Shown one piece after another: positions 1 through 64,000 of a DNA stretch of 64,000 nucleotides. The stretch is from positions 7,107,001 through 7,171,000 of the forward strand of contig NC_092582.1 in assembly GCF_037975245.1 (NCBI RefSeq). The letters run 5' to 3'. The translations under genes were made by a program, and so were the position numbers. Position 1 is the first letter of the stretch, and every line of letters starts with the position of its first letter. Origin of the DNA: Apostichopus japonicus (Eukaryota; Echinodermata; Holothuroidea; Aspidochirotida; Stichopodidae). Below the pieces are notes generated by a model that worked only from the letters and a program-made list of their open reading frames with translations, was not told where the DNA came from and did no database searches.

Positions 1-1375
1 CAATTAATGGACGTCAAGAAATAAAGAAAATAAGGTTATGTGGCTTAATGACGGGACTCTTGCTAGCAAAACCAATACAAGAAAACAAGGTGATGAAAGG
101 GTTGGAGAATGTGAAAGAATAACAGTGAAATGAGTAGTAGAAGGGTGTACAAATTTAAACAGGTGGGTTGGTGGTAAAACTCTAGCAAAGAGCCTACCTG
201 ATCATTACGTTAAATTGACGTACGCATTTTTAGGACTATATTTGCAAATAGGTGTTAACGACTCCACTTCTACCCATACACTATGTATGAAATAATATGC
301 ACTTGAATGACTTCCTCATTATAAACTACCTATTTATAAAATTACGGTGAGTCTCTTAGGAAATTTCAACTGCCCTTTTTTATATTTCTTCTACGTCAAA
401 TGTTGGCTTTCTGTTTTGTAAGTATACATCATAGGTACGAATACCATCGCTTTATTTCTTCGGTTTTCTTTTAGGTTGCTTTAGTTATATAGTTTTATCA
501 ATTTTAAAGTTATTTAATTTTAATAAATTCACGTTCACTAATGTTTTATAGTAAAGGATTTACATTACCGGTAAATTACAGAGTTTATAATTAAATTATT
601 TTTCAAGTTGTAATTTAGAGTTCGTTTTCTTTGAATTAAAACCATCTGTTGAGTGTTAGTTCTGGTCTTAAATTTGATAATTAAAATTTGTATTTATTGG
701 AGTCTTTTTGAAACCTAATTAAACTAATTCAAGTTGAATAATAAACTTTGTGTTGTATTTTCTTTTTGAAAACATTTAAAATAAAATATTCATTGTTGTG
801 GAGGCTTTCTAAAAACAATATTTCTAATTTTTGTCTGATAAAGTTTTCGAATAAAATAGTTTCAAGTTATTCAAGAATCTTTGTTGTGTTTTCAACTGTA
901 CAATTCAGCTTATCATTTTGAAAATCTTCATAAAACGCTGACAACTTTCACTAGGACAACTAATATTCAACAAATGTGTACCTTTTCTTATCCAAACTAA
1001 ACATTCGTGTCACTTTAAGACTCACCTCTTCTCTAAAACTTAAGCTAATTCAAGATAAAAAGAACATTTTATAACTTACACCCTACCAACCCCAACCCCC
1101 CCCCCCCCGACACCACACGGTCCTTCATCGAGTTAAATAATCCCCCTTTAATCTCTTAAGTTTATTTCATTCACTGCAACATTCTACAGAATTCCATAAA
1201 CGATGGCCTAATTTATTCAAATAAATCCACTTAAACTAATTGAATCCGATCCTTGACAATAAAATACAACAGTTTACATTCTATATTGTTAGTTTAATAA
1301 TGATAACTTTTATTAATTAATTTAATTCCTGTTTGACTGTTATAATGATTCTAACATCTACACCGGAATACTTAC
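1..1375. other. no gene recognised
   Basis: AT-rich sequence with no convincing coding exon on either strand. A run of 13 C lies at 1096-1108. If the LRR-like exon just to the right belongs to a functional NLR, further LRR exons would lie to the left of the window, because that exon ends with a donor site pointing this way. Confidence 0.5.
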
Positions 1376-1584
1376 ATCAGCTCCTTCAAGCTTGTACACT
1401 GTGAGGAGTAAGACAAGATGCCCGCCAACTCTTCATTAGTTAGACTCCTGTGGTTGTCACAGATCTCCAGCTTCTGGAGAGAACTCAGGATAGAGAGAGA
1501 GAGACCAGACTCAAGGATAAGGTTCAGACCAGACTCATCATCTCTAGGAGAGCAGGCTACTAGAACCACACGGGAGATAGGAAT
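1376..1584 (-). CDS. LRR-like exon of an NLR-type gene (partial)
   Basis: Seen: a minus-strand open exon of 209 bases between a TTCTAG acceptor (entering in phase 0) and a GTAAGT donor (leaving in phase 2). The 69 encoded residues contain SSLQKLEICDN, then NEELAGILSY, then CTSLKEL near the end, a leucine spacing like that of NLR-type leucine-rich repeats. The NACHT exon at 11838-13345 on the same strand ends in phase 0, so the two could be spliced directly across an intron of about 10 kb. Inference: this is the first LRR exon of that gene, with the rest beyond the left edge. It could instead be a stray exon of another NLR copy, since these families often lie in clusters. Confidence 0.6.
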
Positions 1585-3602
1585 CTAGAATGAAAGAATA
1601 GAGTTACTGGTTAATAAAGTAGATAGAAATAAATAGATTGGATAAAGGTTACGATTAGAATAATTAAAAGGATGTTTATAAATGATAACAAAGAAAGAAA
1701 GAACATGGAAGAGAGTATAAGCGATGAATTGTACGGATTTTAAGGTTGTGTTTATGTAATTTTGTGTGTTGGAATGAACTTTAACGAACGTGAACCAGTG
1801 GTTGATTTTGAAGAGGTAATAAAATATAAACAGGAATAAATTAATTATTTAAAGAAAAATGGAAATAGGACTTTATTAAGGGAGGATTATATTTGTGCAG
1901 GTTATGAAAACAAGAGATTTAAAAAATTGGGTTAAATAGGACAATGGTAAAGTTTTAAAGATTTATTTCATGCAACAAATATTAATTAGCTTTATTTTGA
2001 TTTGTTCTGTAGATACAAAAGCAGAAAGATTGAAATTATTACTACTGATTTGTTTAATGTATTTTCGTTTTGGTTCATTTCCTCTCTTTTTTTGGTGGGG
2101 GGGGGTGGGGGCGGGGGTAACTGTTGGAACCACGGTTAATATTAATAAAGGTTGATAAATAGGTCAATATAATTATTGATTGATTCTGATAGCTAAGTAA
2201 ATTACTAATATGGCTTCGGAATAATGTAAACACTAGATTGTCTTCTGGGTTTAAAAGCAAATATTGTCAGAAAATTTGTATCTATTTGTAGAAGGAACTT
2301 ATTTTAAGCATTTATTTAATTTTTAAAATAGGTGTTTATTCAATTCCATATATTTAGTATGTTATTATCCAGTTCTCAATAACACTTAACCTAATCAATG
2401 TCAAAAGTCAGGAGAGGGAGAGAGAGGCTCAGGTTGATGAGGAAATTGGGCACAGAGGATTTTTATTTGGATTCTTTTTCTTCATTTTTCGCAGCAGTAA
2501 ATTTAAATTGATACCGGTAATTTATATGAATCTATAACTTAGAATCTATCAATATTTAGGCCTACTACTTTTCAACAAATACAGAAGTATAAATTGTTGC
2601 ATGAACTTTGAAAGTTAATATCAATTGCATTTTAAACCTTTCTTCATTTTCTGAATACGTTTTATATTTAGTAATCTTAACTCAAGAGTGTTAGTAATGT
2701 ACAGTATTTCAGCTTAGGGGCCTAGGAACAACTTATAACAAATATAATGATTCCTAACAGTTTTTCTTTTCTTTATCCGTTAAAATCGACATTTATTTAA
2801 CTTTTGGAAAGTCAAGTTGAATACCCGAGTACCGATGTTTAGTTTTTGTTATCAGTTTTAAATATTCTCTAGAAATAACTAATAGAAACGCCAGGCGCAA
2901 TGTTGACATTAATTCTTTCTAATATTACTAGGTGAAAATAAGTGATGGCGCATTTTAAAATTAAAGTTTTGGGCAAAACGCGTCACTTCTTTGTGAAATG
3001 AATATTCACTGTAATTGGAAACTACTTCGTTCAAATATTATAGGAATAATGACATTTCCAAAAAGTTGGTTTTCAACTTTCAAGGTCATGAAACTTTGCA
3101 AGGAAAGTGGTGATATTTTATATTTAAATTGATAGCTATAGGCCTAGGCCCTAGGTATTTTTGTTATCACACATTCAAGAAGAATTAAATATCTAACCAG
3201 CAGCATGCGAGAAGACCTGCAGTTAACTGTTCTGTGATACACGATAATTGCTATTTTGTAACTGGTGCGGTGATTATTTTCTTTGACTACTTATTTGATA
3301 TGCAAGTTGTAGCCTCGGTCTGTATGTTTTCGTGTTTCATATAAAAAGTACTTCTTTTAAGTTTTATTTTTAATATCCTTTCAGTAGGTAGTTTGAGTTT
3401 TGACTGTTTATTGACCACACTATTATAGATATACTTCCGAAGTTTAGTTAACTAATTTCTTATGAGAGTCGTCGTTACTATAGGAGTTCAGGTAGAAAAT
3501 TCACTCATTTGGAAAGACGTATTTATATCAGGTAAATCCTACTATAGCTTAGGGCTACATTCTATATTGTATGTTCTTGGCCTAGTGACCCTAACAAGCC
3601 TA
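1585..3602. other. no gene recognised (intron or intergenic)
   Basis: AT-rich, low-complexity sequence with a G-rich run near 2095-2117 and no splice-bounded open frame that I can support. It would be intron if the NACHT and LRR exons belong together. Confidence 0.45.
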
Positions 3603-3605
3603 TTA

Positions 3606-4010
3606 AGGCCCGGTCACACTATACCGATATTTTATCGGAATACTATCCGATTTTCCCGGAGGAATCGAAACAGCCTGTTTTCCGTTCGGGTCTTCTAGCC
3701 ACAGTGATAAAGGACCTGATTTGCTATCTGTTGAGCCATTCCGATGTGGAATAGCCCTCTCCTAACTTTTGATATTGACTCCGTTTCCTTTTATCGGATA
3801 GCTATCCGATTTCTCTTCCGATTTTTATCGTTTTTCGATGTGACGTCACTTCAGAATGTAGTCAGTTCTAGAACCCCTCAGATTTGGAGTAGGTATTCGA
3901 ATATTCCACTGCATTCATTACATTCACTACCACAAACCTCACTCTTCGGCCTAAAATCGGAAAAATCGGACCGTATTCCGATAAAATATCGCTGTAGTGT
4001 GACCGGGCCT
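3606..4010. mobile_element. PIF/Harbinger-like MITE
   Basis: A 405 bp non-coding element with long terminal inverted repeats. The left end begins AGGCCCGGTCACACTA and the right end is its reverse complement; the arms stay similar for about 50 bp and include ATATTTTATCGGAATA. It is flanked by TTA on both sides (3603-3605 and 4011-4013). A 3 bp TTA/TAA target site and GGCC-rich ends fit PIF/Harbinger. It has no transposase frame, so it would be mobilised in trans. The interior repeats TATCCGAT / ATCGGATA motifs. Confidence 0.75.
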
Positions 4011-4493
4011 TTACACCTACCTTCAAACTTACCAAGCAATTAAATTAGGTCATTTGTCTGTATCCGATATTTCAATCCCGAATTTTTACAAAGAAGTGAA
4101 TGAAAGGAAGGCAAAAACTGACCAACATTAGCGTCAACAACAACGATCTAGGCCTTTGTAGAAATGGATCATGATCAACTGCCTGTATATATGTAAATAA
4201 TTTCCGTGTGACACAGGTATGCACGTACGGATACAGGTGTTCCTGTACTCCTTGAGTAGCTTTGGCGCCAAATTATAAGTCGCATGGCATTACAGTTAAG
4301 AACCAAACTGTGCCTACGTTTGATGACATACCACACCTATTTAGCGACCGGCAACGTATTTCATTGGCTGATTTGTGTCGTGCGGTCAATGATTGATCAG
4401 AGGAGCGAAGGAAGAAAGATTCATTTGGCGGTAGTTTTCAAAGACTCTACATGTTCAAGGTGAATTACGTTATGACGCATCTGAAAGGTATAA

Positions 4494-4790
4494 CCAGGTG
4501 AAAGGTGTAGCCAGGAATTTGCGAAGGGAGGGGAGAAACTGTAGATTCGACATTGCAAACTATTAGAGACCCTACACTATCTAAGCGTAGCGCCACCATT
4601 GGTTGGCGCGAAGCGTAGAAGAAAATTTTGGCTGAAAATGCCTCCCAGATCGCTGGAAATGGCACTTCCCAGGCCTTGTAAGTTGCATCTTAGCATTTTC
4701 TCTTTTGAAAATACTAGCGATATCATAAAAACATTTAAAAAGGGGGGCTGCTTCCCCCTTCCCCCCCCCCCCCTTGGCTACGCGCCTGAC
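4494..4790. mobile_element. dispersed repeat, copy 1 (GTAGCCA-ended)
   Basis: It shares a core with 5747-6012 and with 52440-52560: TATCTAAGCGTAGCGCCACC, then TTGGCGCGAAGCGTA, AGAAAATTTTGG, and finally GGCACTTCCCAGGC. The ends look inverted (GGTGTAGCCAGG on the left, CCTTGGCTACGCGCCTG on the right), like the 1.33 kb element at 52260-53592. Boundaries are approximate. It includes a long poly-C run. Confidence 0.5.
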
Positions 4791-5746
4791 TGTGCCAAGT
4801 TGTTCAGTACAATGTAAAGGAAAGATCAAACATACATTAATTTTGCAGAAAATTGCAAGACCAATCTAACCAACACGCTACATAATTCTTTTACCGGTTT
4901 CCAGAAATACCGAGGGCTAACTTGAATCCAGTTTCCGTTTAAAATAGATACAAATGTGTCTTTTGGGGCTCAAAATAGACATCGTTTGAAATGTATCCTG
5001 GAGGGATCTTTACAGGCTACTCACATGTTGGGGGGGGGGGGGGGAACTCTGATATGAGCTCGTTTATTGTGAGGCATATTTACGTACTACAAATTAACCT
5101 CTACAATGATAATAGGATGCACACTGTAAGGCTGCTTCTATTGGGGGGGGGGGTAAAATTCGGGGATTCCCCCACCCTGTTGTATATAATGGAGAAAATC
5201 AAAGGACAGTGTACCTCATCGTTGCATCAGAGAACGTCATGTTATTCAAAATATGTGATTAATTCTTCAGTGAAGTGAAAACAAAGCTATAGTTTTTATT
5301 ATAATTTCACAGGCTTTAAATGGATATCCACATGATAACACCCACAGGGCCTAATTCTTGTTATGAATATAAAGCAAGGGCGTCAATCCCGATTGAAAAG
5401 TGGGGGCATAAACTGAAGGAGTGACCGCGAGCGCCTTGGAAGGCGAAAAACCTTTCTCGGGTGGGGTCACATCTTATTAATGCTTACACTTATCTATTTA
5501 ACATCCGGAGGTAACTTAGGGCCTTTATAATTAAAATTGAAACTTAAACCACAACGGAAACATTCTTAAATTTTGCACTCAAGAATAAATCATCTAGTTA
5601 TACAGATGTCTACAGCATGCTCACATATGGTATCATAAGTACATTTAAACAGCACTGTCGGGTACATTTACTTGGCACATTGGATACAGTACTGGGCACA
5701 TTCTCTTTATCGGAAACATAGAAACCTATCAGAATAAAGATACTTC

Positions 5747-6012
5747 AGGGCTGTAGCCTGGGTGGAATTTCTAGGGGACAGTTGAAGAACATCGAAACAT
5801 TATGTGTCGTCCAACTGCTACATAGTGATGATTTGATGCGTATATACCAGGGCCCTATTGAGGAAATCTTTAGGTGGATGGGCCATCTCCTAAAAGGGAC
5901 CGGCATGGCACTACCTAAGCGTAGTGAATAATTAGTTGTAGCGAAGCGTAGCAAGAAAATTGCCAACCATGCCGCACATATTGCCGAAAATGGCACTTCC
6001 CAGGCCTTGTTA
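5747..6012. mobile_element. dispersed repeat, copy 2
   Basis: A diverged copy of the family at 4494-4790. It begins CAGGGCTGTAGCCTGGG and carries CTACCTAAGCGTAG, GCGAAGCGTAGCAAGAAAAT and GGCACTTCCCAGGCCTTG. The right end is not clear. Non-coding. Confidence 0.45.
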
Positions 6013-6235
6013 GTTGCATCTCAACATTCTTTTATATTTGAGATCTCAAGTTTTAGGAAATTACACGTCCCCAAAGAAGGAAATTAGAAAAAAAATGATT
6101 CGTTAAAATCTCTTTGTACGAAACCAGAATGCAAATATGCATTGTGGTTTCGATGATGTAACATGAGCAGTTTTATTCATGGATCTGACGTAATGTAAAG
6201 TAAGGGTGTACATCTTTACAAAGGTTTAACGATTT

Positions 6236-6900
6236 TACCTCTGATGACCCCAAATGACCTTTGATCTCCACCAAAAACAATCCACTTTTTGTACGTAATG
6301 TGTGGTACTTCTAAACACTAAATATGAAGCTTCCAGTATTGAGATATCGTGATTACAAAATTTTCAAAATTTGACCCCTGGTTACCCCATATGACCTTTC
6401 CCTCCACCAAAAACCATAGGCTTCTTTTACAGAATGTGGTACTTCTACACACAAAATATGAGGTCTGTCAATGATTCCCTTCTTGAGATATCGTGTTTAA
6501 AAGGTTTTCACAGTTTGACCCCTTGCGACCCCAAATGACTTTTGGCTTCGACCAAAAACAATGATATTCTTGTACTTAATGTGGTACTTCTACACATCAA
6601 ATATGAGGTCCTCCCAAGCTTTCCTTCTTGAGATATCGTGGTTAAAAAGTTTTCACAATTTGACCCTGGTGACCCGGGCCAAATGACCTTTGACCTCCAC
6701 CAAAAACAAAAAACTTCTTGTGCTCAATGTGGTACTTCTACACACCAAACTTGAAAATTTGAAATTAAAATGGTCTGACCTTCCCTTCTTGAGATATCGT
6801 GTATACAAGCTGGGCGTCACAAACGCACTCACACACAAACATCTACGCACACACACACATCACGCCATCATGAATGCAAAGGTTACGATTATCATCGAAA
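6236..6900. repeat. ~130 bp tandem repeat, about 4.5 diverged units
   Basis: Each unit runs through TGACCTTTGACCTCCACCAA, a Ttgtac-aatgTGGTACTTCTACACAC stretch, TTCTTGAGATATCGTG and TTTTCACAATTTGACCCC. The array ends at about 6790 in a CA-rich tail (ACGCACACACACACATCACG) followed by GCCATCATGAATGC. Frames crossing it are repeat translations. The same unit and tail recur, diverged, at 30195-30470 inside a CDC73 intron, so this is a dispersed family with an internal tandem array. Confidence 0.7.
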
Positions 6901-6962
6901 CCAAAAATAGGACTTTACGGTACTTTATCGGCTCTGCTTTTACTATTGTTTTACACAGGTAA

Positions 6963-9900
6963 TTGAAGATATGATATCACTCCATGGCATTCTCATGGAG
7001 CCGTAGCCTGAGGGGAATTCACATGGGGAATGAATGTGTTAATTAATTGTTAGGTTTGTGTTATCATTATTTGTTTCACATGCCAAAAGGGACATCCTGG
7101 GGGGGGGGGGGCGGTGTAGGGAACTGTGCCCCAATAATCGTAGTTAAAACATCAGTGCACTGACATTGGGGCGAATAATGCAACTGATAGGCCTGCATAA
7201 AACATGTAGACGTAATACATTTATTTATAAACCCTAGTTTCACATTAGACGTTAAATCTTAGAAGCTCTCTACGATTTTTGTTATTCTAACAAAACTCGT
7301 GAAAGCCAAGACAAGCGCACGGCCATCGCGTCCACGATCGTGCATATACGTGATAAGCTGTGAAACTAAACATGGTTTTGTGTTTGAACTTCAATCCTAC
7401 AATACGTGACTAGAATCTTGAGTGTGTACACTACTGGCTAATGAAATCGTAAGAAATGATACGAACATTTCTCTTAAACTAACTGAGATAGCACATATTG
7501 TCCAAACGTTCACATTATCGTAGACCTACTTTAATTTAAGGAAGTGAAAATATCAGGGGCAACTTCCCCGTGCCCCCCCCCCCTCCCCTTTTGAATGATA
7601 CGGTCCTGTGCCTACATGGCATCAGTTAACTTAATCACAAATAAAACATTTTGTGAACATATGTACATAACAACTAAGCTAGAACTTGAGGTATAATGAG
7701 TAAAACCGTTATAACAACAACAATATTAGCAGGTTAGTATAACCAGGCTTAAGCACCATGTATTTGTTTCTCTCTCAAAACTCCTGTGAAATTTATGATT
7801 ATCTCAAAAACATTTAAAACTTTCATGAATGGCTCTGCTAACCAGACTGAATGAACAATATAATTTACAAATATTATTATATTGCTCGTACGTGAAATAC
7901 AACATGCTATAATATATATAAATAATATACTAGAAAGGCGATTAGTGAATGCTGCGGGTTTTTCATTGACTGCTGGCTTGCATATAGCCTCAGCGGTGTA
8001 TGGGCGCAGTTCCTCGTTTAAATCCTCGTTTAATATTCTTATTTCAAACCAGTTGAAATATCTACTTTCCATCGTTTGGGGGGGGGGGGGGTGAGCAGAT
8101 GGGAATAAACATTTATAACTATCTCATAGTGAGTCATTATGAGCCTGATAGGCGTAGCGCCCCTTATAAAGTAAAGTAAGTTTGAGCTGGTTTGACATCT
8201 ACGTGTAATAAAAGACTTGAAAGAGGTGACCACCCGTGATCAGCTAATGAGTGGCACACCCCTGTATCTTCATGGTTGTTTACTCGTTAACTATATCAAT
8301 ACATTTGGAAAACAAATCTTGCCAAATGAAACTATATATGTCGTACCCTTTGGCTGGTATCGTATTCCACTTATTAATTTATTTTTTCAAGGAAAACCAT
8401 GCCTCGTTGTAGGATCAACGCTTTACCTACCCATCGAGTGACGTCTCACTTCCCCATGGACCAAAATCACGTGATGTTTGACTAGTTGCTGTACAAAAAA
8501 AGTGTGTGGCCAATCTTCCATTCTTTCAAATCTTTGGTTTTATGAAAATGTCTGCTTCTGGTTACCACTGATTCATTCTTAGAAAACCTTTGAATTCACA
8601 CATAGGAAATATACATACTTATCCTATGATTTAAAAAGGTATAACATCTGTATGTTGGGATATCAATAATATAATTTACCATACCAATGTTATGAAAGTA
8701 ATACTTGCAAGTTCTTTCTGACACAATGATTAAAGACATGAATGTGATTTCCGGACGGTGATAAGTTACGTTTGACAAATGTGATAGCCGAAATGCCTAG
8801 CGTGTATGCCGACATGCTGGCTTTCTCGGAATTTGGAGGTGATGATTGAATTTCCAAAAGAAGGAGAAATTTCGATGGATTGTAAAACTTAAGTTAAGTA
8901 GATGTGTTGCATGGTACATCAAAGACACTTTGCATTACTTTCTTGTGGCATAAATATTTATCAATTATTTGGCATTCGAATGTCCCTTTGTGATACGTTT
9001 ACATTTGGTTCAAGCCCATTAAACACCTCGTAAGTTATTATGTATATTGGAAATGTTTGAAAATTAGGGGTGGGGTGATTATGATACAATATTTGCGATG
9101 GGGGCTCGCCATCGACCGTCATGCTGACAGATATATCCTGACAGATACGAAGACGTTAATTATAGCTTTTGAAGTATGGTTTGGGTTTCGATGTTAATCA
9201 ATATACTAAAATCCCATGAATAAATAGGTCATTAAGTAAACAACTTTCACTTCAAAAATTAACATAATATATGCAATTTGAAAGTTCACCTGCATGGTTG
9301 CTTTAAATGTGTATTTTTTTTTCATGATTGAAACAAATTCATAACCTAGCCTACTTGCAAATTAACCTTTATAATGTTAATGCACCCTATATGTGGGCTG
9401 GGGCTGTCTTAGTTTTAATTTCTGACCGACATTAAAAGCTTAGTTAGTACAATCACAAAGCATTATGCTGTTAACGTATATTCTTCTATATATTCGAGTA
9501 GAGCAAACCTTATCCTTTCAATGCTACTACATGCGTCCAATGTAATCATGGGTTAATAACTTTGATAGTAAAATGACACAATTAATCGTTCCTTGACTGT
9601 AAACGGTTCTATAATCTAAAGTCTTACTTAATCTGATGTACATTGGTTGAATATAACAATCACTATTTACCTACCAAGCAATAGGTATAAACTTTGATAT
9701 TGTTTGTGCAATCTGTTAATCGTATTCTGTAGACTTAATATTCACTTTTAATGAGTTAATACGTTCCTATATCCGTATCCAATCTTGATAAACGCAAGTG
9801 AAAAGTATAATCTCACTATACAGAATATGACGTCACTTGTTAAACGAACGAGAGTTAGGATACAATGCATGTCTCATTATTACGTTGATAGAACAGTAAT

Positions 9901-11837
9901 TGAATCTCATGCTGAAGCCAATTCACTGATTCAAATATTCACTAATTCAACTGTAGTACGTAAGGTACCGTGTAGGAACAGTATATATGTATTTCTCACT
10001 GTTTACTTACTAACAGAATATTAAACTTTAATCTTATTTGTTAAATCGGTTTATCATATTCTGTAGACTTTATATACACACTCTTAATGAGCTTATTACG
10101 TTCCTGTTTAATCTTGATAGACACTAGTGTAACCTACAGTTTTATTTTAGAAATACATGACTTACAATAATACGTACGGAAGGTGAGTGATGGAGTAGGC
10201 TGAGCTCAGTATCGTGCACAGAATTTCAATGGTGGGAGGGAAGGGGGGGGGGCGAGAAGTGGGTGACCTAGGTAGGGCTGGATCTTAATGGAAGGGCAAG
10301 AGGCCATTTTAAAAAAGAAGGAGGTGTAGGCCTAGGGTGATTGAAGCCGTCTTCCATGTCATAAGAGTCAAATACACATTTTAATAGTTGCAAAGTGCAT
10401 TTTAATGTCATATTAAGATTATGATTCATAGGTCTGCAATTATAGGAGTAAACGCAAGACTGTAATAATCCTAAACTTTCCCAACTGAATTTAAGGAATG
10501 CCGAACGATGACTGAGGTGGGAAGGAGGGCGTGGTGGCGCACATCACTGGTTGAGCTGTGATACTTAAAAAAAAAGTCAATATTGCCTTTCATCCTCTGA
10601 TCGTTTTTGATCGTTAAGAACGGATAACTGAGGCTCTTAAACCCAGTTCTCTAAATGAATAAAAAGGAAATCTTACGTAAATTAATACAGTGAAGATAAT
10701 AGATAACCTGCGCTTCTGAGTACATACCGTGATCTCGTCTTTTCCTATATAGTAACACAGATCTACTATGTACTCTTTAACCAAGTTGTAACACTACTTC
10801 ACCACCTACCCTATGTTTACTCAATCAACATAAGGAATGGCTAATTTAACTGTAAAACTAAAACTTCGCTTATATCAAAATATTAATGACATACAGGCCA
10901 ACAAATACATTAGATCGTGGTAGCAATGCGTGTGTTTGTATTATGGTATTATGTTTTCTCTATGTGGGTGAGAGCGTGTTCTAACTTTGTCGATTATCTC
11001 AGCATATTGATTCCCATCGGGCCGAAGAATTTGCCTTCATAGGTTAAGATGAACAGTTTAAGAATACATGCTGAAACACATAGCTAGAGAAACAAGGAAG
11101 ATCGATCCAGCTTCCATCTAGATATGGCTAGTACGGTTGTTTAGATATATACAACACTAAATATTATTCACTTTGTGGATGAGTACGTGACGTCATACAT
11201 GGACTACACATACAACTGGATTTATGATTCTTTCAAGCTGATTGGCTTATTTAAACTTGGAAAATAAATCAAGTTTGTGACAGGAAGTAATTTTAATTGG
11301 TGCACTGTAATCGAGTTATTTTCAGCAAACCTACAACAATGTTTTCAATGTTGGAAGTGTCATACTTGCAGCAACTCAACACATAGAGAGTTTTATGCAT
11401 CCCCTCCTGGTAATATAATTGTTGTGAACCATCCTCTACAGTAACTGTGTCTAAAGAAATATATGACAATTTAAATATCGTGTCAAACTTTAAAAACAAG
11501 AAGCTGTCATTTTCAATTTACTGCAATATCACTAAAACGGATGGAGTCAGATTATTTTCTTAAATGTTCCTATATCTGAAGAAGGTATCTTTTGATGATC
11601 AATAACAATTAAGTTTAACGAAGAAAAAAACCTAGACCAGTGGCGATATCCAAAATCGAAAACAACCTCTGACAGTGAGTTCTGAGTTGGCTCATACTAT
11701 TTAATAAGTAGTAATATATTTTTAGTTATTTGTGCGAACATGTTCTTCTTAACTTTAGTGCATATTTAAAAGAATGATTGTTGTAATGCAGCTAACCTTC
11801 GTAGAATTATTCCTAGTACTAGAATCTGAATACTTAC
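6963..11837. other. no gene recognised
   Basis: AT-rich sequence without a supportable exon. Homopolymer G or C runs occur near 7098-7112, 7574-7583, 8079-8091 and 10243-10252. A ~90 bp stretch starting TATTCTGTAGACTT at about 9723 recurs, diverged, at about 10057, with TTAATGAG and TACGTTCCT in both. A short minus-strand open frame around 11300-11460 has a possible TTTAG acceptor, but its phase does not fit the NACHT exon and I do not call it. Confidence 0.5.
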
Positions 11838-13345
11838 GTCATATATGGCTGCTATCTCAAGTAGCTGGATGGTAGATCTCTGAAGTAATCTACTGTCACT
11901 GCTACTGATACCCATATCCTTTGAACACAGATCCCTGGCGGTGACCTTGATGTCATCAACTTTACCAGTTTGTTCCAGGATACAGAGGATTGCAAACTTG
12001 TCTCCGTCCTCAGTGCTCTTCAAGTACTGGATTATACTTGCTCCTGCGGTAGGATCCAGTCCACAAGCAAAGCGATAGAGATACTGAAGGTCAAATGGAT
12101 CCATCCTCCTCAAGAATCGTTCTAATTCAGAGGCTCCGCGTGTTAAAGCGACTAACATTAATCTGTAAGAGGCGTAAAATTCACAAAATATTTTGTGATA
12201 GAACCTTACGTGAACGATAAAGCTCTCAGAATACGCCGAGTCATTGTCACTAAGAACTTGTTCCTCGACCAGGATACCAACGCCAACATACTGATCGTAA
12301 AATTCTTGCCCAAGTCGTTTTACCATTTCATCTTTTCTCCAGACAATCTGCTGGTCTTCCTTACTAAGACCCTCGTAAGCTAGTTTGTCCAGTTCATCGT
12401 GTTCACTTTCATAATTTAGGATCAATTTCCTAACACTGTCGTCGCTGGTCTTATTGCGCATGTGCTCATGAAAGCACGTGATCATATACTTAAAGAAACT
12501 CGTGACTGATTTGAATTGATTTGAAAACTCCTTATTTTCATGAGCGATGTGAGCAAACATGACGAAAATGAGCGGAACCTGACAGAGATCAGCTAAGATG
12601 GGGTTTTCCCGGAGTAGTTGTTTGATCTGTTTCATGGCTTCCTGATCGTTACCTACGACAGCCTTACGGAGATACTCATCTCGCGCGTCGTCATCGAATC
12701 CAGTCAGTTTTACTCGTTTTGTCAGTTTTGGAAACTTCTTTGGAAGGTATCTTGTCGTCAGAGTTACATCATGATTTGGGAACATCTCTCTCATGATGAT
12801 GCTTCTGACGTCATTTCCTGTGATCTTATCTTGATCAGGATACTCGTCGTAGCCATCAAGAAGTATCTGTACGGAGGAAGTACTCTTTAGAACATCCTCA
12901 ATATCTTTATCAGATAAACGAGAACCAGACGCAAGGAAGCGGTTGATGGCTCTGTAGATCGACTTCACACCACCGAGTTGTCTTAACCTGAGAAGGATGA
13001 GTATCTCTACGTCATCAAACGGGGAATCCTGGACACCATTACACCAATCATAGGCAAGCTGTAGGGTCAAAGTTGATTTACCGTATCCAGGTTCACCCTC
13101 TAATATACGTCTTGTTGATTTGATACGACGATCGCTATATATTCTCTTGTAAGACTCTAACCTTTCCCATGAAGTCTCTTGACCTCGCACACCTGCCTCA
13201 TTAGCAACCAAGAAGTGGACACTGCCCTCAACAAATACCTTATCCACACAGTACAGTCTATCCTTGATGTAAGGTATAGGCTGTACTGCGTTATATTGAC
13301 CTGTGTATGTTGACTTTAGTGAACTTATCAGTCGCTTCTTCTTTC
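11838..13345 (-). CDS. NACHT-domain exon of an NLR-like immune receptor
   Basis: One large exon (1508 bases, 502 full codons) between a TACACAG acceptor (two bases of a split codon first) and a GTAAGT donor leaving in phase 0. It opens with a pre-NACHT segment (QYNAVQPIPYIKDRLYC, residues 16-32). The P-loop GEPGYGKST is at 83-91 and the Walker B region ILLDGYDE at 160-167. A long helical region follows, consistent with the winged-helix part of NACHT proteins. Family knowledge: NACHT ATPases oligomerise as cytosolic sensors, and echinoderms carry large NLR families. No start codon lies in this exon, so at least one 5' exon (often a Death or similar domain) must lie above 13345; I could not find it. 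LRRs are expected downstream (lower coordinates), and 1376-1584 is a phase-compatible candidate. Both catalytic motifs are intact and the exon has no stop or frameshift. Confidence 0.92.
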
Positions 13346-16300
13346 CTGTGTAGTAAAAAAAACAACGAATGGCATGAAGAATATTAATTACCAGGAGTGG
13401 TGAACTTGAGTAAAGTGTTCAAAGGTGTGCCACGTACTTACGACTTTTAAAATTGATTTCTAATACATCTATTTCAAACCGACATAAGCCCCCCAACCCC
13501 CCCCCCCCCCCCTTTCGTGCATACCCATTTTAGTATTGGTAAAACAAGAAGAAAAGGGTATGAACATTTAAGAATAATATTGGAGAATATTCAAATCTCA
13601 CCTTCAAGGTCTGACTCCATATTTAAGCTCAGTGGTCAGTCATTGTACCGCGACCACTTGAAATCTATACGAGGCAAGAGGAAAATATGTGTAATAAATA
13701 ATGGATATTTGACGCTATAAATTACTAATAGGCCTAACAGAATATAAAAAAGAATGCTATTGATTGGTTTTAGTTAGAATCTCCGAAATAACTTTGACAG
13801 TACTAAGCATCGGATCATTGTAAATCCTTATCCATCCCCCCCCCCCCTTCCGTTCCCACCCCACCGCTCCAAACTTTTAGCGGCAACAGTATATACGCTT
13901 ATTTGTGTCAGTCTGTATCTACGTTATTTTATGTATCACTTTACCATTCAAATGACCGATTTTAGTTAGACTTTGTCATACTGAGCTACAGGACTGATAC
14001 GAATTAAGACTTACGACAAACATATCAATTCGTATCTAACATGTATAGTTTGATTCGAAAGTATTTAAACTTTGGAATTTTGTTGTGCAGATCTTATAGT
14101 AAACGATAGTTGTTTATTTCCCCTTTTGTTACGTTGTGGTTGAAGAACTGTAGGTTGTCTTTAACAGGATTATCAACGATTAAGAAACATGATACCAATG
14201 AGCAGTCATGTTACACTAAAACAAAATCATAAATAAAGGAACTGACGTCATCGTCACCTTTGCCTCAACGGAGACATCTTTGAAACGAAAAGAGGCAAAT
14301 TTATGCGTAATGCATTGTTGACAATATATGAAATCGGACACTTAAGTCTTGTCTGAAGTCTGCTATTGCCCAGTGTATTATCTAATCGTGAATCAAATCA
14401 ATCAAATATATAATGGAATGTTAACTTGTTATACACACGAAGAGAAACTAGGTAGTATTCATGTACACATTTATTCCCTCCCTATCTCGGGAGTCCATGC
14501 AGGTTACTATAGAGAAACAGATGAGGAGCCTGGTCAAGAATGAAAACAGGTACGGAAATAAATAATGATCACGACTTTGATGAACTCTCTTGAACACTCG
14601 ACAGAATACTTTATGAAATGGTTAACAGATTACCATTCACAGGCTCTTCTGTTGATGCTGCTATAGGATGTTTTAATGAACGTTTGGTGAAAGAAATAGA
14701 CGAGAATAAAACTTAACGTCACAGATAATATCTGAACAGAATTGATTTTTTTTCTTTTCTTTTTTTATGTTACTTACAGGAAGTACGTGACAGTCGTATA
14801 CGTTTTCAAATATACGAATATTCTATTTTCCGTTCGAATTTGATTGACTCTTAGGCTATATTCTCTTTATCCTCTTTGTGGTCAGGCTAACATGTAACGT
14901 TTTCATGTACAGATTTTGTGCAACTAATGAATAAAAGTTGGACTCCCATTTTATTTGCAGTGAGAATATTGATATTCAGCAACGTTCACAAAATTACAGC
15001 AAAATAGTTCTCAAAAAGTTACTAATAACTCACCAAATATAGTTAGTCATATATAAACTAGACTTTACGAGAGTCAGGTTACTTTCCGTGCTGTAACCCA
15101 ACATGGCGTCTTCGAAGTAAACGTCGTCATATGATCCGAGTCAATATATAGAATACTCTCTAGGTGAAGTTTTGTCTGACTTTATGTAAATATTAGATAG
15201 CTGATACCAGATAAAAAAAACTGCAACTTTGAACTTTACACATTTAAGGGGGCTGATAAGTTGCCACCCATTAAACTGATAAAATCAAGCGTAGTACACA
15301 TTTACAATAAAATCACAAGAGTCCAATAGACTCCGTGCCTGACACTGAATGGATTAAACCTGTTTATTTAGATCAACTGCCAGTAACAACTATATTAATA
15401 TCGAATGGTAAATATATCTTAAGTCCAAGTGGAACAAAACAAAAATATTCTCTTCCAGTTAGTGACAAGGACTTTTTCAGAGACAAAAAAAACAAAAACA
15501 AAAAACGGGACTTGAGCAAATAAACCAATCGACATAATAACCGTGTTTGGTTGCCAAGGCAAATTACAGCAATGCTATCACACAGCACTTGTATTCATTG
15601 AATGTTTTAAACTACCAATTCGTACATTTCATAACAACATGGAAAGCGGCGATAATAATAGAGTTAATGATACTTCGGATTCCACAAATTTAGTAATCCA
15701 GACATTTTCTTTGTTTATCCTTATATTTTGCAAACCACATTCATGGCAAAACGGTACAAAACGGTAATTCAATGGAAAATTCAGAAGAATTTGAATTTGT
15801 TTTCAATATTTTAATCGCCGAATGTTGATTGCAGTGAAGCTAATTTACGGGTCTGCTGTTGTTGCCGACACGGAGCGGTAGACTGTAAAGAACAAGCTTA
15901 TGGCAAACACCCAACACATGAAGAACATAAGAACAATGGGATACAACTTCAGCTGCGAAAGGATTGTACAACCGAGACCACGGTCTGATGGGGGGAGGGG
16001 GGAGGGGGGAGGCGGTGAAGGAGGGGCAGGTTACGTAATCAGATTGTCAAGGAAACACTTTGAGACGGCGTACAAGTCACAAAGATCAGTAACAGTCATG
16101 TTGTTATAGTCGTTTAAAGGAACAAAAGCAGTCTATACCCACTGACAAAACGTTAATCTGTTGAATGCGATCTAAATCTATCACGAAACTTTCTTAAGGA
16201 TGTAACGTTATTAATGAGAATGTAAAGAATGTGCGTTTTGAGAGGAGCGCCAAAGTGTTGATGACATCATAGTGAGAAAATGACAACATGCATTCTGTTC

Positions 16301-16450
16301 AAGAGTAGCTAAGTAAAACATGCACAGTTTCGCTTTACTAACGCTAAGTTGACGCAGTCCTGCACAATAAAGCCATTTTGTGTACAATGTGTCAAAATGA
16401 ATATGCAATGGGCAGATGATTTATATTGTAAGTTAAACGAACCAAGGATC
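13346..16450. other. no gene recognised (upstream of NACHT exon)
   Basis: I looked here for the missing first exon of the NACHT gene on the minus strand and found no splice-bounded frame with a recognisable domain. Homopolymer C runs lie near 13494-13512 and 13836-13847; G-rich sequence lies near 15989-16027. A plus-strand open frame at 15335-15523 has no recognised domain. Confidence 0.45.
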
Positions 16451-16695
16451 TGGTCGACAAACACGTAGATAATATCACACAGTTCAATGATTATTTTGTC
16501 AAATATTACCTACGTTATCAGCATTAAGTCAGATATAATGGCTAAAAATAAACTAGTTCAAGTGGAACAAAATTAACAGCGCCAGCTAACTGATAACAGG
16601 TATTTGAGTGTGGTCCAGCATGCCCAGTGTCTGTTTGATGTGGATAATTGGCGGGGATCGGAAAACGAAGAACGGTGGCATGCATGGCTCTGCTA
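16451..16695. repeat. dispersed repeat, copy A
   Basis: About 245 bp sharing ordered blocks with 21330-22240 and 22256-22470: AGATAATATCACACA, TTATCAGCATTAAGTCAGAT, GTTCAAGTGGAACA, GATAACAGGTATTTGA, GTGGGGATCGGAA-type sequence and CGAAGAA. Non-coding; the element class is unknown. Confidence 0.6.
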
Positions 16696-17324
16696 TTCTG
16701 GCGAAGTTAAAATTATCTTTTGGGCGAGAGTATTATAAAGCAAAATAACGATAAAACTGTGACGATGACTTAATTCTTCCTCGATTCATTTTTTCGCCAA
16801 TTTCCACAAGTTCAACGATGTTGGCGTTGTTAATGCTAACTCACATTCTGCATTGGTGTTAAGGGAAACCCTGTACATGCTTCCAACGTTAGTGGAAATT
16901 ATCTTATCTATATATACTGACTCAGCCAGTCTCTTGCAAGACTTATATGCAACACTTTATATGCATTCATACACCGTGTATCAAACAATGAGAAAAGAGA
17001 GAACTGCAAACTGGAGGTGCCATATGTCTTTATCACATATACCTTAGGCTGACCCCAGGGTTCATAAAAGTGGGACGTCTGAGGGAAATAAAATATATCA
17101 CAATGACAACATTCGTATGTATCAACAATTTCCTAATGATATTCATGTTCTTACAACAGGCCATTTTATTGCATACATGTATTATATACTGACCAGCATC
17201 TGTTTGAACTGTATAGCCCAATCAGATTGCCAGCAGTTGATGGTTGTTTAGAATAACAATAGGTTTTTTTAATAGGTAAATCTCAGTACATATATTAATG
17301 CCTAATAGTTGTGTATTATATTGA

Positions 17325-17890
17325 CGTTATATTATCGCGTGCACTTTTACATTACCATCATGTACTTTAACATTATGAACGTGTTACACGTATATAATCA
17401 TTGAGTATTTGTTGATGATCATTGTGTACTTTTATATTATCATCGTGTACTTGATATTACCATCTTGTGTCTTTATACTATCATCATTCTTTCAAATGAC
17501 CGTGTACGTTAACATAATCATTGAGTAAGCTTACATGATAGTCGTATACTTGTATATTATCCGATTGTACACTTTGTATATTATCATCGTGAATTTTTAC
17601 ACTTTCATCGTGTACATTATATTAATATGTATGTCTCCACACTATCATCATATTCTTTTACATTATCATCGTATATTTTTCTACTATGATCTTCTACTTT
17701 AACATTATCAACGTAAATTTAGATATTATGATTGTGTACGGTTTCGTTATCATCATGTATGTTATATTATCATGTTGTATCTTGATCATGTCATCATGTT
17801 CTGTTAAATTATCATCGTATATCTTCACATTATCATCGTGCATTTTTACATTATCCTAGTGTACATTATATCAATATCGTCTACTTTCAT
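17325..17890. repeat. degenerate ~20 bp minisatellite
   Basis: Many imperfect copies of a unit resembling TTTACATTATCATCGTGTAC. Unit length and sequence drift throughout, so this looks like an old array. Confidence 0.7.
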
Positions 17891-17899
17891 GTTATTGTC

Positions 17900-18721
17900 A
17901 TCATCATTTGTAAACCATCTGGCTGTCCATACGTACCGTCTTATTAAGCCGCACGCGTGGCGTTGTGAGTTAGAATTTTTTAACACACAAATTTTGCGTT
18001 TTTCAAATTATATTGGCCGGTGGAAAATGAAACGTCCGGCCAAACCTTTTTCATTGAGGGCGGGGGGGGGGGGAGCGTGGGGGAAGTATTTTTACTGGCC
18101 TACTCAATTTAAGAGGGAGCTAGCTGGAATTGTTAAGTTCCCCCAAAAAGCATTGGACAATTCATGTTGTTTTTCACACTCAAGGTTGCGTGTAGACCTA
18201 CACTTCGGTAGAATCCTTGGATTTATTTTTACCACATTTAACTCACTCCCTACAATGTTCACCGGAGACAATCCAAATTCAACGAATTGCAAAACGACGT
18301 AATTCGAGCCCCTGTACAGTGTAAATAGTCATAATATTTCAGCAAATTCGTAACCTGTGAGTTTTCATCCGATTTAAGCCGCCAATTTTAGCCGGCTGCC
18401 TCACAGAAAAACTGGTCACCCTGGCCGCCCTGCATAGTAAGGACTTTCTGCAAATAATGCAATTAGGTTTTCACAGTTGAATTCACAATGAGAAAAGAGG
18501 TTATTATTGAAAACTCTTTGACCTTGGTAATTGCTAAACACTATGGTATAACAATTAGTTATATACAAGGCTATTGAATATATTCCAGATATAACAGACC
18601 TTTATACACGATCAGAAGATCAGTGCATATTGTATACATTGGTGTTATAGCATAATCGACCTATTTCACTCTTTCACTATTACGTTAGGGAAAACCGGTT
18701 AGTAATATACACATTACTACC
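17900..18721. other. no gene recognised; 5' flank of POMGNT2-like gene
   Basis: It contains a G run near 18061-18074. Frames here begin in the minisatellite and show no domain. The last part is the presumed promoter and 5' UTR of the gene starting at 18722; I see no clear TATA box. Confidence 0.4.
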
Positions 18722-20164
18722 ATGCCTTCGAAGGCTTACTGGAAGTTTGCTGTCAAAGTATTTTTTCTTTCGATAGGATTCAATATTATTATTTCATTTG
18801 AACCATGGTATGTAGGGCTACTCTTCAAAGGTTCTGTTAGGCAGAAAACCGACGACAGACTGGCCGTATCAGGAACAGAATATCCTGAAGGAGAACTACT
18901 GTGGTGCACTCTTAGTGACCGATCATGGGGCAGAGTTTGTAAGTTCCGTAACTTATGTTACATGCATATCAATGGAGAATTTGCTCTCTTCCACGGAAAC
19001 ACAGCGAAAACTGGCCACGAACAAGACGCACAATTATTAGGTAATCGTTTAGTCAGAGACATTGTTTCGTTAACTTCTGCTTTGGGAGCAGAATTTCCTT
19101 TCAATTTAGCCCATATATTAATATATAATATTGTACCTGGTAAACTTAAATATTTTAATTATCGAAGTGGTAGTTATCATCTCTTCCATGCATTTAATGT
19201 TGGTAATACCGCTCACGCGATCCACGATGATTTACTTCCGGTTTTCTACACGCTTTCTCGATACGATAACCTTACAGAAGAACCGACTAGCACACTCATA
19301 TACTGGAGGGAAATAAGTTTGAATAAATTGATGGGTTTATATCAGCTGTTTTCGCAGGGAAAGCCAATTTCCCGAAACGACTTAACTTTTGAACCAGAAG
19401 AATCACTGACCTGTTTCCAGGATATTATCGTCGGTTTATCGTCGGAGACGCTGTGGTACCAGTGGGGATTGCCCGGTTTTGAGCCCGAAGGTGCACTCAA
19501 AGGGTCAAACGCAACATCGAGTCACATAGCAAAATTCACAGGTTTCGTCAGAAAGAGAATGGGTCTTCCACTCCGATGTCTAATTGCTAACGATTATGGT
19601 ATTATTTTCATACGGAAGAAAACTCGTCTGATTTTGAACGAGGAGAAACTTTCGGAAGTATTGTCCAAAACACTTCAGTTGGAAATGAGAGAACTAAGCC
19701 TCGAGAAAAACACAATTAAAGAGATTATTAAGACTGTGTCGTGTGCTAAAGTTGTTGTCGGTTTGCACGGTGCTATGATGATATTTTCTATTTTTCTACC
19801 ACCTTCATCGTTCGTTCTAGAATTATATCCCTATGCGATTAATCCACTTAATTTCACACCCTACAAAACCGCGGTAGAACTATCAGGAATGGACATCGAA
19901 TACCGCGCTTGGCGCAATATGAACCGTTCGAATACAGTGACTCACCCTACCGAAGCATTACATAGGGGCGGTATATCGCACTTGAGCAAGAAAGAGCAAG
20001 AAAGGATAACTAACTTGACCGAAATTCGGCCACATCAATGTTGTCAGCATCCAGAGGTCCAGTTTAGACTCTATCAAGATACTTTAATTGATATCCCTTC
20101 CGTAGTTAATATTTTAACAAATACTCAGTTTTATAAGAATCGCAATGGTAAATTTGGTACATAG
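18722..20164 (+). CDS. POMGNT2-like protein O-mannose GlcNAc-transferase (GT61), lacking FnIII
   Basis: A single uninterrupted frame of 480 codons. Family role: POMGNT2 adds beta-1,4-GlcNAc to O-mannose on alpha-dystroglycan in the endoplasmic reticulum. Residues 7-26 form an N-terminal membrane anchor (WKFAVKVFFLSIGFNIIISF). Family landmarks as I know them from the vertebrate enzyme: a Cys-rich block around WCTL and VCKFRNLCY (61-80), HGNT (91-94), HDDLLPVFYTL (168-178), LILNE (303-307), GLHGAMM (347-353), LELYPYAINP (366-375), PYKT (380-383), AWRNM (396-400), NTVTHP (404-409) and CCQHPE (440-445). The vertebrate protein is about 580 residues and ends in a fibronectin type III domain. Here the frame stops right after the DIPS segment that precedes that domain, and transposon-end-like sequence starts two bases later. 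An intronless coding region is also usual for the vertebrate gene. The start is the first ATG of the frame and sits directly before the anchor. Confidence 0.92.
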   Translation: MPSKAYWKFAVKVFFLSIGFNIIISFEPWYVGLLFKGSVRQKTDDRLAVSGTEYPEGELLWCTLSDRSWGRVCKFRNLCYMHINGEFALFHGNTAKTGHEQDAQLLGNRLVRDIVSLTSALGAEFPFNLAHILIYNIVPGKLKYFNYRSGSYHLFHAFNVGNTAHAIHDDLLPVFYTLSRYDNLTEEPTSTLIYWREISLNKLMGLYQLFSQGKPISRNDLTFEPEESLTCFQDIIVGLSSETLWYQWGLPGFEPEGALKGSNATSSHIAKFTGFVRKRMGLPLRCLIANDYGIIFIRKKTRLILNEEKLSEVLSKTLQLEMRELSLEKNTIKEIIKTVSCAKVVVGLHGAMMIFSIFLPPSSFVLELYPYAINPLNFTPYKTAVELSGMDIEYRAWRNMNRSNTVTHPTEALHRGGISHLSKKEQERITNLTEIRPHQCCQHPEVQFRLYQDTLIDIPSVVNILTNTQFYKNRNGKFGT

Positions 20165-20880
20165 TCAGGGGCGGATGCAAGTGAGTGCTAATAACTACTT
20201 TAAAATTTCATTCGTGGGATTGAAAGGGAACGGAGGGGATGGTTAGGGGGCTTGCACATAAGGGGAACTTTTACATCAGCGCCTGTTAGTAGAAGTCAGA
20301 TGTTGATTTTTAACGCCATGACGGTGTCAGTCGTAAACAAGGAAATATTCAACAATATTAAATTCTCATTTGCTGGGTGACTTCAGACTGTATCAATGAC
20401 CTTAGGTCAAAGACCGACATTATGTCGATATCGCAAAGTTCTAATGCATGGGTTAAATGATCGTAGGGTAAATACAGTAGATGCCGTGCTGTGTTCTGTG
20501 AAGTACTCACCATGTCAACACACTTATATTGAAATATTTGAAATGCTTTTGAGATACAATTGTTTGAATCAAGGTGAAATATTTCGGAATGTTCATAGTA
20601 TATGTATATGTATAGTTCAAGTGTTCTCCGTACAATGCCGATTCAGTTTGAAATGAAAGAAAAAGAAACCCGTTTAATTGATTGGAACTTACAACACTTC
20701 CGCTTATTAAGTATTGTTTATTTTCGAAAGTCTTCAGAATATAGGCGGCGACACGAATTAATGTGAATCGCGAAAACACTTAGTGGGCCGTGGGCTGTTC
20801 CAGACGTCAGGAAATTTATTTAGACTTTTATGAGCGTGAAAAGGGAGGTCAATAAAGTTATTTTACAACATAAAGTGTTC
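20165..20880. other. no gene recognised
   Basis: It begins with CAGGGGCGGATGCAAG, which resembles the end CAGGGGCGTATCCAGG of the element at 52260-53592, but no matching right end was found. No fibronectin III coding sequence could be seen. The rest is AT-rich. Confidence 0.4.
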
Positions 20881-21280
20881 ATTCCATGATAGTTTTCATG
20901 TAGTCAGGGCATCGCTTATATGAAGAGGATGTTTGCTGTCTATGATAGTTTTCATGTATTCAGGGCATCGCTTTTATGAAAGGGATGTTTACTGTCCATG
21001 ATAATTTACATGTATTCAGGGCATCGCTTATATATATGAAGGGGATGTTTACTGTTCATTACAGTTTTCATGTATTCAGGGCATCGCTTATATGAAGGGG
21101 ATCTTTATGGTCCATTGTAGTTCACATGCATCCAGGGCATCGCTTATATGAAGGGGATGTTTACTTTCCATTATAGTTTACATGTATTAAGGGCATCGCT
21201 TATATATATGAAGGGGATGTTTATTGTCCATGATAGTTTTCATGTATTCAGGGCATCGCTTATATGAAGTGGATGTATTT
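20881..21280. repeat. ~57 bp minisatellite, 7 copies
   Basis: Seven head-to-tail copies recognisable by CAGGGCATCGCTTATATGAA followed by GGGGATGTTTACTGTCCAT and ATAGTTTTCATGTATT. Two copies carry an extra TATA within the TTATATATATGAA block. A single diverged unit (GCATTCTGAGCATTGCTTAC) lies at about 22630. Confidence 0.85.
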
Positions 21281-21329
21281 CACTATCGTGACTACTTTGA
21301 ATGATAAATTAAACTGCTAAAAGTATGCA

Positions 21330-22240
21330 TGTGATCGACACGCACGTTAGCCCTAGATAATATCACACAATTCAATGAACATCTTGTCATATATTACCTA
21401 AGTTATCAGCATTAAGTCAGATATTACGGCTGATAATAAATTAACCACAATGGAACACAGTTATTTCAAAGCAGTGGCGTCGCCAAGGGGGGGCCAGGGG
21501 GCACGTGCCCCCCTGGAAAACCTAGTGCCCCCCGAGTGCCCCCATCTGAGATTTGGGTTGGTATAAAAAAATATATATATTTTGTTATATTCAACTCCCA
21601 TCATCTGAGTTGGTTTTTCATAAGGACAATGAAGCACAGTAATTCGTATTTTCTTCAAATGGGCTGCGAAAAAATGAAAAAGTTTATCCTTGACCGTCGG
21701 GTATCGAAGTCGTAACCCGCGCCATCTTAATAGATAATGGGAGAAAACGAGAAGGACAAGAAAGGAGTCGGGGGTCATGCACACATGAATTCAACAAATG
21801 TAGGTTCTGTTGATAGGGTTAGGCATAATATCGACAACATGTGGTTCATATCCTCTGCAAAATTCTGCGCGTTGTTAAAATCTTTACCTCAAAAATAGCA
21901 ATTTCTGGAGATATCTTCAGATCGAATTTAGCATCAAATGTGGCACCATTTTGCATCTAGCCCATCCTCCGTATGCGAAAATTTTCCAAAGAGGACCCCT
22001 CCCCCAGGACGGCGATCCGTATCCACCTAAGTGCCCCCATCACATGCTGGTGCCCCCCCCCGTGCCCCCCCCCCAGACTGAAAAGTCTGGTGACGCCACT
22101 GTTTCAAAGTTCAAGTGGAACAGAAATTTACCTATTAGAGCCAGCTATTTGATAACAGGTATTTGAATATTGTTCGACATTCCCAGTGTCTGTGGGTATC
22201 GGAATAAGAAGAAGAGTGATATTAATTATGCTATTTGATA
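21330..22240. repeat. dispersed repeat, copy B (interrupted)
   Basis: Same family as 16451-16695 and 22256-22470. It is split between TTATTTCAAAG and TTTCAAAGTTCAAGTGG by the hAT-like element at 21472-22101. With copy C it forms a near-tandem pair. Confidence 0.7.
21472..22101. mobile_element. hAT-like non-autonomous element
   Basis: 630 bp with inverted ends CAGTGGCGTCGCCA and TGGTGACGCCACTG, flanked by the 8 bp direct repeat TTTCAAAG (21464-21471 and 22102-22109). An 8 bp target duplication with CAGTGGCG-type ends is typical of hAT. The sub-terminal regions are rich in GTGCCCCC blocks. No transposase; the 107-codon minus-strand frame inside has no domain. Confidence 0.88.
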
Positions 22241-22255
22241 CATGTTAACGAGTCT

Positions 22256-22470
22256 GATAAAAGCCTGATAATAAATCAATTAACCACAATAGAACAGTTA
22301 TTTCAAAGTTCAAGTGGAACAGAAATATACCTATCAGAGCCAGCTATTTGATAACAGGTACTTCAATGTGGTTCGACATTCGACATGCCCAGTTTCTGTT
22401 CGATGTGGATAAGGGGTGGGGATCGGAATTCGAAGAAGGGTGACATCGGTTATGTTATTTGGAGACATTT
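22256..22470. repeat. dispersed repeat, copy C (uninterrupted)
   Basis: It carries the same blocks as copy B, with ACAGTTATTTCAAAGTTC intact, and so preserves the site into which the hAT-like element of copy B inserted. Confidence 0.7.
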
Positions 22471-22851
22471 TAAACAACGCGACTCCTCGGTACGACAGTA
22501 GCATATTGAGCAAAATGAAAAATTATGTCGCGAAAACATTTAGTGGGATTCTCCAGAAGTCGGTAAATGTTTCTATACCACCGGCGGAGATTGATTAGGT
22601 TATTTTTTAACACCATATCCTAGGTAGTTTTAGTGCATTCTGAGCATTGCTTACTACGAGGGAGGGGGAGGGAGGGGGTGTAGTGGGTCGTGACGCTGTC
22701 CTCCTGGAAGGTCCTGGGTCTAGAAGTCCATGCAGGGTTGAAATGCTTCCCTCCCCCTTCTTAACAAAATGGAAAATATAGGAGTATAAGTGATTGCTTT
22801 TACATTTGTTTCTTTGTTTTTATTTCTTTACAACTCATAATATTTGTACAG

Positions 22852-23007
22852 AAATGGAGAGGAAAAGATTGGAAATACGAAACAGAAACTGATCTTACTC
22901 CAGAAGCCTTTGCAAGACAACACATAACTTCACATAATATCTTCCAATCTGTTGGCCACGAAAGGGTATTGGCTGTTGAGCTTTTCCAACTCATGAGATG
23001 CGTCTAG
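22852..23007 (+). CDS. possible terminal exon, unknown protein
   Basis: An open frame of 51 codons plus TAG follows a good acceptor (a T-rich tract from 22800 ending in TTTGTACAG). It would encode KWRGKDWKYETETD, then LTPEAFARQHITSHNIF, then HERVLAVELFQLMRCV at the end. The composition looks protein-like, but I recognise no family and found no partner exon upstream on the plus strand. It could be a real last exon, a pseudo-exon or a transposon fragment. Confidence 0.3.
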   Translation, partial: KWRGKDWKYETETDLTPEAFARQHITSHNIFQSVGHERVLAVELFQLMRCV

Positions 23008-24351
23008 CATCGAATGGGTAATTTGTGGTTAGATTTAGGTTTTGCCTCTTTAATAGCCAGTATAATGCTTGTATGTCTTTATATTACAAACAGTATAGCA
23101 GTTACATCACACAAACATACATACAATATCCTCAGGCATGTACCGTAAACTTAATGATTAATTATTGGATGAACAAAACAGAGAAAGAAGCAAAATAGAT
23201 ACAAAATGAAACAAAACAAATAGATCCAATCACCGTAAAATTAGATGTAATTGTTATATATATCAAGACTTTTGGAGGTGAAAACCATATGGCACGCAAA
23301 GATGGTTAAAAGACTTGTACAGTTTCTTACATCCAGTGGGGGAAAGAATTATATCACTCATTAGGGACCAGTACACCCTTCCAGGCACCTAGCTAAACCC
23401 TTGCAGAGGGAAAAGAATTCATTCTTAAGGGTACCAAACATACCACATCCCCCCTCCTCAAGTAGAATCATCTGAACTACTATCATCCCTCACCCCCGTA
23501 CCCCCTCCCATGTCATAATCAGGAGTTTTTCTTGGAACTGCCAGAAGATAGCTCACCATTCTTGACTAACGATGTGCACTGGATGCAAAATATGTCTGTG
23601 GGGGCAGGAGAGGGGGTCACAGATTTCAAATAAGAGTGGATGCTGATGCCCTGTGGTCTTCATGAAGGGGGGGGGGCTTGGGGGTCCTCCCCAGCAAAAA
23701 AAAAAACATTTAAACTTCACATGGTGCATTCTGAGGCACATTTAGACTATAAATTAGGTATTATGTACCTATATAAATGCAAGACCTCGGGTGAATGCAA
23801 CAGGCCCCAAATAAACCACATTCACTGACTGATTATGGGAGGTGGAGGCCATGCCCCCCTCCCCTCCTCTTTTGTGCACACGACTATTCTTGACCAGAGT
23901 AATATTCATCCCATCACTCCTTACCTATTAATACCAATATGAACAGCAAATGCATTCTCTATATATAAGTCTCAGTGGTAATTAACATTGCAATTAATGT
24001 TGTTTTATATCAACTAGCTAACCAATACTGTACAATCTTCTTATTTCATCAATGTTATGATAGAACCACACCAGGCCTTTAAGTCACACACATTGTGCTA
24101 TACGGTATAGGCTTCTGTCCTCAACATTGGCACAGTCCGTTAGGATGCAGTCTCAACATCACTTTTTAGATCATAATTCCAAGTTAACACTCAGATCTCT
24201 GCTTTCTCTTGAAATATTTTTTTCCTCTCAAGTACAAAAGGTGCAAAGTGCCAACAGTCTTGCAAACACTTGGATAATACACACCACCTATACCTCAATC
24301 TGTTTCATCCTGAAAAGTACTGACTCCAGGTGGGACAAGATATTCCAATTC
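23008..24351. other. no gene recognised
   Basis: Includes short G/C-rich stretches near 23450-23510 and 23660-23690. It is the 3' flank and probably part of the 3' UTR of CDC73, which ends at 24352 on the minus strand. Confidence 0.4.
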
Positions 24352-27300
24352 TTAGAACCGAAGATGTCCTTTGCTCTTGACCATGTACCTGAGGAGAGAA
24401 GAAGTTCAATAAGGATCAATTTGTAGATTTGTATCATAAAACGCTGTATAGTAATCAATATTAAAAGAAATGCAAACCTTATTTACTGGCTAAAACGTAA
24501 AATGTCACAATCATACTTAGGACTCGTTCCAACAGGCCTTGCTTTGTGAGGTTACTATACTGGATCCTACTATAACCAAGAAAATCTCTGCTCATTCCAC
24601 ATAACTTTGTTCTCAGTTCCCTAGTCTTGTTTTGGTAAGAATCAGAACTGCTAACAGAATACAAATGTTTTAGTGTCATAGAAAATCGATTCTTGTGTAG
24701 GTCAGAATATTCTGCTTTTCTCTTTCACTTACACACTAATTTCAATACAAAAGAAAATATGTGGTTTTTAGAGTTGACGTAGTACCTCCACAAGACCCTT
24801 GTCATTTATGAATATTCATCACAGAAGCATAAGTTATGAACTCATAAGTAAATGTTCTTGATCATATAAGAAATTAATTATGGTAAAAGCTTGCTCTGAA
24901 AGAAAGTCAAACCAGTTTTGAATCTGACCAGCTATGAATATTCAGCTTTTTAGCATACTAATGATGAAGCTTATCCAATGTGAGAACTGACCCAAACTAT
25001 ACAAAAGCACTTATTGCCTACCAAATTTGCTATTATAATGAAAGTTTACTTTTGTTTTATTTGTTAGATATCAAATCCAGAAAAAAAGAATTGTGAATAT
25101 TTCTACAGACATCTTTGTAATATCGAAAATTATGAAAGTAACAAAAGATTGCTTAATTCAAAATATTTGAACATTGGCTGACAGACTAGCTCCATCTAAG
25201 ACAACTTGAAGTGAGCTAGACCAGATAAACCTGGTCTTGCATCAATTGCTTATAATTTAATGAATATAACTACTCTGTACAAGTCCTACATACTTACTTT
25301 TCTAATGAGTTCCAGAATTTAAGTAGCACAGCTCTGTCGTTGTGTCGTCTAGCTCTGTTGATATCCATGAGCTGAACGTTCCAATTAGCCACGTTCTTGT
25401 CCAAGGGCAGTTCGTCGTATTTCATGTGGAATGCCTTTACTGCAAGTAAATGAACGGGCGATACTTTATCTGATATTGCACGGGATAATCTTTCATCCTT
25501 ATAAAGCTACAAACAGTGAGGCAAAATTGCCAATATTGATAGAATTATTAATTACTAGTTGACTGCACCTTTATCTGGACAAGAAGAATAACTATACAAA
25601 ATTGAACAAAATATTGCACTATAATACTTGACTGGATCTTTTGAGCAATGAAATATGGTAATATGAAACGCAACCAGCGGGTACTATAATTTAGCAGTAT
25701 CAAACCTGACTGTTAAAGAATAGGTAAGGTACATTAAAATACAATCTGTGGGTTATTACTCCAATATTTTGATCCAGAGACAATGGAATAAGTTTTTGAA
25801 TTAAAACAATACATTAAATTTGTGGGACACAAATTTTTGTTTACCCCATTTAATATTACATAACTTGGCAATTCCATGTAAGTCAATTTTACTGAAACTA
25901 CACAGATGTCTTTGTTAGCTGAAGGGATAACCAAATATGCATGAATGTTACATGGCTCAGTCAGTATAATAGAAAGTGTCAATACCACTCAATATGCAGA
26001 ATTAAATGAAAGCACTTCAGCACTTACTTCTAGCAAAGATTTCTGTGGGTGATCCATCAGGCAGGACCCAAGGCCATCCTTTAAATTGCCAAGCTGGACC
26101 CTGGACAAACACAGCTACCACACGGTCCCTAAAAATCATAAGAAAATCCAAGTGAACTAAATCTATTAACAGCTGAACCTAAACTAGCAAGAAGAATTAA
26201 TTCACATACGGTCACTATGTTTTGCATTTAAGTGAACACATCTTGGGATGTTTATTAACGAGTGGATATCTTTCCAAGCTTGTAAGTGCTACCTGAAAAT
26301 GACAATTCCTTCTGCCATGTTCACTCTCCTCTCAGGCTTGTATTTCTTTAGAAAAAATTCAATGCCCTCTTCTAGCAACAGTTAGCTTATTAACCCTCCC
26401 CCACACAACCCACCCCATCCTGCCAGCTTTGAGTTCATTACTATACTCGCACAAAAGTTTTAATCATGCCCTTACCAATCTTGTGGGGTAAGTTTATTGA
26501 TTGTATCTATGACACGATATGGAACAGTACTACCATCTTCTTTTCGTCTTTGGATCAGCACTTCGTTTTCCTTTCGTGTTCCACCAATCTTTTTAGCCTC
26601 TGTTGTCACAAATCTGAAAAGAAATCATATCTCAAATTTAATATTTCCCTAGTACAACAGATAACTTCATCAAAATCTAATTGAATCCCAATTTTATATA
26701 ACATTATCAACCTTTACCTGCAATCAAAGTCATAAATACCAGCATCTTTCAACCAACAATCAAATGTATAGAACGATATCTTTCAACCTCAATTAAAATC
26801 AAATTCATATACAGGCCAGGAAAAAAGAGGTAACAAGGTAACCTCGTTCCCGGGAAATTTTAGTCACTCGCGGGAAATTTTGGAGCAGAGATAAAAAAAA
26901 AATTCTTCGTCACTCGCGGGAAATTTTGGAGCAGAGATAAAAAAATAAAATAACAGACAGCAAAAACATGAAGAGGGAGGAAGAAAAAAGAAAGATGGAA
27001 AGGGAAAAACGGGGGTTCCACAATGTCATTTACAGTTATCTTTCGCCACTTTTTTAATTTTTAAGATTTTTTGTACGAAAGATTGATATCTACGTATTGA
27101 AAGTATATTTTCTGGAGTAAACAATAGCCGATTAACGATATGAATATATCTGTACTATTCTTATGTATGTAGTTTATAATCGCGTATTTACGTAGCCCCT
27201 ATGTTACATTCTTATTGTCTGAAGTTCCAAACACGTGGTGACTTGTTGATAGTTAAAAACTTTTCATTGTGAACTTTTGAACTTGAAGGGGTTGCCCTAT

Positions 27301-30300
27301 TCCAATATCATGGAATAGTGGGGAACTCCCAATTTCTTTTTGTGTACGGATTACTAGTTTAATCCATGTGCGAACGTGATAATCTAATATCTTACGTCGA
27401 GTATGAATGAAGGATGGTGTGGGTTGCTTTTTTCCAAGGTTTGTGCTTTCCTTTTGGAAGTGTATGTTAAAATACAAAGGCCCTAATATAGCGTGTTATT
27501 TTTTATAACCGTGCGTGTAAGAGTATGTACAAACTGTAGCCTAGGCTATGCATATTGAATTTATGACATTGACAGTCTCGTAACTAAGTGCTTTGAACCA
27601 TAGATGAAAGTTGAGGAAAATACCAGTTGTAGTTACGATACCGGGATTCATGTTGCAACAAAACGACTCATGTGCTACCATAACATGGTTTAACACATGT
27701 GTAGTACACTGGCAATCACTGTAAAAATGGACCACCAAATCGCGTCAATTGGGTCTTCAATTTTCAAAAAGCTTCAGCTTCTGAGGGGGGCACATCCCCC
27801 CTAAGACACCCCCCTACATTGCGTTCCGCAGCGGGAAATCCGACTTCATCGAATTTATGTTCCAGGGGAAAAAACATTTTTGCTGACTGTGTTCATATAT
27901 CAGCACCTTTCTAACTAACCTTAAACCAATTTTATTGAATCATCTTTTCAAACTTACATTAATCACATTTACATTAATAACATCTTTCAGATTTTTATGT
28001 TAAACAAGTCTATATAACAGTACCTTCCAACCACACCTTGAAATCGAATTCATCTTTCAGTCTTACCTTAAGTCCTGAAGGAGGTCTTTAACATTGTACA
28101 ATGTGACCATGGACGTGGTTCCTGCAGGAACAATGATGATGGGGGTTCTGGAGACCCTCTTTTGTGGTGTGTGTGGCTTAGACGCCGCCTCTGGCCTAGG
28201 TCGAGGATCTGGGGTTGGAGTCTTCTTCGCAACACCTTCCTGTAATTAGAGAATAACCATTGATTAAATGTTGAACGGAATTAGAGCACCTCACAATTCA
28301 AGAGGAAAGAAATAGCAAGTAGTTTATATCCAAATAAATTGCAGATGATGCTTGGGTTCTTTTACTTTAACCTTAGTTTCAATAGGACAGGAAGTTGGAA
28401 CATTGCACCCATTGTGACCAAGGACATGTACAGTTAACACCAATTGTATGACCCTTACACTAGAGTTATATGGGCTTTGCTTTGTTGTATCAACCACTTG
28501 CAAACTCATAATTAGCCAGACACTTGTGGGATAACGGTTTCCAGAAAATATACTTTGGGCGCAGTATATAACTGCTGCCGACTGGAGGGATTGTCTCTGG
28601 GACATGTCATCATTGACCAGGGGCAATATAATGTCTGTAAAGCGCTTTGAGACCTATTGCTGGTGTAAAGCGCTATATAAAAATCAAATATTATATTATT
28701 ACTGTCCAAGAAAGTGAACACATGAACAACGTTTTGCTCAGAAACCTGGACCCACATAACAAGTTCATTGTGTTCAAGCATGGTAGTTTTCCTCATAGAC
28801 AGCTAAGAATGATACCAAATTCAATGCACACTGTAGCTTTCATGTATCGTATCTCATCAAAGTTTCACCAGAGGTTTACCAATTATTAACACAACCAAAC
28901 TAGAAGACACAAAGTTCCTACCGTAACAGACTTCAGCGAAATTCCGTGGTAAGTTTTCATGGTGTCGATGTCAAAACCGGATGTTTCTGCAAGAAGAAGG
29001 GAAAATGTTTAAAGCACCCTGGATTAAGTAAATATCACTACAAAATAAAGTTGTTGGTTATTTAAATGTTCCAAGTTTTAAATTATAATAAGAAAAGTAA
29101 AGAAACCCAAGTAATTTTCTATGTTAAAACAGCCCTTTTTGATCAATTTTGTGCCACTACTTCATACAACCAGAAAGCAAGTTGGCTTTGTGATTCCTTG
29201 CCATACTATCTGACTAATGTAGAGCAAGTGAGTTAAATTTGTCCAAGAAATAAGTGAGAATCAGAAGAGATTTGTAGCAATCCCTTGTGGGCATCAACCT
29301 TGCCATTCACTCATAACGATTTTACAGTATAGAATTTTAAACCAAAATGTTTCAATAACCAGAAACAACAGTCTTCTTATGTGAAGAATAGACACATTTA
29401 ACCAATTTTTAGCTAGCCATAACTGTAATATTTGATGCGATGTACATGATATGTTTAAACACTGTGAAATAGTTTTAAGAAAATGGCAAATTTTCCCCCA
29501 TTTGAGATAATAATAATAATAATACGCAGTTCTTATAAAGCACAAATACACACTTAAGTCTCAATGCGCTGATTATTAACCCCTGGTCATTGGTAACTTG
29601 TCACACCCACACACCAAAGTGTGCACAATTCAATCAATCTCTCCTGGGGCACCACAGTGCACCACAACCACGTGTCCCCCGGGGGACTTCCCACAGGGTG
29701 CAGCCACAAACCGGCGCACGCAACTATATTTACAAGTTACCTCGCAGGTCCCCATTTATACACCTGGGTGAAGAGAGGCAATGGAGATAAAGCGCCTTGC
29801 CCAAGGACACAACGCAATGATCTGGCCAGGGCTCGAACCTGTAATCCTTAGATCACAAGTCCACTGCCTTAACCACTTGACCACAACGCCCCCAAGAGAT
29901 AACCTATTGACCCCTTGAGCCAGTAATTCCCATTTGAGATGACCTGTTGACACCTTCAAGCTCAGAGGATGAAACCTGAAAGGAGGTTTAAGGGCACGTT
30001 TAGAGCAAGAGTATGAATTCTTAATCAGATCTCAGAAATTTTTGTTGAAAAGACCTATAGAAGAGCCCCTTCACAGAGTTAAACTGAACTGTATAACTAC
30101 ACTATGTTCACCACAATAAAACCATACCACTGGAGAATTAACAGATTACTTGTAACTTCCATTTTGGAGTTATCATATTTTAAAGGCTTTAAGACTTTGA
30201 TGCCTGTTGATCTCATGTGAGCTTTGACCTCTACCAATCTGCAAATCATGTATGAAGTTCAACAAAGATGTACTTTTTGAATTATCGTGTTCACAAAGTT

Positions 30301-33300
30301 TTCAAACTTTGACCTCCGTTGGCTCCAATGACCATTGAACTTCACAGAAAGCAATAGGGTTCTTGTACTCAATAAGACAGATCCACACACCAAGTATGAA
30401 ATTAATCTACCTTTAGCATTTTGAGTTACCTTGTTAGCAAGCAAGTGTCAGACACACACACCATTACCATCGCATAGATTCCTCAAAAACCTCATAAAAA
30501 TAGAGGTATAGAGTAATAATTTCATAATCAAGTAAAAACGACCCAGGTTTATACAAACCTTCTTTGCTCTTAAATCTTTCCTGATCGTAACGGTTGTATT
30601 GTCCTTGATTAGCCTGTCGCCTTGCCTGAAAACACAAGGAAATCAATTGTTTATGGTAGATTTACAGCAGAATGTCTTCAATGAGCAGGTCAATTATGTT
30701 CATGATGTTAGTACGTCATGACATAATATAAGCACATTAAAATCTTAATATTTTTTTTTTCTTTTCTTTTCTCATTTAGTTGGAGATTTACAATTCTTGC
30801 CAGGTGAGATCTGAAAAAAGTTACAACTTGGCGAATTCATCTTTGAGGAACTAGTTTTCATTTCATTTAGTATAGTTGATGTTGAGAGCAAAGCTAGGTA
30901 GTGAAAATATGGAGGGGTTGGGATGGAGGGGAGGGAAGCTACAAGATATAGTACAAACATGGAAATGAAAGAAATTACAAAAGAAAAAATATATCACAAC
31001 TCACACACACCAAGTAAACAAAATTTTTAAAACAACAAAATTATTATCTATGCAAGGATTTTAACCAGTGACCTCAGAATAAATGTACTGTAACTTGGTA
31101 GTTAAGGCTTTTACCAATGACCTTACATAGGGTTTTACCAGGGATCACTGCATAATACAGTCAATGCAACCCATGAAATATCACGGAAGGGATTTCCAAG
31201 GAAATAATAGTTTAAGTAAATCTGATATGCTCTATATTGCTAATTAGTTATTATCCAGTTAGTTTCCTCTTTTGCTTCTTAGTTAACCCAACAGTAGTTT
31301 TGTTATCATTCGGACAGTGTACCTGTTGTGATGGGGTCTGTTGTGGTTGGTGATGTGAACTGGAGGTGTGGCCACTGGAAGATGTTGTTTTGCCTTCTTC
31401 TTGCATTTTCACAGACTGCAGGATAGCAAAAATATTCTCTGAAAAAATCTGCAAGGAAACAGAGAAGAGATCATAACGTTATTTTAATATCGATGCTTGG
31501 TATCCCAATAACCATATCAGGTTTCTGCATCTTTTGTAAGATCTACCATAACACAACGATTGCTATTATTCACTTGATGATAAATGTATGTTAAACATCA
31601 TAATAATTTACTGTAAACTTTGTACGTGACGTTATCGCTAGACCTAATATAATAAATATATTCTTTCCCATAAAGGGCAGTGTAATGTGTTCTTTCCTCT
31701 TTGGAAACCTTTCGAGCTGATGCATACTGTAGTACAGTAACAAACAATTTTTTCATGGACCTGGAAGAGAGAGGATCTTTTCAGATACCTCATGCTTGCT
31801 TTCATGATACCACAAGGCTGGGAGATATTTTGCATTCTTTAACATTTTGGTGAAGCAATTTAGCATTTTGTTTATAATATGATTTATTGTTATATAGATG
31901 CAGTAAGAATGAGTTGTCTGGGTTTAGTAGCTCAATTACATAAAGCACTTCTTGCATTTGAGCAGATTTATACAATGATTAACTTCTTTTTCTGTGAGAT
32001 TTTTTTTTTATCTATTCATTATTAATGCCCATTACTTATTGGTACATTTGTAACACTGATACTGAATGTACAAGTATTACGTTAGATTTGAATGACATCA
32101 TTAGTTACTCACTAATTGACCTTACTACTGGTGAATTGAAATCAATAGAGGGTACTTTAGTTTAATCAAATGCAATATCCTTTGAAGAAAAATATATCAA
32201 GCATGTTGACTAAGATTACCGGAAGTTGGAGACTTTAAACACAACGAGTTGCTGCACAGAGCGTGACCAAGCAACGGTTGTCACTCTACCTGGCATTAAT
32301 GTACTGCGTCAGTAGAAAGTTATAAATACCTTTCCGTTGCTCCTTAAGACTGACGTTCTCGTTTTCCAGAGCCTCTCCCTGCTCATAATGTCTCTGGTGA
32401 TATCAACCTCTGCATCAATGAAACTCCTCTGTTCCAGGCTGGTCGTACCCAGATCATCTTCATCTGTTTTCACCGAACCTCTCTTTTTGGCTTTTCTCTT
32501 GGCTTTGATAGCTGCAATCCTTTCCACTGACATAGTTTTGGAAAGGGACCTATATTTGAGAGATGACCAATGATGTTACGGAGAGGGATATTATTGAAAA
32601 AAAAAATGTTGATGTTCTTCTCGTACAAATGAGTGTGTTACTTTGCTAAGCCCACCAGGGTTTTTATTGATGCACTATCTTTCACAGCTTGAAATTCATT
32701 TGTATATATTCTTTGTTTTTCTCTTGTAAAGTTGTGAAGAAACAAATAAAACTGAAATATGTATCAATTCAATATTTCTGAGAGAAAGTTGAAATTTTCA
32801 ATAAATAAGGACCTTTATGGAAACCAAATTTATAAAAGGCTTCTGTCTAAGATGATAAACATTTGGAAATGTATGGAAATGAAATGAACAGTATAGGCAT
32901 CAACACAAACATTTTAGAAAATAACTTATTTTCATACAATGAGTAATGTTATCAGGTGAGACTGGGATGTGCATTCAATGATTAACAATGGATGGAACAT
33001 CATATTGACAAAAACAATTTCAAAGTTGCCAGCATTTTACAACCAAAATGGAAGGGAGGGAAGGTGGAGGACCTGAGAAACCTTATTTATGGTGATGTTT
33101 TTTAAGAGAGTTCTATATATCAACCAAAGAAGTATTAAAATGTTTATTTTCAAACTAACCTGATGCTGTCGGTAGAGGCCAGAGCGCTTTCTTTCCGCTC
33201 TTCAAGCTTTTGAGCTAGCAGTTCCTACAAAAAAAGATTCATAATAAAGAATATTAATCATGTCTATCTAATAACATATCAAACTGAGAGATACTTTTAA

Positions 33301-36300
33301 TTTTCATCACCTTAATCCACCAGCCAAAAGTCACCTCTTCCATGCACATACCCTACACAAAGTACTGTATTAATAGATCACAGATATGTTAGGCTCTTGA
33401 AAGTTGGCCAATGTATGAACCAGGTGAAAGAACTACTGCTCAAGATAAAGTCAAGTAAACTAGCTGAGGCATTTCAACATCCAAGTTCAAAATATTATAA
33501 CATTGTATTTGAACTCCTTTTTAAAAAGCTACCTGCCTTTTGCTTTGCATCTTTCATTACAAATGTACAACATGAGACGATCTACAATCTCGACTCAGAT
33601 AAACTGTGATATTAATGAACGAGGGTACAAGCAGATGACTAAAGCAGTGACTCAAGTTAAGTACATGTTGTGTCCACTGAGCATGGACCACTCTAACAGT
33701 CAACATTTGCATTCTAGTTACTAATCTCAAAAGTGAAAAGTAACAACAAATCGAACATGAAAGTCTTTATCAAATGTGACAAACACTACCAGTCCTATGA
33801 AATATTGGACAATGGTTAATTGCTCAATGAGACAATGGATCATAACTGAATCTGAGGTTCACCAAAAAAAATCTATATTTAATACAGAGCTTGTTAAATG
33901 AAGCACACTGAGCCAACATCTTGCTTCACAGCTTGTTCCATTTTGCAATATTTAAAATTAAAAATTGACTATTTAAGAAAATAAGCTGTTGGGATATGAT
34001 ATATCAATACCAAACTTCAAACCAAATATTTTGCAGAATCAATGCAAAAACTACTTAAACCAAATTACCTGAATCCCAAATAGCATCTTTCAAGCCTTGC
34101 AAAGCTGAGGAAAAATTGTGACACTCACCTTACCTTGACGGACTTCTTCATCAAAGTGAACCTTCTTACCAGGATCAATTTGAGTGTCTTCACTGGGTCT
34201 CTTCACCTGTGCGGGCCGTGATAATATCTCCAGGGGAGCACTCTTGTCAATGCTAGTTGATGTAGCTAAAGCACAAAACCAAAAATATGATGATGTTAGC
34301 ATGAAAAGAATACAGATCATGTGAATGATAAATATGCACCTACATGTCTAAAGGGAAAAAAACCAACCAAGCAAGAAGTATGGGCATGTGAAAGTTGCAT
34401 CAAGATTGCTATCAATTTCTTCTAGTTACAGGTGTTGTTCTAAACACATAAAATTGAATAAAAAAAAAAAGTATCCTCTTCAAGAAATTTTCAATCTAAT
34501 TGAAGTACATGTCATATTCAGTCACTCCTTGAAGAACACATGTACAATCAAGGTAGTGGCATGCGACATTTACAGTATACCACTTTCTCATTAAGCACCT
34601 ACGGATCTTCAGAAAAAAAAGTATGGGCATGTGAAAGTTCAAGGTTCAAGATTGCTATCATTTTCTTTTGTTGCACATTTCATTCTAAATACTGTCCATC
34701 AAATTGATTAAAACACTGTCAACATAATATAAACATGATGCAGAAGAGAAAAATGTCTCCCTGTTTTCAATTATTACTTGCAGTATACTTCATACACTGT
34801 AACTCCTTGAAGAGAATGCATGTGCAATGAAGGTGGAGAGATGTGACATTTATACCACTTTCTCATCAGCATAATCAGCAATTACAATCTACTGTTAGGT
34901 AAACTGTGTGTTGTACACTAAGAAATTGACTACAGTCCAACAATCACCAGTGGAATTGTTTCATATTTTGTATAGTTATATTTATTATTATTATATACCT
35001 TGCAAAGAAGATGCTGACAACAGAAGGACCCGGTCCCTACCGTACCGTATGGTGTGCACAATATACAGTAGTTCCACTCTAGGTCCATGTTGCTTTACAA
35101 ATTCTTACCTACATTGCATTGCAAAATTGTGTATTTCTTAACCATGTAGCATTTCTATTAAGGCTACAATTTTCTGAAGAGGTTTGACGATTGAATTCTG
35201 AAATGGCTTGGCTACAATCTGATGGCACCATACAGAGTGGGTAAAGATGGGCCATAGTACTCAGAATTATTACCAGTTGCTTTATTCTACGAACATTGTA
35301 CAGGATTGATGAAACAAGACCATAAGTTCAAAGAATTGCCCCCAAAAAAGCTTAAAGCTTTTCACTTAAATGTGAAGTACACAATGTATTTGTACTGGGT
35401 TTGCCAGTTAATAACTATGGTATCAGAAACACAGAAGGAGTTTTTACCCGGCACATAGACCTTCCAGTGAGATTAAGGAGTGTCAAATTATGTGGAAATA
35501 ATATTACATGGCAAGGTCAGGGTAACACACAGTTTCAAGATCAAAGCAACACAAAATGCGACTATTACGAAAACCACAAGTCTAAATATGACATCTTTGC
35601 AGAAAATTAAAATATGAAGAGTGAGTCATTAACTAACCTACTTCCCCGTTCAAGTAGGCCAAGAGATCTCTCCTGTCTGGCCTACGAACCACAGGAATGT
35701 TGTCCGCCTAAAAGAAGAGAAGACAGTGTAATTTGTGTAAATTTTAAGGATCATTGCGGTGTTTTTGAGATGATCAAGATCCTCGTCTGCCAAGTTATGA
35801 GGTTGTTTCATGGTAATGCGGTTTATTTTAATACAGTGGGCAGCATTCAGCTATATAGAATTACGGTAATCATTTACACTAGAAAAATCCTTGGCTCGGT
35901 CAGAGTAAAAACAGTTTCAAGTTCAAATGCAACACAAAATGCAACTCTGACGAAACCACACATTTAAATATAAAGTTTTTGCAAAACTGCTGTCAGCAAA
36001 ACCTTAAGATCATCCAGGTTGTCCAACAGACACTAACGCTGACTAACGTTTTGAAACATCAGCTCTGAAGAGCATACTTAAGGACCACCTGGTGCTTGAA
36101 CTTTTACTCCCTAAATTATGTATTCACATCAGCTGCTGTCCAAAGTATGACAGCCACCTGCTTACTTTCATTTGATAAATTTACTTTTAAGACAGAAATG
36201 CATAGATTACTCACAGCTGTTCTTCTGACATACTGGGAGTGGTTGAGTTGGACATTCTTCAGGAGAAAGAGAATTGAATCTAAGGTGTAGTACTCTTTCT

Positions 36301-38023
36301 GAGATAATACGTCACGGCCAGTTCTGAAATAGGAAAAAATTTCATACTGCACAAGTTTGTAGAAATTTTCTGTAAACGGCAAACACCACCTCTAAACCAA
36401 TGTTCCTGTTCAATTAGTTGGGTGCGATATGTGTTCCATGTGCCGCATCAAACTTACATGTAAAGTCAGTAGCCTACATTCCCTGTACAGACAGAAATGT
36501 ACAGAATTCATAAGAAATATGACTGTAACTTGATGAATTTCAATTAAATACACCTGGAGAAACAATCTCCTGTAGTGTCACATTTTTTTCTCTATACTGC
36601 AGTTACAAAACTAAAATTAACCAAGTACTGTAGGCAGTTGTCAGGCTCTAAACGTTACTTTTCACAGTTAAAAATCTTGGGTCAAGATTGCAATCCAATC
36701 CTACTCTTTTAGTTACAGGCTTCATTCTAAATACTGTACATCAAGTTGAATATAAAATAATGTTTCCTTTTGAACAAACTAATTGTGAAGCAATAAGAGG
36801 AATTATGTCAACCTATAGTTTTCAAGGTCTTTAGATTAAAACATTCAGATGACCTCCATATTTACATACTGTAGTTGGCAATCACCGTGAACTAGTACTA
36901 GTAGTAATACCGTCCACAGGAGCAACTGCAGAATGCCACACAACCCACTTAATCCATTTGAAACAAATTGCTTTGAAGTCAGTTGAAACAATAGCAAGTT
37001 CTCTGGTTCCTATAACACATTGGTTTTGCCATGAAGAATGAAAAAACACATGTACAGTACGTATGAGACCTTTTCCAATGTGAGTCCAACCAGAGTTTCT
37101 TCAGTGGCACTGTTGCCTACTCTGTCAACAATGCCAAGTCAAGTATTTTAAGTATTACCATTTTGTCCAGAAGACTGTTCATGATGTTCAACTGTTAGTT
37201 GCTTTGCTGCGGCACTGGCTACCATGCCACATGAAATGTTTTAAGTAGGCTACCATCAGTTTGCACGTAACTGTGTTCAAAAGTATTCTTCAGTGTGAAT
37301 TTTTGAAGTTGACAATGGAGCCAATCTATGGCCTAACTTTAGAATCCGTATCATATGAATGGGAAAGCTGACTTCGAATCGGCAAAATAAGGTTAGGGGT
37401 TAGAAAGTAGGGTTAAGGAGTAGGGTTAGGGGTTAGGAATTAGGGTTAGGAAGTAGGGAATATGGTTAGGGGTTAGGGAGTAGGGTAAGGAAGTAGGGAA
37501 TAGGGTTAGGGATTAGGAAGTAGGGTCAATTGGTACGGATTCTAAATTAGTACCCAATCTATTCCAACCGCAGAATGTTGACAACAGACAACGGAGCAAG
37601 AGTAGCCGGCTACGGAGTGTGTTGTTGAATCTAAGCATCATTGCATTCTGCAAAAGCACCATCAGGTCAATAGGGTTATTCAATCTAAGGCCTTGTCTAG
37701 ACTATGTGAATCTTAAAGTTACTTAGGCTAGCATTACTTCAAACACTATTTGCAGTGTAATCCGTTTAGGACTAGGCTGAATTATGTAATAAGTTTAACG
37801 TTAGGCCTTACGTTAGGCCTTACGTTGTGCATCTCTCTCTGACTAGGCCTAGGTCACAATAGCCTACTGCAATAACATACAACGTTAATCACCCGTATAT
37901 GACGTAGTTTGTCTTAGCATCTTTCGGCCAAGAAAATTCGCCAAACAGGACTTGATCATCTTTCTCAATTATCTTCTTCTTGTTGATATTGTACTGACGC
38001 AGAATGCTAAGAACATCAGCCAT
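24352..38023 (-). CDS. CDC73: CDC73 / parafibromin, PAF1 complex subunit
   Basis: Complete gene with 14 coding exons, minus strand: 37893-38023, 36215-36323, 35638-35707, 34129-34265, 33160-33224, 32330-32549, 31323-31448, 30559-30625, 28922-28986, 28067-28239, 26476-26613, 26028-26128, 25298-25439, 24352-24388. They sum to 1581 bases (526 residues; the human protein is 531). All introns are GT-AG and every junction keeps frame. The start is fixed by [13 protein letters not shown]; landmarks follow in order: [65 protein letters not shown]-like [64 protein letters not shown], and a terminal GHLRF. The last three exons form the Ras-like C-terminal domain. Family role: nuclear PAF1 complex, which promotes Pol II elongation and histone modification, and tumour suppression in humans. 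Exon 31323-31448 (Ser/His/Gln-rich) is the least conserved. Introns hold SINEs, a hAT-like element and a telomere-like element. Confidence 0.98.
26822..27891. mobile_element. hAT-like element in a CDC73 intron
   Basis: A 1070 bp insertion between the CDC73 exons at 26476-26613 and 28067-28239. It is flanked by the 8 bp direct repeat TTCATATA (26814-26821 and 27892-27899). It begins CAGGCCAGGAAAAAAG; the right end read inward is CACAGTCAGCAAAAATG, a weak inverted match. Near the left end a unit with GTCACTCGCGGGAAATTTTG and GAGCAGAGATAAAAAA is present twice. No transposase frame. The duplication is convincing; the superfamily call is less so. Confidence 0.55.
28633..28702 (+). mobile_element. 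SINE 3' region
   Basis: TGTAAAGCGCTTTGAGACC and then TGGTGTAAAGCGCTATATAA, followed by an AT-rich ATTATATTATTA tail. This paired AAAGCGCT motif with a TTA-rich tail is common at the 3' end of SINEs in fish and marine invertebrates. The 5' limit is unclear (perhaps near 28520). It lies in a CDC73 intron. Confidence 0.55.
29507..29893 (-). mobile_element. tRNA-derived SINE
   Basis: Read on the minus strand it starts GGGGGCGTTGTGGTCAAGTG, with an A-box-like GTGGTCAAGTGGTTAAGGC and a B-box-like GGTTCGAGCCC. A conserved body follows (CCTTGGGCAAGGCGCTTTA, then CTCTTCACCCAGGTGTATAA). It ends in a short ATT microsatellite at 29507-29525. About 385 bp, in a CDC73 intron. The head has the form of a tRNA but lies within the longer SINE and has no independent tRNA fold, so I do not call a tRNA gene. 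Confidence 0.8.
30195..30470. repeat. diverged copy of the ~130 bp repeat family
   Basis: It matches the array at 6236-6900: CTTTGACCTCTACCAA, TTATCGTGTTCACAAAGTTT, TCAAACTTTGACCTCCGTT, GGTTCTTGTACTCAATA, ATCCACACACCAAGTATGAA, and an ending ACACACACACCATTACCATC. About two units, in a CDC73 intron. Confidence 0.6.
34378..34880. repeat. tandem pair of ~240 bp diverged segments
   Basis: Segments starting at 34378 and 34618 both open AAGTATGGGCATGTGAAAGT, continue with AAGATTGCTATCA and CATTCTAAA or similar, and end with CTCCTTGAAGA, CATGT(A/G)CAAT, GACATTTA and ACCACTTTCTCAT. A further partial copy lies at about 36680-36760. All are in CDC73 introns; no coding signal. Confidence 0.6.
37330..37553. 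mobile_element. short inverted-repeat element with telomere-like core
   Basis: 224 bp bounded by the direct repeat CCAATCTAT (37321-37329 and 37554-37562). The inverted ends share TTTAGAATCCGTA / TACGGATTCTAAA. The interior (37388-37527) is a degenerate TTAGGG array with variants such as TTAGGGGTTAGG and GGAAGTAGGG. A 9 bp duplication suggests a Mutator-like transposase. It lies in CDC73 intron 1. Confidence 0.65.
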
Positions 38024-39530
38024 AGCGAAAGATTTTGCAGTTGATTATTTGCCTTCACGTTGATTCTATGTCGTCTTCGTTCCGCATGCAAACAACTGTA
38101 TACTACAGTATCTCAGACTCTGTGTGATATCGTGGAATACAGCTAAATCGTGCAGTACAGTGTAACTTTGTATTACGGGCACCCAGCAACGTTGTTTCAT
38201 GTAGACTAACTATGCCCATGGCGACTTTCTTGAGTTCAAGGTTGGAATAGGTCTAATGTTTGTCACTATAGCCAGTACTCAGAGGAAGGGGGGAAAAACA
38301 GCAGTGATGTATTATTTGGTAAATAAACGGTCAGTAAAAAACGCCTCTAATTGCGGGGAATTTACCAAGTTAATAACTGAAGCAGACGGCAGCGAAATAT
38401 AAGTATTTGGTTTATTTCATGAGTCAGTATCCTCCGCTTTTCCGTAACAACTTGATTAAAACAAGAGGGCAATCAATGGAGTTGCATACCATATGTTTAT
38501 GGGTTTCATAATAGCATGTTTAAAATTAACACACTATAGGACTATTCATAAACTCCTTTTACCGATTGTGCTTTTACCACAGTTGCCATTGCATCTATAT
38601 ATGATAATTGAAAATGCCCTTTAAAGATTGTATCAGGCCGCAGTTACGGGCTGTTCAACATGTTACCTTTCGCTTTATTCGACCTTTGACCTCTGTTCTT
38701 TCTTTTGATGATCTTCAAGTCTGTAATGTCCCTATTGCTACTAATTTAAGGATTATTGGTTTCGCCGTTATTAAGAAGATTTTTTATATATATATAACAA
38801 TGATATAGCAGGCGCGAATCCAGATTTACGACTCCGCGCCATAACACGTCTAAATGACCTCAAGACCAAAGGATCCACCCGGCCCTGGTAACCGCATAGG
38901 CTATTAGATGACTTGACAAAACCCATTATATTGTGTAATGGCAAAGACTTATATTTGATTTTTTTATAAACATAAAAATATGGGTCACAAAAATATTGGG
39001 GTCACAAAACTAGTTTTCTTGGTACATACAAATTTTTGGATAAAAAATTGCTCTCTTTTTGTCCTTTTGTCGGAACATAGAGACGTCGGAACATAGAGAC
39101 GACGGAACATAGGGATGTCACCAACAGCATGAGTATAGTCTTTAGTGCACGATTTCTGCAATTACTGCATTTCCTCAGTGATATTAGTACGAGTAGGCTA
39201 CTTCAGAGCACTATACTCTTTGCGCGAGAACGAGTACGTAAGTGGAGTATAGGTTGGTACACGTGGAATGCAAAGATGACTGAATTACGTGTGTTTACAT
39301 TCCAGTCGATCCCAGTGATGCAGAACTGAGGAAATATTGGAACAAAAATATGTTAGGCTATACTATTTTCAACTATTCGCCATACTGAAGCTGTATAGGC
39401 CTATATGTTTATGATGGGTGCGCCTATTTTTTACTTGTTATTGTGAAAACATTGAATCACCGAAGATTTCCGACTTTTTTCAGATATGTTCTGATTATTG
39501 TGAGGGCTAAATCTGCATATTTGAGCAAAT
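38024..39530. other. no gene recognised; CDC73 5' flank
   Basis: Upstream of the CDC73 start. No clear TATA or CpG-rich block. A short GACGTCGGAACATAGAG repeat lies near 39070-39115. Confidence 0.4.
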
Positions 39531-39539
39531 GTCGTATTG

Positions 39540-39700
39540 GTGAAGCATTTAGTTTAGTATAGTTTAGTAGAAAAAGAGGATCAGGAGGGACACTTATAGA
39601 GAAAAAAAACTGAAGACACAAATTACACTCAGACCCGACTACAATGCTTAAACTGCTTGTCCAAAGCATTCTTAAACCCATTGACACTACTTGCAAGTAC
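39540..39700 (-). pseudogene. LINE C-terminal fragment
   Basis: On the minus strand one frame reads SVNGFKNALDKQFKH before a stop, resembling the FK-x-LDK ending of CR1/jockey-type LINE proteins. A short TATACTAAACTAAA stretch follows. No RT domain remains. Confidence 0.35.
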
Positions 39701-39702
39701 AA

Positions 39703-41290
39703 CTTTGAATCTGAAAAGTACTACATATCATTTTTAATTGAGGAAAAATGTTTTCGAATCGTGGGAGTGTTATAAATAATTCGCTTCAAAATTTCAAAGG
39801 AATTTTTCGGTCAGATTGGATAATGTTTTTATTCGCTTCAAACAAGGGGCATGACGGAAGATTTTCTACAAGGAGATAATTGCTAATATACTACTAAACA
39901 CCGATTAAACCATACGGGCATTCATGCAGACGAGGGATATACAGCACTTCGTTAGGACAAACAACCCATATGTGCACGAATTTAAGTCAGCTTTTAGTAG
40001 GCCTATAGCGGGAGAAATGTATCAGTTGGTAAAGTATTAACCAATGGAAGTGTCTGCATCTTGAACGAAGGTGGGATATAGTCCATGCATGTTTTCTCGC
40101 AAATATCATTTATTGCAAAAGAAGAAATTTAGTCTCGAAATGAGCTGACCTGGTGCGATGTTCTACAAGATTAACAGTGATGAGAATCATCCTACTAAAA
40201 ATTAGCCTGCACAAATCGAACAGAAATCTAAGAAAATCCCACATTTTGCCAAACTACAGAACACAAGTTTACAGAAACTCTTTATATACAGTTCTGTTTT
40301 TATACATTCAAACCGAGCACTTACAATGTTTGTTATAGTATGTTTTATGTATCAACTTTTCATATGTACGGTATTTCATCTGATATATATCATCTGAACT
40401 TTTTTTCTTTTCCTCTTATATTAGCTATTCTCCATTTTAAAGTATTCTTGGACTCCTTTTTTTATCAATTTTATATTTATACTGGAATGAATAACTGAAT
40501 TGAAACGAAGTACTACATGCACTTTGTTTGTATTAAAGATGGCGCGTTAATTGCGAAACTTGAATATATCCACCCATTAAAGTTTCTTTTTCGTTCTAAA
40601 CATTTTTTACCGTGTTTCTTATAGAACCAAATTGTTGTCGATTTGTATCAATATTGTCTCTAAAATGAGGAAAAGTTGACAAATTTCGAGGTCTCATTTC
40701 CAAATTGCTATTTAAATTTGGTACATGCCAATAGAAAAAATCTTTGCATGGGCAACGAAATGTTGAGTATCGACTTTTGACTATGAACTAGCTAATCGCT
40801 TCGCAATAATGTTGATTTCGCAACTCTTGGTGGACTCGTAATAATTTGGACAATTATTACTTTATTTTCGGTAATATTCAAGTATGTTAAAGTGTTGATC
40901 TGCGCAAGAAGCAGTTTCAATTACAAAGGAATAATAATAATAAAATACGCATACCAGTAATTTAGCATCATTACGTTATAGCTAAGCTAAATAAAACAAA
41001 CCCGTATCAAAATATTATCATTCTTGAAATAACATAAGTGTTTTAAAATAGAAAAGACAGGACAGGGAAATTAAAAACTCAAATCAGGAATAATGACAAA
41101 ACAATACATATTGATTGAAAATAACTGAAATTAATTTACTTTATTCCATTGATGTATCAGATCAATGGTGCAGTACAAATGCCATGGTGGGTAATATAAT
41201 ATTCACTAAATTACTAATACAATTTGAGAAAAATATAGAACGTAAAATAATAACCTCAGTCTCTGAAATGAAAGGAACCCGGAGAGTATA
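39703..41290. other. no gene recognised
   Basis: AT-rich sequence with scattered short frames and no supportable exon or element ends. Confidence 0.4.
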
Positions 41291-41299
41291 TAGGTCTCA

Positions 41300-42335
41300 T
41301 AGAAACAATGCAATGTTCTGTTCTGTTCTGTCTACCCAAATGAAACCAAAAAGAGAAAAATTAAGGTGGCGATGTAAGCAACCAAAGAAGAAAGAGAAGA
41401 CAATCAAAGCATTGACTAACACATAGAAGTTCATGTCTATAGCTGTGATTGGTAAAATGACATCTAAGGTATCTCTTGAAAACTTGTATAGCGTTCCTTG
41501 TATGATATTGGTGTACTTCAAATGTATAAACAATAGCGTCAGGAAGAGAATTGTTTACAGGGTAATTAATACACGAACAGCCTATACTAATTGTAGACTA
41601 TGTATTATAACTTATAAAAAGGCGCAATATCTATCAATATCTAACTTTTAAAACAAAGAGAGAGCATGATGAATGGAATCTGCAGTTGAAAATGATACAT
41701 ATTGCATGTTTTTGGAGGATTATGCAAATTATGATGAAACCACATACAATATTACAATAATAAATAAATAGTAAAATGAATGTAATGTATAACAGAGAAC
41801 ACTTGTCGGAAGCAACTTGCTCAATCTTTTTGATAATGCCTATACAGACAAATCTATTTTTGGAAAGCTTATTTACGACACAATACAAAGACTTCATTTT
41901 CCACCAAGTTTGTCCCTACTGCCAGGCCTTTATGCAGGACAGTTTTATCATCAGCAAACATTGTAAGATGTAACAGTATACGAGTGAATGTAATGATATC
42001 CTTAATGTACATAATAAATAAATGAGCAACAAACAATGGAACATTGCGGAACAACATTCTTTAGAGTAGAATTGGTGACATTAATAGCAACATATTGCAA
42101 ACGATTTATTCGGGACTCACTAATCGAGTGATACACTTTATCTCCTAACCCGTTAGTGTGTAGTTTGCATAAGAACATTCCATGATCCACAGGATCAGAC
42201 GCTTGAATTTAAAAATAGAAGAATAACGGAAGATACCAATGGCAGAGAGCTTCATATACAAGGCAGAAGTGACCTTATCAACAACGTTAACAAGTGCCAT
42301 TTAGATTGAGTGTTTCTCACGTAAACCGTATTTAT
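41300..42335 (-). pseudogene. decayed CR1/jockey-like LINE reverse transcriptase
   Basis: Pieces of one RT are visible in different minus-strand frames. First comes GLREKHSI and ALVNVVDKVTSAL (about 42335-42250), then DHGMFLCKLHTNGLG and INRLQYVAIN (about 42180-42080), the catalytic block FADDKTVLHK (about 41950), and the C-terminal YYCNIVCG and LQKHAICIIFN (about 41770-41680). Stops and frameshifts separate them and the region after FADD is shortened. Nonfunctional. Confidence 0.75.
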
Positions 42336-42385
42336 TTTTATTAGGGATATTTTATTTGAAGAGAAAACTGTTAATTCTGTTATGC

Positions 42386-42432
42386 ATCGCTTCTCGGCCT
42401 TTTCACTATAAGATCATGTGTAGCAGCTGTTC
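42386..42432 (+). pseudogene. U2 snRNA-like 5' fragment
   Basis: The first 18 bases are ATCGCTTCTCGGCCTTTT, identical to the U2 snRNA 5' end as I know it. AAGATCA, TGTGTAG and CTGTTC follow, as in U2. Two bases are inserted in stem I and the branch-point recognition block reads GTAGCAG rather than GTAGTA. After this point I see no U2 stem II and no Sm site. A perfect 7 bp hairpin (GCCCAGG / CCTGGGC) lies at about 42539-42559. Most likely a 5'-derived U2 pseudogene or a U2-headed SINE. Confidence 0.65.
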
Positions 42433-42702
42433 CCTTTCCCGATGCACACACGACGATGATCACACAGTCGCATGCAGTCACGATGCAAGGGGACTGGGGT
42501 TGAGAGCGGATCAGTCGTTCGGTAGTTTGGTTTTCGTGCCCAGGGTCTTTCCTGGGCGACTTTTTCTTAAAACGTATTCTGTTATGCATTTAACTTTCTC
42601 CAAAATAGAAAGGGCAGGTATAGCACAGAATCAGGTGGGATGTGATTATACGACATCGGTAGATTATAGTCATAAGTCTTAACCAGATTTATAGATTTTC
42701 GT

Positions 42703-42708
42703 TTTATT
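42703..42708 (-). promoter_or_regulatory. polyadenylation signal AATAAA
   Basis: AATAAA on the minus strand about 80 bases after the stop codon of the proposed cytokine gene, at a suitable distance for its 3' end. Confidence 0.5.
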
Positions 42709-42786
42709 TCTGCATGACTATATATAAACAATTAATTTAATTTATCCAATTATCTGCATCTATGGCTCTATATGGAACCACCTATT

Positions 42787-45742
42787 CTAGTCTTCGTGCA
42801 TCAATAAGTTATAGAAGTTTCCGTAAGATAATTGTAGGTAATGTTGAAACTCCTGAAGAACGAAGAGACCTCGTTGTTTTACACAAGTGATGTCACATGG
42901 GTCAAAGGTTACAGATGACATCGATGACGGTTGAAATGTATTTCCAAGACGTGCACTCTGACAAAAGAAGAACAAATCAAATTTTTTCTCTAGATCCCTT
43001 AAAGACAGACAACAATACAAACTCAATCTTCAACGTGCATTGTTTTGCTAATATTTCCACACACGCACAAAAAGAGCATTTTACAGAGAATAGTGACAGC
43101 TAAGCAAGCATACCAAATGTAGTCACCTTTCAAGGATATACCAAAACAAGAAAATTACACAAAAGCAAAGTTAAGCAATATTAAAGAACACTTGCTCAGA
43201 TGACATCACAGACCAACTATAATGTGATCTATTCCAAGGTTTAGCCAGTCAAAACAGTTAGTTATTATCAGGGGGATAGGAGCACGAAGGGGGGGGGGGT
43301 GGGGGCGGGGGGCACGTGCCCCCACTTTTTTTTCCAAAATAGCAAATGTGCCCTACTGGCCAAAAAAATGTGCCCCTTTGATGAAGAACTGTCTTTTGGA
43401 TATCTTAGGCCTTTGTTAGTTTTAATATTTTAGTTTAATTATTAATTTTTAGTCTGTACATGCTATTTTTAAAATGGCATGCCATATCTTTTTGTAGCAC
43501 GGTAAACAATAAACAATCTCAATAAATAGTATTGAAAGCATACTAACATTTCATATATAGTTAAGTGATATGGCCGGTGTGTATCGGTTTATAGCATAAC
43601 GAGTGGTGGTTGTGGAATGAGAAAGTGCCCCGTGATATTGTGCCCCTCCCCCACATATTAGAAACTTCCTACCCCCCCCCTAGTTGTTATGAGGAGGGTC
43701 TACAACACCCGTAAACGCTTTGAACAGGCAGTTGTTGCCTGCTTTGCTTGAATCTCGGAAATTCGTTGTCAAGTGCATCATGGTGTGCTATATAATCATC
43801 ACTAAGACACACCCGACAAAAAGATTTGTTTTTTATTTGAAAAGACACTTGACTTGTCAATATTTTGTCTGTTTGAAAAGTGAGAACCACAAGAACCACA
43901 AGAGAAGTTGATTTTTATGTACTTACAATGGTTGATACTTCCAACAGGAAGAGGTTGATTCCATTAATCAAATGCGATATTCGTCCGTTGTAAATGACCA
44001 TGTTCGGATGTCGGCTTCTTAACCAAATTTCGTCGTCAAGGGCACATCTCAAAGCGTCTCTAATAAGTTTCGAGAACTCAACATGTTTTAGTAAGAAGTT
44101 GCTGACATTGTTAATCTATCATAAGAGAAGCAAACATAGCGATATAAAGGAGTTTGGAGAGGGATAATATCGCACAACGAAATGCGTGCAAAGAGTGGGA
44201 TGGGCCAGGAGGAATTCTGTACGACGAAAAACACATGGTGCTTTCAATAAAGGTGAAAGGTGATCTTTACCAAGAATAAAGAGACATTTCTATGCTAGTA
44301 ATGTGTCTATAGAGCTTTCCCATGTGTTCAACATAGTTAGTTTAACAATTTGCTATATCACTGGAATGTTCCTTTAATGTTAAATTCATGATGACGTCAT
44401 CTCACCAGTGAAGACTTGAAGGTTGATGACTGTTTATCCTTTGTTTTATCAATTCTTAGCAATTCAAAACATATTCCTTGTATCTTCTTATAAACATATA
44501 TAACTGAGAACCGTTATAGGTGATATTCGACAACCAAGATCATTGATCAATTTATTATACATTGTAAACATGACAGTATTAGAGTTCATTGTAATGTTTT
44601 CTTACAGTACCAAGTCATCTGAGGAACAAGCCGTTTAATGGTCTGTATTCGGTAGATGTATAGGTATATACTCCCGCCATTATAACTGATGGTCCTCTTA
44701 TGCTTAAAGGGACATTTCTCAACAAAGGGGATAATTGACGTGGACTGATGGCATTTTTTAACGGGTTTCGAAAGATTAGTTTTTCTACTTCAACAGTCTT
44801 AGCCCGAATAATTAAGCTTCATGCTAACAATATTAAACTTGACGAAGACAGAAGTTCAAGAATGTGTTATTGTTTGGCGTTTTTGTTCGGAGGAGTCGGG
44901 GGTACCGCTGTGTGAGAAAGAGATGTTGTTTTGTAGTAACGAGAAACAGAACAGTACCTGCGATTGACCAAAAGTTGTGAAATAGCTTGGAAAGTGATTG
45001 ATTCCTGAAACGTTGAGCACGTCATGGTGAGTGAGCACAGTGTTATAAGTTTGGAAGCGCTTTGATTTCTGAAAAAGTAAAAAGAAAAACCACAAACTTA
45101 TAGATCTAACTGTTTATTATTCTGAGCAACCTTATAACAGTGTCATCCACAGGCTTTTACGAACCTTTAAGGAAGGGCCAGAGGCGAATGATCTCCTTTA
45201 GAAGAGGTTCGGTCTGGGTGTTTTGACACCGACGCTCCCTCTTCGCCACCCCCCCCCCCCCCGCCCCCATCCAACAAATAGAAACGATACAAATTAATAC
45301 GTCAGATGGTGCGCACGTCACTGCCGTATAAAAACAAATTCCCCATAGCTGCTCAGATTTCATGAATTGTAATTTATTTTAACTAGACTAAATATTACAT
45401 TTAAGCTTCAAATAAAAAAAGTTAACACTTACCACAATTTCGTATAGCTGCAATGTTTTTATTTGATTAATTTGGATTCTGCTCAATGTTCGTTGATATA
45501 ATCTTTTCAAGCTGTCTCCTGTAGATGCCATTAGGGGTAAAGTTGTGAACATAATCAAAAAGATAAAAACTGGTACCGCAGGTTCTGTTGGAAAAATCAT
45601 AAGCAACATGCTTTTATAACACAAAAGTAACAAAATCATTTCTTTGAGGAGGCGGTGTCGTTAGGGACGGGGAAATGTGAGCGGGGTAAAGCGGCGTAAC
45701 CTTTGTCTACAAAAAGCCTACAGTGAATTGACGACCTATAAA

Positions 45743-45792
<50 letters not shown>

Positions 45793-46415
45793 GCACGTGT
45801 CCCGGGGGGCGTTGGGGGGCGCAGGAGAGAAAAAAGAGAGAGAAAAGAAAGGGTAAAAATAGGAGGGAAATAGAGGAGGAAGAAGAAGAGGAAGGGAAAA
45901 GAAAAAGAAGAAAGAGAAAAAAAAGAGAAAAGGAGGGAGTATAGAAGAAAACAACGGAAAGAGAAAGAGGAACAGTGACAAAATTACAGCGCTGATCCCT
46001 ATTATATACAAAGGGTAGCCATGCAGTGACGGATCGAGGATTTCGGAAGGGGCGTGCGCCTCACCCTACCCAATACACCGACAACTCAATTCTTGACGTT
46101 TCCATTTTTCCTCACTCACTAATGTATATATATAAATACTATATATGGTCTATCCTAACGCGTGTGTGTATGGACGCCTTAAACAGTTGAACAATTGTGC
46201 TATGAAACCAACTGTGGCTGGTTTTCAACTCGACCGAGTCGTCGGGGAACATGACCCATTTCGGTATTAGACCAGGATATTATGTGCGAACTGCACTAGA
46301 CCTATGTTCGTCGATGCAACACTGCCATCCTGAGATAAAATGTTATACACTCCGACCTGAATGCTAATTGTTACCACTCACCTAGTACCGTAACTCCTAC
46401 AATGAATCTAAACAT
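42787..46415 (-). CDS. IL-6/G-CSF-like long-chain helical cytokine (proposed)
   Basis: Five exons, minus strand: 46382-46415, 45433-45584, 44958-45068, 43927-44115, 42787-42957; 657 bases, 218 residues. Intron phases are 1-0-0-0 with GT-AG sites and strong T-rich tracts before exons 3 and 5. Hydrophobic leader at residues 13-31 (VPVFIFLIMFTTLPLMA core). Predicted helix A lies at 35-62 (SLKRLYQRTLSRI...), the AB loop is all of exon 3 (63-99), helices B and C are in exon 4 (about 103-122 and 138-162), and the CD loop plus helix D are in exon 5 (helix D 189-214, GLFVLQEFQHYLQLSY). Cysteines at 123, 183, 187; NVS glycosylation sequons at 81 and 102. Vertebrate IL-6 and G-CSF have this exon-to-helix layout and these phases, and helix D aligns gaplessly to G-CSF as I recall it. 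Expected role: secreted ligand of a class I receptor signalling through JAK/STAT. Exon 1 is the weakest part; the frame of exon 2 also reaches upstream to an ATG at 45639, an alternative start. Function is inferred from architecture; sequence identity is low. Confidence 0.75.
43269..43682. mobile_element. hAT-like MITE in intron 4 of the cytokine gene
   Basis: 414 bp between GTTATTAT (43261-43268) and GTTGTTAT (43683-43690), an 8 bp duplication with one mismatch. The ends are loosely inverted: CAGGGGGATAGGA on the left; the right end read inward starts TAGGGGGGGGGTAGGA. The interior is rich in GTGCCCC blocks, as in the element at 21472-22101. Non-coding. Confidence 0.5.
45745..45978. repeat. 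AT microsatellite plus polypurine tract
   Basis: A TA dinucleotide run (45745-45789), a CCCGGGGGGCGTTGGGGGGC block, then about 150 bases of almost pure purine (AGAAAAGAAAGGG type). It lies in intron 1 of the cytokine gene. The Leu/Phe-rich minus-strand frame across it is an artefact of composition. Confidence 0.85.
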
Positions 46416-47950
46416 AAATTCCGCATGCGATTGGAGAATTGAGCACATCTCCTGAGAATAGCATGTAGTGGATCAAAGGGCGTATCATGGGTGGGTGGGA
46501 GGGGGGCGGACGCACCCATCACTTCTTGAGATTGTTTCCATCTGCATGAAAATGCGCGCCACAACCCTACGCCCCATCCCTCTAATCGCTTCCCGATGAG
46601 TTACGAAATTTAATTAATGATCATCGCCGGTAGTACCAAGACCTTGATAAAATCCGGCAACACACCACTTCATCGATAACAAGTGATCGAGTTATGTATT
46701 AATGACGTCTAGAGGACGTGCACTGAACTACATGGAGTGTGAACACTCCCGATTTTGCAATTTCCCAAGATCAGGCCCCGAAAGTCCCAAGAAATCCCAA
46801 GGACACTGTACTGTATGGATATCTAGCAATATCTAGTAATATCTAGGGATGAAGATCCCAAGATCTTCTCTAAACTGAAGGCAGATAGAGAATCGAAGCC
46901 TTCAGTGTGTAATGAACTTGAAACTGTGCGTCTTTCGAAATGAAAAGAATGTGGGGCACAGTAGCGTAACTCCTATATGGGCTCGGACCGTGCTGAGCCG
47001 GGGGCTCCGAATCCGATCAAAAGGCTGCCCGCTATACTGATGCACCAGAAAATGGGTACCTCTTTGGATAGGGAGGGCCCGTTTTACTGGGAAAGAAAAA
47101 CTCATGCACTACTGAACAAGACGTGATACGGAATATGGACATCATGATCATGGGCTCACTGGGTATTAATGTATGTATCGAGCTAGTTGTGTTAATATAT
47201 TTGTTATTATGAAAACAAAGTATATAATTTAAACCCAATTCCAGCCAATTTTGTACTGAGTGCAACATTATAGGACATATGATTTTTTGAAAAATTCTCA
47301 AACAATATATACCTAATACCCCACAGACTTGAAACTGTGTTCATTTGAAAAAAAGGCAGGGCTTTCACATAAATATAATAGCAAAAGGTAATGAAGATGC
47401 CTACGGTGTATCTGGTAAGTAAAAAAGCACAAGAAATTAGGCTTAGATGGAGACAAAGTTTCAGCCGAAATTAGGTATATGATTAGGTTTGATTACTGTA
47501 TTTGTACAGTAGTCTCCATTATACTCAGACAGTGAGGGGGGGGGGCGCTTGCCCCCCCCCCCTGGAAAATCATAAATTTCAATGATTTCACCCAACCAAC
47601 AGTTCTCTAGTTATATGTTCATTGCATACGGACCAATGATACATTACTGAAATTATTGAAAGTCAAAATCCTAAGACTTGAGATCTCAAAATAATATATA
47701 TATTCTATATCTATATATAGATAGAGAGAGGCAGGGCGAGGAGTTGGAAGAGGGGATAATCATGTTTAAATTTAATGAAGAAGTCGGTACGTCCAGAACG
47801 GTGTAACATGGGGTAGCACACGTGGGTTTTTTACTCAATTAGGTATTTTACCTTATTGTTATTCCTCGTTACTGTCGCACTCATATAAACAAAATTATAC
47901 TTTTATCATGGAATTCGTTATTTACACAGCTCAATTGAATCAAATGGGAG
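46416..47950. other. no gene recognised; 5' flank of cytokine gene
   Basis: Upstream of the proposed first exon. A G-rich run (46491-46507) and G/C runs at 47537-47563 look like remnants of GTGCCCC-type elements. No clear TATA box. A TATATCTATATATAGATAGAG stretch lies near 47698. Confidence 0.4.
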
Positions 47951-47954
47951 TTAC

Positions 47955-48487
47955 AATTCAGACGAGTTACTATGCATGTATGTATAGTTTACCATTCAGA
48001 CGAGTTACTATGCATATATGTATGGTTTACACTTCAGACGTATTACTATGCATGTACGGTCTACAATTCAGACGAGTTAATATGATATATGTATGGTTTA
48101 CAATCCAGACGGGCTACTATGCATACATATGTATGGTTTACAATTCAGACGAGAAACGTTGCATAAATGTATGGTTTACACTTCAGACGAGTTATTATGC
48201 ATATGGTTTACAATTCAGACGGGTTACTATGCATATGTATGTATGGTTAACAATTCAGACGAGTTACTATGCATACATATGTATGGTTTACCAATCAGAC
48301 GAGTTACTATGCATATATGTATGGTTTACACTTCAGACGTATTACTATGCATGTACGGTCTACAATTCAGACGAGTTAATATGATATATGTATGGCTTAC
48401 AATCCAAACGGGCTACTATGCATACATATGTATGGTTTACAATTCAGACGACAAACATGTATGGTTTACACTTCAGACGAGTTATTA

Positions 48488-48529
<42 letters not shown>

Positions 48530-48990
48530 TATATATAGATATATGGTTTACAATTCAGACAAGTTACTATATATATATATATGATTTACAATTCAGACGA
48601 GTTTCTATGCATATGTATGTATGGTTAACAATTCAGACGAGTGACAATGCATAAATATGTATGATTTACAATTCAGACGAGTTACAATGCATACATATGT
48701 ATGGTTTACAATTCAGACGAGTTACAATGCATACATATGTATGATTTACAATTCAGACGAGCTAATATGCATATATGTATGATTTACAATTCAGACGAGT
48801 TACTATATGCATATATGTTTGGTTTATAATTCAGACGAGGTACTATGCATTTATATGTATGGTTTACGATTCAGACGAGTTACTATACATATATGGTTTA
48901 AAATTCAGACCAGTTACTATGCATATATGGTTTAAACTTCAGACGAGTTACCATATACATATATATGGTTTACAATTCAGACGAGTTAAA
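47955..48990. repeat. ~37-40 bp minisatellite, about 27 units
   Basis: Units share GGTTTACAATTCAGACGAG followed by TTACTATGCATA and TATGTAT. Unit length varies (about 30-44 bp) because the ATGCATATATGTAT part expands and contracts; a TA run interrupts it at about 48490-48542. Long plus-strand frames with YYAYICMVYNSDE-type repeats are translations of the array, not genes. Confidence 0.9.
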
Positions 48991-49648
48991 CATGGTGAGT
49001 ATACAAGAGTGTACAAGTACAATTTGGTATATGGTATATCAGAGCGAGTACACGGTACCTCACTTTGTTCTAGTATCAAAACTGTATTTGCAAAACTCAC
49101 CGAGTACGAGTACAAACCCATAAGGAGGAGTACATGGATTCCGATATGAAGTCTGTTATCGGAATGAGTATACTCAGTTAAAGTCTGGTGTACATAGGCC
49201 TATACACAATATAGGAATTTGTTAAATATATAGAATGAACAAGTCGATTAGAAATAAAGTTGTACGGATTTATATGTGACGATATCCTTACCTTTGCTAA
49301 TTGAAGTCATTTTGCTACTGTCGTGTTCAAAGGTTGATCTTCGTCCAACCCAAAAGTTTAAGTTTGTTAACCATCTGCTCTCTGCAACCCATATTTATTT
49401 AGAATATTATGCAACTTTGTCAAAATTTGACCAGATTGCAATAGTCTTCCATGCACCTGCAAATGCATTGTTATTTTGTTTGTATATAGAACAATGGCAC
49501 ATGAACCTTATTTGAACCTTAAAGTTAAAAGAAATATTATATAGTTAAAGTGTATCAATTTGGGGTTAACTAATCGCTCTGCTTAGTTGACGTCACCATA
49601 GTTCCGCATTCGGATGACCTGACGTATGACATCACTCAAGTCATACAC
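48991..49648. other. no gene recognised
   Basis: AT-rich spacer between the minisatellite and the fold-back element. Confidence 0.4.
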
Positions 49649-49656
49649 CCAAGAGT

Positions 49657-50227
49657 ACGGAAGCGTAGAAGAGACATTGCATTGACGAGTTATCAACTTG
49701 ACAAAACGACAATTATCTGCAAATTGACGAGTTGACGAGATGGTAACGTGACAAAATTAAGAAAATTGACGTTTTGACGAGATAACGGATCTCTCAATGC
49801 ATCTATTTTCTGCAAATTGACGAGTTGCACACTTACTACCATCTCGACAAGATGACAAAATTCAGAAAATTGTCGTTTTGACTAGATATCGGATCTAGTC
49901 AATGCATCAATTTTCTGCAAATTGACGAGTTGCACATTTACAACCATCTCGACAAGATGACAAAATTCAGAAAATTGACGTTTTGACGAGATAACGGATC
50001 TCGTCAATTCATCAATATTCTGCAAATTGACAAGTTGCACATTTACTACCATCTCGACAAGATGACAAAATTCAGAAAATTGACGTTTTGACGAGATAAC
50101 GGATCTCGTCAATGCATCAATGCATCAATTTGTCACGTTACCATCTCGTCAACTCGTCAATTTGCAGATAATTGTCGTTTTGTCAAGTAGGTAACTCGTC
50201 AATGCAATGTCCCTTCTACGCTTCCGT
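49657..50227. mobile_element. fold-back element with ~97 bp arms
   Basis: 571 bp. The left arm starts ACGGAAGCGTAGAAG and the right arm ends CTTCTACGCTTCCGT; the arms stay complementary for nearly 100 bp (through ATTGCATTGACGAGTT, ACAATTATCTGCAAATTGAC and GATGGTAACGTGACAAA). Between them are three ~118 bp direct repeats with TTGACGTTTTGACGAGAT and CATCTCGACAAGATGACAAA. Flanks CCAAGAGT (49649-49656) and TCAAGAGT (50228-50235) form an 8 bp duplication with one mismatch. Non-coding. Confidence 0.85.
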
Positions 50228-50235
50228 TCAAGAGT

Positions 50236-50699
50236 GAACTTGAATGAAGTTCATATTATAGATTGTATATAGTTCGACTAAAATGGGAGCGCCTGACCCA
50301 TGTCAAGACAAACATGTTATTTTGATTGGCGTTTGCGGCAATAGTGCATTTACGGCATTAGTGCTGCATTAGAACAATGCATCGAATAACAACAGTAAAT
50401 TCACAAATCCAACAGCTTGCTGAAGTTCGAAGTTCCATCATAATACAATTTAAGTTAATACTTCTTGTCAAGTTTATTCTTCTTCAAACAGAAGTAGAGA
50501 CATATTTTGTCAAACTTTCAGTCAGGATGTAGGGAAGGGGGAGCAATAGAAATCCACAGCCTTAATCCCCTCTCCCCTCCCCCTCACCGAACACTTATAA
50601 TCTATAATGTTAAAATTGCACAGAGTTTAAAGATGTTGATATTCTTTGATCGCTTTAGAAGTAAAAGGTTTTTTTTTTTTTGCTCTTGAAAATCATACA
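50236..50699. other. no gene recognised
   Basis: Spacer containing a C-rich stretch near 50565-50585 and a T12 run near 50670, which may be near the 3' end of the LINE that follows on the minus strand. Confidence 0.4.
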
Positions 50700-53600
50700 A
50701 TACACAATAAAGGATGAATTCAAATTTTTATCAAAATGAGCATTAAATTGAGGACACGTGAAAAATCGCCCCTACACAAAACTTCAGAAATATTCAATGG
50801 AAGTTTAATATCAACATTAATGGAAAGTTTTTCAAAGAATTTCCAAAGTCTCTGAACAAAATCACAATGATAAAACAAATTTTCAATTGTTTGGAGATTA
50901 AGCATGCAAAAAGTGCACATATTTGATGCAACAATACCAATCTTTTGCAAATAATAATTTGTCGGGATGATTCTATGAAGAATACGATACTGAAACCAGC
51001 GAATGTAAATATCACTACTAGAGTTAAAAGCGACTGTACAATACAAGGCCCAATCCGCACTAGTAATACTGAACGATTCTGTCCATTTGAAGTAAGATTT
51101 ACACAGGCGGTATGAATACAGCAAATGATTGTAAACATATTTACAATCAAAACTACTCATATTCAATAGTATATTTATGAAACTATTAACAGGGCCCCAA
51201 GATACTCAACATTACAGGCATCTGTAATACTTCGCAACCTGGTTTGTACTGACCGAATAAGGCCATGATATTAAAAAAAATGATCTTGATGCGATACTTC
51301 TCAATAAAGTGAATCAAAAGAAGAAAATGTCCGTTTTCATCAATCAAGTCACCAATGAAAAATACGCCATGAAGCGCCCAAAATGACGATAATCAACCGG
51401 GAAATCCCCTACCGTCACCAGCGAGATATTCCAAATTGGCAGACTACAGATAAGCGAACTATCCAAACGAGGAGAATTCAAAAAATTATTCAGGTATAAG
51501 CAAGTGGAGTGAAACACATCTTTCCAGAATGGATTGTGAACACGTCGGCTAACGAGATTAACCTAATAATCACCATTCTTATAAAAATCTGCAACGTTAA
51601 TGCCATACTTCTCTAGAAGAATACACCCAGACATGGTGACTGGATTACGGAGATATCTTTGAAATGTAGAAACCTTTAAAGTGGTACAGTGTAAAGCAAA
51701 ATCCACCATTCTCAACCCTCCCTCGGGGTATGACTGGCAAATCTGATTACGACTAATCTTATCCGGCTTTTTATTCCAAATGAAATGGAAAAGCAAGTCA
51801 CTAACGCCAGAAATAAAACCTTCTGTTGGGCTTGGGAGCGAGACAATATTATAATTGAAACAGGGAAAGATAAGAGTTTTAACAACAGTTATTCTACCCA
51901 ACACAGTCAAGTTACGTTTAGCCCAAATATGATAATATTATTCAACTTTATGAATGCGCTATCATAATTCTGGGCCCGATAAGTTCTAGATTAGTACTGA
52001 AAATAATCTCAAGCAAAATGAAGTCATCACCGGGTTTTAACCACGGGACCACCTCCAGACTGTCAAAATACAGCGTGGACTCTTTCCATGACCCTAGACT
52101 AATCAGTAAAGATTTATTCAAGTTGAGATTCAAGCCAGAGATGGAACCAAATGTTTTAATTTGATTTAAGAGGGTGCAAAAAGAAACCTCATCTGGGTGA
52201 ATGAAAAAGGGGGTATAATCTGCGTACTGCGCCAACATACATTCTCGGTCTCCAATAGTCAGGGGCGTATCCAGGATTTTCCAATAGGGGGGGCGCCAGG
52301 CATGAATGATCGCCGTCCTGGGGGATGGGTCTAAGGGGAGGGGTGTACAATTTTTGCTTTCAAAGAAGGGCTGAAATGCAAAATGGTGTCATATGCATGG
52401 GCGGCGATCCGTACTTCCGAGTGAGGGGGGGAGATATGACCTTGTTGACTATCTAAGCGTAGCGCCACCATGAGCTGGCGCGAAGCGTACAAGAAAATTT
52501 TGGGATTAACAAACCCTCTAGATGGCCGGAAACGGCACTTCCCGAGGTTTCCAAGCGGCATATACCCAACTTTAAAATAGGGATGTCATGTCCGAAATAT
52601 CTCATAATCAGGATCCAAAATACTTTTTTTTTAAATTTCGGGTGTTATTTTGGGAAAATTGCCCCTGTCAATCTTGTTTCAGGCGCAACGTTAGAATGTT
52701 CGAGAGCTCTGTTATATTATTCGATGAAGAAAATGGCCTCATGCAGGCTATTATAGGCCTATACACATGCAATACACAATTACACATAGTTACATTCCTA
52801 GGTACCGATTGCTAGGGCATCCAGGTGAAACGTGTATTAAGCATTACCCTGGTTACATGAGATTCTCAGCTGTTCGAGGGAACATGTACGTGTGTAGGCC
52901 TACTATAGGGCCTATATGAATACTATGAGGGTGCATATATGTACTATATTAATACCGTGGGCGCAATAATACATTTTGTTGTTATAGGGCCAATGAAGCC
53001 TACAGTCAACTATTTTTGCTTTATAAAGACGCTTTATTTGAAAAGATCGCACTGCGTTTATGGTAGGCGAGAAATGAAGCTAAAAAAGAGCCGTACATTA
53101 ACGAAGATGCATAAATGTAGGCATGAAAATATTCTTATCCCTGGCATTTGGTGGGGGGGGGATATGGTGCATTACATCCCCTCCACCCATTTTCATGGGG
53201 GGATATATCCCCCCCTCCACCCAGGATCGCCGCCCATGGCCATATGTGATCCATTTTTCGACCTTAATAATAAGCAACATTTCCAGTAAATATGGACACA
53301 AAATGCACAATTTAGTATGGCTGGCATGTCATTTATTGTTTATAGTGATAATACAAACACAATTACCATCTATGTTTCTAAAACTATTATGCCGCCGAAC
53401 TTCGCCAGAACCTTTTTTTGGCAAACAAAGCATACGGGAAGGGGAGGGGGGGGGGGTTGAGCGATCACAGACATCTCACATAAAGGTCGTCATCAATTTT
53501 TTTTTTTTTTTTTTTGCTAAACTTTTTTTTTTTTGGTGACGGCCAATAGGGGGGGCGCGCGCCTGTTGCGCCCCCCCCTGGATACGCCCCTGAATAGTTA

Positions 53601-54170
53601 TACCACGAATACTCTTGTCATTGCATACCAGTTGATTAAAAGTTCAGCACAAAGAATAAAGAGATAGGGAGACAAAGGATCACCTTGTCTACAACCCCTT
53701 TCAAAGGGAAAACCCCGCGTGACAAAGCCATTCACTTTACCGAGGTCATGGCTTTATTATAAAAAGCATCAACCCAACGGAGAATAGAGGGACCAAAGTT
53801 GAACAAACTAAGAACCTTCTCATAAAACGGAGGGAAACACTGTCAAAAGCTTTTTCAAAAACAATTGTAAATAAAACACCTGGGCTATAAAGTCCTCCTC
53901 AAGGTTAAACATTATGTCATAGATAGTACGAATGCTATCACCTATGTATGTTCCCTTAATAAAGCCACTCTGATCCGGGGAAGTTAAGTCGGAATTAAAC
54001 TTTCTGACACGATTAGCTATACAAGAAGAGGCAATCTTATAAGAAACATTCAGTAATGAAATTGATCGCCATTTATTAAGGAAATTTCTCGATTTATCCC
54101 CTTTAGGAATGAAGGTTATAACTCCATGCCAAAGAAAAAAAGAAATGTTGATGTCTAAAGCGACTATTAT
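50700..54170 (-). pseudogene. L1/Tx1-like LINE, frameshifted and split
   Basis: Read on the minus strand from 54170 down: IPKGDKSRNFLNKWRSISLL and PDQSGFIKG (about 54115-53960), [20 protein letters not shown] (about 53690-53635), then after a 1.33 kb insertion the active-site block QYADYT (about 52230; the second Asp of YADD replaced by Tyr) and GLNLNLNKS. Next come GRITVVKTLIFP, PEGGLRMVDF (about 51900-51700) and the zinc-finger-like zf-RVT end with CTFCMLNLQTIENLFYHCDF (about 50930-50870). The 5' part with endonuclease is missing. Several frameshifts and the altered YADD show it is dead. Confidence 0.85.
52260..53592. mobile_element. 1.33 kb inverted-repeat element inside the LINE
   Basis: Ends CAGGGGCGTATCCAGG and CCTGGATACGCCCCTG, flanked by AATAGT on both sides (52254-52259, 53593-53598). 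Joining the flanks at one AATAGT restores continuous RT coding ([11 protein letters not shown] into the QYADYT block), so the borders and the 6 bp duplication are well supported. It carries the dispersed core TATCTAAGCGTAGCGCCACC at about 52449, also found at 4494-4790 and 5747-6012. No transposase; internal frames cross poly-G and poly-T runs. Confidence 0.9.
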
Positions 54171-54524
54171 TTATTGTCGTTATTAATTCTGTTCAGATCG
54201 CTATCAAGACTTTTGAATGGGAAGGGAACAACTGCGACCACCCTCCAAGTGATCGCCTTATCTCGATTGACTATCCCACTCGGGGTCTTGTGTAGTACAG
54301 CTCTTGTGTATATCGACTTGGCGTTGTGAAATTAGGTCTCCCCATATCAAATCGGATTTCTCCTATGTCAATATGCGAGGCTGTGAATGCTGTATTGTTA
54401 TTATAATTATTTTCTAGTAAAATTGACCCGTTTGTTTTAGTGTACTGCGAAATTTACTAGGAAATTTTCTAGGATATCGGATTGGATAATAATTTTGACA
54501 TTATATTACAACGAAAAGGAAAAT

Positions 54525-54576
54525 CATTTTGCAGCTGAATTGCTAAGATTGCATCGTTCACTATGCTGTTGCAAGA
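54525..54576. repeat. PLE terminal direct repeat, left copy
   Basis: Begins CATTTTGCAGCTGAATTGCT and ends GCTGTTGCAAGA; identical over 52 bp to 55991-56042. Penelope-like elements are known for such terminal direct repeats (pseudo-LTRs). Confidence 0.85.
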
Positions 54577-55990
54577 CGTAACAACCAGGGGCAGCTTCTT
54601 GTCGCAATCTCGTCCCTTTTTGTCTTTCACTGCCAAAGTAGATGATCTGGAAAGGGAGCGGACTCTCTAAATGGCTTCACGCACCCTTCTGGCACTATGG
54701 CCCCTAGCAGTAAGGTGTTTTTCCAAAGCATCTGTATGGCGAATGAAAGAGGAATTGTTATAGCAAATGCGAAGAAGACGAAGTGCTTGACTGTGGGCAA
54801 TTCCAGACTTGCAGTGACGGGGATGGCAGCTTGAAGTATGGAGATACTGGTGTGTGTCTGTGGGCTTGGTGTATAAGTCTGTAGAGTGAGAACCGTGTTC
54901 CTTGCGACAGTCACATCGAGAAAGTTAACCTGTTGGTGAGAGAAATCAGATGGAATTTGATGGTGCTGTGGAAAGAATTGCTGTGATTGATGAAGGTGAG
55001 CAGGCTATCCTCATTACTGGTCCTAACGAAGAAGATATCATCAACGTAGCGCCACCAGATAAGGGGGCGACAGGGAGCTGTACTGAGCATGCGTTCTTCA
55101 AGTCTAGACATAAACAGGCAAGCGAAGGAAGGTACCATTCTGGTTCCCATGGCAGTCCCGTGTCTTTGAAGGTAATGCTTGTCCATGAACGTGAAGTTGT
55201 TTTTGGTGAGAACCTGTTGCATGAGATCTTTGATGTCAGAGATGGGTGGACAAGGGTGGACCTTCTTAGACAGGGCTGCACACGTGGCTGCGATACCTTC
55301 AGCATGAGAAATGTTAGAGTTAAGAGAAATGACGTCGTGTACTGGGGATTTGTTTCTTGATATTCTCAAGTTTCTTGAGGAAATCTGGAGTGTCATGGAT
55401 GTAAGAATTAATCTGAGGAAGAAGAAGTTTGATGAAGCGGTGCATAAACAAATATGTCCTCTCGGCGGGGGACCCATTGCCTGAGATGATAGGCCTACCA
55501 GGGTTACCAGGCTTGTGAATTTTGGGCAGGAGATAAAAACCTGGCTGCCTTACAGTCTGTGGGAGAAAGGACAGAAACAGCCTTCTTAGAGATCTGCTGG
55601 TTGCGCTGGTGCATATCATTGTTGGTCTGTTTTATCTGCTGGGAGAAAATAACTGTGGAATCAGAATCAAGATGAGTGTAAATATCACTGTTGGAGAGAT
55701 TGCGCATGGCTTCCTTGATGTAGTCCTGTCGATCCTGGATGACAACTGCAGAACATTTGTCGGCTGGCTTAATGATAATGTCACTGCGAGACATCAGTGA
55801 GGAAAGTACTGTACGCTCATCTCTTGGAAGGTTGTCGTGTGTTCTGCGGAGTGGAGAGCTTGACTAGTTAGTCTCAGAGCTGACGAATTGTGTGTAGGCT
55901 TCTAAAACAGAAACCCTGTTCTTAGGAGGCATCCAAGAACTTTTCTTGCAGAAGGGTTCCCATTCAGTTGGAGGATAATCTAGAAAAAAC

Positions 55991-56042
55991 CATTTTGCAG
56001 CTGAATTGCTAAGATTGCATCGTTCACTATGCTGTTGCAAGA
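55991..56042. repeat. PLE terminal direct repeat, right copy
   Basis: Exact copy of 54525-54576 in the same orientation. Perfect identity is notable next to the frameshifted RT. Confidence 0.85.
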
Positions 56043-56097
56043 TTTATTACCAATTCATTTTGTTTATATATATATATATATATATAAAATTATAAAC

Positions 56098-56371
56098 GCT
56101 TAGATGATACCTTAGGTGGACACCAAATGGTAAAAAAGCGACCTTAGGTCGACAATGTACCTTAGGTCGACATTTCTGTGTCCACCTAAAGTTTTTACTA
56201 CCATTTTAAGAAACTTTTTTATTGTCGCAAATAGCTTTGTAATGTTCTCCGTCCTCTAGAACGTTCATTTACAAGGTTTGGTTAGGGTCGGTTCAGGGTT
56301 AGGGTTAGAAAAAATCGATTGAATTTAGTGTGTAAGTCAATGTAAATGTCGACCTAAGGTATCATTTAGCC

Positions 56372-56373
<2 letters not shown>
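56098..56373. mobile_element. short inverted-repeat element with CCTTAGGTCGAC motifs
   Basis: The ends are inverted: TTAGATGATACCTTAGGT on the left and ACCTAAGGTATCATTTAG on the right. The motif ACCTTAGGTCGACA recurs twice inside, and a TTAGGG-like piece (GGGTTAGGGTTAG) lies near 56296. It sits in TA-rich DNA, so no clean target duplication can be read. About 275 bp, non-coding. Confidence 0.6.
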
Positions 56374-56436
<63 letters not shown>

Positions 56437-56490
56437 TTATATATATATAGGCCTATATATATATATAGGCCTATATATATATATATATTT
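56374..56490. repeat. TA microsatellite with AGGCCT interruptions
   Basis: A TA run interrupted twice by AGGCCT, making nested palindromes. Frames rich in Tyr and Ile are artefacts. Confidence 0.9.
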
Positions 56491-58084
56491 ATTTTATGCG
56501 TGTGTGTATTTGTATACAATTGTTGCATGGGTGTGTGTGTGTATGTATATGTGTTTATTTATGTATATTGTGGGTGGTGGGGTGGAGTGGGTGTGTTATA
56601 CGTGTTGAATCGGTGTGCAGGTGGATATACGTGTTACTATTAGCTTGTATTGTTCTCTCTATTTACCTTTGAGAGCGCTCTACTATAGACAAGCCCTCTG
56701 AAATGTTGGATTGCTTCCTTTCACAATTTTCCCTGTTGTTGATATATTATTAAGTTCAATTCTCTGTATTTATATTGTTAAGAAAAAAAATGAAATGAAA
56801 TGAAATATCTAGTATAGGCTTAATGTTACGGGTATTGTTGAGTATACTAAAACAACAACAGTGCAGTAGCTATGCCCTCATGCCACTTCGAAGCGAGTAA
56901 CTCAACTTCTCAACTTCAAGTTCAATCTCAGTCGAATCGTTCGAATCCCGAGTTTGGGACTTGCAGAAGGATTGCAGAAGGATTCTTTGGCTAAGCTATC
57001 GCATGAAGAGTCTCAGTGTATGCCTATCTGATTACATCCTTATTATAGCGTTTGAAGCCATATTGGTTTAAGTGGATCATGGTCGGACCTGATGCCAAGG
57101 TGGTGGCGCTATGCTTAATGATTTAGATGAAACATTAAGAGGGTGGCAGCGCACATTGCGATGGACCGAGTTTGTTTATTGCTATATAGTTGTTTTGTAG
57201 AAAATTTGGTTTTACTCGGGTTGTGTTATAACTATCGTTGATAGTTGATAGCATCTTGATTCGTGTTCATCTTCATATTCTTTACAAAAATTTAGTGAAA
57301 AAATCTAATTCACAGGTTAAAACATTAATTCTGTACAGGTTGATAATTGTATTACCGGTATTTAATATCAATTATACAGTTATTCTTAAACAATCACGCG
57401 TAAGAGAGGGTATATCGCCACATATATTATTCAACAATGTATTTAAATGTTTTTTTTTATCTACTGTGTAGATTACTTCATTATTTTACGCTTTTCGGTG
57501 TTGCCAGATTGAATAATATCTTTACTAATTACAGCGGAATCGACGGGTCTGTGCGTAACTTTATTGCTTCTTGCGCCAGTAAGTGATACGAAAGATGTTT
57601 GTTGGATCAATTTCATCGAGTGCATCGAGGCTGTTATATATGTTTAAACTACACGTTTTCATTCGAAACAAGAGCAGAAAAATATTGTAAATACAACGAA
57701 AATGATAACCCGCGATCAAAAACAAAACCGATGTGTCGGCTAAATATGTTTGCCATTATAATGTGAAACTGATTGGTGTTACGTAACCAAATTCAAATGC
57801 TACCCTGGATCCTAGTTGTACTCCTCTGCTGACATACTTTCATGTATTCTCCTCTGCCTATAAACGAACGGGACTATTTAATGTTCAGTTGATCCTTACA
57901 TTAGCCTCTGAAACAAGTTGAGGATGTGTGGGGTATGCTCAATGCATTTGCACAACATGTACTTTTGTATATACGCTCTTCAACTTCCAAACCACAAACC
58001 AAAACACGTCGTCCTAACTGGCAACATATCGTCTGTTTTTCGGCACTTTTCCAAGAACACTTGAGCGGATTAACATATATATAG
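56491..58084. other. no gene recognised
   Basis: GT-rich at first (TGTGTGTATG type), then unique AT-rich sequence without a supportable exon. Confidence 0.4.
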
Positions 58085-59113
58085 TAAACTTATGAATATG
58101 GACGTTCCCGGTGGTTTTATTCACTGGATTTTGAACTATTTAACTAACAGAACTCAGTTGGTGAAACTCAGCCATTCGTGCCTCTCCGATGTTATTCTTA
58201 CAAATACAGGGGCACCCCAGGGAACAGTTCTAGCACCATTCCTATTCACACTTTACACGTACGATGCCAGGTCATCAGAACAAGGGTGCTCACTCATCAA
58301 GTTTGCTGACGATACTGCCATGATTGGCTTAGTCAATAGTTATGGTGATGAAGCTTACTTACGTCAAATTCAGTCTTTTGTGAACTACTGTGATCTTAAC
58401 TTCCTCCAATTAAATGTTGCTAAGACCAAAGAAATGATTATTGATTTTCGTCGCAATACTAATCCTCCACCCCATGTTGTTGTCAAAGGAAGTGCACATG
58501 TAGTTGATCGTGATACGTCATATAAGCATCTTGGGGTAGTGCTGAATGATCACTTGGCATGGGGAGATCATATTGATATATTGGTAAAAAAGTTGAATTC
58601 TAGATTGTACTGCCTCCGTAAGATGTCGAATTTTGATGTTCGTCATGACATTGAATTAGCCGGGTTTGGCGTTATTGCTTGATTTGCTGGGGTGGGAATG
58701 ACAACAAACATGAAAAAGATCGTATTAACAGCATCATTAAGAAAGCGGAGAGAGTAGTCGGGGAACCCTTGCCTTCCATTGACTCGGTTTACCACAGCCT
58801 TCTCGAGTCCAAACTGGACGCGGTATGGAAGGACCATACCCACCCCCTCTATGAGCTACTTCATAGTTGTCAGATGTCCAGAGGCAGTGGCAGGTTGAGA
58901 CTTCCGTGTCTCAAAACCAATAGACACAGAGATTATTTCATACCCCGTGCAATTAAGCTTTTCGATGAGGTTTTGTTTCGTTGACTCTCATATATTGACT
59001 TTTTTCTTATTATTCTTACTGTTTTATTGCACAATATACATATCTACTTTTGTAACATTTTCATTGTTTTATGAGCGAGTGCCTGAATTTCCCTTTGGGA
59101 TCAATAAAGTTTT
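58085..59113 (+). pseudogene. 5'-truncated CR1/L2-like LINE
   Basis: It starts inside the RT domain. The first frame (to 58682) has GGFIHWILNYLTNRTQLV, GAPQGTVLAPFLFTLYTYD, FADDTAMIGL and LQLNVAKTKEMIIDF, then HLGVVLNDHLAWGDHI. A short deletion and frameshift at about 58670 lead into a second frame (IIKKAERVVGEPLPSID, then THPLYELLH and HRDYFIPRAIKLFDE) ending with TGA at 58982. The 3' end has the small hairpin ATTTCCC-TTT-GGGAT and AATAAAG before the ACTG array, as CR1/L2/Rex-type elements do. The FADD active site is intact, but the element lacks its 5' half. Confidence 0.85.
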
Positions 59114-59469
59114 ACTGACTGACTGACTGACTGACTGACTGACTGACTGACTGACTGACTGACTGACTGACTGACTGACTGACTGACTGACTGACTGACT
59201 GACTGACTGACTGACTGACTGACTGACTGACTGACTGACTGACTGACTGACTGACTGACTGACTGACTGACTGACTGACTGACTGACTGACTGACTGACT
59301 GACTGACTGACTGACTGACTGACTGACTGACTGACTGACTGACTGACTGACTGACTGACTGACTGACTGACTGACTGACTGACTGACTGACTGACTGACT
59401 GACTGACTGACTGACTGACTGACTGACTGACTGACTGACTGACTGACTGACTGACTGACTGACTGACTG
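59114..59469. repeat. (ACTG)n microsatellite, 89 copies
   Basis: 356 bp of perfect ACTG directly after the LINE 3' end (AATAAAGTTTT). The Val-Ser-Gln-rich minus-strand frame is a repeat artefact. Confidence 0.98.
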
Positions 59470-60728
59470 TATGCTGCCCTCGCAGACGCGTCTAGACATG
59501 CGACACTAGACAGCTAGCTAACCAGCGAAATGACGAGAAAAAGACAGGAGTACGTTTCTGTAAACTGTATTGAGATTCCTCACTCATGTTATCGCGGTAA
59601 AACTGAAATAAAATGATATGATAAACTTGAATAATAATGATGCTAAATACAACACTACGAATGTATAAAAGAAAGATTATAACGGTGAACTTTGAACTTG
59701 CTACAGACCAAATGAAGCTCACCGCAGTACAATATTTTACACTGATAATTATAATGTGTGTCAAAAGGATGAGAGTCGAATAACTCTGGGGTTAAATTAA
59801 TTCTCTTAACTTGTCTTAAGAAGAATTAATAACAAAGTTGACTAAAGAACAAACAGAGTATCAAATGAGCAAAAACTATTATGATTAATTAGTAACAACA
59901 ATCCATCTCAACGAACGGAAATTACGTAACGTAAGTATTACGCAACTCTGATAGGAACATGAATATGTGAGCATAAACATAGTTGAACAGGGGTTAAGGT
60001 AATTAAAACCCAAGTGTAACTAAATTAATATTAACTTATTCAAGTCACAAGTAAATATATATAGTTATGGAGTCGCCCATATTTAATAAACAACAAAATA
60101 TGTGCAAACCTGCACTCGAGGTAAATACTTCTTAATTGGAAAACAAATAGATTAATTATGTCTAATTAACAATCTCAAATAACTGACATGTGCAAGGTAA
60201 GCAAGGTAGTACAATAATTAACCTAACAAATAAGACAAAGAGAAAACTTACAGATTATAATTGAGCCAGGTCGAAAACGTTAGCTAATGAAACTGCGTAC
60301 GATATGTAAGGCGGATGCGGTGTTGCCTACTATAATGCTGAAAACAGAACTTGAAGTCTATAATGAAAACAACACAGGTCTCTGAGAAAAGAAATAAGTG
60401 TGAATCTCCCATTACCATGAGACCCTCCTCATGTGTGGTCAAGGAGAAAGTTATCGACAACTCTTCCATCCTGACTTGCCCCCTGCAGACCTTTCATAAC
60501 AGAGCTGTGCTATGAAGTTACAGATAGCTCAAACTGATCTGACCAAAGAGCAGGCAGCAGAGAGAAAGAATAAGAAGAGTCAAAGGTGGCTTGCTTAATG
60601 AAGTATAAACAATAACATGTGTAGTAAGGTAAAAACTGAATCCCTGTGAAAATGAATAAGTACTGAAAACAGGACTACCTGCCCGATAGGCGATAAAAAA
60701 AAAAACATTTACTTGAATGGCAGAACAG
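59470..60728. other. no gene recognised
   Basis: AT-rich interval between the two ACTG arrays. No coding signal or clear element ends. Confidence 0.45.
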
Positions 60729-60890
60729 ACTGACTGACTGACTGACTGACTGACTGACTGACTGACTGACTGACTGACTGACTGACTGACTGACTGACTG
60801 ACTGACTGACTGACTGACTGACTGACTGACTGACTGACTGACTGACTGACTGACTGACTGACTGACTGACTGACTGACTGACTGACTGAC
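60729..60890. repeat. second (ACTG)n microsatellite, ~40 copies
   Basis: 162 bp of perfect ACTG, followed on the right by TTACTTACTT. Confidence 0.98.
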
Positions 60891-60960
60891 TTACTTACTT
60901 TTATTCCATATGGGATATGCCGCCTGTAAATAACCGTGTCAGCTATGAACATACACATTT
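60891..60960 (-). mobile_element. LINE-like 3' tail, opposite orientation
   Basis: On the minus strand it reads GGCATATCCCATATGGAATA followed by AAAGTAAGTAAG and then TCAG repeats. An ATCCCATATGGAAT hairpin plus AATAAAAG before a tetranucleotide run is the same arrangement as at 59080-59114, mirrored. No RT coding is visible upstream (higher coordinates), so only a tail remains. Confidence 0.45.
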
Positions 60961-62571
60961 TTGAATGTCGCCCCCTTTCTTTTTCGGATCTATCTATTTA
61001 TATTTATGTTCGTAATCGTGAATTTATTAAGCCGTGCATGACGAGTTTGTGAACAAGCTTTCTATTTATATATACAATTGTGGAAATTTTCATGTTTCTG
61101 ATGAAGATATTGTGCGATTTGTAAAGGTGAAAATATCACCATTGATCAACCCACTCAGTCTGGGAATTAGTGCTACTCAGCTTTAAATCAATTGCTTTTA
61201 AGCATCTGCACCAGTGACCGTATATTACGCAGAATAATATCCATTTTCTTATGGCAGATATGTTGACAAAATGAAAGGAAGTCATGTAAATGAGGAATAT
61301 ATCGTTACCACACTTTTAATTATACTATTTATGTTTTTTCTCATAAAAAATTGTAACCGCTGAAGTAAACGGACGATTACAAAATAGGCATACAAGCTTG
61401 TTACAGTATTTGAAAAAATGGCATTGCATAAAAAAAATTATGGGAATAATGCCCTGAACCCTGTTAGGAGCATCAGTGGGCAGTGATTAACAACCTCAGG
61501 AGTACCTCATTAATATTCTTGAGATGAGAGATTCGTTCACTTTTCGACGAATAGAAACGAAAAAAACTGAAATGTTGTATGGCAGGGGTTACTGGGTAAG
61601 CGGCGTCAAACAATTAATCGATGGAGACAATAGGCAGGAAACAACCGGCGACCTTATTAATTTCCAAAATGGCGAGGGCAGGACAAGATATACATAACGT
61701 TTAGTGAATATTCCATTTGTCAGAATATACCATTGCAAAGAACCATCGTTTACCTATAGCGGACTGTGGTGCGGAGTGAACGATCATGACTGAACGAGTG
61801 AACGAGTGAACGAAGTGAACGAGTGAACGATTAATGACTCTCCCAATGGAGGATTTACGATTCACTAAAACTAAGTAAATGATAACAATTAGTAAAGACA
61901 CAATACAAAAAAGGTAATGTAATTGTAGTCTTGAGACTGAATGAAAACTTAGAGTCCATGCAGAATATCGGTTATTTATTGATGATAATGAAAAAAGAGG
62001 ATATGAAGTAAAAATTTGTGAAATATGGGTTGTTTTACAGAATGTATCTGCTTCCTCTCGCAAGAGTACGTAATTTCTTTGACTGAAGATATTTTTTACG
62101 AATTTATAGATAGTTAGGGGTTGGGAATGTAAAGTTTTGATACCAAAAAAAGAGATAAAAATATAAGTATTGTTGAAGAGGATGCAATCAATTACCGATG
62201 GTCTGAAAAATCTGGAGAATTGAAGGTGATTTAAGGTATTTTAGAAATTCCTGGGTGAAACAAGAAGATTCTGCAACGATGCTGGCAGATGGATTAGGGG
62301 TTGAGCGAGGTAGGTCACCAAGGGATTGCATATTATTTTGAAAACTATTGATAATTTTCGAAAATTGTATAAATTTGGGAGTCATGCTATATACAACGAC
62401 CATTAATCAATCCAATGAAACCGACCCCCCCCCCCAGCCACACACCACTTCGGGAGTGTTTGTTTTCTCTGCACATATTGAATCAGCAGAGTAAACTTGA
62501 ACTGTTGTACAAATATATTTATAAGATTACGCTGCATTTTATGCAGCTGCAATTACTCTTTCTCCTTTCAC
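60961..62571. other. no gene recognised
   Basis: AT-rich. A small array of GTGAACGA / GAACGAGT units lies at about 61775-61830. A C-run lies at 62425-62435. Confidence 0.4.
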
Positions 62572-63672
62572 ATCTTTCAAAGATTATATCATATTGAGAT
62601 CTATTACTAACACATCTTTCATAGATTATATCATATTGATATCTATTACACATCTTTCATAGATTATATCATATTGATATCAATTACTCATCTTTCATAG
62701 ATTATATCATATTGATATCTATTACACATCTTTCATAGATTATATCATATTGATATCTATTACACATCTTTCATAGATTATATCATATTGATATCTATAA
62801 CACATCTTTCATAGATTATATCATATTGATATCTATTACACATCTTTCATAGATTATATCATATTGATATCTATTACACATCTTTCATAGATTATATCAT
62901 ATTGAGATCTATTAAACATCTTTCATAGATTATATCATATTGATATCTATTACACATCTCTCATAGATTATATCATATTGATATCTATTACACATCTTTC
63001 ATAGATTATATCATATTGATATCTATTACACATCTTTCATAGATTATATCATATTGATATCTATTACACATCTTTCATAGATTATATCATATTGATATCT
63101 ATTACACATCTTTCATAGATTATATCATATTGATATCTATTACACATCTTTCATAGATTATATCATATTGATATCTATTACACATCTTTCATAGATTATA
63201 TCATATTGATATCTATTACACATCTTTCATAGATTATATCATATTGATATCTATTACACATCTTTCATAGATTATATCATATTGATATCTATTACACATC
63301 TTTCATAGATTATATCATATTGATATCTATTACACATCTTTCATAGATTATATCATATTGAGATCTATTAAACATCTTTCATAGATTATATCATATTGAG
63401 ATCTATTAAACATCTTTCATAGATTATATCATATTGATATCTATTACACATCTTTCATAGATTATATCATATTGATATCTTTTACACATCTTTCATAGAT
63501 TATATCATATTGAGATCTATTACACATCTTTCATAGATTATATCATATTGATATCTATTACACATCTTTCACAGATTATATCATATTGATATCTATTACA
63601 CATCTTTCATAGATTATATCATATTGATATCTATTACACATCTTTCATAGAAGACATAGATTATATCATATT
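62572..63672. repeat. 38 bp satellite, about 29 copies
   Basis: Unit: ACACATCTTTCATAGATT, then ATATCATATTGATATCTATT. Most copies are identical; the commonest variant is GAGATC for GATATC, sometimes with AAACATC. One copy near the right end carries an 11 bp insertion (AAGACATAGAT-like). The unit contains the palindrome GATATC and the near-palindrome ATATCATATTGATAT. Confidence 0.97.
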
Positions 63673-64000
63673 GAGTTCTTTTAAAGTAAGCTGCTGTGAG
63701 TAACGACGAGTAACTATGTATAATCTACATCTAAATCAGGGTTTCCCAAACTTTAACCCCCCCCCCCCCCCACGAACCCCCTGTGGATGTCAGAGTTGTA
63801 CACGAATCCCCAACTCTTCGAGACACGATCTGAGTCATTATTATAATATAAAACGCATAACAGCGCTTCTTTAAAAAATCAAGTTCATAATGTAATATTG
63901 TAATGAGAAACAAACAAGAGATGAACAAATATTTATTTGGAAACTTCAAGATCATTCAGCCCTTTATCTTACGGCGCTCTGTCATGCGTACATCAACTTC
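63673..64000. other. no gene recognised
   Basis: AT-rich flank with a run of 15 C at about 63758-63772. Nothing coding is supportable. Confidence 0.45.

Follow-up and report, generated by a model that had tools for sequence, protein, structure and literature searches.

A candidate gene for a secreted long-chain helical cytokine in the sea cucumber Apostichopus japonicus

Helical cytokines and their receptors in vertebrates and invertebrates

IL-6-type signals act in the regeneration and innate immunity of vertebrates, whose cytokines bind their receptors through two faces, one made of helices A and C and the other of helix D and the AB loop. The vertebrate genes for IL-6 and G-CSF are interrupted by introns of phases 1-0-0-0. 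The signature C-x9-C-x6-GL-x2-[FY]-x3-L belongs to the IL6/GCSF/MGF family, and human IL-6 and G-CSF both carry it. CNTF and CLCF1, long-chain cytokines of the gp130-LIFR type, are encoded by fewer exons in vertebrates, and in cytokines of this type helix D opens with an FxxK motif. In echinoderms, the starfish Asterias forbesi is cited as the source of an IL-6-like molecule (Beck and Habicht 1996). This molecule is said to have been defined by its biochemical activity, and its likeness to the gene described below is one of description, not of sequence. The latter holds also for the Unpaired (Upd) proteins of Drosophila, invertebrate ligands of the IL-6R-like receptor Domeless that feed JAK-STAT signaling. 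In amphioxus, an invertebrate chordate, a GH-like hormone (GHl) of 208 aa has been described as a type I helical cytokine with low identity to its vertebrate counterparts (PMC9010856). It shares with the sea cucumber candidate, again by description, the status of an invertebrate type I helical protein, whereas it belongs to the GH branch and to a chordate; helix D of human GH finds no fit in the candidate.

On the receptor side, a 2026 survey reports IL6 from vertebrates only but IL6R, JAK and STAT from invertebrates too, the echinoderm IL6R being that of a sea urchin, and it leaves the ligands open (PMC13203501). In a wasting-disease experiment in sea stars, IL-6 receptor contigs are reported to rise and few interleukins are annotated (PMC4503460), and a study on Holothuria leucospilota coelomocytes lists four cytokine families, none of the IL-6/CNTF/G-CSF kind (PMC7161275). 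Among the matches listed, the open-access papers contained no sequence-based description of an echinoderm ligand of this group. The initial annotation had known of no description of the gene, which stands for these papers and has to be qualified in two respects: the protein was already public as the hypothetical protein BSL78_20456, and the starfish molecule has been cited.

Structure of the candidate gene and its product

The window, that is, the whole stretch of 64,000 nucleotides analysed, contains on its minus strand five exons that join in frame into 218 codons plus a stop (Table 1). All four introns have GT...AG borders, with lengths of 797, 364, 842 and 969 nt and phases 1, 0, 0 and 0. 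This arrangement had been proposed in the initial annotation and was recovered when the exons were joined, and the junctions given there (46382/45584, 45433/45068, 44958/44115 and 43927/42957) are exact in the sequence. With exon 1 taken as proposed, the phases would be those of vertebrate IL-6 and G-CSF, whose genes are also described as having five exons; a leader is likewise shared.

Table 1. Coordinates of the candidate gene and related features in the window (P0001 is the database protein BSL78_20456)
Feature	Position	Strand	Remarks
Putative exon 1	46382..46415	-	Start codon and initial half of the leader; GT donor of phase 1; 34 nt; not in P0001
Exon 2	45433..45584	-	Hydrophobic leader and helix A; equals P0001 from MASTGDS on; model helices 4-19, 21-24
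Exon 3	44958..45068	-	AB loop; present in P0001; one short model helix, 59-67
Exon 4	43927..44115	-	Helices B and C; present in P0001; model helices 72-97, 113-136
Exon 5	42787..42957	-	CD loop, helix D, stop; model helices 156-163, 166-187; in P0001 with one I/V difference
Helix D segment VKQRGLFVLQEFQHYLQLSYGNFYNL	42805..42882	-	One register common to the D helices of CNTF, CLCF1, G-CSF and IL-6
AATAAA polyadenylation-type signal	42703..42708	-	79 nt past the stop codon

Searching a database of about 5.8 billion proteins with the product returned a sole match, the A. japonicus hypothetical protein BSL78_20456 (189 aa, E 1.1e-120), which corresponds to product residues 30-218 except for the I/V difference; the window is thereby assigned to A. 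japonicus or a species very close to it. Since this is a separate gene model, exons 2-5 and their three junctions are independently supported. The candidate gene is thus public but unnamed: it had been supposed that the locus could easily be missed by annotation, and it was in fact annotated, although without a name. Its locus names were not mentioned in the open-access papers searched. Orthologues, which the initial annotation had proposed to seek in other echinoderms, were not found outside A. japonicus in two whole-database searches, the second aimed at residues 66-189, both of which returned BSL78_20456 only; as the word filter of these searches would miss a fast-evolving orthologue, this result is not evidence of absence. 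Nor did the window show any paralogue: below E 0.18, tblastn with the peptides of the five exons matched the gene alone.

The gene model is weakest at exon 1, which is putative and unproven. The stretch upstream of exon 2 (45585-45660, minus strand) stays open, and in-frame ATGs there precede the same leader, an alternative start that would dispense with exon 1. As exon 1 is also missing from the database protein, phase 1 of the first intron is read from the sequence only. At the 3' end, an ATTAAA also lies at 42741, and the AU-rich ATTTA element typical of cytokine mRNAs is absent from the 120 nt that follow the stop.

The hydrophobic leader noticed at the outset was confirmed, with a Kyte-Doolittle value of 2.88 across 11 residues, and no 19-residue window beyond residue 35 exceeds 1.6, so that on hydropathy alone the protein has the features of a secreted one, with a leader and no transmembrane segment. 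Judged by eye, signal cleavage is likely near LMA/STG, at about residue 29. N-glycosylation sequons occur at residues 81 and 102, and the protein has three cysteines, at 123, 183 and 187, none of which falls in the AB loop.

Other features were observed in the rest of the window. A long open frame at 11769-13418 (minus strand) contains a NACHT NTPase domain (Pfam E 4.3e-12) and probably represents a single exon of a gene for an NLR-type immune protein, and a 491-codon open frame at 18689-20161 (plus strand) contains a glycosyltransferase 61 domain (Pfam E 5.4e-12). Retroelement pieces above the Pfam cut-offs lie at 50723-51205 (zf-RVT, minus strand) and 58074-58679 (reverse transcriptase, plus strand), while those at 53823-54170 and 54914-55549 (minus strand) have reverse transcriptase matches below the cut-offs; three of the seven frames scanned gave no family. 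Near-perfect tetranucleotide arrays at 59114-59469 (89 copies) and 60728-60899 (43 copies) give open SQSV repeats when the minus strand is translated, and long tandem arrays occupy 47951-48988 (units of about 40 nt) and 62569-63651 (28 copies of 38-nt units, 97% matches).

Helix D, sequence profiles and predicted fold

The strongest resemblance to known cytokines lies in the last helix. When no gaps are allowed, helix D of CNTF, of CLCF1 and of G-CSF fits best at residues 159-184, and that of IL-6 at 160, the same offset that it has against its own relatives. When compared with 5,000 shuffles preserving the class of each residue, scores as high were reached 314 times for CNTF, 30 for CLCF1, 58 for G-CSF and 1,041 for IL-6; a repeat with other shuffles and an IL-6 helix one residue longer gave 291, 22, 62 and 1,498, again out of 5,000. 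CLCF1 and G-CSF therefore stand out singly, and CNTF and IL-6 are not significant singly. The gapless G-CSF alignment on which the initial annotation had relied is real, with 7 of 26 residues identical. Together the four helices score 89 at this place, against -13 at the next best one. This sum was reached by 6 of 30,000 shuffles that preserve residue class and by 2 of 30,000 full ones, a joint figure that does not amount to four independent tests since the four D helices are related to each other, and that concerns families chosen after the structural search. Out of 29,508 stop-free 26-mers from the six frames of the window, only the helix D segment attains 60% of the summed score. At the sequence level, the similarity of helix D to those of CNTF, CLCF1, G-CSF and IL-6 has thus been shown to go beyond chance. 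The 12 equivalent tests with helices A, B and C of the same four cytokines were null, the lowest value (73 of 2,000) falling at the wrong place.

Pfam families were not detected in the candidate protein up to E 10 with the HMMER filters on, IL6/GCSF/MGF (PF00489) included, and PDB sequence searches gave no match. This silence is not telling, because a phmmer search of PDB chains with CNTF or CLCF1, with hits admitted up to E 10, likewise retrieves no other member of their own group; between G-CSF and IL-6 there is a weak match in both directions (E 0.33 to 1.7). For the same reason, cytokine genes of this kind tend to be missed. A joint CNTF and CLCF1 profile (17 sequences) aligns to residues 115-180, covering helix C, the CD loop and helix D, with 6.8 bits, a score equalled by 12 of 10,000 full shuffles and by 100 of 10,000 that preserve the hydrophobic/polar/charged pattern (hhalign P 0.0033, probability 9.7%). 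Taken alone, the CNTF profile was equalled in 236 and 759 of 10,000 full and class-preserving shuffles (hhalign P 0.018) and the CLCF1 profile in 1,190 and 1,843 (P 0.11). In plain local alignments of CNTF, CLCF1, G-CSF and IL-6 with the candidate, 220, 51, 35 and 127 of 300 class shuffles scored as high, a result at shuffle level; by the same yardstick, none of 300 did for the CNTF-CLCF1 and G-CSF-IL-6 pairs, and 33 to 159 of 300 for the four cross pairs.

Strict membership in the IL6/GCSF/MGF family was rejected: unlike IL-6 and G-CSF, the candidate has neither the Pfam match nor the family signature. It has no cysteine in the AB loop either, and it also departs from CNTF and CLCF1, since in the FxxK motif the lysine is kept (K160) and the phenylalanine is replaced by Thr157, and the other helices differ in sequence. 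From the IL-6/G-CSF-type cytokine of the initial annotation, the broader assignment as a long-chain type I cytokine survived, supported by the neighbours of a weak model, helix D and the gene layout, and the narrower one was lost.

The structure predicted from the single sequence is of low confidence (pLDDT 45). It tentatively predicts four long helices and two long crossover loops in an up-up-down-down arrangement, and its best structural neighbours, among the matches listed, are CNTF and CLCF1. The comparison of folds proposed in the initial annotation gave cytokines as the nearest neighbours of a weak model. Within the same limits, the helices sit in the exons to which they had been assigned, except that helix C runs three residues beyond exon 4 into exon 5. 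Among the best 50 of 92 matches in a library of viral structures, an IL-6 homologue from a rhadinovirus ranked third (E 1.0) and a viral IL-10 homologue 28th (E 4.5), neither of them significant.

Alternative explanations, proposed action and meaning

Taken together, sequence and model make it likely that the product of the locus is a secreted four-helix cytokine of the long-chain (type I) class and a distant relative of the IL-6/CNTF/CLCF1/G-CSF group. That the protein is instead a fast-evolving, holothurian-specific secreted helical protein without cytokine descent, resembling cytokines as any amphipathic helix bundle might, is unlikely: such a protein would fit with the lack of homologues beyond A. 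japonicus and of any family match, with a signal that does not extend beyond helix D and the adjoining C-CD region and with the weakness of the model, but the joint helix D score is rare in shuffles that keep the hydrophobic pattern, and none of the structural matches listed for a control helical protein was a cytokine. Slightly less probable still is a helical cytokine of another branch, either class II (interferon/IL-10-like) or an EPO/GH-like hormone. Five exons fit several such branches, leptin, prolactin, placental lactogen, interferons, TPO, GH and EPO appear among rows 9-29 of the structural matches, and Z differences of 1-3 in a weak model cannot separate the branches. Against it, the D helices of EPO, GH and IFN-beta, one member per branch and IFN-beta the one interferon, are not placed at residue 159 and score at shuffle level (2,166, 4,775 and 2,465 of 5,000 shuffles as high), whereas those of CNTF, CLCF1, G-CSF and IL-6 share one register, even with CNTF and IL-6 not significant alone.

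A wrong or dead gene model, made of chance-joined exons or a pseudogene, is very improbable. Exon 1 lacks support, and codon usage is only mildly coding-like, with a score of -5.7 under a model trained on just 961 codons, equalled or exceeded by 613 of 20,000 sets of open non-coding stretches; nevertheless, the frame has no defects, 206 open codons would arise by chance at this base composition with a probability of about 3e-6 for one fixed frame, the freedom of exon choice not being counted, and the separate annotation BSL78_20456 has three identical junctions and a single different residue.

Returning to the long-chain cytokine, chances are about even that it is a true member of the IL-6/CNTF/G-CSF group, descending with the vertebrate genes from a common ancestral gene, keeping the exon plan and helix D and acting on echinoderm gp130/IL-6R-like receptors. 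The protein would be cleaved near residue 29 and secreted, and the mature form would fold as the up-up-down-down bundle suggested by the low-confidence model. It probably acts via gp130-like receptors: the A/C face and the D/AB-loop face would join a pair of class I receptor chains, for which the IL-6R/gp130-like receptors known from reports on echinoderms are the most likely candidates, and JAK and STAT would then be activated in the receiving cells, for which coelomocytes or regenerating tissue are a guess.

If this is true, the ligand-receptor system would be older than the split between echinoderms and chordates, and the locus would offer a kind of gene for the starfish IL-6-like molecule. 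Sea cucumbers are models of regeneration and innate immunity, and a sequence-level candidate ligand in one of them makes the ligand gap left by the survey testable by binding and reporter assays.
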